A stretch of 64,000 bases of DNA from Saturnia japonica (Eukaryota; Arthropoda; Insecta; Lepidoptera; Saturniidae): positions 4,636 through 68,635 of the forward strand of contig JAVKPJ010000037.1 in the NCBI GenBank assembly GCA_033032175.1. Reading direction: 5' to 3'. Below are positions 1-64,000 of the stretch, piece by piece (positions within the stretch are counted from its first letter, which is position 1; each line of letters starts with the position of its first letter). Under the pieces are notes generated by a model. It searched no databases. It worked only from the letters and a program-made list of their open reading frames with translations, and had not been told where the DNA came from. The translations under genes and the position numbers were made by a program.

Positions 1-972
1 CGAACCATTTCATCAACAGTTATATGATATTCTCCTGGTAAACAACCCAAACCCTTAAATAAATCCTCGTAATTATTCGTTATAATAGAATCAATTCGTT
101 TTACTAAGCCTATAACTGCACACAAGACTTTCGTCCCAACACGCTTTCACATCTCATATTGGCAATTACAACTAATATTTTGTACACCGTTTCATTAAGT
201 GCTATTGTCAACAAAGACGTCCCCACTACAGGGATCGTCGTGTGGGTGTACGACTCCAAAGAAATTTGCTTTCGAACAATATCTGTTTCGTTAAACCCTA
301 AATTTCTAAATGTGTCGTAAGACATTATATTGACATCGGAACCAGTATCTAGCTTAAATTTAACACTTTTATTATTACATATTAGCACTTTATGCCACGA
401 CTCGCATTTATCATTTTCCGAAACCATTAATACATAAAACTGATCATTTTCGTTAGAATAAATATCATCATCGTTTTCAACATAATGAACTCGCCCTGTT
501 ATGTTCCTACCCTCCTCTAATGAACGATTGCACTTACACATTCTCGCGAAATGACCGCGATTACCGCATACAAAACAAGTGATGTTGCGCGCGGGGCATT
601 CGGCCCACGCGCACCGCACGTCCCCGCAACCATCGCACACCGGCGCCAGCGCAGGGCCCGACCGCGGCCGCGTGCGCCAATCGGCGATGTCGGTGCGACG
701 TGACGTCATCGCGCTCGATGCACCAGCAAGCTGCGATGCAGATGCACGACTCTCGCCGCGTGTTCGCGCTCCGCCTCGCCTGCCGCGCCATCCGCGCCAG
801 CCACGTGTCTGGGGACTCCGTCTACATGCGTACCGTTTGCTTGAATGACGCTATCTCCGATTTGTTGTTCGCTTTCTAAAGTTATTTCGTCGGCTTGACA
901 TAATTTTACGGCCAAATCAAGGTCAAGGTTATCCGCACGTAATAGCCGATTTCTTGTTCTAGTACTCAGCAC
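1..972 (-). pseudogene. Ty3/gypsy-like LTR retrotransposon gag-protease remnant
   Basis: Reading leftward from about 972 there is a degraded Gag C-terminus, then a CCHC zinc knuckle (CFVCGNRGHFARMC, near 545-585). A retropepsin-type aspartic protease follows, with the active-site motif LDTGSDVN near 325-360. Together they identify the gag-protease region of a Ty3/gypsy element. The protease frame stops at 110. The bases to its left still read, in another frame, as the start of a gypsy-type RT region (DLFKGLGCLPGEYH), which suggests a 1-nt indel. Gag is split among several frames between 560 and 970. The remnant runs off the left window edge and no LTR was recognised. It is a dead fragment; the protein would process Gag-Pol in a virus-like particle. 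Confidence 0.8.
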
Positions 973-1496
973 TCGAAGATTTGACCCACTTCCCGTGGGA
1001 GGATCCGGGAGTCCGATACCTCTCCGTACGCGGGCCGACGAGACGCGTCAACTGACGTGCGCCGATTTTAAGGGGTCAATAGAAAAATTTTGAAAAATTA
1101 AGGAAAAACTAAAATTTTTAATTTAAATGTGAAATTTTCTATGTTTCAGGTGGTCCGAGACAGCGGTCACTTACGGCGACGTGTACCCAGGAGTGCACCT
1201 GATTATGTTCGGAAGAAATTTTTGGAAAATACAAAAATTTTGAAAATTTTCTATACTATATATTGTTAAAATTTTTCTAAGACCAAGAAAAGTGTTTTTC
1301 TGGAATAACTTCGAAACTACTCGACCGATTTCTAATTTTCTTTTTGCAACAGGCGCAGCGGCGCGAGACGAACGATCTGACACCAAAAACTTTGATGTAG
1401 GTTAAAATTTCAGATCTGTAGTTTGAATATTGTATTTTCGTCGTCAACGCTTAGGTAGGTTTTGCAGCCAGTGCTATATATAGAAAAATCGGGTTT
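972..1496. repeat. 525-bp tandem repeat, copy 1
   Basis: The unit starts at CTCGAAGATTTGACCC and recurs 525 bp downstream almost unchanged. It abuts the gypsy remnant. An identical 71-codon frame occurs in both copies only because the DNA is repeated; no family was recognised in it. The origin of the unit is unknown (satellite, LTR piece or local duplication). Confidence 0.85.
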
Positions 1497-1977
1497 CTCG
1501 AAGATTTGACCCACTTCCCGTGGGAGGATCCGGGAGTCCGATACCTCTCCGTACGCGGGCCGACGAGACGCGTCAACTGACGTGCGCCGATTTTAAGGGG
1601 TCAATAGAAAAATTTTGAAAAATTAAGGAAAAACTAAAATTTTTAATTTAAATGTGAAATTTTCTATGTTACAGGTGGTCCGAGACAGCGGTCACTTACG
1701 GCGACGTGTACCCAGGAGTGCACCTGATTATGTTCGGAAGAAATTTTTGGAAAATACAAAAATTTTGAAAATTTTCTATACTATATATTGTTAAAATTTT
1801 TCTAAGACCAAGAAAAGTGTTTTTCTGGAATAACTTCGAAACTACTCGACCGATTTCTAATTTTCTTTTTGCAACAGGCGCAGCGGCGCGAGACGAACGA
1901 TCTGACACCAAAAACTTTGATGTAGGTTGAAATTTCAGATCTGGAGTTTGAATAATGTGTTTTCGTCGTCAACGCTT
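1497..1977. repeat. 525-bp tandem repeat, copy 2 (interrupted)
   Basis: This second copy matches copy 1 at an offset of 525 with a few substitutions. It diverges after CGTCGTCAACGCTT (about 1963-1976), where copy 1 continues AGGTAGGTTTTGC but this copy runs into GGTTAGGTTAGG and a T-run. That point is the 3' junction of the minus-strand element M. Confidence 0.8.
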
Positions 1978-1990
1978 GGTTAGGTTAGGT
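1978..1990. repeat. Short TTAGG-like tract at 3' junction of element M
   Basis: GGTTAGGTTAGGT directly precedes the T-run. Read on the minus strand this is poly(A) followed by CCTAACCTAACC, the orientation used by TRAS-type rather than SART-type telomeric elements. Two units could also be chance. Confidence 0.5.
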
Positions 1991-2009
1991 TTTTTTTTTT
2001 TTTTTTTTT

Positions 2010-2026
2010 AAATTTGGGGAGGGTAA

Positions 2027-2082
<56 letters not shown>

Positions 2083-2559
2083 GAGCCTCTAACATAATCA
2101 GAGAATAAGTTTCTTAATTTAATGTAGTTCATTTTATATATTTACCCTATAATTGTCCCAATTTTATGTAATTCCTAATCCTAAGCACTTCTTTTTATTT
2201 TATTAGTTATAAAGTCTTAGATTGTTACAGGAAAGCTTAACCTAAATAATTTGTAAAATAATATAATCCAAAAAATACAACAATTTGATAACTTACTAAC
2301 TATTTTTAAAAGAACATGTCAAGTTTTAACCTAAGGATTGTGTAAAAGTATAATAAAATAACAAAACAATAAAAGAACATATGTATATAGTATGTCAAGT
2401 TTTAACCTAAGAATTTGTATAAAATAAAATAATAAACGATAATCCAAAACATTTCAATTCAATACGCACTAACTATTTTTAACGAAACATACTAAATTAC
2501 TTAATCTATATAATGTCTGTCCAGTCACAACCAAATATTTAGTCTGCTCATGTATTTAT
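2010..2559 (-). other. 3' UTR of element M with 49-nt homopolymer
   Basis: This non-coding AT-rich stretch lies between the ORF2 stop and the poly(A). It contains a pure C-run at 2030-2078 (G on the sense strand). Related AT-rich phrases including TGTCAAGTTTTAACCTAAG recur at about 2318 and 2393. No gene was seen. Confidence 0.6.
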
Positions 2560-5500
2560 TTATTTGTGTCTTACTTTTGCGACTCTTACGATTTTTTCGA
2601 TGAATCTCAAAAAATGCCCTCTTATGTCTTCATTTACCATCAGGGTGTGCAGCGTGACCCTCTCTATCCTGCCACCTAGCCTGGACTCAAGGTCAAACCT
2701 GGACGAGCCGAAACGCGGACAATCTATAATGAGATGGAAGATTGTCTCGGCCGTATCCGGGTCGCATTCACACGCGGGACTATCCTTTATCTTGAAGCGG
2801 TGCAGGTACGCCGCAAATCCCCCATGGCCCGTAAGGGCTTGGACATGGGCGGGTAACAGATCGACCTTCCTCAACACCCGATGGGCATCTGCCACATTGG
2901 GGAAGAAGGCCCGCGTCACCTCACCCGTGTCTGAGGACTCGTAGCGTTCCTGCCACTTAAGGACAGTCTCCTCTCGTATGATTTTCTTTGCATATGACAC
3001 CGGATACTGATCGTAGTCGGCCGCGGTCTTCTTGTGGGCGGCCCTCTTCGCTAACACATCAGCACGTTCGTTTCCGACCGTGCCGATGTGAGCACGCACC
3101 CAGTACAAGTGCAGCACCCGTCCCTCCGCTCTTATCGCACGAATTTCCGTCTGCGTCGCGAGAGCCAGACGGTGAGGCGGGACTGGGTTTGCCAGCATCT
3201 CCAGCGACGACTTAGAGTCACTGTAAATACTGACCTCCCCGTCACCAGCCTTATGGACCATCTGTACCGCCCTGTGCAACGCAAACAGCTCGGCTTGAAA
3301 AACAGAGCAGAAGGACTCTAGGCGAAACGTGGAGAACCTGGTCTCACGTCCTTCCTTAAACCAAGTCACAGCGGCTCCCACTCCACCGTCGATCTTACTA
3401 CCGTCGGTGAAGATCCCGGAGCCGCCGGACTCAGGGAGGACTTCCAGGCTCTCGTACGCTTCACCAACACAATGCACTAGATGCGGATAGTCGGCGAAGC
3501 TTACTGGCCGCTCCAACACACGGTCGGCCACAATCTCGTCCAGTCCTACTCCTTTCTTTGCACGGTAAAGTCTATACACCTCTTGGGCGCGGAGGTCAAG
3601 CGGAAGCAAGTCTGCCAGAACCAATGCCGATGTTAATGATACTGTTCTGTATGCCTTACAGATTTTTAGCGCGAAGCCCCTCTGCAGCGAATCTAATCTG
3701 TTCCTAATAGAGATCTTCCTAGCAGAGGGGCCCCACACATTAGCTGCATACAAAACTATCGGTTCAATGACGGCGCTATATATCGTCCTGATAATCTCCG
3801 GGTTCAGGCCCCAGCTCACCCGAGCTGCACACGCCAGCTGCTTGTAAATATCTGCGGCCTTTTTACAGGCAACAGCGGCGTGTGCCTCAAAGGTGAGCTT
3901 ACTGTCCAAAATCAGGCCCAGCAGGCGGAACTCCTTCTCCAACGGTAACCGGACACCTCCCATAGATAGAACTGGGGCGTCAAACTTAAGCCTCCTTGTG
4001 AGCACCATCGCTTTTGTCTTTAGCGGAGCGAAAGAGAGCTTATTTTCGACGCCCCAGTCTACCACGGTCTGCAGGGTCCAGCACGCGAATTCCTGCATGG
4101 GCCCGACCTCACTCCCAGAGAAAACCAGGACGACATCGTCTGCAAAGGCCTGACAGTACACCCCCGCGACCTCGAGCTTCACCAACAGGGAATCGAGTAT
4201 TAAGTTCCAAAAGGTTGGCCCAGCGATAGATCCCTGGACACAACCCTTCGAAGACTCTCGACTCACCTGACAACCGGCATAACTTAGCTCTATACGTCGA
4301 CCCTCGAGATATGAAAGAACTATATCGTACAAATTCCCAGGGCACCCTTTGGCCACGAGCTGGGACTTCAGCGCAGGCCACCACGCGTTATCGAACGCGC
4401 CCTCTATGTCCAGTGACACCACGACGACGATCTCCTTCGCCTCTACCTTTGATCGTACGTACGCCACCAGATCATAGAGAGCATCTTCCGTGCTGCGTTG
4501 TGGCATGAACCCATATTGCCGCACGCTGAGTTTAGGTAACAAGTGCCAGCGTAAACGTCGAACCAAGAGCTTTTCCAGAATCTTGCCCAACACCGGCAAG
4601 AGGCCAATAGGACGGTAGGATTTCGGCGATGTGTAATCCTCCCTAGCTGGCTTCCGGAGAATGCACACAGTTGCGATCTTCCAGGGATGGGGGAAATGGC
4701 CCAATTCCAGGCACTTATTAACCAGTGCCTGAAAAAGCGCCATTCTCCCCTCCCCCAAAACCGCATGCGTGCATATGTCAGCCGTGAATCCATCTCCCCC
4801 AGGAGCTTTTCGCGGGTGAATCTCTTTACACACCCGCTCTATCTCCTCCTGGGTAAAAGGTGGGTCCGCAGCCGACAGTCCCCGTGGCCAGCCGGGGAGG
4901 CGCCCCTCAGTCGCTGTCCTAATTGCCCTCTGAGCTTCGGTATCAGCGCCCACATCATCTGCTGGGAACAGCGTACTGGCGAGTAGGTCGGCCGACCCCT
5001 GCGGGTTTAAAATGGCTCCGCTGGGGCCCGCCAAAAGGACCTCCTCTCGCCTCCGCTCAGTCCTCCGCAAGACTCTGTAGACGCCGTCCCACATGCTCTC
5101 GTGCTCTTGCGTCGAACAGAACTCCTTCCAACTCCTGGTTTGAGCGCTCGCTACCTCTCTCTTGAATTCCTCAAGGGACTCAAGGTAGTCGGCGACAACA
5201 TAAGGCCTCCGGCGTGGGGCGGCGCAGCGGATCCTCCTCTTCCTCCGCGCGACCACCCGTTTGAGGGCATCCAAGTCCCCCGTCCACCAAGGGGGGCGAG
5301 CCACCCTTTTCACCCCGCCTACCTTCGGGATCACCTGTTCACAGGTATCCTTGATGCAGGAGAGGTATTCGGACACGGCTGACTCCAGATCCCCAATGTC
5401 GGCTACACACTCTACCCTTCCTGCCGTCAGGCCCTTCTCGGACAGTCTCTCCTGTAGAGTTGACGAGAACTCCGACCATATCACCTTCTTGGTATTATAG

Positions 5501-6204
5501 ATCCGGGTAGTGGACGGTTTAAAGCATTGAAGCTTCCCATCCACCCGGATCGTGAAGGTGATAGCATTGTGGTCAGAAGTTATTAAGTTCTCGTCAACTT
5601 TCCAATCATCGATCCTGCCAAGAAGGGTGGGGCTGCAGACTGTAACGTCCACAATGCTTGTACACAAGCTGCCCCCCCTGACAACCTGAAAGGTAGGTTT
5701 TTCGCCCACATTAAGTATCTCGAGCCCCGCCGCGTCCAGAAAAGAGCAGTAGGCCTCACCCCGATGGTCGGAGGTACGACCCCCCCACCATACGCTTTTG
5801 GCGTTAACGTCGCCGCCGATCACCAAGTTCTGTACCCCCAATTTGGCACAGACAACCTCAAGTCGTTCAATGTACGGCTCAATAGGCTCATTAGGCTCGA
5901 AGTAGACGGAGATCACCCCTAGCGATAGGTTGCCCGCTTGCAGGGTCACGGCAGCTATGTTGTCATCTACGAGTTGGGGATTCACGGTTACACCAACCCT
6001 ATCCCCAAACACGACAACAGCTGCCTTTACCGGCCCGGCTCCGCTCGTGTTCTGGATCACTCTCGTGTTCGGGATCTGCTTTACTCGCCCGGTCGTGCCC
6101 GTGTAGGGCTCTTGGACCAGGGCGACAGCAGCCTTCCCACGAGAGGCCCAGCACTGTAGCTCCGCCAGGGCCAATTTGGACCTCTGCAGATTGGCCTGCA
6201 CCAC
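2560..6204 (-). CDS. ORF2 of element M: APE endonuclease, reverse transcriptase, RNase H
   Basis: This 1214-codon frame encodes the replication enzyme of a non-LTR retrotransposon, which would nick target DNA and copy its RNA in place. The endonuclease spans about residues 1-220 (QANLQRS, VQEPY, GGDVNAK, TSDHNA). RT is about 460-760, with YRPIGLLPVLGKILEKLL, SLDIEGAFD and the catalytic FADD near 686. RNase H is about 930-1060 (TDGSK, QAELFAL, YSDSKSS, GNERAD). A CCHC-type finger (CECDPDTAETIFHLIIDC) is near 1150. All hallmark catalytic residues are present and there is no internal stop, so the ORF looks intact. The apparent first codon at 6202-6204 is GTG; the frame stays open upstream past the ORF1 stop without an obvious ATG, so the true start is uncertain and may depend on ORF1 translation. 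Confidence 0.85.
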   Translation of the reverse strand: MVQANLQRSKLALAELQCWASRGKAAVALVQEPYTGTTGRVKQIPNTRVIQNTSGAGPVKAAVVVFGDRVGVTVNPQLVDDNIAAVTLQAGNLSLGVISVYFEPNEPIEPYIERLEVVCAKLGVQNLVIGGDVNAKSVWWGGRTSDHRGEAYCSFLDAAGLEILNVGEKPTFQVVRGGSLCTSIVDVTVCSPTLLGRIDDWKVDENLITSDHNAITFTIRVDGKLQCFKPSTTRIYNTKKVIWSEFSSTLQERLSEKGLTAGRVECVADIGDLESAVSEYLSCIKDTCEQVIPKVGGVKRVARPPWWTGDLDALKRVVARRKRRIRCAAPRRRPYVVADYLESLEEFKREVASAQTRSWKEFCSTQEHESMWDGVYRVLRRTERRREEVLLAGPSGAILNPQGSADLLASTLFPADDVGADTEAQRAIRTATEGRLPGWPRGLSAADPPFTQEEIERVCKEIHPRKAPGGDGFTADICTHAVLGEGRMALFQALVNKCLELGHFPHPWKIATVCILRKPAREDYTSPKSYRPIGLLPVLGKILEKLLVRRLRWHLLPKLSVRQYGFMPQRSTEDALYDLVAYVRSKVEAKEIVVVVSLDIEGAFDNAWWPALKSQLVAKGCPGNLYDIVLSYLEGRRIELSYAGCQVSRESSKGCVQGSIAGPTFWNLILDSLLVKLEVAGVYCQAFADDVVLVFSGSEVGPMQEFACWTLQTVVDWGVENKLSFAPLKTKAMVLTRRLKFDAPVLSMGGVRLPLEKEFRLLGLILDSKLTFEAHAAVACKKAADIYKQLACAARVSWGLNPEIIRTIYSAVIEPIVLYAANVWGPSARKISIRNRLDSLQRGFALKICKAYRTVSLTSALVLADLLPLDLRAQEVYRLYRAKKGVGLDEIVADRVLERPVSFADYPHLVHCVGEAYESLEVLPESGGSGIFTDGSKIDGGVGAAVTWFKEGRETRFSTFRLESFCSVFQAELFALHRAVQMVHKAGDGEVSIYSDSKSSLEMLANPVPPHRLALATQTEIRAIRAEGRVLHLYWVRAHIGTVGNERADVLAKRAAHKKTAADYDQYPVSYAKKIIREETVLKWQERYESSDTGEVTRAFFPNVADAHRVLRKVDLLPAHVQALTGHGGFAAYLHRFKIKDSPACECDPDTAETIFHLIIDCPRFGSSRFDLESRLGGRIERVTLHTLMVNEDIRGHFLRFIEKIVRVAKVRHK

Positions 6205-6268
6205 CGCTATCCGGGGCGACTCCGTAACCCGCTCAGTAGCAGCCGTGATGTTGTTCGGTGAGGTGCCC

Positions 6269-8313
6269 TTAGCAGTAGGCTACCCGGGATCTAGCAATAG
6301 AGTCCCACTTTATTTGCTCTGGGCAAATACGGTCAAACGCTGAGTGGTTTAGCTCTTTTTTGCTATATTTGGCCCTATGGCAGTTCACGCACGCTGGTGT
6401 GGCCTTTTCGGCCCGTGCCTCACACTCCCCCCTGCGGTGCTTGTTAAGACAATAGGCACAGGACTCCTCCTTCTCCTTGCATACACGCCTACTGTGCCCA
6501 TATCCTAGACAGTTGGAGCACCTGACCAGAGGGGACTGATCAAACACAGGCCGGTAGAAGATGCCTATATGCACCTTCTCGGCTTCCAAGAGGCGCTGCC
6601 ATAGCTTCGGCGCTACCTCAATCACCGGGTTGCACTCCAATTTGTTGCGCGCTCGTTTCCTATACCGGACTGTTATGGATTGTTCCTCCGTTAGAAGGTC
6701 CTTAAAAACATTCCTGTTTTGCGCCCTTAGGCATTGGACCAACTCTGTATCTGTTACTGCTGTTAATATGCCCCTGATCTCGACCAAGGGGTTTCGATTA
6801 TAAGGGGTCGAGACGGTGAGCTCGGGCGACGCGCCGCGCAACTGCCCTGCCATGGTCTTGGCGTCGTCTTCATTATGGCAGCGCAGTACCACCCGCTGGT
6901 TGCTCACGCGTCTCACCGCGTCTACCCTCACCCCTGTTTTGCTGGTATTTGCTGCCTCTTGGATCTGTTTGAGGACCACCTCACTTGTGGCGCGTGGGTC
7001 CTTGGAAGCTACAATAATTGTAGCAGCCGGAGGTGGCCTCTTTGGCAGTGCCGAGATCAGGGCATATGTAGGAGGGTCCTTTGCGCGCAACTTTGGAAGT
7101 GCTTCTTTGACCTCCAAAGTCCTGGCTGGTAAGGGGGCATGTCCATTGTTCCTCCCAACTCCTCTGCCAAAGTTGGTTGTGTTTGAGCTGTTGTAATTGT
7201 GTGCACGACCCCCATGTCTCGTATCTCATGCAAGACTGTATCTAATTTTGCTGTCATGGAGGCCATGGCACTACGTAATTCCGTCAATGTTTGTTCATGT
7301 GGTTCTTGTCTATTATGTGTAGATTCTTCTATAGTTTTTTGTATGCTTACAATTTTATCATCCAAACCAGTTATAGTTGTTTCAGAATTACAAATAATGG
7401 TTGGTGGTTGAGGAGGAGGCGGGATCTTTATTCCGTCGATTATTGTCCCCGGGAGCTGCAACACCTGTTCCTCCAGGCGCGAAACCGTCCCCTGGAGCCT
7501 CTTTGCTCCCCCGACGATTTGTTCAAGCTCCAGCTGCTCCAGCCTGAGTCGGTCTGGCAGCTTAGGAGGTGGGCGTTTGCGGAGGTCTTCGACTGCCTCG
7601 CGCATCCCCCTTACAACCCGTAGAGGCTCCGCTACCTCGTAGTCGAGCCACGAGCGCAGCGATGCCGTTTCCTTAATTAGATTGTCGATTTGTTTTGTTA
7701 GAGTCTCAATCGCGCGCTCGTGGCCCGCCGCCAAGGCAGCCAGCTGCTTAGAGTGGGCCCGTTCTGCATATGCGAGGTCCCTCGCTCCCTCTGCCCGGGC
7801 CCTCTCCTCCAAACACCTGTGCCGCGACCTTGAGTCTGCCAGCTCCGACCGAATCTCTCTCTTTAAGTTACCTGAGGCCTCCAGGGCAGCCTTCCCCGCC
7901 TGGAAGAATTCGTTGGCCCTAATACTAGCGAGGTCCATGGTCACTCCTGCTCGTTTCTTATATGGCTGTAGCAGGCTCACTCGCCTAGTATCAGTTCCGG
8001 ATTCCGCTCCCGAGGACACGTCCGCCATATTTTCCTCGGAACATGCCCCCATATCCCGTAGAGGGTCCGCCGGGCATGTATCAGAGTCTTTAATGGTAGT
8101 TGTAATGGGTGGCGACGACAGCAACTGTGAGGTTGTTTCGGGTTTGACCCCTATGGCTGACGCGTTCCTGCTGAGTACTTCTTTACGCAGCGCATCCTCA
8201 GCTTCCCCACTGCGTCGCACACCCGTAATCTTTGGTTTTTGTATTGTTTCGGTGTCACTTTTTGCCCCACGTGGCAACGCCCCTCTTCTGGCAGTTTGCT
8301 GTCTGTGAGACAT
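6269..8313 (-). pseudogene. ORF1 (Gag-like) of element M, split by a frameshift
   Basis: The N-terminal part (8313 down to 7057, 418 codons from an ATG) is charged and has a predicted coiled coil near the middle. The C-terminal part (about 7117 down to 6269) carries the Gag-like nucleic-acid-binding region with three knuckle-like clusters (CSNCLGYGHSRRVC, CAYCLNKHRRGEC, CVNCHRAKY). The two frames overlap around 7057-7117 and a single 1- or 2-nt shift separates them. The sequence does not show a convincing slippery heptamer, so a disabling indel is more likely than programmed frameshifting, although the latter is not excluded. The protein would bind element RNA in a ribonucleoprotein. Confidence 0.75.
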
Positions 8314-8899
8314 ATTAATGTTTTGTGTCAGTAATGATAGTTAATGTCAATAATCTGAGTTAGTATGTTATCTTATCCTAATGTTACTAAATGTAATGAA
8401 AATGATATTTAATAAAAATTGAAGAAAGTATAGAAAGATAAGATTAAAATATTAAAATTTGTTAATAATTTAAATTTATAATGAAAATGTCAAAATGTAA
8501 AATCTTAGTCTAGGGTAATTTTGCGTGGGTCCCACTCTACGCTTAAACTTAATAACGTTACTTGTGTTTGAATGTTAAAAATTTTTCAACAATAATTTAA
8601 TAATTAAATAAGATTGTAATTCTTCTATATCTAAATTATATTATTAATTCACCTATACACTATAATTATCACAGTATTTTCATAATTTATGCTAAAACCT
8701 ATTAAAATTTAATATTATTATTTACAATTTCAAAAATGTATTGGGGTCAGTTTCTAAAACTTTCTCGCCCGATTTCAGCGACACCTCGCACGGGTCTGTA
8801 GAGTCAATAATGGCTGAGTTAGGTGTCGCGGGGGTGAAGTATCCCAGAGGGGCGAGGGGGACCGATCCTCAGAGGGGGTGAAGGGGGAGGGGGGGGGGG
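8314..8899. other. 5' region of M and undefined junction with element A
   Basis: AT-rich DNA (8314-8760) is followed by a G-rich stretch ending in a run of G near 8890-8900. An inverted repeat GCGACACCT / AGGTGTCGC lies at about 8779-8827. No coding signal was seen. The 5' ends of two oppositely oriented elements meet here, and the exact boundary was not resolved. Confidence 0.5.
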
Positions 8900-8911
8900 A
8901 GTGAGTCTCCT

Positions 8912-10906
8912 TGCTTAAGTAAGTTTTTCCGTAAGCGGAAAGGGAAAAACTTGGATGAAGGTTCTGCCCCAGAGGCGGGTTCTGACGTTGAGCTGGACAA
9001 TGTCGCGAAGGATGCTCGTATAACTCCCGCGAAGAAAGGCAGGGGTCGCCCTCCGACCACAGGTAAATATGTGGGTCAGTATGTGGCACAAAAGGATATA
9101 ATCCGCCTTGAGCAGGAAGAGCTCCGTCTCCGTGCGGAGCAAGAGGTGGCAGACCTGGATGAGGAAGCCAGGCAACTGCGAGTTGCCACTAGGGCGCATG
9201 GTACAAATCAGCCGGAGGCTGCTCTTGACCTGAACGAATTGGCTAAAAAGAGCGTAGAGGTTGTTCTAAAAGTAGCCAAGAGATCCGGCAATCTGAAGGG
9301 GACTTTCCAAAAAGCCTTAAACCATGCTGCGGACTCTTTAAAAGAGATCTTGGAAGTGCTCCAATGCCGGACCACAAACAGTGAAACGGCTCGCTTAAAA
9401 GCGGACAATGACCGCCTAAAGGAGGACTTACTCCGTCAACAGACGGAGATGGCGGAGCTTCGAAAGGAGCTAGCTGATATGAGAGTGCAAATAAGCCAGC
9501 TGCACCCTCAAGCACAGGCGTCACAGCCCATTACGGTGCCCGGGCAGCAGATTGTGCCACCTCGCAAGAAGGCGGCGAGGGAGGAATTTCCTCCCCTGCC
9601 ACAGCCGCGCGAGTCGAGGATTCAGATGGAGCCGCCTCAAGTAGTCTCTGCTGAAAGATTCGAGCAGGCGATGCTCCGAATGGAAAACATAATGTTCGCT
9701 CGGCTAGAGGCTATGGAGAACAGGCTCCCGCCGGAGGAGCGGATGCGACCTCCATTGGCCGCAGATCGTAGGAATGCTAATGCAAAAGCAGTACTCGTAC
9801 CTGAAGAACGGTCCTCCAAACTTCCAACTCCTCCGTTGTCAGCCGTCAAAAACGTAAAAAGAGGAACCAAGGAGAAGGCTAACAATGCTACGGCAATTCC
9901 AGCTTCGTTAGCTCCTTCCACAAATAGGGAGCAGCCGGTAGTGCCTAAACCCGTAGAAGGGGATTGGGTGCTAGTTGGTAAGAACGGTCGCCCTAAAAAG
10001 CCAGCTAAATCGAAGAAGTCAACTCCTAAGAAGGAAAAGAGCCGCAAACTCCGAGCACCAAGAACAACTGCGGTGTCAGTTACTCTGCAGCCGGAGGCGG
10101 AGAAGAAGGGTTTTTCCTATTTTCAGGTGCTCCAAGGAATAAAAACCAACGTCAAGCTGGCTGACCTGGGTATTGAAGGGATCCGTTGGAGGAGAGCAGC
10201 GAACGGTGGTTACCTTGTCCAGATTCCTGGTGCCGCCAGTGGAGATAAAGCAGATGCCCTGGCAGCCAGATTTAAAGAGGTGCTTCCAGCAGAGGGCATT
10301 AAAATATCCAGGCCCATGAGGTGCGCAGACATTCGTATCTCGGGCCTAGACGAATCCGTCACAGCAGATGAAGTTATCGCTGCTGTGGCCGAGACTGGCG
10401 GATGTCCCCGGGTGCAGGTGAAAACGAATGGAGTACGTCCAGGGCTAAGGGGGCTCTGTACGGCTGTAGTTTCTTGTCCTGTGGCGGCAGCGAAAAAAGT
10501 CACGGACGGCCGACGACTTCTGATTGGGTGGGTGTCGGCACAAATTAAGCTCTTGGAGCCTCGGTCTCGAAAATGCTTTAGATGCTTACAAGCCGGACAT
10601 CTGGGCAATAAATGCACCTGCCAGGTTGACTGTAGTCAGCTATGCTTCCGGTGCAGTCAACCAGGTCATAAAGCCGTTGAGTGCAGTGCGGAGCCACACT
10701 GTGCGGTTTGCGCAGCTTCAGGCAGTCCTGCTGCCCATCGAGTGGGTAGCAGGGATTGTGGTAAGCCTGCGCCCTCAACCAAAAACGGGGCGAAGAAGAA
10801 TAGGGGCAGGAGCAGGGGTAAGAACCCGTCCCAGCCCTCGACGTCATCGGTTGTCACTGAGACGCCGGCGACTTCCCATGAAGGCGAAATGGAGTGTCAT
10901 CAATAA
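8912..10906 (+). CDS. ORF1 (Gag-like zinc-knuckle protein) of element A, N-terminally truncated
   Basis: This is the Gag-like RNA-binding protein of a SART-type element. The reading frame is open from about 8882. Homology to ORF1 of elements F and I begins at SKFFRKRK (about 8918), so no original start codon remains; the codon at 8951 is TTG. A basic KKGRGRPPTTG motif (AT-hook-like) is followed by a coiled coil rich in Glu, Leu and Arg, then the family core VAKRSGNLKGTFQKAL. Three knuckles close the protein: CFRCLQAGHLGNKC (about residue 541 counted from 8951), CFRCSQPGHKAVEC and HCAVC. It ends in TAA at 10904-10906, overlapping the ORF2 start region. SART1-type ORF1 proteins are known to guide the ribonucleoprotein to telomeres. 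No internal stop was seen. Confidence 0.85.
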   Translation, partial: CLSKFFRKRKGKNLDEGSAPEAGSDVELDNVAKDARITPAKKGRGRPPTTGKYVGQYVAQKDIIRLEQEELRLRAEQEVADLDEEARQLRVATRAHGTNQPEAALDLNELAKKSVEVVLKVAKRSGNLKGTFQKALNHAADSLKEILEVLQCRTTNSETARLKADNDRLKEDLLRQQTEMAELRKELADMRVQISQLHPQAQASQPITVPGQQIVPPRKKAAREEFPPLPQPRESRIQMEPPQVVSAERFEQAMLRMENIMFARLEAMENRLPPEERMRPPLAADRRNANAKAVLVPEERSSKLPTPPLSAVKNVKRGTKEKANNATAIPASLAPSTNREQPVVPKPVEGDWVLVGKNGRPKKPAKSKKSTPKKEKSRKLRAPRTTAVSVTLQPEAEKKGFSYFQVLQGIKTNVKLADLGIEGIRWRRAANGGYLVQIPGAASGDKADALAARFKEVLPAEGIKISRPMRCADIRISGLDESVTADEVIAAVAETGGCPRVQVKTNGVRPGLRGLCTAVVSCPVAAAKKVTDGRRLLIGWVSAQIKLLEPRSRKCFRCLQAGHLGNKCTCQVDCSQLCFRCSQPGHKAVECSAEPHCAVCAASGSPAAHRVGSRDCGKPAPSTKNGAKKNRGRSRGKNPSQPSTSSVVTETPATSHEGEMECHQ

Positions 10907-10911
10907 TAATG
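10904..10911 (+). promoter_or_regulatory. ORF1 stop / ORF2 start overlap (TAATAATG)
   Basis: ORF1 ends at TAA 10904-10906. A second TAA in the same frame overlaps the ORF2 ATG (10909-10911), giving UAAUG. In SART1 of Bombyx this arrangement is known to allow ORF2 translation by termination-reinitiation. The same octamer occurs in elements F and J. Confidence 0.8.
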
Positions 10912-13900
10912 GCACTCAATTTCTTACAAGGTAATCTCAACCACTGTGCCAGAGCTCAAGACCTCTTGTTCCAGAGCATGGCGCAGTGGTTGATCCACAT
11001 CGCCGTGATGGCCGAGCCGTACTATGTTCCACCCGCAGATAACTGGGTGGGTGACTTGGACGGTTCGGTGGCCTTAGTGTCCCAGGCCGCTGCTAGTGCC
11101 CCGCCTTTCTCCAACATCTCGAGGGGTCGGGGGTACGTAGCGGCACATCTCGGTGACATGGTCGTAGTAGGGGTGTATATGCCCCCAAGTAGAAGTCTCG
11201 CTGACTTTGAGGGATTCCTCGGGGAGATGCAAATCGTTGTCGGTCGTATCCATCCTCACCCCGTCCTGGTCCTCGGGGACTTCAACGCTAAATCAACAGC
11301 TTGGGGTTCCCCGTCAACGGACGCTAGGGGTGAGGCTCTGGAGGAGTGGGCTATATTAATGGGCCTACTTATCCTCAATCGGGGGTCCGTTAACACGTGC
11401 GTGCGACAGCAGGGCGGTTCTATAGTGGATATTACGTTTGCAAGCCCTGCTTTAGCAAGCCGAGTTCGGGGCTGGACAGTCCTTGAGGGAGTGGAGACGT
11501 TGTCGGACCACCGATATATACGGTTCGACATCTCCACCCAGGCCTCGGATGTACCGGCCCGTAGGACCTCCGTAGAGGACGGTCCGCGTTGGGCATTGAA
11601 GCGCCTAGACCGTGAGGTACTTCTGGAAGCTGCCGTCATGCAGGCCTGGGTTTCCGGTGAACCGCCCGACAGGCTTGCTGATGTCAACGAAGAGGCGGAG
11701 TCACTTCGCGCGGATATGACGCGTGTCTGCGACGCGGCGATGCCCCGAATAAAGGGGCCGATGCCCGCCAGGCGTCAAGTGTACTGGTGGACCGCCGAAA
11801 TCGCGCAATTGCGTGCCGCGTGTGTGGCGGTTCGGCGCCAGTACACCAGAGAGCGGCGCAGGCGGGGTCGCACGCAGGACGCGTCCGCCAGAGAGATAGA
11901 ACTCTACGAAGGGTACAGAGCGGCCAAGTTGGCGCTCAAAAAGGCCATTGAGCAGGCGAAAGCTCTGGCCAGGGAGGAGCAGCTGGAGACGCTCAACCGG
12001 AATCCATGGGGGCGCCCGTACCGAATGGTACGTGGCAAATTACGCCAATGGGCTCCCCCGATAACAAAGAGTCTCCAGCCAGAGCTCCTCCAAGATGTAG
12101 TGGCCGCTCTGTTTCCTTCGGGGGCAGAGCATACACCTCCCACGATGGCTCCGTTCGCAGCCATGCCCAACGCGGAGGGCGAAGACGATGCACCCGAGGT
12201 GACCCGGGAAGAACTGAGGGCGGCGGTGAAACGCATGCAAGCAAAAAACACCGCCCCAGGACCGGACGGCATACCTGGTCGTGCATGGGTCCTGGCTCTA
12301 GAGGCCCTCGAGCCCCGACTTTTGGGGATCTTCACAGCGTGTCTTCAGCAGGGCCGGTTTCCGCGTGTATGGAAAACCGGCAAACTAGTCCTGCTGAAGA
12401 AAGAGGGGCGCCCTGCGGACTCTCCGTCCGCATACCGGCCCATAGTGTTGTTGGACGATGTGGCGAAGCTATGCGAGCGAATAATCGCAGTCCGCCTCGT
12501 CCGACACTTAACAACGATAGGGCCGGATCTGGCGGATAACCAGTTTGGTTTCCGCCAGGGGCGCTCCACGATTGACGCCATAATGCGTGTGAAGATCCAG
12601 GCGGAGGAAGCAATTGCTCGGGGCGAGGTGGTTCTGGCGGTGTCTCTTGACATCGCCAACGCTTTTAACACCTTGCCCTGGGCTACAATTAGAGAGGCAC
12701 TCCGGTTTCATGGAGTGCCGTCCTACCTCCGCCGCATAGTCGGGGCGTACCTCAGTGAGAGGTACGTGACCTTCCCGGGTCAGCGAGGGATGAGTCGGCG
12801 AGATGTCGTATCCGGTGTTCCCCAGGGGTCAGTGTTAGGGCCCCTTCTCTGGAACATCGGATACGACTGGGTGTTGCGCGGTGCGCTCCTCCGAGGCGTC
12901 AGCGTTGTCTGTTACGCTGACGACACGCTAGTGTTAGCCCGGGGGAAGACGCACCGCAATGCGACGATGCTGGCTACGGCCGGCGTCGCTCAAGTCGTCG
13001 GTAGGATTCGGCGTCTGGGGCTGGAGGTGGCGCTCCGTAAATCCGAGGCCCTGTTTTTCCATGGGCCTCGGAATGCGCCGCCTCAAAGAGCCCAAATAGT
13101 CGTGGGAGGCGTGTCCGTCGGTGTCGAGTCGACAATGAGGTATCTCGGCCTCGTCCTCGACAGCCGATGGACCTTCGACGAGCACTTCCGGCAACTGGCC
13201 CCCCGTCTCATGGGAGCAGCGGGTGCATTAGCTCGTCTGCTACCCAACCTGGGGGGGCCTAATTCCACTTGCCGGAAGCTGTATTTAGGGATCGTGCGGT
13301 CCATAGCCCTGTATGGGGCCCCCGTGTGGGCGTATAGCTTGACGGCCAAAAATATCGCCCAATTGCGGAAACCGCAGCGGGCGATGGCCATCAGAGCCGT
13401 CCGAGGGTACCGCACGATTTCTTTCGAGGCGGCCTCCCTATTAGCCGGATCCCCACCTTGGGACCTGGAGGCGAGAGCCCACGCGTCTCTGTATCTTCGA
13501 CGCGTGGAGGCGCTGGAGCAATGTTTACGACTCGCGCCTCGGGAAATCGAGGCGCTGAGGTCACAGCTCCACCAGGTCCTAATGGTGGACGAGTGGCGCC
13601 GACGACTTGAGCGACCGAGCTCGGGAGTGGCAACAGTGGAAGCCGTTCGGCCCGTATTGGCCGAATGGCTAACCAGGCGGCACGGCACCCTGACATTCCG
13701 GCTGACACAGGTGCTCTCGGGACACGGCTGTTTCGGGAGCTACCTGTGTCGTATAGGCCGGGAACCGACAGCAGGGTGGCACCATTGTGGCTGTGCGAGG
13801 GACACCGCACAGCACACTTTCGAAGAATGTCCCGCCTGGGAAACGCCACGCTGCGAGCTCGTCGCGGAGATTGGCTCCGATCTCTCGCTCTCGGCCGTTG

Positions 13901-14076
13901 TGAAGTCCATGGCCGAGAGCGAGAACGGGTGGAACTCCGTCGTCTCATATTGTGAGGAAGTTATGCTCGCGAAGGAGGCGGCGGAGAGGGAGAGGGAGCA
14001 GGCATCACAGCTCCCCTCCCGCGGTCGACGAACCGTACGGCGGCGACGAGTCAGGGATGACCTACAGCCGCCGTAA
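10909..14076 (+). CDS. ORF2 of element A: APE endonuclease and reverse transcriptase
   Basis: This 1055-codon ORF2 starts at the ATG embedded in UAAUG. The endonuclease spans about residues 1-210 with all hallmark residues: QGNLNH, AEPY (about 35), LGDFNAKS (about 122) and LSDHRYIRF (about 198). RT spans about 430-700 with YRPIVLLDD, SLDIANAFN, GVPQGSVLGP (about 635) and CYADD (about 668). No RNase H is present, as in SART/TRAS elements. A C-terminal zinc finger of form CGCARDTAQHTFEEC lies near 957-971. No stop or frameshift interrupts it, so the enzyme may be active. It would nick TTAGG DNA and prime reverse transcription there. The nearest relative in the window is ORF2 of element I. Confidence 0.9.
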   Translation: MALNFLQGNLNHCARAQDLLFQSMAQWLIHIAVMAEPYYVPPADNWVGDLDGSVALVSQAAASAPPFSNISRGRGYVAAHLGDMVVVGVYMPPSRSLADFEGFLGEMQIVVGRIHPHPVLVLGDFNAKSTAWGSPSTDARGEALEEWAILMGLLILNRGSVNTCVRQQGGSIVDITFASPALASRVRGWTVLEGVETLSDHRYIRFDISTQASDVPARRTSVEDGPRWALKRLDREVLLEAAVMQAWVSGEPPDRLADVNEEAESLRADMTRVCDAAMPRIKGPMPARRQVYWWTAEIAQLRAACVAVRRQYTRERRRRGRTQDASAREIELYEGYRAAKLALKKAIEQAKALAREEQLETLNRNPWGRPYRMVRGKLRQWAPPITKSLQPELLQDVVAALFPSGAEHTPPTMAPFAAMPNAEGEDDAPEVTREELRAAVKRMQAKNTAPGPDGIPGRAWVLALEALEPRLLGIFTACLQQGRFPRVWKTGKLVLLKKEGRPADSPSAYRPIVLLDDVAKLCERIIAVRLVRHLTTIGPDLADNQFGFRQGRSTIDAIMRVKIQAEEAIARGEVVLAVSLDIANAFNTLPWATIREALRFHGVPSYLRRIVGAYLSERYVTFPGQRGMSRRDVVSGVPQGSVLGPLLWNIGYDWVLRGALLRGVSVVCYADDTLVLARGKTHRNATMLATAGVAQVVGRIRRLGLEVALRKSEALFFHGPRNAPPQRAQIVVGGVSVGVESTMRYLGLVLDSRWTFDEHFRQLAPRLMGAAGALARLLPNLGGPNSTCRKLYLGIVRSIALYGAPVWAYSLTAKNIAQLRKPQRAMAIRAVRGYRTISFEAASLLAGSPPWDLEARAHASLYLRRVEALEQCLRLAPREIEALRSQLHQVLMVDEWRRRLERPSSGVATVEAVRPVLAEWLTRRHGTLTFRLTQVLSGHGCFGSYLCRIGREPTAGWHHCGCARDTAQHTFEECPAWETPRCELVAEIGSDLSLSAVVKSMAESENGWNSVVSYCEEVMLAKEAAEREREQASQLPSRGRRTVRRRRVRDDLQPP

Positions 14077-14403
14077 ATAAGGCCTGCGGGCGTTGGACGC
14101 GGGCACGTCCTTCGCCCTTGCAGTCAATGCACAAGCCCGAGGTGAGGCGCATCAGTGTTCGATGCGCCCCTCGACGGTTCGTCAGAGGGTGTCATATTAT
14201 CCGACCCTTCAGACCGCAAGAAGAGGCCCCTCATGAGGGGCTGACACCTGCCGGGTTGAGTAGAAGTTTTGCTACAGCAGTTCCTGCTCCCCGGCCACAT
14301 AGGTGCGAGAAGAACACCGTGGGGTTTTAGTCAGTAAGAGTCTGACATACCCCTCTCGAGCTGCCCGGCTCGGGAGGCGGATCCATGTAGGATTTCCCCA
14401 CGT
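14077..14403 (+). other. Alpha-type 3' UTR with conserved terminal RNA structure
   Basis: Two local hairpins are visible (GCATC..GATGC and a GGCCCCTCATGAGGGGC-like palindrome). The final 87 nt (14317-14403) form an outer stem GTGGGG/CCCCAC that encloses GTCAG/CTGAC and a CTCGAGC..GGCTCGGGAG arm. The same fold, with compensated bases, occurs at every SART-type 3' end here. In SART1 the 3' UTR is needed for recognition by RT. Confidence 0.7.
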
Positions 14404-14426
14404 AAAAAAAAAAAAAAAAAAAAAAA

Positions 14427-14435
14427 GGTTAGGTT
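14427..14435 (+). repeat. Telomeric remnant GGTTAGGTT between A and B
   Basis: Nearly two TTAGG units lie between the poly(A) of A and the GGGG start of B. Confidence 0.85.
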
Positions 14436-14513
14436 GGGGTGCGTGTCAGGAACCTCCTCGTGGTGCACCCCGGGCAACGTCGACCAGTCTGGTCGGCGGC
14501 TGATACCTGACAC
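14436..14513 (+). ncRNA. HDV-like self-cleaving ribozyme candidate (B)
   Basis: Double-pseudoknot pairing can be read directly. P1 is GGGGTGC with GCACCCC. P2 is GTGTCAGG with CCTGACAC (14506-14513). P3 is ACC with GGT, closing loop TCCTCGT. The GGGCAAC segment sits where P1.1 and J1.1/4 belong, P4 is CGACCA with TGGTCG, and J4/2 is GGCTGATA with a candidate catalytic C. Cleavage would fall just before GGGG, which is exactly the telomere/element boundary. Confidence 0.8.
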
Positions 14514-14682
14514 ACTCCTCCCGGTATCCCTCTGGTTATCAGAGGGGACTGTGGAGGGGTATTGGCTGGAGGGCCATTAAAAGCTCCTGGGTGTGGCATG
14601 TGCGCGGCGCACCCAGTACCGGGCTGGGGCCGATGAGGGCTCAATTTGAGCCCCAAGGGCCCAGTTCCGGGTAGCGGCTGGC

Positions 14683-14709
14683 GGGATCGGTAGATTTTAT
14701 ACCGGTCCC
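14683..14709 (+). other. 5' UTR hairpin conserved across elements (B)
   Basis: GGGATCGGT pairs with ACCGGTCCC. The same hairpin occurs with compensated or wobble bases in D (GGGATCGGT/ACCGATCCC, about 21663) and F (GGGATTGGT/ACCGATCCC, about 25212). A second hairpin, GGGCTC/GAGCCC, lies just upstream. Confidence 0.55.
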
Positions 14710-14746
14710 GGCAGGCGTACCGCAAACTGACGATGTTAACGACATG

Positions 14747-17700
14747 ATGGATTCTGCAAAATTAAAGAACACACTACCCCAGGAGGGTACCCGAAAGGGA
14801 CAATCCCTCCCCGAGCATAGCTCGGGCTGCCCCACCGTGTCTGGGGGGGGCAAAATTTTGCGCGATTCGGATAAGAATACAACGACTTTGGCAAGAACAC
14901 GGAAAACCGATTCTGGCGATAATACGACGACTTTGGAACAAGCTAATCTGGACTCTGCACAGCCTACTGTACGGCTTGAGAGGGATCTCTCGCTTGACAA
15001 GTTCGCTGTCCACCATTGGGCAGAGACCTGCGAGAGTTCATTGTCCGTGACTATTTCGGAAAAGCGAAAGCGGTCACATGACGGCAAAGGTGGTGCGATC
15101 GGTGTGGCCCCTGGCAAGGTCTCAACAGCCATGAGGGGTAAAGCCCGGGACCCTGGCACATCTGCTGGGAAAACGCGGGCGGAATCTGTTGGGGGAGAAG
15201 TATGCAGGTCAATATGTCCTGTTGTTGAATCGGCCTGCACCGATGAAGTGGTCGCTGTCGCGGATGTGAGGGTTCTCGACGGGATCGAGCTTCTCGACCC
15301 AGACAGTTTGAGAGCCCTTGCTAAAGAGCAGACGGATGAGATCCTTAAGGTTGCCAAAAATTCTGGCAACCTTAAGGGTACTTATGTCAAACATTTGAAG
15401 GAGGCAGCCTGGATCCTCCAAGAGGTAACTGCCACCGCTCTTGCACGAACGGTGGCGGAGGAGACCCTCCTCCTCCGGCGCGAGACGGGGAGGCTCCGTC
15501 GGGAGATCGATGATCTGAAGGCGGAGCTCTCCTCACTGCGCAGTCGGGTGGAGGTTCCTCCTGTGCCGCCTTCGTCGCAAGTAGTGCCGGATAGCGCCCA
15601 GGGTCCGGAGTTTTTGGTGCAATTGCTGGTGGACGCTATGGGGGTACACATGGAGAGGATGGAGCGGTCCCTCCGGGTCTCAATGGACCACCGGTATATC
15701 CGGTTTGCGGTCTCCACCTTCTCAGGGGAGCCGGCGCGCCGTGCTCCGGGGGGGGCTAACTTCCCCCGATGGGTGGTGAGCCGCCTCAATCGGCAGCTTG
15801 CTGAAGAGGCGGCCATCGTCCAGAGCTGGCGCGCGCCGGCTCATGATGACGTAGAGATCGACGCGTCCGCGTGCCGTTTCCGTAAGGCCCTTACGGCGGT
15901 CTGCGACGCGTCGATGCCGCGGAGCAAAAACCGCCCGCAAGGCAGGCGGGCGGTGTATTGGTGGACCCCGGAGATTGCCGATCTCCGGGTGGCCTGCTCC
16001 GCGGCGCGGCGGCAGCTCCAACGCTGCCGCCGGCGGCAAACTCTGATAGAGGGGGAGGAGGCCCGGTTGCTTGGCCACTACAGGGAAGCTAGGAAGTCCC
16101 TGCAGGTGGCCATCAGCCGGGCAAAGGATGAAAAGTGGGAGGAGCTCCTCAGGACCCTGGACAGGGACCCGTGGGGGCGCCCGTACCGGGTTGCCCGGAA
16201 GAAGTTCCGGGGGCAGGCGCCCCCTTTAACGGAGTCCCTGGACTCAGAGGTCCTGGGGAGGGTCGTGGCCACGTTGCTGCCCGACCCTCCGGAGCTCCTC
16301 CCGCCCCCCATGTTAGATGGGAGTGTTGCGGCGGAGCTGTTGCCACCCCCCCCCGTCACTGAGGAGGAGATGGGGTCGGTGGTGGAGCGCCTCCGCAACA
16401 AGCGGAGGGCGCCAGGCCCGGACGGAGTTCCGGGCCAGGTTTTAAGTGTGGCGCTGAACCACATGGGGGTAGAGCTTCGGGAGCTATTCAACCGATGTTT
16501 GTCGGTTGGACGGTTCCCGAAGCTCTGGAAGATGGGGCGACTCTGCCTTCTGGGGAAGAAGGGTCGCCCCCCGGACTGCCCGTCCTCGTACCGGCCCCTT
16601 GTGCTGCTGGACGACACGGGGAAGATGCTGGAGCGTATTCTGGCGTCTCGTGTCGTCCGGCACATGGCGGAAGTGGGGCCGGTACTTTCGGACCGGCAGT
16701 TTGGTTTCCGGAGAGGGCGTTCAACGCTGGACGCCCTCTCCACCCTGAAGGAGTGGTCCGCGGAGGCGACCGAGGGGGGAGGTAGGCTGTTGGCGGTGTC
16801 GATCGACATCGCCAACGCCTTCAACAGTCTGCCGCACGGTGTTATACGGGAGGCGCTCCGGTTTTTCGGAGTGCCCTCGTACCTGCGGCGGCTGTTGGGG
16901 GACTACCTCCAGGGCAGGGAGGTCGCCTTCGTGGACGGAAGGGGGGCTGTGGTCCGGCGCCGCACTGGGTGTGGGGTTCCACAGGGGTCGGTGTTGGGGC
17001 CGCTCCTGTGGAATATGGGCTATGACTGGGTGCTCCGCGTAGCGCTCCCTTCGGGGATTCGCGTGTTGTGCTACGCGGACGACACACTAGTCGTAGCCCG
17101 GGGGGGTTCTTTTGGAGAGGTGGCGCGCCTGGCCACTGAGGGCGCTGCCCTCGTGGTCGGGCGCATAAAGGCGTTGGGCCTTAGGGTGGCGGCCGAGAAG
17201 ACCGAGGCCATGCTTTTTCATGGGCCTCGGTGTGGGCCGCCTCCTGGGGCCCACATCTACGTAGAGGGGGTGAGGGTCCGGGTTGGGGCCCAGATGAAAT
17301 ATCTGGGCCTCATCCTGGACGGACGATGGCGGTTCGAGTCCCACTTTAAGGGACTCGAACCGCGGATAGTGGGAGCGGCGGCGGCTCTCGGCCGGCTTCT
17401 CCCGAATTCGGGGGGGCCGGGCGCGAGCTGTCGCCGTTTGTTCGCGGGGGTCGTGCGGAGCATGGCCGTCTACGGGGCACCGATCTGGTCGGATGCTCTC
17501 AGCGCCACGAACAGACGCATACTGCGTGCTACGCAGCGTGTCGTGGCGCTGAGGGTAATTCGCGGGTACCGATCGGTGTCCGCGGGGGCGGCCTTGGTTC
17601 TTGCCGGCTCCCCGCTGTGGGAGCTGGAGGCGGAGGTGCTCGCCGCCGTGTACAAATTCACGGCGGCGAGGAGAGGGTTAGGGGAGCCTCCAGCTCCCAC

Positions 17701-18241
17701 GGAGATTGACAGGGTCAGGCGAGAGGCCCGGGAAAATGTTTTCGGGAGGTGGGAGGAGGACCTGGCGGACGCGCGTTATGGGCGTTATACCATAGACGCC
17801 GTCCGCCCGGTCCTCCGAGAGTGGTGTTCCAGGGAGCGTGGCTCCCTGAGCTTTAGACTTGTGCAGGTACTATCCGGACATGGTTGCTTCGGATGGTACC
17901 TGCACAAGATTGCCAGGAGGGAGCCGAACACTACGTGCCACGAGTGCGGGGCTGCAGAGGACACGGCGCAGCACACTTTGTCTGAGTGTGCTGCGTGGGT
18001 GGGGCAGCGCCGCACTCTGGCCGTAGATGTGGGAGGAGACCTCTCGCTGCCGAGTGTGGTGAGAGCCATGCTCGGCAGCGAGAATGCATGGAAGGCGATG
18101 GCCTCCTTCTGCGAGGAAGTCATCTCGCAGAAGGAGGCTGCGGAGAGGGCACGCGAGGGGGATCCCCTGAGCGGCCCTCTCCGACAAAGAAGAACGGGTG
18201 GCAGGAGGAGGCGGTTCATTCGCCAACTCCCGCCACCCTAG
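14747..18241 (+). CDS. In-frame Gag-RT fusion ORF of element B
   Basis: This single open frame of about 1164 codons (ATG 14747; another ATG lies one codon upstream) joins two proteins that are normally separate. Residues 1 to about 312 are the ORF1 N-terminus: the LPQEGT segment, the LKVAKNSGNLKGT core and a coiled coil. At about 15685, just after MERSLRVS, it switches to ORF2 at DHRYIRF, the end of the endonuclease. The rest is the RT (YRPLVLLDD, SIDIANAFN, GVPQGSVLGP, CYADD near 775) and the C-terminal finger CGAAEDTAQHTLSEC. The Gag zinc knuckles and nearly all endonuclease residues are lost. The roughly 3.5-kb frame has no stop or shift. It is probably an internal deletion that happened to stay in frame; whether it is translated is unknown. 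Confidence 0.85.
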   Translation: MDSAKLKNTLPQEGTRKGQSLPEHSSGCPTVSGGGKILRDSDKNTTTLARTRKTDSGDNTTTLEQANLDSAQPTVRLERDLSLDKFAVHHWAETCESSLSVTISEKRKRSHDGKGGAIGVAPGKVSTAMRGKARDPGTSAGKTRAESVGGEVCRSICPVVESACTDEVVAVADVRVLDGIELLDPDSLRALAKEQTDEILKVAKNSGNLKGTYVKHLKEAAWILQEVTATALARTVAEETLLLRRETGRLRREIDDLKAELSSLRSRVEVPPVPPSSQVVPDSAQGPEFLVQLLVDAMGVHMERMERSLRVSMDHRYIRFAVSTFSGEPARRAPGGANFPRWVVSRLNRQLAEEAAIVQSWRAPAHDDVEIDASACRFRKALTAVCDASMPRSKNRPQGRRAVYWWTPEIADLRVACSAARRQLQRCRRRQTLIEGEEARLLGHYREARKSLQVAISRAKDEKWEELLRTLDRDPWGRPYRVARKKFRGQAPPLTESLDSEVLGRVVATLLPDPPELLPPPMLDGSVAAELLPPPPVTEEEMGSVVERLRNKRRAPGPDGVPGQVLSVALNHMGVELRELFNRCLSVGRFPKLWKMGRLCLLGKKGRPPDCPSSYRPLVLLDDTGKMLERILASRVVRHMAEVGPVLSDRQFGFRRGRSTLDALSTLKEWSAEATEGGGRLLAVSIDIANAFNSLPHGVIREALRFFGVPSYLRRLLGDYLQGREVAFVDGRGAVVRRRTGCGVPQGSVLGPLLWNMGYDWVLRVALPSGIRVLCYADDTLVVARGGSFGEVARLATEGAALVVGRIKALGLRVAAEKTEAMLFHGPRCGPPPGAHIYVEGVRVRVGAQMKYLGLILDGRWRFESHFKGLEPRIVGAAAALGRLLPNSGGPGASCRRLFAGVVRSMAVYGAPIWSDALSATNRRILRATQRVVALRVIRGYRSVSAGAALVLAGSPLWELEAEVLAAVYKFTAARRGLGEPPAPTEIDRVRREARENVFGRWEEDLADARYGRYTIDAVRPVLREWCSRERGSLSFRLVQVLSGHGCFGWYLHKIARREPNTTCHECGAAEDTAQHTLSECAAWVGQRRTLAVDVGGDLSLPSVVRAMLGSENAWKAMASFCEEVISQKEAAERAREGDPLSGPLRQRRTGGRRRRFIRQLPPP
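14777..14850 (+). other. Structured RNA element in ORF1 start (B)
   Basis: An outer stem CCCCAG/CTGGGG encloses two arms. Arm 1 is GAGGG/CCCTC capped by CCC-GAAA-GGG, a GNRA-type loop. Arm 2 is CCGAGC/GCTCGG. It lies inside codons of ORF1 and recurs in C, D, F and twice in I. Confidence 0.65.
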
Positions 18242-18521
18242 CCGAGCCAGAGGAGACGGGTCGGGGGGCCCGTCTTCTCATTGCACAGGCTCGGCGGACG
18301 GAGGAGACGGCTAGGGTGTACTGAGCCGTCTCCTATTTAGGCCGGGGCCCGGTTCAGCCGGGCCGGCCGCCGGGGCGGCGCGGCAGAATGCCAGCGCAGT
18401 GCCCGCGTCGCCCCAGTATGGCGGCGGATGGTACACCGTGGAGTTTTAGTGAGTAGGAGTCTCACATAACCACTCGTCCCCCCGGGCGGGTGTGTACCCA
18501 TGATGGGTTTCTCCACGTTAA

Positions 18522-18522
<1 letters not shown>
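18242..18522 (+). other. Beta-type 3' UTR (B) with terminal RNA structure
   Basis: The terminal structure (18436-18518) has GTGGAG/CTCCAC, GTGAG/CTCAC and a CACTCG..GGGTGTG arm, the beta version of the fold seen in A. No gene was seen. Confidence 0.7.
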
Positions 18523-18599
<77 letters not shown>

Positions 18600-18601
<2 letters not shown>

Positions 18602-18613
18602 TTAGGTTAGGTT
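18600..18613 (+). repeat. Telomeric remnant between B and C
   Basis: GGTTAGGTTAGGTT lies between the poly(A) of B and the GGGG start of C. Confidence 0.9.
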
Positions 18614-18690
18614 GGGGTGCGTGTCAGGAACCTCCTCGTGGTGCACCCCGGGCAACGTCGACCAGTCTGGTCGGCGGCTGATACCTGACA
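18614..18690 (+). ncRNA. HDV-like self-cleaving ribozyme candidate (C)
   Basis: The fold is as in B: P1 GGGGTGC/GCACCCC, P2 TGTCAGG/CCTGACA, P4 CGACCA/TGGTCG, J4/2 GGCTGATA. It starts directly after TTAGGTT. Confidence 0.8.
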
Positions 18691-18926
18691 AACTCCTCCC
18701 GGTATCCCTCTGGTTATCAGAGGGGACTGTGGAGGGGTATTGGCTGGAGGGCCATTAAAAGCTCCTGGGTGTGGCATGTGCGCGGCGCACCCAGTACCGG
18801 GCTGGGGCCGATGAGGGCTCAATCTGAGCCCCAAGGGCCCAGTTCCGGACAGCGGCTGGCGGGATCGGTAGCTTTTATACCGGTCCCGGCAGGCGTACCG
18901 CAAACTGACGGTAGAAGGAGATAAGG

Positions 18927-21038
18927 ATGGAGGCAAAACCAAAGAAGTTATTACCCCAGGAGGGTACCAGCTCCTCGGGAGCTGGAGAATCCCTCTCCGA
19001 GCCTGGCTCGGGCTGCCCCGCGTTCTCTGGGGGGGGCAAAGTTTTGCATAGTAAGAAAACGACGACCTTAGCAAGTAACCGGACTGCTGATTCTCATGAC
19101 GATACGACCTTGGCTTCGCCCACACGGAACTTTGAAACGCCTTTTATAAGGCTTGACAGGAATTTGAGGCTTGATGCATTTGCGATTAAGCACTGGGGAG
19201 AAAGCTCCGGAATGGAGACTGTGGCTTTTGACTCCAGAAAGCGGCGGCTTAAAGTTAGTAAAACGGGTTTGCTTGAAGTGGAAACACCTCCAAGCAAAGT
19301 TTCGACTGCTGGGAGGGGTAAGACTCGAGGCCCTGGCTGCTCTGTGGGGTTGGTGCATGGGGCAGTAACTGATGCGGCGCCACAGGTGTGCCCTCTTCCT
19401 GGGTCGACGAGCTCTCTTGAGGATGGTGAACCTGTGGATGAGGCTGGTGCCATTGCGGATGTGGGAGTGCTTGATGGCATCGAGCTTCTCGACCCAGATA
19501 TGCTTAGAGCACTCGCAAAGGAGAAGGTAGATGATATCCTTGGGGTTGCCAAGAAGTCTGGCAACCTCAAGGGTACGTTTGTCAAAAAACTTAAGGAGGC
19601 GGCATGGACGCTCCGGGAAGTTACTGCCACTGCTCTCACGCGTACGGTGGTGGAGGAGACCCTCGTTCTGCGGCGCGAGACGGGGAGGTTACGTCGGGAG
19701 ATCGAGAGTCTCAAGGCGGAGCTCTCCTCGTTACGTAGTCGGGTCGAGGTTGCTCCTGTGCTGCCGTCGTCACAAGGGCTGCCGGATCTAGGGCAGAGTC
19801 AAGATCCTTTGCCGAAGGCGTTGGTGGAAGCGCTGGGGGTCCACATGGCGGGGATGGAGCGGTCTCTCCGGGTCACGATGGGGGAGGTCGTGACCGCCCA
19901 AATTGAGGCCCTGGAGGACCGCCTCCTTCCCGCCAAAGTGGTTCGCCCCCCTCTGGCCGCCGAGAAAAAGAAGAGGAATGGTCCCACATTATCCAAGCCT
20001 ACTAGGCGTAAGGCTGTGGAACGAAAGAGCGTAGAGCCTCTGGGAATAGAGTTGGGCTCATTTCCGGCCCTGAATCCTGTTCCCATCCCGGCTCCAAATC
20101 CCGACCCTATAGTGGGCCCTGAACAAGAGGATGGGTGGACTACCGTGGCCCGTCGCCGTAAACGCCAGGCCAGGGAAGCCCGGAAAGATCCAGCTGTTAC
20201 TCAGTCGGCTGCTGAAACTGTAGCTCGTGCATCTAGCACAAAATTGCCGGCTACCAGAGGCAAGAAGAAGCTCCCCTCGTCACCGCGCTCTGCTGCAGTG
20301 CTTATTACGCTGCAGCCTGGGGCGCTGGCGGGGGGAGTCAGCTACAAGGCGGCTCTGTTAAAGGCACAGCAACATGCCGTGATGTCGGATTTGGAGCTTG
20401 ACAACATCTCGCTTCGGCTCTCAGCAACGGGGGCTAGAATTGTCGAGATCTCAGGTGCCCGTGGAGACGAACAGGCTGACCGGCTTGCCGAAAAACTTCG
20501 GGTGGCGATGGCCGACGTGGCCACTATAGCCAGGCCGGTCAAAAAGGCCGATATCCGCATCGTGGGCCTAGACGAAACGGTGTCGGTGGAGCAGGTTGTG
20601 CTTGCTGCGGCAACGAAGGGAGGCTGCGAGGCAGCACTCATTCGGGCGGGGGAAATTCGACCTTATGGCAGGGGCAGTGGAGCGGTACATTTATCGCTCC
20701 CAGCTGCCGCTGCTAAGGCCTTAATTGAGGCGAAACGGCTTCGGGTTGGGTGGAGTTCGGCGCGAGTACGCCTCCTGGAGGACGGGCCCATGCGGTGTTT
20801 CCGCTGTATGGAGGTGGGCCACACGCGCCCACTCTGCCCATCAACGGCTGTGGATAGAGGAACCTTGTGCTTCCGCTGCGGAGAGCCTGGCCACAAGGCG
20901 CAACAGTGTACAGCTGAAAAGCTGCATTGCGCCTTGTGTGCCGACGCCGGCAGGCCGTCGGGGCATTATATGGGGGGAGCGGCCTGCAGGCCGCCAGAAC
21001 CAGCGAAGAGAGCTGCACCGGCACCGAGACCTCCGTAG
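18927..21038 (+). CDS. ORF1 (Gag-like) of Gag-only element C
   Basis: This intact 703-codon ORF starts at an ATG about 310 nt after the ribozyme start. It has an N-terminal LPQEGT/SGCPAFSGGG segment overlapping the RNA element, the core VAKKSGNLKGTFVKKL at about residue 205, a coiled coil at about 230-275, and a basic central region. The C-terminal knuckles are CFRCMEVGHTRPLC (about 622), CFRCGEPGHKAQQC (about 647) and HCALC. It would bind RNA and could carry the element to telomeres. With no ORF2 downstream it is non-autonomous and would need RT supplied in trans. The intact frame, although clearly diverged from D, suggests the Gag is functionally maintained. Confidence 0.88.
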   Translation: MEAKPKKLLPQEGTSSSGAGESLSEPGSGCPAFSGGGKVLHSKKTTTLASNRTADSHDDTTLASPTRNFETPFIRLDRNLRLDAFAIKHWGESSGMETVAFDSRKRRLKVSKTGLLEVETPPSKVSTAGRGKTRGPGCSVGLVHGAVTDAAPQVCPLPGSTSSLEDGEPVDEAGAIADVGVLDGIELLDPDMLRALAKEKVDDILGVAKKSGNLKGTFVKKLKEAAWTLREVTATALTRTVVEETLVLRRETGRLRREIESLKAELSSLRSRVEVAPVLPSSQGLPDLGQSQDPLPKALVEALGVHMAGMERSLRVTMGEVVTAQIEALEDRLLPAKVVRPPLAAEKKKRNGPTLSKPTRRKAVERKSVEPLGIELGSFPALNPVPIPAPNPDPIVGPEQEDGWTTVARRRKRQAREARKDPAVTQSAAETVARASSTKLPATRGKKKLPSSPRSAAVLITLQPGALAGGVSYKAALLKAQQHAVMSDLELDNISLRLSATGARIVEISGARGDEQADRLAEKLRVAMADVATIARPVKKADIRIVGLDETVSVEQVVLAAATKGGCEAALIRAGEIRPYGRGSGAVHLSLPAAAAKALIEAKRLRVGWSSARVRLLEDGPMRCFRCMEVGHTRPLCPSTAVDRGTLCFRCGEPGHKAQQCTAEKLHCALCADAGRPSGHYMGGAACRPPEPAKRAAPAPRPP
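18954..19036 (+). other. Structured RNA element in ORF1 start (C)
   Basis: The outer stem CCCCAG/CTGGGG and GAGGG/CCCTC are kept. Arm 1 is longer here, CCAGCTCC-TCG-GGAGCTGG, an inserted but perfectly paired extension. Arm 2 is CCGAGC/GCTCGG. Confidence 0.65.
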
Positions 21039-21376
21039 GGGGGTTGCGTAGACGTTGGGTGGCAGGAGGGGGCGGTTTACTCGCCTCCTTCCTCCGCCCT
21101 TGCTGGACCAAGGGGAGACGGGTCGGGGGGCCCGTCTTCCCATTGCACTGGTTCAGCCGTCTGGGAGACAGTTGGGGTTGTACCAGACTGTCTCTCTTTA
21201 GCGCCTGGGCCCGACTGGGGCCGGCCGCCGGGGCGTCGCGGCAGATTGCAACCGCAGTGCCCGCACGTCCCACTATGGCGGCCGATGGTACACCGTGGAG
21301 TTTTAGTGAGTAGGAGTCTCACATAACCACTCGTCCCCCCGGGCGGGTGTGTACCCATGAAGGGTTTCTCCACGTT
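21039..21376 (+). other. Post-ORF1 junction and beta 3' UTR (C)
   Basis: GCGTAGACGTTGGG, then a trace of the ORF2 3' end, then the beta 3' UTR with GTGGAG, GTGAG/CTCAC and CTCCAC. The GCGTAGACG junction phrase is shared with D, E and G. Confidence 0.7.
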
Positions 21377-21394
21377 AAAAAAAAAAAAAAAAAA

Positions 21395-21414
21395 GGTTAG
21401 GTTCCCCCCTTGTT
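21395..21414 (+). repeat. Telomeric remnant plus C6 filler between C and D
   Basis: GGTTAGGTT is followed by CCCCCC (21404-21409) and TTGTT before the GGGG ribozyme start of D. The C-run is neither telomeric nor part of the element. Confidence 0.8.
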
Positions 21415-21491
21415 GGGGTGCGATGTCAGAAACCTCCTCGTGGTGCACCCCGGGCAACGTCGACCACTTTGGTCGGCGGCTAATATCTGAC
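21415..21491 (+). ncRNA. HDV-like self-cleaving ribozyme candidate (D)
   Basis: P2 here is GTCAGA/TCTGAC where B and C have GTCAGG/CCTGAC, a compensated pair. P1 is GGGGTGC/GCACCCC, P4 CGACCA/TGGTCG with a different loop, and J4/2 GGCTAATA. Confidence 0.8.
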
Positions 21492-21727
21492 GCGCTCCTC
21501 CTGGTATCCCTCTGCTTATCAGAGGGGACTATGGAGGAGTGCTGGCTGGAGGGCCGTTAAAAGCTCCTGGGTGTGGTATGTGCGCGGCGCACCCAGTATC
21601 GGGCTGGGGCCGATGAGGGCTCAGTTTGAGCCCCAAGGGCCCAGTTCCGGACAGCGGCTGGCGGGATCGGTTGTTGTCATACCGATCCCGGCAGGCGTAC
21701 CGCAAACTGACGGGTAGAGCAGTGAAG

Positions 21728-23860
21728 ATGGAAGCAAACCTTAAAAAGAAACTACCCCAGGAGGGTACCCGCAAGGGAGAATCCCTCTCCGAGCAAAGCT
21801 CGGGCTGCCCCACGTTTTCTGGGGGGGGCAAAGATTTGCACAAGACTGGTAAAATCACAACGACTTTGGCAAGAACTGGGATAACCGATACTAGCAATAA
21901 AACGACGACCGTGGAAAAACTAAGACTGGACTCCGAACAACCATCGGTACGGCTTGTGCGGGATGTTTCGCTGGACCGGTTCTCTGTCCGACATTGGGCA
22001 GGGAGCTCTGACAGCTTATCATCAGTGACTGTCGCTGATAGGAAGCGGTCGCATGGCGACAAGTCTGGTGCGGACGGGGTGGCCCCCAGCAAGGTGACGA
22101 CGGCCCAGAGGGGTAAAGCCCGTATCCTGGGCTCCTCTGCTGGGGTGCCACGTGCAGCGGCAGTAGTTGAGGCAGATAGGGCAAAGTGTCCTGCTTCTGA
22201 ACTGGCCTGCACTGAAGAGGCGGTTGCCGTTGCAGATGTTGGAGTGCTCGAAGGTATCGAGCTCCTCGATCCTGATACGTTGAGGGCCCTCGCAAAGGAG
22301 AAAGTAGACACGATCCTTGAGGTTGCCAAGAAATCTGGCAACCTCAAGGGTACATTTGTAAAAAACCTGAAGGAGGCGGCGTGGATCCTCCATGAGGTCA
22401 CTGCCACAGCTCTCACGCGTACGGTGGCGGAGGAGACCCTCCTTCTGCGGCGCGAGACGGGGAGGCTCCGTCGGGAGGTTGAAGAACTCAAGGCGGAGCT
22501 TGCCTCGTTCCGTAATCGGGGGGAGACTCTACCTGCGCCACCGTTGCCACCAGCACCGGCACCTGTGCAGGAATCCCTCGTGCAAGCATTGGTAGAAGCT
22601 ATGGGGATCCATATGGGGACGATGGAGCGGTCCCTCCGCGTCACGATGGGGGAGGTAGTGACCGCCCAAATTGAGGCCCTGGAGGACCGTCTCCTCCCTG
22701 CCCCAGTGGTTCGCCCCCCTCTGGCTGCCGACAAGAAGTTGGGTGGTGCCACTGTCCCTAGACCAGTGGGTACTACAGCTTTGAGCCGCAAACCAATGGT
22801 GCCGGGGGCTGCGGCTCGCACCCCTGCACCACGTGCGGAGGGTAGGTCTTCTGGTAGCCATCCTCAGGAGCCCCTGGGTATGAGTATGGAGTGGGCCGTG
22901 CGCGGCGCTGATGCGCATGTGCCAGCCACAACTGACGCGAACGCTGACGGATGGACTGCTGTGTCCCGTCGCCGCCGAAGAAGAAGGGAGAAGCTCTCCA
23001 CGGTACCGAGGCCTTCTGTGGGAGTAGCTCCCGTACCTGTTGGGAGGGCACCTGGGCATAAGCCTAAGGCAAAGCTCCCCTCGACACCGCGCTCAGCTGC
23101 AGTGCTTATTACACTGCAGCCAGAGGCCTTGGCGAGGGGACTGAGCTATAGCGAAGCTCTCTTAAAGGCTCGGGACCAAGTTGTGTTGGCGGATCTCGGT
23201 ATCGAGAATATATCCACTAGGGCCACAGCTACGGGATCCAGGATTGTGGAGATCCGGGGCTCCCGTGGCCCGGAACAGGCGGACCGGATAGCCGAAATCC
23301 TACAGACGGTGTTGGTGGGCGAGGCTACCATCGCCAGGCCGGTTAAAAGGGCGGACGTTCGCGTTATTGGGTTGGACGACTCAGTGTCGGTGGAAGAGGT
23401 TGTGGCAGCTGTGGCTGCTAAGACCGGCTGTGAGAAACCCCTAATTAGGGCTGGAGCCATACGGGCCTATGGCAGAGGCACAGGTGCAGTGCACCTCTCG
23501 CTCCCCGTCGCGGCTGCGAAGGTGTTGGTTGAGGCAGGTCGCCTCCTTGTCGGGTGGAGTGCGGCTCGTGTGCGCCTCCTGGAAGGTGGGCCCATGCGCT
23601 GTTTCAGGTGCATGGGTGTGGGCCACACTCGCCCACTCTGCCCGTCGACAGTTGACCGCGGGGCCCTGTGCTTCCGATGTGGGCTGCCCGGCCACAAGGC
23701 GCTGCAGTGCGCTGAAAAGCACCACTGCGCCGTATGTGCCGATGCCGGGAGACCGGCTGGGCATCAAATGGGAGGAGCTAGCTGCAGGCCGCCGACCACT
23801 AAGGGCAAGGCGCCGCCGATGCCAAATACCTCAGCAGAGGTTAGCGTAGACGTTGGGTAG
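21728..23860 (+). CDS. ORF1 (Gag-like) of Gag-only element D
   Basis: This intact ORF has about 710 codons. ATG 21728 is chosen because it aligns with the starts of B, C and F; the frame is open further upstream. Features in order are LPQEGTRKGESL, the VAKKSGNLKGTFVKNL core, a Glu/Arg/Leu coiled coil, ALEDRLLPAPVVRPPLAA, a basic linker, and knuckles CFRCMGVGHTRPLC (about 623), CFRCGLPGHKALQC (about 648) and HCAVC. The C-terminus (SAEVSVDVG) differs from that of C and runs into the shared GCGTAGACG junction. No stop or frameshift was seen. Role and dependence on RT in trans are as for C. Confidence 0.88.
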   Translation: MEANLKKKLPQEGTRKGESLSEQSSGCPTFSGGGKDLHKTGKITTTLARTGITDTSNKTTTVEKLRLDSEQPSVRLVRDVSLDRFSVRHWAGSSDSLSSVTVADRKRSHGDKSGADGVAPSKVTTAQRGKARILGSSAGVPRAAAVVEADRAKCPASELACTEEAVAVADVGVLEGIELLDPDTLRALAKEKVDTILEVAKKSGNLKGTFVKNLKEAAWILHEVTATALTRTVAEETLLLRRETGRLRREVEELKAELASFRNRGETLPAPPLPPAPAPVQESLVQALVEAMGIHMGTMERSLRVTMGEVVTAQIEALEDRLLPAPVVRPPLAADKKLGGATVPRPVGTTALSRKPMVPGAAARTPAPRAEGRSSGSHPQEPLGMSMEWAVRGADAHVPATTDANADGWTAVSRRRRRRREKLSTVPRPSVGVAPVPVGRAPGHKPKAKLPSTPRSAAVLITLQPEALARGLSYSEALLKARDQVVLADLGIENISTRATATGSRIVEIRGSRGPEQADRIAEILQTVLVGEATIARPVKRADVRVIGLDDSVSVEEVVAAVAAKTGCEKPLIRAGAIRAYGRGTGAVHLSLPVAAAKVLVEAGRLLVGWSAARVRLLEGGPMRCFRCMGVGHTRPLCPSTVDRGALCFRCGLPGHKALQCAEKHHCAVCADAGRPAGHQMGGASCRPPTTKGKAPPMPNTSAEVSVDVG
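21755..21828 (+). other. Structured RNA element in ORF1 start (D)
   Basis: The outer stem is CCCCAG/CTGGGG. Arm 1 is GAGGG/CCCTC with CCC-GCAA-GGG, another GNRA-type loop. Arm 2 is CCGAGC/GCTCGG. Confidence 0.65.
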
Positions 23861-24169
23861 AAAGGGGGGGCGCTTTTGCCTCCTTCCTCTGCTCTAGCTG
23901 AACCAAGGGGAGATGGGTCGGGGGGCCCGTCTTCCCATTGCACTGGTTCAGCCGTCTGGGAGACAGTTGGGGTTGTACCAGACTGTCTCTCTTTTGCGCC
24001 GGGGCCCGACTGGGGCCAGCCGCCGGGGCGACGCGGCTTGATTGCAACCGCAGTGCCCGCGCGTCCCACTATGGCGGCCGATGGTACACCGTGGAGTTTT
24101 AGTGAGTAGGAGTCTCACATAACCACTCGTCCCCCCGGGCGGGTGTGTACCCATGACGGGTTTCTCCAC

Positions 24170-24171
<2 letters not shown>
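23861..24171 (+). other. Beta 3' UTR (D)
   Basis: Beta 3' UTR with the GTGGAG, GTGAG/CTCAC and CTCCAC terminal structure. No gene was seen. Confidence 0.7.
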
Positions 24172-24233
<62 letters not shown>

Positions 24234-24235
<2 letters not shown>

Positions 24236-24243
24236 TGCCCCCC
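24234..24243 (+). repeat. Junction GGTG plus C6 between D and E
   Basis: The poly(A) of D is followed by GGTG and CCCCCC. Only a partial telomeric unit remains. Confidence 0.7.
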
Positions 24244-24536
24244 TTGTTGGGTGGAGTGCGGCACGCGTCCGGCTCCTTGAGGGAGGACCTCTGAGATGTT
24301 ACAGGTGCCTGGACGTGGGCCACACTCGGCCTGTCTGTCCATCGACAACGGATAGGGGAGCACTATGCTTCAAGTGTGGGCAACCTGGCCACAAGGCACT
24401 ACAGTGCGTTGCTGAAAAGCTGCATTGTGCCCTGTGTGCCGACGCTGGAAGGCCGTCGGGGCATTATATGGGGGGAGCGGCCTGCAGGCCACCAGACCCA
24501 GCAAAGAGAGCTGCATCAGCATCGAGTCCTCTGTAG
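24244..24536 (+). pseudogene. ORF1 C-terminal fragment (E)
   Basis: It encodes only the zinc-knuckle end of the beta Gag: CYRCLDVGHTRPVC, CFKCGQPGHKALQC and HCALC, ending SSPL then TAG. No start codon is expected because of the 5' truncation. The sequence matches the end of ORF1 in G. Confidence 0.85.
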
Positions 24537-24872
24537 GGGGTTGCGTAGACGGTAGGTGGTAGGAGGGGGCGGTTCACTCGCCTCCTTCCTCTGCCCTTGC
24601 TGGACCAAGGGGAGACGGGTCGGGGGGCCCGTCTCTCCATTGCACTGGTTCAGCCGTCTGGGAGACAGTTGGGGTGGTACCAGACTGTCTCTCTTTAGCG
24701 CCGGGGCCCGACTGGGGCCGGCCGCCGGGGCGTCGTGGCAGATTGCAACCGCAGTGCCCGCGCGTCCCACTATGGCGGCCGATGGTACACCGTGGAGTTT
24801 TAGTGAGTAAGAGTCTCACATAACCACTCGTCCCCCGGGCGGGTGTGTACCCATGACGGGTTTCTCCACGTT
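24537..24872 (+). other. Junction and beta 3' UTR (E)
   Basis: The shared GCGTAGACG junction, then the beta 3' UTR with the GTGAGTAAGAGTCTCAC hairpin. No gene was seen. Confidence 0.7.
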
Positions 24873-24898
24873 AAAAAAAAAAAAAAAAAAAAAAAAAA

Positions 24899-24912
24899 GG
24901 TTAGGTTCCCCC
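24899..24912 (+). repeat. Telomeric remnant plus C5 between E and F
   Basis: GGTTAGGTT followed by CCCCC, then the GGGGTCGAGC start of F. Confidence 0.8.
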
Positions 24913-25279
24913 GGGGTCGAGCAGGCGTGATGAGGTACTTGTATCTCTGATCTGCAGGGGGTGGACCCACAGGCGCAATACAGTTCTTTCATTTTGGAGA
25001 GAGCCTTAGCCTGCCACCTCAAGACCGTAGTGCGTGGTGAAGAACCACATCCTTCTCGAGGTGACCCTGTCTCGCTGAACACTACGGATCTAGGCTGGAG
25101 AGCCGATAAATACTCCTGGGTGTGGCGTGTGAGCAGCGCACTCAGTACCGGGTTGGGGCCGATGAGGGCTCAAGTTGAGTTCCAAGGGCCCAATTCCGGA
25201 GAGCGGCTGGCGGGATTGGTTGCCTTCATACCGATCCCGGCTGGCGCACTGCGAACTAGACGGAAAGTAAGTAACGAAG
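24913..25279 (+). ncRNA. 5' UTR of F with divergent HDV-like pseudoknot candidate
   Basis: The first 112 nt show crossed complementarity in the order expected of an HDV-type fold: GGGTC (24914-24918) with GACCC (24964-24968), and GCAGGC (24921-24926) with GCCTGC (25019-25024). An extended P3-like hairpin lies between. The loop and junction bases do not match the B-type ribozyme, so self-cleavage is uncertain. Element I is nearly identical here. The rest of the 5' UTR is homologous to that of B, C and D. Confidence 0.45.
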
Positions 25280-27616
25280 ATGGATAGTGCAAGATTCCAA
25301 AAATCACTACCCCAGGAGGGTACCAGAAATGGAGAATCCCTCCCCGAGCTTAGCTCGGGCTGCCCCACGTTTTCTGGGGGGGGCAAAATTTTGCGTGATT
25401 CCGATTTAACAACGACAACCTTGGCAAGAACATTGAATTTTGATTCTGCATGCGATTTGGATAAATATGGTACGGGAGCGGGTAGTGTCCCGAAGTCTGG
25501 TGTCGTAGAGCCAGAAAAGGAAAGTCATAGCGGGACGGTTGTGCCCGTTGTAATCATTGAGAGGAGTGCATCGTTGGACCGCTTATCGTTTACTAGTAAT
25601 TCCAGCGTGGGCACAATGGTATCGGTTATGTCTTATGACGATATTCCTAGCGGTACCTTTTGGCGAAGGAAAAGGAAGCCAGAAGACCCTGACCCTCCGC
25701 AACCGTCGGACCCGGCGTCGGTAGATGAGTCCTCTCCGGCCCTAAAGAAGGTCGCGGTCACTAAAAGAGGCAGAGGTCGCCCTCCAACAACTGGGGAATA
25801 CGTCGGGATGGTAAAGCTACAATCCGAGTACCTGCGTCTTAAAGAGGAGGGTATCCGACTCGCAGCCGAGGAGGACGTGGCAAGGATGGCTTCACGTGCG
25901 TGCCACAGTAGGGCTTCGAAAGAGATCGCCACCGCCCCGGAGGAGGAGCTCTCCTCCCAATTAACCGAGAGGGTGATGGGTGACGTTGAGGTGATCCTTA
26001 AAGTTGCCCAAAAATCACACAACTTGAAGGGCACGTTTACAAAAGCCCTCAAAGATGCGGCTGCGTCCATTAAGGACGCAGTCGTAAAATATAGTAGTCG
26101 GACCACCACTGAGGAGTTGGAGAGGGTCCAAGCTGCATACACGCGGGTAGAGGAGACAAACAGAAGACAGGCAGAAGAACTGGCAGAGCTCCGCAAAGAG
26201 CTCGCGGAGTTAAGAGCGGACTTCTTGAAAGTTCGCATGCCAGTGCCCGAACCCAGCGTCTCTTCCGTTGTCGCGCCACCCTCTTCACCTCCAAGAAGGC
26301 TTTCGAGGGAAGAGTTTCCTCCTTTGCCGCAGAGGCAACAAGGGCGTCCTCGGAGCGACACTTCGGATATTGATGGGAAATTTAGGGAGATTCTCAATAT
26401 AATGAGTGCGCGCTTCGAGGCGTTGGAGGATAGGCTCCTCCCGGAACAACGACTCCGCCCTCCTTTAGCGGCGGATAGAAAGGCTGCACAGCTCACGGCG
26501 AAACCGCTAGCTCCCGAAACTCGGCCTCCACGGCTGGCAGACTCCCGGCAAGCGACTGCGAAGAAGAGCAGCCAGAAGGTAGGGAAAGCAGTACCAAAGT
26601 CGGCTGCACCCGATTCTCGTCCCCCCTCCTACAGCGAGAAGTTAGCTGCTCCCAAGTCCTCCGAGGGGGAATGGGTATTAGTCGGTAAGGGGGGTAAAAA
26701 GGCGGCTATATCAAAGAAGGTCAAGCCCAAGGCAGCGCCTCCTAAGAAAAAGGGTAAGAAGACCCGTAAGATTCGTTCCCCGAAATCCACTGCAGTGGTG
26801 ATCACGCTGCAGTCGGAGGCGGCAACGAGAGGTCTTACATATAAGGAGGTACTGGCGAAGACCTGGGAAAGCGTGGACCTAGGCAGCCTCGGAATTGAGG
26901 GCGTTAACTACAGGAGGGCGGTGACAGGAGCAGCCATATTGGAGTTACCCGGCGCCGACAGCAACGAAAAGGCTGATGCGCTGGCAGATAAAATTAGGCT
27001 GTCCTTCCCAGTGGAGGATATTAGGGTATCCAGGCCGGTAAGAAGCGCAAGCGTGCGCATCTCAGGACTCGACGACTCGGTCACGGTCGAGAAACTAATC
27101 GCAGCCGTCGCCTCAGCTGGGGAATGCCCGCCTGGACAAGTGAAATGTAGCGACCCGCGTCCTGGACCGGATGGGACAGGAACAGCTATAGTAACCTGTC
27201 CAGTAGCGACAGCAAAGAAGCTTGGCGATGGCCGACGGTTACTGGTGGGATGGGTGTCGGCGCGGGTGAAGATCCTGCAGCCTCGCCCACAACGGTGTTT
27301 CCGTTGCTTCCAGAGTGGCCACGCAGGGGTAAAATGTCCCTGCGAAGTTGACTACAGTCAGCTGTGTTATCGCTGTAGTAAACCGGGCCACAAAGCCGGA
27401 GGTTGTACAGCGGATCCGCATTGTGCTGTATGCGCACGAGCGAATAAACCGACGGGACATCGGATGGGCAGCAGAGCTTGTGTTGAGCCGACACCCAAGA
27501 CGAAGAAAGGAAGAAGGGGAAGGAGGGGAAAAGCCCCGACACAGCCCCTGACCTCGTCGGCTGTTCCTAAAGCGCCGACGACGGTCCAGACGGAGGAGAT
27601 GGAACAAACCAGTTAA
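25280..27616 (+). CDS. ORF1 (Gag-like zinc-knuckle protein) of element F
   Basis: This intact 778-codon ORF is the RNA-binding, telomere-targeting Gag-like protein of an autonomous element. The order is the N-terminal LPQEGTRNGESL segment, an FWRRKRK basic patch, KRGRGRPPTTG, a charged coiled coil (about 190-215 and 275-315), the core VAQKSHNLKGTFTKAL, a basic linker, and knuckles CFRCFQSGHAGVKC (about 672), CYRCSKPGHKAGGC (about 695) and HCAVC. It ends at TAA 27614-27616, just before and overlapping the ORF2 start signal. It starts at ATG 25280, which aligns with MDSAKL of element B. Confidence 0.88.
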   Translation: MDSARFQKSLPQEGTRNGESLPELSSGCPTFSGGGKILRDSDLTTTTLARTLNFDSACDLDKYGTGAGSVPKSGVVEPEKESHSGTVVPVVIIERSASLDRLSFTSNSSVGTMVSVMSYDDIPSGTFWRRKRKPEDPDPPQPSDPASVDESSPALKKVAVTKRGRGRPPTTGEYVGMVKLQSEYLRLKEEGIRLAAEEDVARMASRACHSRASKEIATAPEEELSSQLTERVMGDVEVILKVAQKSHNLKGTFTKALKDAAASIKDAVVKYSSRTTTEELERVQAAYTRVEETNRRQAEELAELRKELAELRADFLKVRMPVPEPSVSSVVAPPSSPPRRLSREEFPPLPQRQQGRPRSDTSDIDGKFREILNIMSARFEALEDRLLPEQRLRPPLAADRKAAQLTAKPLAPETRPPRLADSRQATAKKSSQKVGKAVPKSAAPDSRPPSYSEKLAAPKSSEGEWVLVGKGGKKAAISKKVKPKAAPPKKKGKKTRKIRSPKSTAVVITLQSEAATRGLTYKEVLAKTWESVDLGSLGIEGVNYRRAVTGAAILELPGADSNEKADALADKIRLSFPVEDIRVSRPVRSASVRISGLDDSVTVEKLIAAVASAGECPPGQVKCSDPRPGPDGTGTAIVTCPVATAKKLGDGRRLLVGWVSARVKILQPRPQRCFRCFQSGHAGVKCPCEVDYSQLCYRCSKPGHKAGGCTADPHCAVCARANKPTGHRMGSRACVEPTPKTKKGRRGRRGKAPTQPLTSSAVPKAPTTVQTEEMEQTS
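25310..25383 (+). other. Structured RNA element in ORF1 start (F)
   Basis: The outer stem is CCCCAG/CTGGGG. Arm 1 is GAGGG/CCCTC with CCA-GAAA-TGG, where the third pair is A-U against C-G in B and D. Arm 2 is CCGAGC/GCTCGG. Confidence 0.65.
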
Positions 27617-27621
27617 TAATG
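27614..27621 (+). promoter_or_regulatory. ORF1/ORF2 stop-start overlap (TAATAATG) in F
   Basis: TAA 27614-27616, then TAATG with the ORF2 ATG at 27619. The octamer is the same as in A and J. Confidence 0.8.
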
Positions 27622-30600
27622 GCCATCCGTCTCCTCCAAGCGAATCTAAACCACTGTGCCAGTGCGCAGGACCTGCTAGTCCAAAGCATGGCACAGTGGT
27701 CAATCAACGTCGCCGTGATAGCCGAGCCATACTTCGTGCCGCCCCGAGATGACTGGGCGGGTAATCGAGATGGCTCGGTGGCCATCATTTCCCGGCCCGC
27801 CGCCGGCTCCCCGCCCTTCACTAACATCAAGGAGGGCCAGGGATACGTGGCGGCGCGTCTCGGCGACGTTGTGGTGGTGGGGGTGTATGCACCCCCTCGG
27901 TGGAGTCTCGCCGAATTTGAGACATTCTTGGTGGAGTTGGGCACTGTCGTCTCGGGTAGCCACCCTCACCCCATCCTAGTCCTCGGGGACTTCAACGCCA
28001 AATCTACGGCTTGGGGTTCCCCATCCACGGATAATAGGGGTGAGGCGCTGGAAGAGTGGGCCGTAACATCAAGCCTACTCGTCCTTAACAGGGGCTCAAT
28101 AAACACGTGCGTGCGACCGCAGGGCGAATCCATAGTGGACATATCGTTCGCAAGCCCTGCAATAGCACGCCGTGTTCGGGACTGGAGAGTCCTGGAGGGG
28201 GTAGAGACACTTTCAGACCATCTTTACATACAGTTCGAAGTGTCCGCCCAGACCTCGGGACGACCGGTCCCGAGAGGCCCTGAGGAGGACAGTCCACGTT
28301 GGGCTCTGGGACGCCTCGATCGCGAGGTGTTCCTCGAGGCCGCCATCGTGCAAGCTTGGGTGATGGATGGAACACCCGAGAGGCCTGCCGATGTCGAAGA
28401 TGGGGCGGAGCGACTGCGAGCCGCCGTGTCGCATATGTGTGACGCGGCGATGCCGAGAGTTGGGCGTCGTCCAGCTAAGCGCCAGGTGTACTGGTGGAAC
28501 ACTGAAATCGCGCAGTTGCGCGCACTTTGCGTAGCAGCGCGCCGCCAGTACACCAGGATAAGGCGCAGACGACGTCATTCGCAGGTCGCAAGCCCCGGAG
28601 AGGCGGAGCTGCATGAGGGTTACAGAGCAGCTAAGCTCACCCTCCGACGGGCCATTGAGCGCGCAAAAGCTCTGGCCAGAGAGGAATTCCTGGAGACGCT
28701 CAATCGGGATCCGTGGGGCCGCCCGTACAGGATGGTACGTGGCAAACTTCGCCAATGGGCCCCACCGGTAACCCAGAGTCTCCAGTCAGAGTTCCTCGAG
28801 GAGGTGGTGAGCGCTCTGTTTCCCTCCAGGGAAGAGTTTTCACCTCCCCACATGGCTCCGCCCGCGGCCGAGCCTGACGTGGACCGAGACGACGTGCCCG
28901 ACGTGACCCGGGAAGAATTGAGGGCGGCGGTGAAACGCCTCGCGGCCAAAAACACCGCCCCAGGGCCCGACGGCCTGCCTGGTCGAGCGTGGGTCCTGGC
29001 CCAAGAGGTCCTCGAGCCCCGACTATTGGGACTCCTCAGCGTGTGTCTAGAGCAGGGCCGGTTTCCGTCGAAGTGGAAAACCGGCCGTCTAGTCCTGCTC
29101 CAAAAGCCGGGGCGCCCGGCGGACTCGCCGTCCGCGTACCGCCCCATTGTGCTGCTCGACGAGGTGGGCAAACTCTTCGAGAGAGTGATTGCAAACCGCC
29201 TCGTCGGCCATTTAACGCACGTGGGGCCGGATTTGGCGGCGAACCAGTTCGGTTTCCGCAGAGGGCGCTCCACGATTGACGCGATCACGCAAGTGAGGAG
29301 TCTGGCGGAGGAGGCCATTGCTCGGGGCGAGGTGGTGATAGCTGTGTCTTTAGACATCGCAAATGCCTTTAACACCTTGCCCTGGGCCACAATTAGAGAG
29401 GCGCTCCGATTTCACGGAGTGCCGTCCTACCTCCGCCGCATAGTCGGGGCGTACCTCTCCGAGAGGTATGTAGTCTTCCCGGGTCGGAGTGGAATGTGTC
29501 GGCGAGACGTCGTATCCGGTGTTCCCCAGGGGTCAGTTTTGGGCCCTCTTCTCTGGAACATCGGATACGACTGGGTGTTGCGCGGTGCGCTCCTCCGTGG
29601 CCTCAGTGTCGTGTGTTATGCCGACGACACACTGGTCACGTCGAGAGCTAAGTCGCACCGCGAAGCCGCGATATTGGCAACCGCTGGGGTGGCACACGTC
29701 GTCGGTCGGATCCGGCGTCTGGGACTAAATGTGGCGCTGCAAAAATCTGAGGCTCTGTGTTTCCATGGGCCTCGGAATGCGCCACCGAGAGGGTCCCAGA
29801 TCATCGTGGGAGGCGTCCCAATCGGCATCCAGTCCAATATGAAATATCTTGGACTCGTTCTGGATAGCCGATGGGACTTTGTAGAGCACTTCAGGCAGCT
29901 GACCCCCCGTCTTATGGGCGCTGCGGCCGCGTTAGCGCGGCTGTTGCCCAACCTTGGGGGTCCAAATTCCGCTTGCCGAAAGCTCTACATGGGGGTCGTG
30001 CGGTCCATGGCCCTTTACGGAGCCCCGGTGTGGGCTGAGAACCTGGCGGCCCGTAATATCACCGCTCTGCGCAAACCGCAGAGAGCGATGGCCGTCAGAG
30101 CAGCCCGGGGATATCGCACGATCTCCTTCGAGGCGGCCTCCCTACTGGCCGGATCTCCGCCATGGGATCTGGAGGCGAAAGCCCTCGCGTCGCTCTACAG
30201 GTGGCGTGGGGAGGCATTGGAGAGAGGAATACGACCTGCGCCTCGTGAGATCGAGGTGCGTAGGGCAGAGCTCCACCAGATCCTGGTCATGGCGGAGTGA
30301 GACCGACGACTGGAACACCCCAGCGCCGGCGTGATGACCGTCGAGGCCGTGAGGCCTCATTTGACAGCATGGGTACGGAGGCGGCACGGCACCCTAACCT
30401 TCCGGCTGACGCAGGTGCTCTCGGGACACGGATGTTTCGGGAGTTACCTGTGTCGCATAGGCCGAGAGCCAACGACTGGGTGCCATCATTGTGGCTGCGC
30501 GGTCGATAACGCGCAGCACACACTGGCCGCCTGTCCCGCATGGGACTCGTCACGCCGTGACCTTATCGCGGCTATAGGGCCCGATCTCTCACTCCCGACC

Positions 30601-30777
30601 GTCGTTTCGTCCATGGTTGCGAGTGAGAGCAGGTGGAACTCCGTCGCCGCATTCTGCGAGGATGTCATGCTCGCAAAGGAGGCGGCGGAGAGGGAGAGGG
30701 AGCAGACGTCAGAGCTCCCCTCCCGCGGTCGACGAACCCGGCGGCGCAGGGTCAGGAATGACCTCCTGCCGCCGTAA
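27619..30777 (+). pseudogene. ORF2 of element F, single nonsense codon
   Basis: Endonuclease (QANLNH, AEPYF, LGDFNAKS, LSDHLYIQF), RT (YRPIVLLDE, SLDIANAFN, GVPQGSVLGP, CYADD near 668) and the C-terminal finger (CGCAVDNAQHTLAAC) are all recognisable in one frame. The only defect seen is TGA at 30298-30300, where H and J have TGG (Trp). It cuts off the last roughly 160 residues, including the C-terminal zinc finger, which R1-clade enzymes probably need. After the stop the same frame continues to TAA at 30775-30777. This is a G-to-A transition, hence probably a recent inactivation or a sequencing error. Confidence 0.88.
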
Positions 30778-31105
30778 AAACGGCCTGCGGGTGTCGGACG
30801 CGGGCACGTCCTTCGCCCTTGCAGCTAATGCACAGGCCCGAGGCGTGGCGCATCAGTGTTCGATGCGCCCCTCGTAGGTTCGTCGGAGGGTGTCACACAC
30901 ATTTCGACCCCTCAGACCGCTGAAGGTGGCCCCTTATGAGGGGCCTACACCCGTCGGGCGAGTAGAAGTAATGCGTAAGCTGTCCCTACTCCCCGGCCAA
31001 ATGGGTGAAAGAGGAACACCGTGGGGTTTTAGTCAGTAAGAGTCTGACATACCCCTCTCGAGCTGCCCGGCTCGGGAGGCGGATCCATGCAGGATTTCCC
31101 CACGT
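30778..31105 (+). other. Alpha 3' UTR (F)
   Basis: The terminal structure (from 31019) has GTGGGG, GTCAG/CTGAC and CCCCAC. No gene was seen. Confidence 0.7.
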
Positions 31106-31125
31106 AAAAAAAAAAAAAAAAAAAA

Positions 31126-31140
31126 GGTTAGGTTCCCCCC
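31126..31140 (+). repeat. Telomeric remnant plus C6 between F and G
   Basis: GGTTAGGTT, then CCCCCC; the next two C residues may belong to the element. Confidence 0.8.
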
Positions 31141-32228
31141 CCTGTGATCCGCCCGCCGCTAGCTGCGGATAAAAAGACTGTCAAAGGTCCCGCGGTACCC
31201 AAAAATGCAAGGCCCAGGACTACGGGTCCTAAATCTTCGGCACCCATATCCATGCCTCTTGAGAAAGCAGAACTGGCAGCGCGTCCCTTGGAGATGGGGT
31301 GTACCTTGCCTTCAGCCTTGGCATCGGCCTCGGTTCCCGCTCCGACTTCAGTGACGCCTGGCACAGAGGGCTGGACTACTGTAGTCCGCCGCCGAAGGAA
31401 GCGCCCAAAAAAGAGGTCTGCAACAGCAGCAGCTCCCGCTCCTCGTGGGAGAGCGCCTGCAACTAAGCCGAAGAGGAAGCTCCCCTCTGTGCCTCGCTCG
31501 GCTGCAGTACTTATAACGCTGCAGCCTGAGGCGTTAGAAGGGGGGCTGACCTACAGTGCAGCTTTCATGAGGGTGAAGGAAAAAGTACCATTGTCAGACC
31601 TCGGAATCGAGAATCTGTCCCTCCGGCACACTGCAACGGGATCCAGATTAGTCGTGGTACTGAGCAAGCTGACGGTCTGGCACAGAAAATTCAGGAGGTG
31701 CTGGCAGATGTGGCCACTGTTGGCAGACCAATGAAAAGAGCCGACATCCGCATTATAGGGTTAGACGACTCGGTGACGGTTGATGAAGTCGTTATAGCAG
31801 CGGCAACAAAAGGCGGTTGTGACCGTGCCCATATTAGGCCTGGGGAGATACGCCCCTACGGGAGGGGCAGTGGAGCAATTCATTTGTCTCTCCCCGTCGT
31901 TGCTGCTAGGGTCCTGGTGGCTGGTAGACGACTTCTTGTTGGGTGGAGTGCGGCACGCGTCCGGCTCCTTGAGGGAGGACCTCTGAGATGTTACAGGTGC
32001 CTGGACGTGGGCCACACTCGGCCTGTCTGTCCATCGACAACGGATAGGGGAGCACTATGCTTCAAGTGTGGGCAACCTGGCCACAAGGCACTACAGTGCG
32101 TTGCTGAAAAGCTGCATTGTGCCCTGTGTGCCGACGCTGGAAGGCCGTCGGGGCATTATATGGGGGGAGCGGCCTGCAGGCCACCAGACCCAGCAAAGAG
32201 AGCTGCATCAGCATCGAGTCCTCTGTAG
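31141..32228 (+). pseudogene. ORF1 C-terminal half (G), frameshifted
   Basis: This beta Gag fragment starts at the IRPPLAADKK segment. Near 31650 the frame shifts: a short deletion after GSRLVV removes part of the EQADRLAEKL region, and the following bases read in another frame. From about 31698 the correct frame resumes through KRADIRIIGLDDSV to the knuckles CYRCLDVGHTRPVC, CFKCGQPGHKALQC and HCALC, ending SSPL. The copy cannot encode a full Gag. Its last 290 bp are nearly identical to E. Confidence 0.85.
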
Positions 32229-32562
32229 GGGGTTGCGTAGACGGTAGGTGGTAGGAGGGGGCGGTTCACTCGCCTCCTTCCTCTGCCCTTGCTGGACCAA
32301 GGGGAGACGGGTCGGGGGGCCCGTCTCTCCATTGCACTGGTTCAGCCGTCTGGGAGACAGTTGGGGTGGTACCAGACTGTCTCTCTTTAGCGCCGGGGCC
32401 CGACTGGGGCCGGCCGCCGGGGCGTCGTGGCAGATTGCAACCGCAGTGCCCGCGCGTCCCACTATGGCGGCCGATGGTACACCGTGGAGTTTTAGTGAGT
32501 AAGAGTCTCACATAACCACTCGTCCCCCCGGGCGGGTGTGTACCCATGACGGGTTTCTCCAC

Positions 32563-32565
<3 letters not shown>
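32229..32565 (+). other. Junction and beta 3' UTR (G)
   Basis: Matches the corresponding part of E apart from a length difference in one C-run. No gene was seen. Confidence 0.7.
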
Positions 32566-32593
<28 letters not shown>

Positions 32594-32595
<2 letters not shown>

Positions 32596-32607
32596 TTAGG
32601 TTCCCCC
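32594..32607 (+). repeat. Telomeric remnant plus C5 between G and H
   Basis: GGTTAGGTT followed by CCCCC, then ORF2 sequence of H. Confidence 0.8.
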
Positions 32608-33378
32608 ATGGCCCTTTACGGGGCCCCGGTGTGGGCTGAGAACCTGGCGGCCCGTAATATCACCGCTCTGCGCAAACTGCAGAGAGCGATGGCCGTCAGA
32701 GCAGCCCGGGGATATCGCACGATCTCCTTCGAGGCGGCCTCCCTACTGGCCGGATCTCCGCCATGGGATCTGGAGGCGGAAGCCCTCGCGTCGCTCTACA
32801 GGTGGCGCGGGGAGGAGTTCGAGAGAGGATTACGACCTGCGCCTCGTGAGATCGAGGCGCGTAGGGCAGAGCTCCACCAGATCCTGGTCATGGCGGAGTG
32901 GGACCGACGACTGGAGAACCCCAGCGCCGGCGTGACGACCGTCGAGGCCGTGAGGCCTCATTTGACGGCATGGGTACGGAGGCGGCACGGCACCCTAACC
33001 TTCCGGCTGACGCAGCTGCTCTCGGGACACGGATGTTTCGGGAGTTACCTGTGTCGCATAGGACGAGAGCCAACAACTGGGTGCCATCATTGTGGCTGCG
33101 CGGTCGACAACGCGCAGCATACACTTGCCGCCTGTCCCGCATGGGACTCGTCACGCCGCGACCTCATCGCGGCTATAGGGCCCGATCTCTCACTCCCGAC
33201 CGTCGTTTCGTCCATGGTTGCGAGTGAGAGCGTGTGGAACTCCGTCGCCTCATTCTGCGAGGACGTCATGCTCGCAAAGGAGGCGGCGGAGAGGGAGAGG
33301 GAGCAGACGTCAGAGCTCCCCTCCCGCGGTCGACGAACCCGGCGGCGCAGGGTCAGGAATGACCTCCTGCCGCCGTAA
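32608..33378 (+). pseudogene. ORF2 C-terminal fragment (H)
   Basis: It encodes the last 256 residues of an alpha ORF2, covering the region after the RT palm and the C-terminal finger CGCAVDNAQHTLAAC, to TAA at 33376-33378. It is open throughout and very close to F and J. An open frame also runs through the preceding poly(A) into this fragment, but that is fortuitous. Confidence 0.85.
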
Positions 33379-33708
33379 ATACGGCCTGCGGGCGTCGGAC
33401 GCGGGCACGTCCTTCGCCCTTGCAGCAGCTAATGCACAGGCCCGAGGCGTGGCGCATCAGTGTTCGATGCGCCCCTCGTAGGTTCGTCGGAGGGTGTCAT
33501 ACACCTTGACCCCTCAGACCGCTGAAGGTGGCCCCTTATGAGGGGCCTACACCCGTCGGGCGAGTAGAAGTAATGCGCAAGCTGTCCCTACTCCCCGGCC
33601 AAATGGGTGAAGGAGGAACACCGTGGGGTTTTAGTCAGTAAGAGTGTGACATACCCCTCTCGAGCTGCCCGGCTCGGGAGGCGGATCCATGTAGGATTTC
33701 CCCACGAT
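33379..33708 (+). other. Alpha 3' UTR (H)
   Basis: Alpha terminal structure, with one inner-stem mismatch: GTCAG faces GTGAC instead of CTGAC. No gene was seen. Confidence 0.65.
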
Positions 33709-33729
33709 AAAAAAAAAAAAAAAAAAAAA

Positions 33730-33744
33730 GGGTTAGGTTAGGTT
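33730..33744 (+). repeat. Telomeric remnant between H and I
   Basis: GGGTTAGGTTAGGTT lies between the poly(A) of H and the GGGG start of I. Confidence 0.85.
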
Positions 33745-34138
33745 GGGGTCGAGCAGGCGTGATGAGGTACTTGTATCTCTGATCTGCAGGAGGTGGACCC
33801 ACAGGCGCAATACAGTTCTTTCCTTTTGGAGAGAACCTTAGCCTGCCACCTCAAGACCGTAGTGCGTGGTGAAGAGCCACATCCTTCTCGAGGTGACCCT
33901 GTCTCGCTGAACACTACGGATCTAGGCTGGGAGAGCCGATAAACACTCCTGGGTGTGGCGTGTGAGCAGCGCACTCCAGTACCGGGTTGGGGCCGATGAG
34001 GGCTCAAGTTGAGTCCCAAGGGCCCAATTCCGGGGAGCGGCTGGCGGGAGTGGTTGTCTTCATACCGATCCCGGCTGGCGCACTGCGAACTGGAGGAGGA
34101 GTTAAAGGTGATGGATTGTACAAATATCATAGTACTAA
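33745..34138 (+). ncRNA. 5' UTR of I with divergent HDV-like pseudoknot candidate
   Basis: Nearly the same as F, with GGGTC/GACCC crossing GCAGGC/GCCTGC in the first 112 nt. The following 5' UTR matches the B/C/D type. Confidence 0.45.
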
Positions 34139-34219
34139 CCCCAGGAGGGTACCAGCTGCTCAGTAGTTGGAGAATCCCTCCCCGGGCTTAGCCCGGGTGC
34201 CCACGTTTTCTGGGGGGGG
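34139..34219 (+). other. Structured RNA element, first copy (I)
   Basis: CCCCAG/CTGGGG outer stem, GAGGG/CCCTC with a CCAGCT..AGTTGG arm, and arm 2 CCGGGC/GCCCGG, changed on both sides relative to CCGAGC/GCTCGG. Here it is not in the normal ORF1 frame. Confidence 0.6.
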
Positions 34220-34340
34220 CAAATTTGTACATGAGCTTAATCTAAATACGATGACCTTGGCACGAAAATGGATTCCCGATCAGGAACATTCCACGACGAC
34301 TCTGGCATGCACACGGACCACTGATATCAATGACGGAAAT

Positions 34341-36628
34341 ATGGATAGTGCAAAATTCAAAAATGAACTACCCCAGGAGGGTACCGGCTCCAATGGAGCA
34401 GGAGAATCCCTCTCCGGGCCTAGCCCGGGCTGCCCCGCGTTTTCTGGGGGGGGCACAATTTTGCAAGGAGAAGATTTAACGACGACTTTGGCGACCAACA
34501 GGACAACCGATTCAATTACCGATTGTGGTTTTAAGGAGGAATCCTTCAATCGACCGTCTCTCCGTCGAATATTTTTCAGACGCGAGTGAAAATAGCGCAG
34601 ATACGATGGAGACTGTGGAATCTGCTGAAGGTGGACTGTCCCCTCATATGAGCAGGTTTTTCCGAAAACGGAAACCGGCTGCGGATTCGGTTTCTGGTGA
34701 CGAGATTGAAGAAACAACGAGGCCTCGTGTTATGTCTCCAAAGCGAGGTAGAGGGCGTCCCATCACCACTGGGGAGTATGCGGGTATGGCAGAAGCAAAG
34801 GAGCGATACCTAAAACTCAAGGAGGAGGAACTTCGCCTCTCAGCCGAGGAGGAGGTGGCGGAGCTAGCCTCACGGGCGCGGCTTGAGCGTGCAGCGAAGG
34901 GAAATGCTGCCCCGCCCCCGTGGAGGAACTAGCCTGTCAATTGAATAAGAGGGTTCTGGGTGACATAGAGGTTATTCTGAAAGTTGCCCAAAAATCCCAT
35001 AACCTCAAGGGCACATTCCAGAAGGCCCTGAAGGATGCAGCGGCGTCTATCACAGTGGCGATACAAGAATTTAGCAGCCGGACTACCTCGGAAGAGTTGG
35101 TGAGGGTCCAGGCTGCCTACACAAGTTTAGAGGAGAGGTACTCCAAACAGGCGGAAGAATTGGCAGAGCTCCGTAAAGAGCTCGCGGGCGTAAGGGCTGA
35201 GATGGCAAAGGACCGCTGTCCGGAGCCTGTGATGAGAGAGGTGCCCAGACCTGCAACTGCCACATCTTCGGAGTCTGCCTCTCTTCCAGTTCCTAAAAGG
35301 TTGGCTGTGGCACGGGAGGAGTTTCCCCCATTGCCGAAGCCTCGCCAAGTGGGGCCTCTAAATGACTCTATGGCAGTGGTTACAGTAGAGGTGTTAGACC
35401 AGGCGGTGCAGAGAATGATGAATATCATGACTGCCCGCCTGGATTCTTTCCAAGATAGGCTCCAGCCAGAGAAACGACTCCGACCACCTCTGGCTGCAGA
35501 CAGAAAAGCCGAACAAATAGCGGCCAAAACTGTAGCTGCTCTGGAAGCGCGGCCGTCTGAGGTCCCTGTTCCTCAAAAGTCAGCAGGGAAAAAGGGAGTT
35601 AAGGTTGCAGCCAAGCCAGCAACACAAAGCCCCTTCTACGAGCAGAAAAGAAACATCGGCATCTAAACCTGTGGAGGGGGAATGGGTGCTGGTTGGAAAG
35701 AACGGCCGGCCTGAGAAGCCGAAGAGAAAGAAGAAAAAGTCGACCTCGAAGAGGGAGAAGCCTACTAAACTCCGGTCACCGAAAACTACTGCAGTGTCGG
35801 TCACAGTGCAGCCGGAGGCGCAGAAAAGAGGACTCTCCTACTTGGAGGTCCTCAAGAAAATCAAGGCTGATGTAAGGATGGCTGAAATCGGTATTTCCGG
35901 TATCCGGTGGCGAAAAGCAGCAACTGGAGGCTACCTCCTGACGATACCTGGCGCTGCAAGTAGCGAAAAGGCGGATGTATTGGCGGCCAAGATAAGAGAA
36001 GCCGTCCCCGCCGAAGGCGTCAAAGTCTCCAGGCCCATGAGGTGTGCTGACGTGCGCATCACGGGCTTGGATGAGTCTGTTACGGCGGAAGAAGTGGTCG
36101 CTGCGGTCGCTGAAACTGCAGGGTGTTCACCGGACCAAATTAAAACGAACGGCGTCCGTCCCGGGTTAAGGGGACTGTGGACGTCCGTGGTGTCTTGTCC
36201 GGTGGACGCGGCAAAAAGGTTGGGCGATGGCCGCCGCCTCCTTATTGGGTGGGTTTCGGCACAATTGACAGTCCTGCCACCCCGGCCTACAAGGTGCTTC
36301 AGGTGCCTCCAAGGTGGGCACCTAGGGGTCAAGTGCACATGTAAGGTTGACTGCAGTGAATTGTGTTTCCGCTGTAGTCAACCGGGGCACAAAGCCGGTG
36401 GGTGTGAAGCTGCTCCGCATTGTGCGGTATGTGCAGGCCACTAACAAGCCCGCCGATCATCGAGTGGGCAGCAGGGCTTGCGGGAAGCCTGCGCCGCAAC
36501 CCAGTAAGGGGGCCAAGAGAAGAGGCAGGAAGAGGGGCAAGGGTCCCTCTCAGCCCGTAACGTTGCCGGTGGACACTCAAACACCGGCAATGCCCCAGGA
36601 GGCAGAAATGGAATGTCATCAATTATAA
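34341..36628 (+). pseudogene. ORF1 (Gag-like) of element I, several frameshifts
   Basis: The start is ATG 34341 (MDSAKFKNELPQEGT). Homology to F and A continues through MSRFFRKRK, KRGRGRPITTG, a coiled coil, VAQKSHNLKGTFQKAL, the basic linker and knuckles CFRCLQGGHLGVKC, CFRCSQPGHKAGGC and HCAVC to TAA 36626-36628. The frame changes near 34560-34590, 34925, 35640 and 36440. Most changes look like single-base indels. Function is lost as read, but sequence error cannot be excluded. Confidence 0.85.
34371..34453 (+). other. Structured RNA element, second copy (I)
   Basis: The same structure 232 bp later, in frame with ATG 34341 (MDSAKF). Arm 2 is again CCGGGC/GCCCGG. Arm 1 has GCTCC-AAT-GGAGC. 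Confidence 0.65.
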
Positions 36629-36630
36629 TG
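36626..36630 (+). promoter_or_regulatory. TAATG stop-start overlap in I
   Basis: The ORF1 TAA (36626-36628) shares its last A with the ORF2 ATG (36628-36630), the classic one-base overlap. Confidence 0.8.
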
Positions 36631-39600
36631 GCTTTCCATTTCCTCCAAGGTAATCTCAACCACTGCGCCAGGGCTCAGGACCTCATGTTGCAGAGTATGG
36701 CGCAGGGGTTGATCCACGTCGCCGTGATGGCTGAGCCGTACTTTGTCCCACCCGCCGATAACTGGGTGAGCGATCTGGACGGCTCGGTGGCCTTAGTGTC
36801 CCAGGCCGCTGCTGGTGCCCTTCCCTTCTCTAACATCTTGAGGGGTCGGGGGTACGCAGTAGCACATTTCGGTGACGTGGTGGTAGTGGGGGTGTATGCA
36901 CCCCCAAGTAGAAGTCTCGCCGACTTCGAGGGTCTCCTCGAGGAGTTAGGCAGCGTTGTCGGTCGCAGTAATCCTCGCCCCATCCTAGTTCTCGGGGACT
37001 TCAACGCAAAGTCAACGGCTTGGAGTTCCCCGTCCACGGACGCCAAGGGCGAAGCTCTGGAGGAGTGGGCCATCGCAACGGGCCTGCTTCTTCTCAATCG
37101 GGGGTCTGTCAACACGTGCGTGCGACAGCAGGGCGGTTCAATAGTAGACCTCACGTTCGCTAGCCCTGCATTAGCGCGCCGTGTTCGGGGCTGGAAAGTC
37201 CTTGAGGGGGTGGAGACGTTGTCGGACCACCGATATATACAGTTCGACATCTCCACCCAAACTTTGGACGGACCAGTCCGGAGGACCTCCGCAGAGCAGG
37301 GTCCGCGTTGGGCGTTGAAGCGCCTCGATCGTGAGGCACTTCTGGAGGCATCCGTCTTGCAGGCCTGGGTGACTGACGAACCATCCGACCAGGCTGCAGA
37401 CGTCGACGAAGAGGCGGGGCAGCTGCGAGTGGAAATGACACGGGTCTGCGACGCGGCAATGCCCCGAATTAAGGGGCCGATACCCGCCAGGCGTCAAGTG
37501 TACTGGTGGACTGATGAAATCGCGCAATTGCGCGTAGCGTGTGTGGCTGTCCGACGCCGGTACACTAGGGAGCGACGCAGGCGAGGCCGCGTGCAGTCCG
37601 CGTCTTCTACGGAGGAGGAGCTCTACGAGGAGTACAGAGCGGCCAAACTGGCCCTCCGTAAGGCTATCGAACAATCGAAGGCTCTAGCCAGAGAGGAGCT
37701 GCTGGAGACGCTCAATCGGGACCCGTGGGGGCGCCCGTACCGTATGGTACGTGGCAAGTTACGTCAGTGGGCCCCCCCGGTAACCCAGAGTCTTGAGCCA
37801 CAGCTTCTCCAAGAGGTGGTGGCCGCTCTGTTCCCCTCAAGGGCGGAGCACACGCCACCGCAGATGGCTCCGCCTATGGCTGCGCCCAACTCGGACCACT
37901 CTGGCGACGACAACGAGGTCCCCGAGGTGACCCGGGAAGAGTTGAGGGTGGCGGTGAAAACGCATGCAAGCGAAAAACACCGCCCCAGGACCTGACGGCA
38001 TACCTGGTCGTGCATGGGTCCTGGCTCAAGAGGCCCTCGAGCCCCGGCTTTTGGGAATCTTCACGGCGTGTCTTCAGCAGGGCCGGTTTCCACGTTTATG
38101 GAAAACCGGCAAGCTGGTCCTGCTCAGGAAAGCGGGGCGCCCTGCGGACTCTCCATCCGCATACCGGCCCATAGTGCTGTTGGACGAGGTGGCGAAGCTC
38201 TGCGAGCGGATAATCGCAGTCCGCCTCGTCCAGCACTTAACAACAATAGGGCCGGATCTGGCGGATAACCAGTATGGCTTCCGCCAGGGGCGCTCCACAA
38301 TCGACGCCATAATGCGTGTGAAGATCCAGGCGGAGGAAGCAATTGCTCGGGGCGAGGTGGTTCTGGCAGTGTCTCTTGACATCGCCAACGCTTTTAACAC
38401 CTTGCCCTGGGCTACAATTAGAGAGGCACTCCGGTTTCATGGAGTGCCGTCCTACCTCCGCCGCATAGTCGGGGCATACCTCAGTGAGAGGTACGTAACC
38501 TTCCCGGGCCAAGAAGGGATGTGTCGGCGAGACGTCGTATCCGGTGTTCCCCAGGGGTCAGTGTTAGGGCCCCTACTCTGGAACATCGGATACGACTGGG
38601 TGTTGCGCGGTGCACTCCTCCGAGGCGCTAGCGTCGTGTGCTACGCTGATGACACGCTGGTGTTAGCCCGGGGGAAGACGCACCGCGACGCAATGATGTT
38701 AGCGACAGCGTGTGTCGCTCAAGTCGTTGGAAGGATCCGGCGACTGGGGGCTGGAGGTGGCGCTGCGTAAATTCCGAGGCTCTGTTTTTTCCATGGGCCT
38801 CGGAATGCGCCGCCTCAAGGATCCCAGATTGTCGTGGGAGGCGTGTCCATCGGTGTAGAGTCGTCCATGAAGTATCTCGGCCTCGTCCTCGACAGCCGAT
38901 GGACCTTCGAAGAGCACTTCCGGCAACTGGCTCCCCGTCTCATGAGCACAGCGAGTGCGTTAGCCCGACTACTGCCGAACATGGGGGGGCTTAATTCCTC
39001 TTGCCGGAAGCTGTACCTAGGAATCGTGCGGTCTATGGCCTTGTATGGGGCACCCGTATGGGCGTACGGCCTGACGGCCACGAACATTGCCCAATTGCGA
39101 AGACCGCAGCGGGCGATGTCTATAAGGGCCACCCGTGGGTACCGCACGATCTCTTTCGAGGCGGCCTCCCTTCTAGCCGGATCCCCACCCTGGGACCTGG
39201 AGGCGAGAGCCCACGCGTCTCTGTATCTTCGACGCGTGGAGGCGCTGGAGCAAGGTTTACGACTCGCGCCTCGGGAAATCGAGGCGCTGAGGTCACAGTT
39301 CCACCAGGTCCTAGTGGTGGGACGAGTGGCGCCGACGACTTGAGCGACCGAGCTCGGGCGTGGCAACAGTGGATGCCGTGCGGCCCGTATTGGCCGAATG
39401 GCTAACCAGGCGGCACGGCACCCTGACATTCCGGCTAACGCAGGTGCTCTCGGGACACGGCTGTTTCGGGAGCTACCTGTGTCGTATAGGCCGGGAACCG
39501 ACAGCAGGGTGCCACCATTGTGGCTGTGCGAGGGACACCGCACAGCACACCCTCGAAGAATGTCCCGCCTGGGAAACCCCACGCCGCGAGCTCGTCGCGG

Positions 39601-39809
39601 TGATTGGCCTGGATCTCTCGCTCTCGACTGTTGTGAAGTCCATGGTCGAGAGCGAGACCGGATGGAACTCCGTCGCCTCATTCTGCGAGGACGTTATGCT
39701 CACTAAGGAGGCGGCGGAGAGGGAGAGGGAGCAGGCATCACAGCTCCCCTCCCGCGGTCGACGAACCGTACGGCGGCGACGGGTCAGGGATGACCTACAG
39801 CCGCCGTAA
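36628..39809 (+). pseudogene. ORF2 of element I, homopolymer frameshifts
   Basis: Endonuclease (QGNLNH, AEPYF, LGDFNAKS, LSDHRYIQF) and RT (YRPIVLLDE, SLDIANAFN, GVPQGSVLGP, CYADD near 38640) are recognisable. Relative to A, extra single bases occur in short homopolymers: an added A near 37960, an added G near 38750, added T's near 38770 and 38790, and an added G near 39318. The C-terminal finger CGCARDTAQHTLEEC and the stop at 39807-39809 are present. Apart from these shifts the coding sequence is well preserved and close to A. Confidence 0.87.
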
Positions 39810-40137
39810 ATAAGGCCTGCGGGGGCGTTGGACGCGGGCACGTCCTTCGCCCTTGCAGTTAGTGTACAGGCCCGAGGCGAGGCGCATCTGTGTTCGATGT
39901 GCCCCTCGACGGTTCGTCAGAGGGTGTCCAATCATCCGACCCCTCAGACCGAAGGAAGAGGCCCCTCATGAGGGGCTGACACCTGCCGGGTTGAGTAGAA
40001 GTTTTTGCTTGCAGTTCCTGCTCCCCGGCCACATAGGTGTGCGGAGAACACCGCGGGGTTTTAGTCAGTAAGAGTCTGACATACCCCTCTCGAGCTGCCC
40101 GGCTCGGGAGGTGGATCCATGTAGGATTTCCCCACGT
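39810..40137 (+). other. Alpha 3' UTR (I)
   Basis: Close to the 3' UTR of A, with the full alpha terminal structure. No gene was seen. Confidence 0.7.
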
Positions 40138-40157
40138 AAAAAAAAAAAAAAAAAAAA

Positions 40158-40171
40158 GGTTAGGTTAGGTT
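40158..40171 (+). repeat. Telomeric remnant between I and J
   Basis: GGTTAGGTTAGGTT lies between the poly(A) of I and the GGGG start of J. Confidence 0.9.
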
Positions 40172-40249
40172 GGGGTGCGAGTCAGGAACCTCCGCGTGGT
40201 GCATCCCGGGCAACGGCGGCCGCTTCACGGCCGACGGCTAATATCTGAC
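40172..40249 (+). ncRNA. HDV-like self-cleaving ribozyme candidate (J)
   Basis: P1 is GGGGTGC/GCATCCC (one G-U), P2 GTCAGG/TCTGAC (one G-U), P4 CGGCCG/CGGCCG where B has CGACCA/TGGTCG, and J4/2 GGCTAATA. It follows TTAGGTT directly. Confidence 0.78.
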
Positions 40250-40660
40250 GGGGGGGCGACGTTTACTGCTCTTTAGAGGGTCGAAGACGTGGCGTGTTGG
40301 CGGGCTCGGCGTGCATTCACACTGCCGTCGGGCGGGCAGGTTGGACAACTTGTTCGGCTTGTCGCCGACGATCTCGTAATCCCATCGGAGTGTCGTGGTC
40401 ACGTCTCGCGGCTTCGTATGGGACCGAGGGTCTTGGCTTCACCGCCCGGACCGCGAGGAAGAAAACCTCTATAAAAAATTACCCTAATCCCAAGCGGCGG
40501 CGCACCGCGAGGGGATGCGTGGCTGGTGGGAGACCAGTCACGAGTGCGACCCCCGTCAGAGAACCGGCCGACTCTCTTGACGGGTTACGCTAGGCTTACC
40601 CAGGCACAGGGGGCACTGCCTGGGTGGACTGTTACTTCCCCCACAATCGTGGGAACAAAA
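40250..40660 (+). other. K-type 5' UTR (J)
   Basis: A long segment matches 57800-58140 of K, including the CTCTATAAAAAATTACCC and GGGGGCACTGCCTGGGTGGAC phrases. It is unrelated to the F/I 5' UTR. No ORF was supported. Confidence 0.7.
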
Positions 40661-42847
40661 ATGAGCAAACCTTTTAGAAAAACCTCTGTAAATATTGTAA
40701 ATATACCTAGTTTTAAGAAGAACGAGGACGGTGGCTCCACTAGTGGAGTTACGTGTGAGGAGAGAATAGTCGATGGTCGCGAAGGTGAATTCAATCCCGT
40801 TGTGGCTATCGTAAGGGACCCTTCACTAGACAGATTGTCGGTGTGTAGCGAGTCAAGTGAGGCTTCTATGGTGACGGTAGGGTCATCTGAGAACCCTATG
40901 TCTGGCGCTGAGGACGCTCCGCCAAGCTCCTTCTGGCGGAAAAGGAAGGTCGAAGGTGCTGACCAGACGCAAACGCCAGTTTCTATCCCCAAAAAGGGTA
41001 GGGGGCGGCCCCCAACTACAGGAGAAATATGTGGGGTTGGCAAAGGTGAAGGAGGATTATATCCGGAAGAAAGAGGAGTTGCTTTCGCCTAACAGCTGAA
41101 GAAGAGTTGGCGGAGGAGGCATCGCGGGCACGATACAACAGGTCCGCTAAGGAGATTGCCACTGCACCGGAGGAAGAGCTCTCCTCCCAATTAAGTGAAA
41201 GGGTGCTGGGCGACGTGGAGGTGATCCTCAAGGTCGCCAAAAAATCGGCGAACCTAAAGGGCACTTTCCAGAAGGCCCTCAAGGATGCGGCTGTGTCTAT
41301 TAAGGATGCAGTGGAAAAATACCGCAGTCGGACCACCACCGAGGAGTTGGCCAGGGTCCAAGCAGCGTACGCAAGGCTAGAGGAAACGAACACCAAACAA
41401 GCGGAAGAACTGGCAGAGCTCCGGAAGGAGCTCGCGGAAATGAGGGTAGACCTAAATAAGGTTCGCCAGCCATCGCCAGGAGTTGAAGTCTCCTCAGTCT
41501 TTGCAAAGGAAACGGGATCGGACCCTTCAACATCTTTAGCTCCACGGGAGAGGGAGGATTTTCCGCCATTGCCTCAGCGGCAACAAGGAAGGCCTCGGAG
41601 CGAGAGTTCTGACATTGACGGGAAGTTTTGAGCGTATACTTAATATAAATGAGTGCTCGCTTCGAGGCCTTGGAGGATAGACTCCTACCAGAAAAACAAC
41701 TCCGCCCTCCGTTAGCAGCGGATAGGAAAGTTACGCAGACGGCGAAAACGAGAGTGCCGGAAACTCGGCTTCCACGGCAGCCTGGTCCCCAGCAAGTGGT
41801 TGCGAAGAAAGGTAACCAGAAAAAAGGGAAAGCAGGGCCCAATTCAGCTGCACCCGCCTATCGCCCCTCCTATAGTGAGAAGGTGGCCACTCCCAAACCT
41901 TCTGAGGGAGAATGGGTTTTAGTAGGCAAGGGGGGCAAGGCCACAAAGAAAAAGGTGAAAAAGGCGGCTAAAGTAGCACCTCCAAAAAGGAACAGAGCCC
42001 CCAAACTTCGCACCTCCAAATCCACTGCGGTGGTTATAACGCTGCAACCTGAGGCTGCAAAGAGGGGCATCACCTACAGGGAGGTGCTAACGAAAACATG
42101 GGAGCAAGTCGACCTTGGCGCTCTAGGCATTGAGGTCGTCAACTATAGAAGGGCAGCAACAGGGGCTGCCCTCTTAGAGGTTCCAGGTGCCACGAGTGGT
42201 CCGCAAGCAGACGCCCTTGCAGAAAAAATTAGGGCGTCCTTCCCAGGTGATGACATTCGGGTGACCAGGCCTATGAGGTGTGCAGACGTGCGCATCTCAG
42301 GCCTAGATGACTCCGTTACAGTGGAGAAGTAATTGCCGCCGTTGCACGTGCTGGGGAATGCCCCCCAGAGCACGTTAAGGCAACTGATCCACGCCCCAGC
42401 TTTAATGGGGCTGGAACGGCCGTGGTTTCGTGCCCAGTGACGGTGGCCAAAAAAACTCGGCGACGGCCGTAAGCTATTGGTGGGTTGGGTGTCGGCGCGA
42501 GTAAAAGTCTTGCAGCCCCGCTCACAGAGGTGTTTCCGTTGCCTTCAGGCCGGTCATCTGGGGGCAAAATGCTCCTCAGAAGTTGACTGCAGTGCACTCT
42601 GCTATCGCTGCAGTCAACCCGGCCATAAGGCGGCAGGCTGCACAGCGGACCCGCATTGTTTAATATGAGCCGGTGCGGGTAAACCACTGGGCACCGGGTG
42701 GGTGGCAAGACATGCGTTGCGTCGTCGCCACCCAAGAAGAGAAGGAGGGGGAAGAGGGGAAAAGCCCCGACACAGCCCCTGACCTCGTCGGCTGTTCCTA
42801 AAGCGCCGACAACGGTCCAGACGAAGGAGATGGAAGAAGCCAATTAA
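40661..42847 (+). pseudogene. ORF1 (Gag-like) of element J, several frameshifts
   Basis: The start is ATG 40661. The N-terminus (MSKPFRKTSVNIVNI) is unlike that of F and lacks the LPQEGT segment and its RNA element. From DPSLDRLSV onward it follows F: SFWRKRK, KKGRGRPPTTG, coiled coil, VAKKSANLKGTFQKAL, linker, CFRCLQAGHLGAKC, CYRCSQPGHKAAGC. Frame changes lie near 41030-41100, 41630, 42330, 42455 and 42660, mostly single-base. The last frame reaches TAA at 42845-42847, overlapping the ORF2 start. Confidence 0.82.
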
Positions 42848-42852
42848 TAATG
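42845..42852 (+). promoter_or_regulatory. TAATAATG stop-start overlap in J
   Basis: TAA 42845-42847, then TAATG with the ORF2 ATG at 42850. Confidence 0.8.
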
Positions 42853-45800
42853 TCTATTCGTATCCTTCAAGGGAATCTGAACCACTGTGCCAGTGCGCAG
42901 GACCTGCTAGTCCAAAGCATGGCACAGTGGTCAATCAACGTCGCCGTGATAGCCGAGCCATACTTCGTGCCGCCCCGAGATAACTGGGCGGGAGATCGAG
43001 ATGGCTCGGTTGCCATTATTTCTCGACCCGCCGCCGGTTCCCCGCCCTTCGCTAACATCAAGGAGGGCCAGGGATCCGTGGCGGCGCGTCTCGGCGACAT
43101 TGTGGTGGTGGGGGTGTACGCACCCCCTCGATGGAGTCTCGCCGACTTCGAGGCACTTTTGGTGGAGTTGGGCACTGTCGTCTCGGGCAGCCACCCTCAC
43201 CCCGTCCTAGTCCTCGGGGACTTCAACGCCAAATCTACGGCTTGGGGTTCCCCATCCACGGATAATAGGGGTGAGGCGCTGGAAGAGTGGGCCGTAACAT
43301 CAGGCCTACTCGTCCTTAACAGGGGCTCAATAAACACGTGCGTGCGACCGCAGGGCGAATCCATAGTGGACATATCGTTCGCAAGCCCTGCAATAGCACG
43401 CCGTGTTCGGGACTGGAGAGTCCTGGAGGGGGTAGAGACACTTTCGGACCATCTTTACATACAGTTCGAAGTGTCCGCCCAGACCTCGGGACGAACGGTC
43501 CCGAGAGGCCCTGAAGAGGACAGTCCACGTTGGGCTCTGGGACGTTTCGATCGCGAGGTGTTCCTCGAGGCCGCCATTGTGCAAGCCTGGGTGATGGACG
43601 GAACACCCGAGAGGCCTGCCGATGTCGAAGATGGGGCGGAGCGACTGCGAGCCGCAGTGTCGCATATGTGTGACACGGCGATGCCGAGAGTTGGGCGTCG
43701 TCCAGCTAAGCGCCAGGTGTACTGGTGGAACGCTGAAATCGCGCAGCTGCGCGTACTTTGCGTAGCAGCGCGCCGCCAGTACACCAGGATAAGGCGCAGA
43801 CGACGTCATTCGCAGGTCGTAAGCCCCGGAGAGGCGGAGCTGCATGAGGGTTACAGAGCAGCTAAGCTCACCCTCCGACGGGCCATTGAGCGCGCAAAAG
43901 CTCTGGCCAGAGAGGAATTCCTGGAGACGCTCAATCGGGATCCGTGGGGCCGCCCGTACCGGATGGTACGCGGCAAACTTCGCCAATGGGCCCCCCCAGT
44001 AACCCAGAGTCTCCAGTCAGAGTTCCTCGAGGAGGTGGTGAGCGCTCTGTTTCCCTCCAGGGAGGAGTTTTCACCTCCCCACATGGCTCCGCCCGCGGCC
44101 GAGCCCGACGTGGACCGAGACGACGTGCCCGACGTGACCCGGGAGGAATTGAGGGCGGCGGTGAAACGCCTCGCGGCCAAAAACACCGCCCCAGGGCCCG
44201 ACGGCCTGCCTGGTCGAGCGTGGGTCCTGGCCCAAGAGGTCCTCGAGCCCCGACTATTGGGACTCCTCAGCGTGTGTCTGGAGCAGGGCCGGTTTCCGTC
44301 GAAGTGGAAAACCGGCCGTCTAGTCCTGCTCCAAAAGCCGGGGCGCCCGGCGGACTCGCCGTCCGCGTACCGCCCCATTGTGCTGCTCGACGAGGTGGGC
44401 AAACTCTTCGAGAGAGTGATTGCAAACCGCCTCGTCGGCCATTTAAACGCACGTGGGGCCGGATTTGGCGGCGAACCAGTTCGGTTTCCGCAGAGGGCGC
44501 TCCACGATTGACGCGATCGCGCAAGTGAGGAGTCTGGCGGAGGAGGCCATTGCTCGGGGCGAGGTGGTGATAGCGGTGTCTTTAGACATCGCAAATGCCT
44601 TTAACACCTTGCCCTGGGCCACAATTAGAGAGGCGCTCCGATTTCACGGAGTGCCGTCCTACCTCCGCCGCATAGTCGGGGCGTACCTCTCCGAGAGGTA
44701 TGTAGTCTTCCCGGGTCGGAGTGGAATGTGTCGGCGAGACGTCGTATCCGGTGTTCCCCAGGGGTCAGTTTTGGGCCCTCTTCTCTGGAACATCGGATAC
44801 GACTGGGTGTTGCGCGGTGCGCTCCTCCGTGGCCTCAGTGTCGTGTGTTATGCCGACGACACACTGGTCACGTCGAGAGCTAAGTCGCACCGCGAAGCCG
44901 CGATATTGGCAACCGCTGGGGTGGCACACGTCGTCGGTCGGATCCGGCGTCTGGGACTAAATGTGGCGCTGCAAAAATCTGAGGCTCTGTGTTTCCATGG
45001 GCCTCGGAATGCGCCACCGAGAGGGTCCCAGATCATCGCGGGAGGCGTCCCAATCGGCATCCAGTCCAATATGAAATATCTTGGACTCGTTCTGGATAGC
45101 CGATGGGACTTTGTAGAGCACTTCAGGCAGCTGACCCCCGTCTTATGGGCGCTGCGGCCGCGTTAGCGTGGCTGTTGCCCAACCTTGGGGGTCCAAATTC
45201 CGCGTGCCGAAGGCTCTACATGGGGATCGTGCGGTCCATGGCCCTTTACGGGCCCCGGTGTGGGCTGAGAACCTGGCGGCCCGTAATATCGCCGCTCTGC
45301 GCAAACCGCAGAGAGCGATGACCGTCAGAGCAGCCCGGGGATATCGCACGATCTCCTTCGAGGCGGCCTCCCTACTGGCCGGATCTCCGCCATGGGATCT
45401 GGAGGCGGAAGCCCTCGCGTCGCTCTACAGGTGGCGCGGCGAGGCGTTAAAGAGAGGAATACGACATGCGCCTCGTGAGATCGAGGCGCGAAGGGCAGAG
45501 CTGCACCAGATCCTGGTCATGGCGGAGTGGGACCGACGACTGGAGCACCCCAGCGCCGGCGTGACGACCGTCGAGGCCGTGAGGCCTCATTTGACGGCAT
45601 GGGTACGGAGGCGGCACGGCACCCTAACCTTCCGGCTGACGCAGGTGCTCTCGGGACACGGATGTTTCGGGAGTTACCTGTGTCGCATAGGCCGAGAGCC
45701 AACAACTGGGTGCCATCATTGTGGCTGCGCGGTCGATAACGCGCAGCATACACTTGCCGCCTGTCCCGCTTGGGACTCGTCACGTCGCGACCTCATCGCG

Positions 45801-45906
45801 GCTATAGGGCCCAATCTCTCACTCCCGACCGTCGTTTCATCCATGGTCGAGGGTGAGAGCGGGTGGAACTCCGTCGCCTCATTCTGCGAGGACGTCATGC
45901 TCGCAA
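42850..45906 (+). pseudogene. ORF2 of element J, frameshifted and cut by gap
   Basis: It is very close to F. Endonuclease (QGNLNH, AEPYF, LGDFNAKS, LSDHLYIQF) and RT (SLDIANAFN, GVPQGSVLGP, CYADD near 44855) are present. Single-base changes against F shift the frame: an added A near 44446, a lost C near 45137 and a lost base near 45250. The Trp codon mutated to TGA in F is TGG here (near 45528). The C-terminal finger CGCAVDNAQHTLAAC is present. Coding runs to CEDVMLA and then into the N's, so about the last 40 residues are missing. Confidence 0.85.
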
Positions 45907-46006
45907 NNNNNNNNNNNNNNNNNNNNNNNNNNNNNNNNNNNNNNNNNNNNNNNNNNNNNNNNNNNNNNNNNNNNNNNNNNNNNNNNNNNNNNNNNNNNNN
46001 NNNNNN
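45907..46006. other. Assembly gap (100 N)
   Basis: Exactly 100 N, a typical scaffold gap of arbitrary size. GC-rich telomeric-element DNA lies to the left and AT-rich DNA to the right. Confidence 0.99.
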
Positions 46007-46190
46007 GCTCCCCATCAAGTCCTATAGCTTTGATGAAATGCAGGACTTTATTGGCAGAGAGCAACTGAACCTCTTCTGGAAGCAGCACATGCTTTCCCAG
46101 AATCCGGTTACATTTAGGTATTAGTGGGTCACAATCACACAAGAGGTGCTTAGGAGTTTCGTCTGCACTTTTGCAGAATCTGTAATACCT
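46007..46190 (-). pseudogene. Non-LTR RT C-terminal fragment (jockey-like)
   Basis: Read on the minus strand, about 60 codons encode CRFCKSADETPKHLLCDCD followed by NRILGKHVLLPEEV. This C-x2-C-ETP-HLL-C pattern is typical of the zinc-binding tail of jockey-superfamily RT proteins from insects. The fragment is cut by the gap on its N-terminal side in plus coordinates and no RT core is visible. It is distinct from the SART-type elements. Confidence 0.65.
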
Positions 46191-46392
46191 GTAATAACTG
46201 TAATGAAATACTGTAAAAATTAATTAAAAAAAATTAAATTAGATGTTCATAAACCCAATAGTTTCTTGCTGGTTCTTCTCGATGGCTGGAATGTTTTCCG
46301 AACTGGTGCTACTGTTTTGACATTTACAAGTGCCTTCTCAGCATCTAAATTAAATAAAAACTATTTTGTTTTCTGTTTTTTTTTTCTTCATA

Positions 46393-46647
46393 ATATACAT
46401 AACATACCATCACGCCTGTATCCCCGAAGGGTTAGGCTGGGGTGTACATTTGAGTTTGCCGAGTATGTTTTTAGGTACCATGTAATAGGGGGCGAGCCTA
46501 TTGCCATTAATCGGGCATGAAACCAAACTCCGAGCTGCTACTGAGAATTTCATAGGAAAAACCCAACAACACTTTGCTCGACCTGGGATTCAAACCCAGG
46601 ATCTTGCTCATAGCAGTCACTCTTACGACCACTAGGCTAGAGAGGCA
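46393..46647 (-). mobile_element. tRNA-derived SINE (lepidopteran type)
   Basis: On the minus strand, a tRNA-like head has box A-like TAGCCTAGTGGTCG and box B-like GGGTTTGAATCCCA. It is followed by AAATTCTCAGTAGCAGC and a tail ending CAGGCGTGATGGTATG with TATG-type repeats. That head and tail combination is common in lepidopteran SINEs. It is not a functional tRNA gene, because no complete cloverleaf is present. Confidence 0.8.
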
Positions 46648-46649
46648 GT

Positions 46650-48608
46650 TTTTCTTAATATATGTAAATTAATTTTCAGCATATAATGTAATAAGATAAC
46701 AATCCTATAATTTAGTTAAACTCAGAATTTTACTTATTTTCTTTATAATGATTTAAATAGGTACATGAGTTATTGCAGAATATCTCTCACCAATATTAAT
46801 AATATTATAAATAAGTATTTTTAACTGAGGGTGATATCAAGCTAGGTGGCATTATAAAATGTGGTTAAAATTTATAGTACTTTAACCACTAATTCACTGA
46901 CACTATTCCCAGTACAAGGTAATTTACCTGGCTAGAGTTATTGGTAGTTAAAGTTTCAAGGTCAAATTGATACAATTCCTGTGGAAAAGTAATACCCTTG
47001 ACCAGAGTTTTGTAGGGGTTAAACTTCAAAGTTTCAAAGTGAAATTAGAAATTTTGTAAGTTTAACAATAACAAATAATGAAATTTGGAGTTAGAACTGG
47101 CTGGCTGACGATGTGGCATGCTCACTCCGCTTGTTCTTTTCCTCATCACAAGCAACCTAACATGCTCTGAGCTCCCTCAGAAATAAATTGCTTGCTATTA
47201 GCTATATACGTAGAACAACATTATATAATAAAACAATATATTTTGAAAATTTGCTTTAAGTATATGTTTGTTAAGTTTTACTGAGATTCTATACAAACAA
47301 AGTTCTATCTATGTACTAGATGATGTTTTATAAAATGTTAGTAGGATGACAGACTAAGAATACCAAATCGTAAATTACACAGTTTTTGCATTTGCAAATA
47401 ACATTAGTATTGAGGTTGAAATTTGTTTTTATTAATTTTCTCGAAAATGACAAATTACTGATATATATATAAACTATTAATTTTAATCCCGAATTCATGC
47501 CAAACGTTTCTAAGTCTACCCAAAAATGCGTGATCAGTGTGCTGTTGGTTTTGTTATGTTTTTATTTACTTTAAGGTCAGGCTCATTCCATGATTCGAAG
47601 GCACATCGATAGACGCATTGTTTGAACACTGAACACTTTACCATTAAGAACTGCTACTAACCAGTGAGCTATCATTCCTTCAAGGTGATTGTATACATCA
47701 AAAGAGAAAACATTTTGACTCTATTAACCTCTGTGCACTCTCTTATGATTATCATACTAATACGGCTTCTTTCAAAATGTTTAACGGACTGTTCGATATA
47801 TTTTAGTAATTTATCAAGGGCGCGAGTTCAGACTTCAAAGCCACAGAGTACTTTTTCAGAGCTGCTGCATCAGATCGACACAGTGTTGCCGTTTAAGAAA
47901 CAAAAAAGTCTCCAGACCAGTGTTGCCAACCCTGAAATCTGTCTGATCGTAGAATCCAACAAAAAATACGGTAGATTTTTCAAAATTATGTTGTAATATT
48001 TATTTCAAATACGGTAGAATTACCTTGTTTTTTTTTTAACAGATATCGTAATCTATACATATAGTAAAATTGAAGTATCTGTTTGTAATGTCAAAATAAC
48101 AGCTTTTTACTAAATGCATATGAAAGTATATACGACACGACACAGTTAACAAAACACCCATTTTTAAAATTTTTGTCTGTCAGTCAGTTCCGGGTAATCT
48201 CTAGGGAGTAGCCTAGGCTACTTTTATTTTAGAAAAAGAATTAGGGTTCCGCACAAATAAAAATAACTGGTCATGGTGAATCAATTCGGGCGCTTAAATG
48301 GCTTACGCTGAGTTAACCATAAGAGATAAAGTAAATTAATGTACTACATAATTGTAGGGATTAAAAAGACCTACAAAAAAAAAAGTTCAAGAGAGTATAC
48401 GCCTATCTTCTAAGGAACACCCACAATAAACATTTTTGTCTTTAAAGTAGCCGGGAGCGAGAGAGCAAGATTTGCGTTGTCATTTTGTAGTCCAAATGAG
48501 CGATGCCACGGGCACAGTTAGTTGAAAATAAAACTCATACTAATTAATCAGAAAAAGACAGTATAATTGTTTCGCAGTTTTTATACATATCGATATTATG
48601 CTTTTGAA
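46650..48608. other. AT-rich non-coding stretch
   Basis: No gene was recognised. Scattered short open frames (for example 47664-47996) show no family features, codon bias or homology that could be seen. Confidence 0.6.
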
Positions 48609-50063
48609 TCATATCATTAATGGGATTAAAATCAACACAGTTTTTTTCCGTATCGCTTTATGGCTTGCTCCGATAAAATATATCCCTTGATGGACTTCGT
48701 AAGCAGTTTTTTTTTTTTTTTTTTTTGTTTTAATGTCGTTGATTTTGCTGCTGACTCTTTCGCATTCAGCATTCGAGTGTGGTAGGGACAAAATAGCCAA
48801 CAGAACTTTGGCAAGTGCATGAAATAAGCATTCCTTTCTCGATGCTGATCGCACAGTCGTGCTACCTGAAAAAATTAATTATGTGGCTCCAGTAACGATA
48901 CATAGGGATATATAATAAAAGTATTATTTGTAAACTTACTTGGTGCCAAAACATGTCAGGAGGTTGACTTCCATCCAAATTTTTGTGATAAAAGGGTAAC
49001 TTCTGCCACTCATCATCTAGTTCTTGTTGATGTTGTATTGAAGTTGGGGTAATTCTTGGCAGTAAAGGAAATAATGAGGAAACCGACTCTTCTCTATCAT
49101 TGGAAATAGCTCTCTGTATATCAAATTTGCTATTTCTGTCATAGTTTTGTCTTTAACAGAATATCGTTTACGAATGCCAAAACAAGCTCTAACAATAAAA
49201 ATTTTACACATCTTTCTCAGTCTTAACTTTCTTTCTTCGTTTTCAATTGAATCTAGTTCTTTCTGGAAACCTAAGCCAAGATATATGTCTTTCAGTTCTT
49301 TTTGATTTATTTCTGCCGTTGGATCTAAAGTTTCAATTGGAGCGGAATTTACATAGCTTCTGTGTAAAATCAAAAGTAAAAGCTCTTTATAAAAAGTTGT
49401 CATTTTCTCATCTATTTTTGTAATTAAAACAGATTCGCTTTGTAGAATAGCTATTTAATGTTGTGAACTTTGGTAACATCCAACCCAAAAATAATAATAA
49501 GCCTTGATAATGGGATCATTCAAGCACGAATGAATGTCGTGGCACTCTGAATCTTCCAGCCATTTGCTATCGAAAAATAAACGTAATACATCCTATTGTT
49601 CAAGAATCCTTTGCACTACTGCATTTAAAGACAACCATCTAGTCTGAGATGGCCTAAGAATTTTGTGCACATCCACTCCAGCAAAATGCTGGAACTCCTT
49701 GAACTCACCCTGCCTTTTACTACTAGATTTAAAATAATTGTAAATATTTCGCGCCATTTTTTCACAATTAGGAGGAAGCTCCTTGCATGCGTCACTAGCG
49801 CAAAGATGCATCTTTTTAAATTATCGATATGCCAATTTCCTTCTTTGTGGTGGTTTATTGCACTAATTTCAGCTGTGAAAAGATGTATTGCAAACATTGC
49901 AGGTAGCCTTCTTCAAATCCCTATTATCTTTTCTTAGCCAATCACAAAATTCTTTGTTATGCAACCATTCTTCCCGAAAATTCTGCTTATAACGTTTTCT
50001 CTTAACCGGGGGGCGTGTTAGGCTATCTTCTCGTTCAGAACCAATGTCGCTATCACTCTTCAT
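48609..50063 (-). pseudogene. hAT-family transposase pseudogene
   Basis: In minus-strand order, an N-terminal BED-like zinc-finger region (WLRKDNRDLKKATCNVCNTSF, near 49880-49940 with upstream basic residues) is followed by a middle region with RPSQTRWLSLNAVVQRILEQ (about 49595-49655). A further segment lies at 49017-49403. The C-terminal hAT dimerisation motif is LLAILSLPHSNAECERV (about 48740-48800). The parts are in different frames with stops between, and an A-run (T-run 48709-48726) interrupts the C-terminus. Terminal inverted repeats were not found. It would have catalysed cut-and-paste transposition and is inactive now. Confidence 0.75.
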
Positions 50064-51185
50064 ATTCTAAAAGACTCGGACCATCCACATATAAACACAG
50101 CACTAAAAACTCGAACCTCGTACTGCCTACGTAATATTATGTATGAAATGAAAATATGTTTGGTAGTCAAGCCAAATATGATACCAATAAAATAGGTAAA
50201 TTAAACAATTCTAAGTATTCATCTAAATTCACATGAAACTGCACATATTGAATTTGTACGCGTAATAACTCCAAGTTGATGATATCCTTCTATTGGGTGA
50301 ATTCCTGACAATTGTGTTGCTTATGTTTAATGTTGTCAGTAGAACAAAACAAAAATACCATAACGGAAACAAAATATTTATTCCAATTTACAAAAAAAAA
50401 ATTACATTAACTAGAAATATGTGTAATATTTACCTGAACAAAGACCGAAATTCTTTTTGTTTTTTTTTTAAAGTTATGTTTGTGATTTCTAAGAAATATT
50501 TTTGTAAATTTAATATTTATATAAATCATGGTCGGTACGACTTTCCATTGACGTCCGTCGAATTGAATTGCGGGAGAGGGGCGGGTTGGGTGGGGGGAGG
50601 ACTACTACCCCCCCTTAAAAGGAAAAGTTGCGGAGCACCACACTTTTCGAGTTTTTAAAATTTTTAATTCTTAGGAATTTTTCATTTTTATGTGTTAAAA
50701 CTAACAATAAGTGTAAAAACAAGGAGTGACCCCTTGGAGGAGAAGGGGTCCCTAGGGAAGGAGTAGAACCCCCTTCATCAGCGAAAAATAGGGGGACAGA
50801 TTCAGAGGGATTTTTGTATCTATTTTGAGACTGCAACATCTCCAGCGCTGCGGGAAGAGTAGCCTCTACGCCCTTGCGTAACAAATCACAGGCATCCATT
50901 CTCGCCTCCGCAGCTTCGGCATGTTGGTCGCTATAGGCGACCAGCCTCAGCCGCTTTGGCTCGTCCGATGCCTACAATTAGTTACAGCAGGCGGAGGCTG
51001 CTCTCCCTACGCGCCTCCGGCTTTATAAAAACACTCTAGGGGTAGGAGAGACTCGTACCAGGTACAGTTGGAGTCAATCAATTCAGTTCTTTGCCATAAG
51101 TTGAACCTAACCTATTATTTTATTTGTTATCTTCCCTAATAGGTACTGTTAAAATAAAACAAATTAAATACTAATTAATAATTTT
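50064..51185. other. Mixed stretch with a GC-richer island, possible retroelement remnant
   Basis: It is AT-rich until about 50540, then moderately GC-rich to 51060. On the minus strand 50899-50750 reads MDACDLLRKGVEATLPAALEM and the frame is open further upstream, which looks like coding sequence but was not assigned to a family. No complete gene was seen. Confidence 0.35.
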
Positions 51186-51545
51186 TTAATCAATTTTATA
51201 AACATATTGTAATGCGTTAATTAATTCTTGAAAAACATCTTTATGCACTATTTTTATTTTTCTTCGCCAAGAATATTCAATGAGCCAGTCTGTGAAGTTT
51301 CCTATATAACCATTCCTATGGAACATCACTTTTAAATTTCGCCAGTGACTTTCGATTTGTTGTGCCTTCTGGTGCCACAAATTTATATATAGGGTCACTG
51401 TGATTTACCTTCTTATGTATGTATCCATATTGAGGTAGGTAATCATAGGCTCACCAAAAATCGGTATGGATTTCAGTGCCTACCTCCACATGCTTTTCTA
51501 TTAGTGGCACTAACATTTCCGCAGATCTATCATTATCGGGAAACA
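51186..51545 (-). pseudogene. Merlin/ISXO2-like transposase fragment
   Basis: On the minus strand the reading runs RSAEMLVPLIEKHV, GTEIHTDFW, YDYLPQYGYIHKKVNHS, then QQIESHWRNLKVMFHRNGY. This is the C-terminal half of an ISXO2/IS1016-type DDE transposase (Merlin superfamily), with catalytic-region D (HTDFW) and E (IESHW). One stop or shift separates the parts near 51400-51450. The N-terminal half is missing; the mariner fragment abuts at about 51545. Confidence 0.7.
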
Positions 51546-52680
51546 CTTATTTGTATTAATCGAAGTAATCACCCATGCAATCAATGCATCTTTGCCAGCG
51601 CAGTGGCATTTATTGATGCCCTTTTTAAAGAAATCAGCTGGACGGGAGGCAACAAATTTTTCAAAGGCATTTTGTACTGCCTCTCGGGTATTGAATTTTT
51701 TTTTCCCGCCAAGGAGTTATACAAGTTCTGGAAAAGTAGTAGTCTGTAAGCGCAAGGTCTGGTGAGTAGGGCAGATGGCGGAGAACTTCCAACCCCAGTT
51801 CTTGCGACTTGAAGACCGTCTGCTGTGCAGTATGATGTCGCGCGTTGTCGTACAGGAGCAGCGTAGACGAGCGATTGACCAATGCTGGTTGGAGATGTGC
51901 CAGCTTCTCCATCATTGTGTTCAGTTCTTCACAGCACACATGTGCAGTAATGCTCACCCCGTTTGGTAAGAAGCTGTGATGAATCACACCGGCAACTAGA
52001 CCACCAAACAGTGACCATCACTTTTCTAGGGGTAAACTTTCGTTTAGGGCATTGTTTAGGTGCTGAACCAGGATCCAACCAACTTGCTGAGCGCTTGCGG
52101 TTATCAAACAGAATCCATTTTTTTTTTTTTTTTCATCGCAGGTAACAATGCGGTTCAAAATTCCTTCATTTGTGTGTCTGTTGAGCAGTGCAAGGCACGT
52201 CTCGACGCGTACTTTGCGCTGGCGATCATTGAGTTCGTGGGGCACCCATTTGTCAGTCTTTTTTTTTTTTTTTTTTTTACCTTAACAATTTGACACAAAT
52301 GGACCAATATTGTTTTGACGCTAACGACGAAAGCTGCTGCTAATTCAGCCGTAGATTATGTATCATCAGCTTCCACAATCCCCTTTAATTCGTCATTGTC
52401 AACCAAAGTCTTCGGACGACCACGAGGTTCATTTTTCAAGTCGAAATTCCTAGAACGGAAGCGAGCAAACCAATAACAGGTGGTGCGTTGGTTTGTAGTA
52501 TTAGCTCTGTAAACGTCGTTGATGTTGCGTGCCGCTTGTGCCGCGTTGCTGCCACGACGGTACTCATATTCCATAATTACTCGAATTTTTATTTTTTGAA
52601 GTGAAACTTCTATATCGACGTATGGGAGAAATTTTGTAGCAATCGTCACGTTTTTCGGTTACGCGCCATGTTGCTTTTTT
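51546..52680 (-). pseudogene. Mariner-family (DD34D) transposase pseudogene
   Basis: In minus-strand order, a start-like ATG lies near 52670. The N-terminal HTH region is RVIMEYEYRRGSNAAQAARNI to FRSRNFDLKNEPRGRP (52356-52600). WVPHELNDRQRKVR and the first catalytic D in VTCDE follow (about 52130-52250). The second D is in LLLYDNARHHTAQQT and the third in SPDLALTDYYF, 34 residues apart, the mariner signature. Stops, frameshifts and two A-runs (T-runs at 52119-52133 and 52259-52278) break the ORF. The 3' end meets the Merlin fragment and no TIR was seen there. Confidence 0.85.
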
Positions 52681-53491
52681 TATCAAAGTTTAGTATAGTG
52701 ACGTAAAGAATATAATGTAATATATTATAATAATACCAACAATGTATTAGTTTTGAAGTTTGGTTAGAAATAAGAATAACAATATATTAATTTGAAAGTG
52801 ATAAAATAAAAAGACATTCAAATTTAAGTGAATTTACAAGAAAAGTGAGTGATTATATATTTCGTTTTATAAATTCAACACGTATGAGCATGATTTTAAT
52901 ATTTATTTGAGGTTAACCTCACTTTTTGATTGTAAGTATCAGTGAATGTATATAAATCTGTTAAAATTAGCATGTATTAATAAATATGACTGTAAATCTA
53001 GTGAACATTATTAATTCTAAAAACAATAAAAAATATAAATTAAATAATAATTTAAAAATAAAACAAAACACGATTAGAAAATAAAAATATGTATACGTAC
53101 ACCTTTTTTTTTTCAATTTCAATTATTCGTTTTTAATTATTTATTTATTTATTTTTTTTAAATTTTATAAAATCGTTGCATTTCTACAAGGTTAACTGTC
53201 ATCATATAATTGTATTACTTTGAAAAGATAATTCCAATTATTTATTCATAACTTGTAAATATAATACAATAAATAAATAGCAACGATATTATAATAAGAA
53301 CAATGATAAAATAAATTACTCATTAATTGTATGCATGTCTATAATAATAAAATAGCTTTAATTTAATACGGAAAAAATAGTTTTTCTTAAGTTAAGCCTT
53401 ATCTACCCCATTTTCGTGAGGTTGCAAATAGTAGAAAAATGATATGTCGTAAAGAAGTTTCACTTCTTACCTGTGTACTCTGGTACACACA

Positions 53492-53529
<38 letters not shown>

Positions 53530-53697
53530 GTATCCATGATGACAAAAAAAGATTGAAATGCGATGAAAATTGAACACTAATCAATAAACAAATGACTACT
53601 TTTGGAAAAAGAATTCCATGTTTTTAAAATAAAATTAATTTGAAATTAGAATTCTTAGCCAAACAAAAATTATTTTGATTTGAAATGGCCAGTACTG
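52681..53697. other. AT-rich non-coding stretch
   Basis: Very AT-rich, with a long T-run after ACACACACA at about 53493-53526. Nothing coding was recognised. Confidence 0.6.
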
Positions 53698-53990
53698 CAG
53701 AACGGCAATTTCATAGGTAAAGACCTATTATTAAGGCAAAGGTGTTGGATTGTCTGCTTAGGTCACACTTAAACGATTATGTTAATCTTCAGGATACGCA
53801 GTTTGGTTTCAGGACTGGCTTATCTACTGAAAGTGCTATTTTAACTTTAAAACAAGTTGTGAAATATTACACAGATAGGCGTACGCCGGTGTTCGCATGT
53901 TTCTTGGACTTATAAAATGCTTTTGATATGATCAAATATTAAGCTTTGTGGCAAAAATTACGGAGCACAGGAAGATAGATAGTGTTACAG
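53698..53990 (+). pseudogene. Non-LTR reverse transcriptase fragment
   Basis: Plus-strand translation reads KVLDCLLRSHLNDYV, QFGFRTGLSTESAILTLKQ, then PVFACFLDL, stop, NAFDMIKY. These match RT motifs 2-3 (QFGFR and the catalytic-D block LDL.NAFD) of jockey/CR1/RTE-like elements. About 90 codons with an in-frame stop; a dead fragment in its own orientation. Confidence 0.75.
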
Positions 53991-54527
53991 CTTAAGGTAG
54001 GATAATGGTGTTTGGTATGTATTTTGGACTTACGGAATTGAATGCACCGTCACTAAATGAGCACTCACTTTCTTCACTTAATACTGTTAATTTTTCTATC
54101 TTTTTTATTGAATTGACCGGAGCACTCGCGAGGCCATTTATTGTTCGGTATATTTTTTCTAACCGCCTTCTCGTCGATGATTGATTGTTTCTCTCACGCT
54201 AGAGGGCGCGAGTGGTTCTTGTGTTGCGCAGTCGCGCGTGGCGCTGTCCGCGGCTCACTGACGGGAGATTTGAATGTGGAAGGGAAAGGATTAAGCTTGT
54301 TCATATCCCCCCACATGAAATCCATCAGGATTTCACAAGATAAATGAGGGTTCCTGACCCTGCTTACATCTGAATTGACTATGCGAATTCAAAGACCATT
54401 GATATATCATAATGAACTGTGTAGGTTAATAAATAGATATTAAAATAAAGGTAATTATAGTTAGATTAAGACTATATGATAATATAAAATATTCTATATA
54501 TTATAAGTTAGATTACAATTATGGAGA
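53991..54527 (-). other. Probable LTR / 3' region of the BEL/Pao element
   Basis: On the minus strand, after the pol stop, non-coding sequence leads to a purine tract TGTGGGGGGA near 54310-54320, then TATGAACAAGC, as expected for a polypurine tract followed by an LTR start. The LTR would extend left to at least 54000. Its other end and its partner LTR were not found. Confidence 0.45.
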
Positions 54528-56460
54528 TTAGTTATTTTCCTCTGTTGGAAGAGGACAGATTTTTACCACTGGCCTTACAAGCAGGCCCTTGGAGGTACGA
54601 ACCGTTACAACGCAAACTATACCATCGTTACCAGGATGCAACTTAACCACTCGGCCTAAGCGCCATTCATTAGCAGGCAAGTTGGGTTCGACGATAGTTA
54701 CAAGGTCGTTCAGGTTTGGCTGTCGGTTGCCGGGTTTAAACCATTTTATTCGCTGCTGTAATGTGTGTAGGTAATCTCTTTGCCAAGTTCGCCAAAAACT
54801 TTGAGTTAATCTCTGGACAAGTTTCCAGCGAGCTCTCAGACCTACATTTTCTTCTCGTACCGGTTCAGGTAGAGATACCAACGGACGGCCTATTAAAAAA
54901 TGCCCAGCGGAGAGAGCATCAACCTCACCGGGATCGGACGAAAGTTCCACTAAGGGTCTAGAGTTCAACATAGCTTCTATCTTCGTTAGAACGGTATATA
55001 ATTCCTCATAGGTAAGGACTTGAGATCCTACTGTTCGCTTGAGATGGTATTTCGTGGATTTAATACCGCTTTCGAAAATGCCTCCAAAGTGAGGCCCTGA
55101 TGCAGGGTTCCACTTCCAAGTTATGCCACGTGATGCGAGTTGACTTGAAATAGTATCGCCTTCTTTATTGAGCATTTCTGAAACTTCCGAAAGATAACGT
55201 TTGGCCCCAACGAAGTTTGTACCTCCGTCAGTGATGATAACTTGACAAAGCCCTCTTCTGGATACGAAACGGTCTAAGGCTGCTATAAATGCTTCAGTTG
55301 TTAATTCAGTGACGAGTTCAAGATGTACCGCTTTAATCGAGTGACAAACCATAAGACATAGATACGCTTTATAAATTCGTGCACTACGACGCTTGCTTTC
55401 TTTAACCATAAAAGGACCTCCGAAATCTATTCCAACCGTCTGGAAGGGTTGGCCTGGTTTCACACGTGATAGTGGAAGATCCCCCATTATAGGTTGTATG
55501 GGAATAGGTTTTACTTTAAAACATGTCACGCATTTAGCTAATCGGGATCTGATAAGATTACGAATTCCGAGTATCCAAAATTGTCGCTGAACCAAAGACT
55601 GTAAGAGACGAGGTCCACAATGAAGATAAGTTATATGAAAATGATCGATTAAAAGGTTGCATAGCCGAGACGTTTTTGGTAAGAGGTATGGATGTTTAAC
55701 ACTTTGAAGAAAATTTGTTTGTTTAAGACGTCCCCCCACACGTAGAACTCCACAAGAGTCCAGAAACGGTGAGAGTTTTGATATATGTCTAGGTACTATT
55801 TTGTTAGATTGGATAAGAGATATAACATCTTTGAAATGTGTATGCTGCACATGTTTTACTAAAAGGTTCATTGAGTAAACAAGTTCCCTGAAAGTCAAAA
55901 AAGGAGATAAATTTCGATGAGATCGATGCAATTTCGTATTATTTATAAACCGATAAATCCAAGCTACTACTCTTTGTATATGTGTTAGATTAGAAGATCG
56001 TTCTAGTTGCGTGTTTAGCAAACTGGTTTGCACATTTTCAACATTGACGTGACACAAGTGGGACCCTGATTTTAATTCTGAAATGCGATCCTGCTCTTCC
56101 ACTACTAAGACAGGCCAATCGGTTTGCTTACTAGTCAGCCATAGTGGACCTGACCACCACCTTTCACAATTAGATAGATGAGCACATGACATTCCACGAC
56201 TACAAAGGTCAGCTGGGTTGTCCTGAGTGGACACATGTCGCCATACGAATGGGAAAGTTGTATCCGTAATATGCACTACACGGTGAGCTACAAACGTTTT
56301 TAATTTATGCGGTTCGGTATTTAGCCATGACAGGACTGTTGAACTACCCGTAAATAAAATAGTTTGACTTATATTTATGGTTTTTGTAAGTAACGTGTGA
56401 ATACGATTGATTACCTTTGAGAGGAGAACCGCTCCACATAGTTCTAAACGATTCACTGTC

Positions 56461-56495
<35 letters not shown>

Positions 56496-57500
56496 GCAGC
56501 TACCTTAGGCTTCTCTATCAAAAGATGTATATGAACTTTATGAGAAGTAATAGAACGGAGATACACAAAACATCCGTATGCTTTTGTTGAGCCATCGCAA
56601 AATCCTATCAGTTGGAATTCTATGGCCCTAGAAGGTACAACATGACGGGGTATTTGAATATGTTCTAAATTATTTAGATCGGAGATGAAATCTCGCCAGT
56701 TGTCAGAGATGTCCCTTGGCACTGATTCGTCCCAAGAAAGTTTAAGTCGCCATAAATCTTGAAGGACTAGTTTCGCTTTGAGTATGACTGGTGTTAACCA
56801 GCCTAAAGGGTCAAATATACGAGCAACGTTTGATAAGATAGAACGTTTCGAATACTCTGTATCGACGATAGGCCGGTATGAGTAAGTAAAGTTATCACCC
56901 GTCGGATCATATTGAACACCCAAGATTTTAAGGGAGGATGTGTTGGTTACTTCAGAGAATAGTTTTGGAGAATGACAATGGTCAGCCGGTAGGGTTTTTA
57001 GAAAACGTTCAGAATTACTGCTCCATTTCCGAAGTTCTAATTGAGCATAACCTAAAAGTTTTACAAGTTGTTCTTTTAATTCGATTGCTTCTTGCACAGA
57101 GGGCGCTCCAGTCGTAATATCGTTCATAAAGGTTTCATAGAGGAGTGCCTGGGCAGCGCGTGGATATTCAGTGCCATGATCAGCAGCAACTTGATGGAGA
57201 GTACGTATGGCGAGATAAGGTGAACTGCTAACTCCATATGTGACAGTCGAGAGTTCGTATTCTTGAACTGGATCACTGGGAGATTCGCGCCATAATATAT
57301 GTTGATAGCAACGATCCTCTGGTCTGATTAGGATCTGCCGATACATTTTTGATATGTCACAAGTAAATACCACTGCGTGTAGTCGAAAGCTAGTTATGAT
57401 ATCGATGATGTCAACTTGAAGTTTAGGCCCGGTAAACACTATGTCATTTAAAGACTGACCGTTAGTGGTCTTGCAACTTGCATCAAAAACAACGCGCAGC

Positions 57501-57505
<5 letters not shown>
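54528..57505 (-). pseudogene. BEL/Pao retrotransposon pol (RT to integrase), truncated
   Basis: In minus-strand order, 57505 begins within the RT (KLRVVFDASCKT, CDISKMYRQI, TYGVSSSPYLAIRTL). The usual Y/F-x-DD active site reads FMND, so a catalytic Asp is altered. RNase H-like sequence follows (FCDGSTKAYG, VNRLELCGA, STQDNPADLCSRG). The integrase zinc finger (HCGPRLLQSLVQ, CVTC) and the DDE core (GIDFGGP, ITDGGTNF, SGPHFGGIFESGIKS) come next, then the C-terminal DUF5641-like domain to the stop at 54528. A T-run at 56465-56492 shifts the frame between RT and RNase H. Gag, protease and the N-terminal RT are missing: the element is cut at 57505 by (TTAG)n. Confidence 0.88.
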
Positions 57506-57575
<70 letters not shown>

Positions 57576-57646
57576 TTGGTTTGGTTTGGTTTGGTTAAGT
57601 TTGGTTAAGTTTGGTTAAGTTTGGTTAAGTTTGGTTAGGTTAGGAC
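57501..57646 (+). repeat. Telomere-like variant repeat tract
   Basis: About 18 TTAG units (57501-57572) are followed by TTTGG units (about 57576-57595), four TTAAGTTTGG units, then GGTTAGGTTAGG. This grades from a 4-bp variant to the canonical 5-bp insect telomere repeat. It directly abuts the broken BEL/Pao pol. Confidence 0.85.
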
Positions 57647-57656
57647 TTGGCGTCTT
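57643..57656 (+). repeat. Target-site duplication, left copy (K)
   Basis: GGACTTGGCGTCTT lies directly before the GGGG start of K. The preceding A may also belong to it. It is identical to 63653-63666. Confidence 0.85.
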
Positions 57657-57734
57657 GGGGTGCGAGTCAGGAACCTCCGCGTGGTGCATCCCGGGCAACG
57701 TCGGCCGCTTTTCGGCCGGCGGCTAATACCTGAC
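57657..57734 (+). ncRNA. HDV-like self-cleaving ribozyme candidate (K)
   Basis: P1 is GGGGTGC/GCATCCC, P2 GTCAGG/CCTGAC, P3 ACC/GGT with loop TCCGCGT, then GGGCAAC, P4 CGGCCG/CGGCCG and J4/2 GGCTAATA. The predicted cleavage site coincides with the end of the target-site duplication, which independently fixes the element's 5' end. Confidence 0.82.
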
Positions 57735-58160
57735 GAGTGGGGGCCTCGTCTGGCATCCCTCTGAATATCAGAGGGGGCCAACAGACGTGGCGTTGGTGGA
57801 CTTGATGTGCACGTACACTGCCATCAGGCAGCTAAGTGGGGTATATTTTACCTCACTTACAACCGCCGTTCTCGTAATCCCATCGGAGTGTCGTGGTCAT
57901 GTCTCGCGGCTTCGTATGGGACCGAGGGTCTTGGCTTAACCGCCCGGACCGCGAGGAAGAAAACCTCTATAAAAAATTACCCCAATCCTAAGCGGCGGCG
58001 CACCGCGATAGGATGCATGGCTGATGGGTTGATCAGTCTTTAGTGCGACCCCCGTCAGAGAACCGGCCGACTCTCTGATGGGTTACGCTAGGCTTACCCA
58101 GGTACAGGGGGCACTGCCTGGGTGGACCGTTTTTTTTCCCCCATACTCGTGGGATAAACA
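57735..58160 (+). other. K-type 5' UTR
   Basis: Shared with J; contains CTCTATAAAAAATTACCC. The B/C/D/F/I 5' UTR hairpins and the ORF1-start RNA element are absent. Confidence 0.65.
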
Positions 58161-60257
58161 ATGAGCCAAACTTTACCAAAACAAAAAAAAATTAGTGTAA
58201 GACATAGTAATAAGAATAATGAAGAAGGGAGCAAACGGGCCGATTTGCCGCTCAGTGGGCCAAAACTGGCCACTCTACCGCCCCATGAGGGGCTAGAGCC
58301 GGAAATCATTTCTTATGAGGACGATTCAATCGATGCTCGGACGACTTTCTTCACCACGGGTACCAGGAGTGATTCGAGGGGTGCTGTAGGCTCCGGGAAG
58401 AGGCCTTTGGAGGATCACATGAATTCATCGGAGGGAGAGATAGATGCGGGAGCGGTTTCCAGTCGGGGAACTGCAAAAAGAGGCAGGAGGAGCAGAGACT
58501 CAAGCTGCTCCAAAAGTTCGAGACGTGCTATTTTGGGAGAGGCGGACGGCTCTTTTGACCGTGCTGTTTCAAACCAACAATTCCTGAGGGATGACGGAGA
58601 CTCTGGGGATGAGATTGGCATCAGGGAGGTTGAGCTCCTGGATGCTGATGGTTTGAGGGCTCTAACGGTCAATAAAGTGGGCTCAATTTTGGCAGTTTGT
58701 CGCAAGTCCGGAAATTTAAAAGGAACTTGCATCAAGGAATTGAAGGGTGCGGCAAAGTATTTACAGGAGGTTGTTGAGGCACTCCTCGAACGTTCGGAGA
58801 GCGACGAAGCTATCCGACTCAGGCGGGAGACCAAAACGCTCCACAGGCAAGTGGAGAATCTCAAAGCCGAAGTTGCGGCATGGAGGAAGGAGGCGAATGC
58901 TCGACAGGCTATGCCCCCACCACCTCCTCCGCCGCCTGTGGATCCTCCTGCTGTTGAATGGCAGAAGGCCTTGGCTGAGGCGGTGGACTCTTTGAAGGGC
59001 TCACTCCTGTCCTCTGTTGGTCAAATGCTGAGTGCGAGGCTAGAAAACCTAGAGGACAGGCTGTTACCAGCGCCGGTAATTCGTCCACCATTAGCGGTGG
59101 ACAAGAGGGCAATAGCACCGGCAGGTGCTAGGCCTCGTGGACCCTCTGGGTCAAGACCAATAAGGGCTAGGTCAGCTACGCCTGCCCCGGTTCAAGGAAC
59201 CCGGGCTGATAGTGGGGTGGTGACGGCAGCACCTGCCACTGGCCCACGGCCGTTGGGCATGGAGTGGGCCGCACTCCCGGGCTCGGCTACTGCCACCCAA
59301 GCTTCGACAGATGGGGAGGCGTGGTCGGTGGTGGCACGCCGGAAGAAGAAAAAGACTCCTGTAGCGCCAAAGGCCCCTGCAGCGCTGGTGGCTGCAGCTG
59401 TGGCTACAACGCCTGCAAAGAAGACGACGGGGGCTAAGCCAAAGCTGCCCACTAAACCGCGATCGGCTGCAGTGGTTCTCACCCTGAAGCCTGAGGCGGT
59501 CGCGAGGGGCGTAAGCTATAGTGCGGCCCTGATGCAGGCGCGGGGTGCGGTCCCTTTGGCGGAGCTGGAGATTGACAGCATCAAGGTGAGGGAAACCGCC
59601 ACAGGGGCAAGAATTATTGAGCTTCCTGGCTCGGGTGGCGAGGAAAAGGCTGCTGGACTGGCCACGAGGCTGAACATTGCACTGGTTGATATAGCTACAG
59701 TGACCAGACCAATTAAGAAGGCGGAATTGAGAATGATTGGCCTGGATGATTCCGTGGAGAGGCAGGAGGTGGCTACGACTATTGCCAATAAGACTGGCTG
59801 TGATCTGACGCAGATAAAGGTCGGCAGCATTCGTCGGAATGGCTGGGGGGGTGGAGTGGTTTTCGTTTCCCTCCCGGTTGACGGGGCCAGGAAACTGGCA
59901 GAGGATGGACGACTCCTCATAGGCTGGAGTGTGGCCCGAATCCAGCCGCTGGAGGAAAAACCCTTGCGGTGTTATAAGTGCTTTGGTTTGGGTCACACCC
60001 GGCCGTTGTGCCAGGTCGCAGCTGACCGAGGGGCGCTATGTTTTAGATGTGGAGAGGCCGGTCATGCTGCTATAAACTGCACAGCAGAGAAGATGCACTG
60101 TGCAGTGTGTGCGGATGCTGGCCGCCCGGCCGATCACTACATGGGGGGGAATAGCTGCAAGCCCCCCGCCACTAAGAGATGGACGGTCGTTGCTCCAAGA
60201 GCAGTAAGAGAGACATCGGCGAACCCGATTCGGACGGAGACTTGTATGGACCAATGA
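58161..60257 (+). CDS. ORF1 (Gag-like) of element K
   Basis: This intact 698-codon ORF from ATG 58161 has a distinct N-terminus (MSQTLPKQKKISVRH) without the LPQEGT segment. The order is a basic KRGRRSRDSS patch, VCRKSGNLKGTCIKELK core, coiled coil (RLRRETKTLHRQVENLKAEV), a poly-Pro stretch, LEDRLLPAPVIRPPLA, a basic Ala/Lys-rich linker, and knuckles CYKCFGLGHTRPLC (about 602), CFRCGEAGHAAINC (about 626) and HCAVC. The TGA stop (60255-60257) overlaps the tandem ATGATG of ORF2. It would package element RNA and target it to telomeres. Confidence 0.9.
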   Translation: MSQTLPKQKKISVRHSNKNNEEGSKRADLPLSGPKLATLPPHEGLEPEIISYEDDSIDARTTFFTTGTRSDSRGAVGSGKRPLEDHMNSSEGEIDAGAVSSRGTAKRGRRSRDSSCSKSSRRAILGEADGSFDRAVSNQQFLRDDGDSGDEIGIREVELLDADGLRALTVNKVGSILAVCRKSGNLKGTCIKELKGAAKYLQEVVEALLERSESDEAIRLRRETKTLHRQVENLKAEVAAWRKEANARQAMPPPPPPPPVDPPAVEWQKALAEAVDSLKGSLLSSVGQMLSARLENLEDRLLPAPVIRPPLAVDKRAIAPAGARPRGPSGSRPIRARSATPAPVQGTRADSGVVTAAPATGPRPLGMEWAALPGSATATQASTDGEAWSVVARRKKKKTPVAPKAPAALVAAAVATTPAKKTTGAKPKLPTKPRSAAVVLTLKPEAVARGVSYSAALMQARGAVPLAELEIDSIKVRETATGARIIELPGSGGEEKAAGLATRLNIALVDIATVTRPIKKAELRMIGLDDSVERQEVATTIANKTGCDLTQIKVGSIRRNGWGGGVVFVSLPVDGARKLAEDGRLLIGWSVARIQPLEEKPLRCYKCFGLGHTRPLCQVAADRGALCFRCGEAGHAAINCTAEKMHCAVCADAGRPADHYMGGNSCKPPATKRWTVVAPRAVRETSANPIRTETCMDQ

Positions 60258-60259
60258 TG
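60254..60259 (+). promoter_or_regulatory. ATGATG overlap of ORF1 stop and ORF2 start (K)
   Basis: The ORF1 TGA (60255-60257) lies inside ATGATG, and both ATGs are in the ORF2 frame. This differs from the UAAUG of the alpha copies but keeps the stop/start overlap. Confidence 0.75.
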
Positions 60260-63200
60260 CAGCACAACCATACAAGCTTCCTTCAGGCGAACCTGAACCA
60301 CTCCGCCACTGCACAGGATTTGTTGGTGCAGCCTTTTTGGGCGGGGGCCCTGGACGACTCCGTGGCGATCTACAGCTCGGGTTTGCCCCTTACTGTAAAG
60401 GAGAGGGGGGCTGGGTACGTGTCGGCCGCCAGGGGAGAATACGCCATTATTGGTGTGTATTTCTCCCCGAACCGGGCCCTGGTGGAGTTCGAGGCTTTCC
60501 TTGACTCCCTGGGGCAGGTGGTAAGGCGGCTGTCACCGCTTCCCATTGTCCTGCTTGGCGATCTCAATGCCAAGTCGCGGACGTGGGGAGCGGTGGCCAC
60601 AAGCCCAAGGGGCTTGGCAGTTGAGGAGTGGACAGTCGAGGTTGGACTGTCCCTCCTCAACAGAGGTACAGTGTTTACGTGCGTGCGACAGAACGGAGGG
60701 TCGGTGGTGGACGTGTCGTTCGCCACGCCGTCTGTCGCACGCCGTGTGCATGAGTGGCGAGTTTTGGAGGAGGTGGAGACCTTATCGGACCACCGATATA
60801 TTCGGTTCGAGGTCTCCACCTCTGCCGAGGGTGGGATAGCTCGCCCACGCGGAGGCGCAGCGTTCCCTAGATGGGTTGTGGGCCGCCTCAACCGAGAGAT
60901 GGCTGAAGAGGCGGCTTGTGTGCAGAGCTGGCGGTCACCGGCTCCTGAAACAGAGGAGATCGACGCGTCGGCAGTCCGCTTCCGTGCGGCTATCACGGAG
61001 GTGTGCGACGCGTCGATGCCGCGGAGCAACAACCGCCCGCAAAATAGACGGGCGGTGTACTGGTGGTCGCCGCAGATTGCAAATCTACGTGCGGCCTGCT
61101 CCGCGGCCCGGCGGCTGCTTCAGCATAGCCGTCGGCGGCGCAGTCGACAGCCTGGGGAGGAGGTCCGGCTATATGACGCCTACAGGGAATGTAAGAAGTC
61201 CCTGCAGGTGGCCATAGGTCGGGCCAAGGATGAGGCCTGGGAGGAGCTCCTCCAAACGCTGGACGGGGATCCATGGGGGCGCCCATATAGGGTGGCTAGG
61301 AAGAAGTTTCGGGGCCAGGCGCCCCCGATAACGGAGACCCTTCAGTCGGGGGTGTTGTTGAGGGTCGTGGGAACATTGTTCCCGGACCCTCCGGAGTTCC
61401 TCCCACCGCCAATGCCTCCTAGGGCTGGGACTGCGGTCACGCCGAGCTTGCCCCATCCCGTATCAGATTCGGAGATGGGGCTGGTGGTGGAGCGCCTCCG
61501 CAGGAAGTGGAGGGCGCCTGGCCCGGATGGCGTTCCGGGCCAAATACTGTTGTTGGCGCTCGGCCATCTAGACGGAGAGCTTCGGGAGCTGTTCGACCGA
61601 TGCATAACGGTCGGACGGTTCCCGAATCTTTGGAAAGAGGGGCGATTGTGTCTCCTAGCGAAGGAGGGTCGCCCTCCGGACTGCCCGTCGTCTTACCGGC
61701 CCCTTGTGCTGTTGGACGACACGGGGAAAATGCTTGAGCGTATTATCGCTTCTCGTGTCGTCCGACACATGAAGGAATTGGGGTCGGAGCTTTCAGACGG
61801 GCAGTACGGATTCAGGGTAGGGCGATCCACAGTAGACGCCCTCACAGCCCTGAAATCGCTGTCCACGGAGGTAACAGGTCGAGGGGAGAGGCTGTTGGCG
61901 GTGTCACTTGACATCGCCAACGCCTTTAATAGTCTGCCGCATGGTGCAATCAGGGAGGCGCTCCGGTATTTTGGGGTGCCTCTGTACCTGCGGCGGCTGT
62001 TAGGCGACTACCTCAACGAAAGACGGGTTGCCTACGTGGACAGCCAGGGCATGAAGGTCGAGCGCCAAGCACGGTGTGGGGTTCCACAGGGGTCGGTCTT
62101 GGGACCGCTCCTGTGGAACATAGGCTACGACTGGGTGCTCCGTGGCGCACTCCCTAAGGGAGTGCGCATCTTCTGCTATGCGGATGACACCCTGGTCGTA
62201 GCCCGGGGAGGGAACTGGCCGGAGGTAGAGCGCCTGGCTACGGAAGGGGTAGCCCTAGTGGTAGGGCGAATTAGGAGGTTGGGCCTCAGGGTGGCTGTTG
62301 AAAAGACCGAGGCCCTGTTATTTCATGGGCCTCGGTGCGGTCCGCCCCCTGGGGCCAACATAACCATAGACGGATGTAGGATCCGGGTTGGGGCCCAGAT
62401 GAAATATCTGGGCCTCAGCCTGGACGGAAGATGGCGGTTCGAGTCCCACTTTGTGGGGCTCGGACCGCGGATAATGGGAGCGGCGGCGGCTCTGGGTCGT
62501 CTCCTACCGAATTCGGGGGGGCCGGGTTCGTGCTGCCGCCGGCTGTATGAGGGAGTCGTCCGTAGTATGGCCGTCTACGGGGCACCGATCTGGGTGGACG
62601 CCCTCAGTGCCCATAACAAACGCGTGCTGCGTGCTGCGCAGCGTGTTGTGGCGTTGAGGGCGATTCGCGGGTACCGGTCGGTGTCCGCGGGGGCGGCCTT
62701 CGTGCTCGCCGGCTCCCCACCGTGGGAGTTGGAGGCGGAGGTACTCGCCGCCGTGTATCGTTTCACGGCGGCGAGGAGACAAATAGGGGAGCCTCCGGCT
62801 CCCATGGAAGTCGAACAGCGGAGGCGGGAGGCGAGAGTGGAAGTGCTGCAACGATGGAGGCGGGACCTGGCGGGCGAGCGCTATGGCCGTTACACTATAG
62901 ACGCCGTCCGCCCGGTCCTGGAAAAGTGGGTCACCAGGGAGCAGGGCTCCCTGACGTTCAGGCTAGTGCAGGTGCTGTCCGGACATGGCTGTTTCGGATG
63001 GTACCTGCACAGAATAGCCCGCAGGGAGCCCACCACCGCGTGCCATGAGTGCGGTGCTGTGGAGGATACTGCGCAGCACACACTCGCTGAGTGTGCTGCG
63101 TGGGATGAGAGGCGCCGCGCTCTGGTCGCGGTGGTTGGTGGGGACCTCTCGCTGTCGAGTGTGGTTAAGGCCATGCTCGACAGTGAGGGGGCATGGTATG

Positions 63201-63343
63201 CAATGACCTCCTTCTGCGAGGATGTTATGCAGAAGGAGGTCGCGGAGAGGGCTCGCGAGGAGGATCCTCTAAGCGGCCCTCTTCGCCAAAGACGCATGGG
63301 TGGCCGGAGGAGGCGCTTCATTCGCCAACTTCCGCCACCCTAG
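60254..63343 (+). CDS. ORF2 of element K: RT with deleted endonuclease catalytic segment
   Basis: About 1029 codons from the overlapping ATGs, with no stop or frameshift. The start QANLNHSATAQDLLVQ is followed directly by PFWAGALDDSVAIY. About 24-27 residues present in A, F and J, including the AEPY segment with the catalytic Glu, are missing in frame. Other endonuclease motifs remain (LGDLNAKS, LSDHRYIRF). RT is complete: YRPLVLLDD, SLDIANAFN, GVPQGSVLGP and CYADD near 641, exactly 27 codons earlier than in A. The C-terminal finger is CGAVEDTAQHTLAEC. Prediction: RT competent, endonuclease dead unless helped in trans. An ATG-initiated frame also extends upstream to 60179, within ORF1, and is less likely to be used. 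Confidence 0.88.
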   Translation: MMQHNHTSFLQANLNHSATAQDLLVQPFWAGALDDSVAIYSSGLPLTVKERGAGYVSAARGEYAIIGVYFSPNRALVEFEAFLDSLGQVVRRLSPLPIVLLGDLNAKSRTWGAVATSPRGLAVEEWTVEVGLSLLNRGTVFTCVRQNGGSVVDVSFATPSVARRVHEWRVLEEVETLSDHRYIRFEVSTSAEGGIARPRGGAAFPRWVVGRLNREMAEEAACVQSWRSPAPETEEIDASAVRFRAAITEVCDASMPRSNNRPQNRRAVYWWSPQIANLRAACSAARRLLQHSRRRRSRQPGEEVRLYDAYRECKKSLQVAIGRAKDEAWEELLQTLDGDPWGRPYRVARKKFRGQAPPITETLQSGVLLRVVGTLFPDPPEFLPPPMPPRAGTAVTPSLPHPVSDSEMGLVVERLRRKWRAPGPDGVPGQILLLALGHLDGELRELFDRCITVGRFPNLWKEGRLCLLAKEGRPPDCPSSYRPLVLLDDTGKMLERIIASRVVRHMKELGSELSDGQYGFRVGRSTVDALTALKSLSTEVTGRGERLLAVSLDIANAFNSLPHGAIREALRYFGVPLYLRRLLGDYLNERRVAYVDSQGMKVERQARCGVPQGSVLGPLLWNIGYDWVLRGALPKGVRIFCYADDTLVVARGGNWPEVERLATEGVALVVGRIRRLGLRVAVEKTEALLFHGPRCGPPPGANITIDGCRIRVGAQMKYLGLSLDGRWRFESHFVGLGPRIMGAAAALGRLLPNSGGPGSCCRRLYEGVVRSMAVYGAPIWVDALSAHNKRVLRAAQRVVALRAIRGYRSVSAGAAFVLAGSPPWELEAEVLAAVYRFTAARRQIGEPPAPMEVEQRRREARVEVLQRWRRDLAGERYGRYTIDAVRPVLEKWVTREQGSLTFRLVQVLSGHGCFGWYLHRIARREPTTACHECGAVEDTAQHTLAECAAWDERRRALVAVVGGDLSLSSVVKAMLDSEGAWYAMTSFCEDVMQKEVAERAREEDPLSGPLRQRRMGGRRRRFIRQLPPP

Positions 63344-63617
63344 CTGAGCCAGGGGAGACGGGTCGGGGGGCCCGTCTTCCCATTGCACGGTTCGGTGGAC
63401 GTAGGAGGCAGCTAGGGTGTACCGAGCTGTCTCCTGTTTGGTCGGGGCCCGGATTTGCTGGGCCGGCCGCCGGGGCAACGCGGTATGAATGCTACACGCG
63501 GCCCCGCTTCGCCCCAGTATGGCGGCGGATGGTACACCGTGGAGTTTTAGTGAGTAGGAGTCTCACATAACCACTCGTCCCCCCGGGCGGGTGTGTACCC
63601 ATGACGGGTTTCTCCAC

Positions 63618-63620
<3 letters not shown>
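63344..63620 (+). other. Beta 3' UTR (K)
   Basis: The terminal structure has GTGGAG, GTGAG/CTCAC and CTCCAC. No gene was seen. Confidence 0.7.
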
Positions 63621-63652
<32 letters not shown>

Positions 63653-63654
<2 letters not shown>

Positions 63655-63666
63655 ACTTGGCGTCTT
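63653..63666 (+). repeat. Target-site duplication, right copy (K)
   Basis: GGACTTGGCGTCTT directly follows the poly(A) of K and directly precedes ORF2 sequence of L. The last A of the poly(A) may be part of it. Confidence 0.85.
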
Positions 63667-64000
63667 ATTCGCGGGTACCGATCGGTGTCCGCGGGGGCGG
63701 CCTTGGTTCTTGCCGGCTCCCCGCCGTGGGAGCTGGAGGCGGAGGTGCTCGCCGCCGTGTACAAATTCACGGCGGCGAGGAGAGAGTTAGGGGAGCCTCC
63801 GGCTCCCACGGAGGTGGACAGGGTCCGACGTGAGGCCCGGGAGGTAATTTTTAGGAAGTGGGAGGAGGACCTGGCGGACGCGCGCTATGGGCGTTATACC
63901 ATAGACGCCGTCCGCCCGGTCCTCCGAGACATGGTTGCTTCGGATGGTACCTGCACAAGATTGCCAGGAGGGAACCGAACACTACGTGCCACGAGTGCGG
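63667..64000 (+). mobile_element. 5'-truncated SART-type fragment L (beta lineage), runs off window
   Basis: It starts inside ORF2 (IRGYRSVSAGAALVLAGSP) and is close to B. Compared with B it lacks about 60 bp after GTCCTCCGA (about 63926), which removes most of the segment before the C-terminal finger and shifts the frame. It continues past the window end, so its 3' UTR is not visible. Confidence 0.85.

Follow-up and report, generated by a model that had tools for sequence, protein, structure and literature searches.

Predicted HDV-like self-cleaving ribozymes at the exact 5′ ends of five SART-type elements in Saturnia japonica

Results

Elements at the locus

The window, that is, the whole 64,000-nucleotide stretch of Saturnia japonica DNA analysed here, holds an array of SART-type non-LTR elements, five of which (B, C, D, J and K, all on the + strand) start with about 78 nt that fit the double pseudoknot of HDV-like ribozymes. 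Element K is full length (57657..63652) and consists of the ribozyme, a 5′ UTR, ORF1 (58158-60257), ORF2 with endonuclease (EN) and reverse transcriptase (RT) (60176-63343), a 3′ UTR and a poly(A). The domains found in its ORF2 are those of an APE-type endonuclease and a reverse transcriptase (Exo_endo_phos_2, 2.6e-19; RVT_1, 5.8e-30), and among solved structures human LINE-1 ORF2p came first (4.1e-16), with the TRAS1 endonuclease (1wdu, 4.1e-12) and the R1 endonuclease lower. A protein search with K ORF2 found 233 relatives from 7989 candidates scored; among the best 120 of these 233, 23 carried an organism name, namely 20 Lepidoptera, two ants and one bacterial record. Alignment A1 combines K ORF2 with 12 of the best 120 proteins, and its eight organism-named entries, one of them a bacterial record that is possibly a contamination, are 50-58% identical to K ORF2. 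No relative was found when K ORF2 was compared with viral contigs and alignment A1 with genome contigs.

The other four elements are less complete. In element B (14436..18599), the ribozyme is followed by the N-terminal part of ORF1, which runs on in frame into the end of EN and RT, then by a 3′ UTR and a poly(A). This internal deletion removed the end of ORF1 and most of the endonuclease and left a single open frame of 1188 codons, in which a domain search gave no endonuclease match. Elements C (18614..21394) and D (21415..24233) are ORF1-only copies, each with the ribozyme, ORF1 (18915-21038 in C, 21617-23860 in D), a 3′ UTR and a poly(A), and with no match to ORF2. Element J (40172..45906) joins a K-type leader with ribozyme to a body of the type found in a further element, E (24913-31125), and is broken off by an N run from 45907. 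This run of 100 N (45907-46006), probably a scaffold gap, also separates the SART array from the following sequence.

The organisation of these elements resembles that of Bombyx mori SART1Bm, which comprises a 5′ UTR, ORF1, ORF2 with EN and RT, a 3′ UTR and a poly(A) joined to AGG at the TT|AGG site, TRAS elements being inserted in the opposite orientation (PMC7265360). This likeness refers to the published description of SART1Bm, and the word "ribozyme" is absent from the main text of that paper (PMC7265360). In all ten SART-copy poly(A) ends inspected in the window, GG is next. Orientation and insertion site would point to SART and not TRAS, although in B. mori one lineage of SART seems to be inserted the opposite way (PMC10088271).

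A double pseudoknot common to the five copies

The predicted ribozymes, which together make up alignment A2, lie on the + strand at 14436..14513 (B, predicted cut before 14436), 18614..18690 (C), 21415..21492 (D), 40172..40249 (J) and 57657..57734 (K). P1 (GGGGTGC/GCAYCCC) forms 7 of 7 pairs in every copy, one being a G·U in both J and K. P2 (GTCAGR/YCTGAC) has 6 pairs in every copy, one of them G·U in J, and can be extended in B, C and D. P3 is ACC/GGT and closes a 7-nt L3, TCCKCGT, in which J and K have G for T; P1.1 is CC/GG. P4 has 8 pairs, reduced to 7 in J by one G/A mismatch. The segments GGGCAAC and GGCTRATA, the latter preceding the 3′ strand of P2, were found in all five copies, and the order and spacing of P1, P2, P3, P1.1 and P4 are right for the nested double pseudoknot throughout. 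A sequence-only reading had proposed HDV-like folds at these five places, with the same P1, P2, L3, GGGCAAC, P4 and GGCTRATA; all five copies read as it described, J alone showing a mismatch, in P4. Nested minimum-energy folds contained P1 and P4 in all five copies and P3 in D only, with a method that cannot represent the pseudoknot and P2.

The bases expected of a catalytic core are invariant in the five copies: the cytosine of the J4/2 stretch C-T-R-A, the P1.1 CC/GG, and L3 at all positions except one. From what is known of HDV, we take this J4/2 cytosine to be the catalytic one. The J4/2 cytosine is described as essential in HDV-like ribozymes (PMC11331408). Besides, the core CCTCCTCGTGG is present in B, C and D; it is the most conserved segment of the Drosophila melanogaster R2 ribozyme, and zebra finch R2 has it unchanged (PMC5035012). 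Few nucleotides separate P1 from P2, namely 2-3 if P2 is counted as 6 pairs and zero in B if it is extended to 8. In the CPEB3 ribozyme, the absence of a P1/P2 spacer abolished activity and a single nucleotide gave little (PMC4908430), and predicted HDV-like folds can be weakly active (PMC11331408).

Covariance models, descriptor and covariation

When the whole Rfam library was run against the window, a single match exceeded its curated score, HDV-F-prausnitzii (RF02682) at 21415-21492, that is, copy D. At a relaxed threshold, this model matched all five copies (E 6.1e-5 to 0.013), with 44.4 bits in D, 38.6 in C (E 0.0014), 38.1 in B (E 0.0018), 35.6 in K (E 0.0065) and 34.4 in J (E 0.013); only D passes the gathering score of 44, the other four being below it. 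The HDV_ribozyme model (RF00094) matched D (41.9 bits), B and C, in each case below its cut-off. The window gave 18 Rfam matches at E up to 1, and the 8 of HDV type all fall at the five ribozyme sites.

A strict double-pseudoknot descriptor, written with the five copies in view, matched exactly these copies on the + strand of the whole window and nothing on the − strand, and it gave no match on either strand of 100 windows resampled from local dinucleotide frequencies. As the descriptor was shaped on the copies, we give more weight to the Rfam result. An earlier, loose descriptor had been discarded as unspecific, for it fitted the + strand from at least 316 start positions and the − strand from many as well. 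A check by covariance model and descriptor, as the sequence-only reading had suggested, thus came out in favour of its proposal, with RF02682 matching five of five copies (one above the cut-off) and five descriptor matches set against none in the resampled windows. The exact pattern of the ribozyme core had no match in viral contigs.

We also asked how far covariation bears on the fold. Over 26 pairs and five copies, 127 of 130 pair cells (97.7%) pair, a proportion that drops to 33.8-41.1% with the partner columns 1-3 positions out of register. An outer P2 pair fails in both J and K, and a P4 pair fails in J, which accounts for the three non-pairing cells. Both sides differ between copies at two of the scored pairs, P2 16-74 (A-U in D) and P4 49-61 (A-U to G-C in J and K), and also at the innermost P4 pair, outside the scored columns. 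In 500 shuffles, the percentage paired was reached by 16 and the covariation score by 15, the count of pairs changed on both sides by 138 and that of further pair types by 463. The covariation of P4, and of P2 in D, had been read correctly, yet it represents few independent changes: J and K share the P4 change, and the differences in P4 separate just two groups, B, C, D and J, K. Covariation across the five copies is thin and adds little support.

The predicted cut and the element boundary

In all five copies the predicted cut lies directly before the first base of the element, and TT precedes it. The flanks of B, C and J end with GGTTAGGTT and the next base is the G1 of the element; since the telomere would continue with A and not G, the boundary is unambiguous in these three. 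Element K is framed by an exact target-site duplication, whose 5′ copy AGGACTTGGCGTCTT (57642..57656, +; on the 3′ side, its first A could equally belong to the poly(A)) ends directly before G1, and whose 3′ copy GGACTTGGCGTCTT (63653..63666, +) directly follows the poly(A). Element D has a 16-nt near-duplication with one mismatch, AGGTTCCCCCCTTGTT on the 5′ side (21399..21414, +) and GGTGCCCCCCTTGTT on the 3′ side (24234..24248, +; the A before it could equally belong to the poly(A)). The earlier statement that the cut falls exactly at the junction of telomere and element, and in K at the end of the duplication, is borne out for B, C, J and K, and has to be amended for D, whose flank is a near-duplication and not a clean telomere boundary. 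Just upstream of the K duplication, positions 57501-57644 contain (TTAG)n, then a degenerate GTTTGGTTAA array and then two TTAGG units.

Apparently exchangeable 5′ leaders

The leaders of B, C and D can be aligned with those of K and J over 78 to 121 columns from position 1 (79 to 85% identity), the remainder being unalignable, so that the common 5′ part is the ribozyme and at most about 40 following bases. As the ribozyme is the sole alignable leader part between these two groups, it appears to have been kept where the rest of the leader diverged or was exchanged. The leaders of J and K have about 500 nt in common (82.7%). The body of J is instead close to that of E (87.5% over 4954 columns), its leader being of the K type (compare 57657-58174); E and J therefore have similar bodies and different leaders. 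Conversely, the leaders of B, C and D align with those of E (from 24913) and of a further element, L (from 33745), only from position 129 or 130, or 181 in E and L (75 to 81%), the first 180 nt of E and L being unalignable with the ribozyme-bearing leaders. The simplest account, as read from these alignments, would be that 5′ leaders have been exchanged between SART families and that the ribozyme is a swappable module.

Elements E and L represent a sister SART family, whose leaders (24913-25093 in E, 33745-33925 in L) start with GGGG at or near the telomeric boundary, after five extra C in E and directly after GGTTAGGTT in L. At the relaxed Rfam threshold, no match was obtained in 33725-34000, and 24899-25170 gave one meaningless match (11.3 bits, E 8.7). 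Since L starts directly after GGTTAGGTT with no HDV-like Rfam match, not every SART appears to need a ribozyme of this class for its 5′ end to be precise. A post hoc test of HDV topology (P1 GGGTC/GACCC, P2 GCAGGC/GCCTGC and a P4) fitted E and L, but only 2 of 1000 sequences resampled from E. This test was fitted by eye first, did not require P3 and P1.1, placed P1 one base inside the element end, was given B, D, J and K and not C, and missed J; moreover, E and L are nearly identical in that region. We therefore treat the idea that the E/L leader may be an RNA of HDV topology as a weak lead.

As a separate observation, runs of 5 to 8 extra C lie between GGTTAGGTT and the next element at 24899-24912, 31126-31142 and 32594-32607. 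These intervals adjoin E and two truncated copies on their 5′ side; no such run precedes B, C, J, K and L.

ORF1-only copies

Besides C and D, the window contains two 5′-truncated ORF1-only SART copies, at 24243-24898 and at 31159-32593, the latter with ORF1 split over two frames. The open ORF1 of C and D encodes a CCHC zinc knuckle, whose Pfam match exceeds the cut-off in C and stays below it in D, as in K. The sequence GCGTAGACG occurs in all four ORF1-only copies just before the start of homology to the end of K ORF2 and its 3′ UTR. Because the four copies share this junction, ORF2 would have been lost once, in a common ancestor; with the two truncated copies almost the same at this point, the junction has three independent witnesses.

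Over 680 codons, ORF1 of C and D is 62% identical, with dS about 1.0 and dN/dS 0.31 by simple Nei-Gojobori counts; comparisons with K were saturated, and the ratio was obtained for C and D only. In the C-terminal part of ORF1, the identity of C and D with one another and with the truncated copies is 68 to 82% (the truncated pair being identical), and the four ORF1-only copies are 51 to 57% identical to K. The tree support for setting these four apart from K is low (0.16), and a D-like start of ORF1 is also coupled to an RT, in element B. When 7997 candidates were scored against the C ORF1 protein, five proteins matched at E up to 1e-10, none of which came with genomic context.

Discussion

Our results support the view that these SART-type elements begin, to the base, with an HDV-like double pseudoknot, as judged from the Rfam matches, the descriptor with its random-sequence control and the target-site duplications, which bear out the same reading made earlier from the sequence. 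We further propose, with high confidence, that the five elements each carry a self-cleaving ribozyme that would free the element RNA from read-through transcripts. Four of them (B, C, D and J) lie directly behind the poly(A) of another element and a short TTAGG-type stretch, in the same orientation, and K lies behind a degenerate repeat array. Because of this adjoining arrangement, B, C, D and J would be readable by transcription coming from upstream, and transcripts from the upstream elements may run into them. The first 78 nt of such a read-through RNA would fold into the double pseudoknot, and the J4/2 cytosine would presumably promote cleavage just before G1. Cleavage would remove the upstream RNA and leave a transcript starting exactly at the element, whose 5′ end could then be copied to the last base during target-primed reverse transcription. 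Copying of a ribozyme-cut 5′ end would fit the start at the same G in all five insertions. The 5′ fold remaining on the RNA may, in addition, protect an uncapped transcript and help translation to start.

Three other explanations have to be weighed. First, the copies could be dead relics whose ribozymes reflect past activity, a scenario that is itself compatible with self-cleavage. B is internally deleted, C and D are without ORF2 and J is broken off at the N run, as this scenario would have it. However, both ORFs of K are open over their full length and K has an exact duplication, as expected of a fairly young insertion, and the dN/dS of 0.31 between C and D ORF1 speaks for selection since their split; we consider it unlikely that relics are all that is seen here. 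Second, the fold may have been kept as a 5′ RNA structure serving end protection, protein binding or an internal translation start, with cleavage weak or lost and a promoter starting the RNA at G1. It is true that an HDV or HDV-like fold used as a 5′ module improves R2-based transgene insertion (PMC11331408), and that L3 is altered in J and K, and P4 in J as well. A purely structural role, however, does not require invariant catalytic-core bases, which were found in five of five copies, and this makes such a role improbable in our view. Finally, that the 78 nt are a DNA-level element, such as an initiator or promoter at +1, and HDV-like by chance is hardly credible: the five copies do share the same start base and the promoters of some non-LTR elements start RNA at the precise 5′ end (PMC3774820), yet chance matches to an Rfam ribozyme at the exact boundary of five copies are very unlikely, and the descriptor found none in 100 resampled windows. 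The ribozyme reading is, on the evidence of these sequences, very likely right.

The pairing of ribozyme and element is not new. The sequence-only reading had implied that an HDV-like ribozyme was new for TTAGG-specific elements, a claim of priority that we rejected: telomere-specific SART already figures in a 2024 eLife paper as one of the retrotransposons that carry an HDV-like ribozyme in 5′ position, with Ruminski et al. 2011 and Weinberg et al. 2019 given as sources (PMC11620745). By the description given in that citing paper, the published SART ribozymes agree with ours in class, in kind of element and in their location in the 5′ UTR (PMC11620745). The five copies are hence a well-preserved new example of a known ribozyme/element pairing and not a new phenomenon. 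The 2011 study of Ruminski is reportedly the source for the SART ribozymes.

The closest known counterparts outside SART are the R2 ribozymes, which share the CCTCCTCGTGG core and the 5′ position (PMC3774820, PMC5035012). The R2 target is 28S rDNA, and the ribozyme of Drosophila R2 cuts precisely at the 5′ junction; in many other R2s the cut lies further upstream, within 28S RNA (PMC3774820). In our copies, the predicted cut coincides with the element boundary in five of five. The window offers five well-kept examples of a way in which a telomere-inserting element could release its RNA, with a precise 5′ end, from read-through transcripts. Furthermore, B, C and D share little with K and J beyond the ribozyme, and a sister family is present that lacks it; whether full-length insertion requires the ribozyme could consequently be tested directly on this array.

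The ribozyme-bearing ORF1-only copies are, in our opinion, what most deserves further attention. The R2 and R2/R1 SIDEs are non-autonomous elements with a ribozyme and an internal deletion, dependent on autonomous relatives, and the R2 SIDEs set a precedent for deletion derivatives that carry a ribozyme (PMC3414825). SIDEs consist of a 5′ ribozyme and a 3′ end, and C and D differ from them by a complete ORF1 (PMC3414825). In organisation, C and D would seem to resemble HeT-A, a telomeric non-LTR element with ORF1 only and no RT that stands in tandem arrays with RT-encoding elements (PMC4700185, PMC5537684) and depends on another element (PMC4700185, PMC5537684). The analogy has to allow for the fact that Drosophila telomeres are without canonical repeats (PMC4700185). 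We found no report of an ORF1-only SART in the open-licence literature, in a search too narrow to call it unpublished; in PMC11445735, SART does not occur as a whole word.

One could imagine that C and D belong to a SART lineage that is old, ORF1-only (gag-only) and maintains itself; it would carry the ribozyme in its full-length copies, take RT from full-length SART, keep its own Gag under selection and be an independent counterpart of HeT-A on TTAGG telomeres. The same proposal would make the leader a cassette, its HDV-like ribozyme exchanged elsewhere (24913, 33745) for an unrelated leader, perhaps a self-processing RNA that is divergent or of another type. We put this forward as a tentative idea that may well prove wrong. 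Exchange with full-length relatives could mimic long-term selection on the ORF1 of C and D. If the ORF1-only copies do move, the HeT-A arrangement of an RT-less telomeric element and an RT donor would have arisen more than once.

A last observation concerns the SART ORF2 regions, which in antisense (− strand) match the Rfam family mir-3389 at 12802-12870, 29506-29574, 38531-38599, 44738-44806 and 62061-62134. These five matches score 44 to 60.5 bits, with a cut-off of 75, and the mir-3389 miRNA family may derive from a SART-like element.
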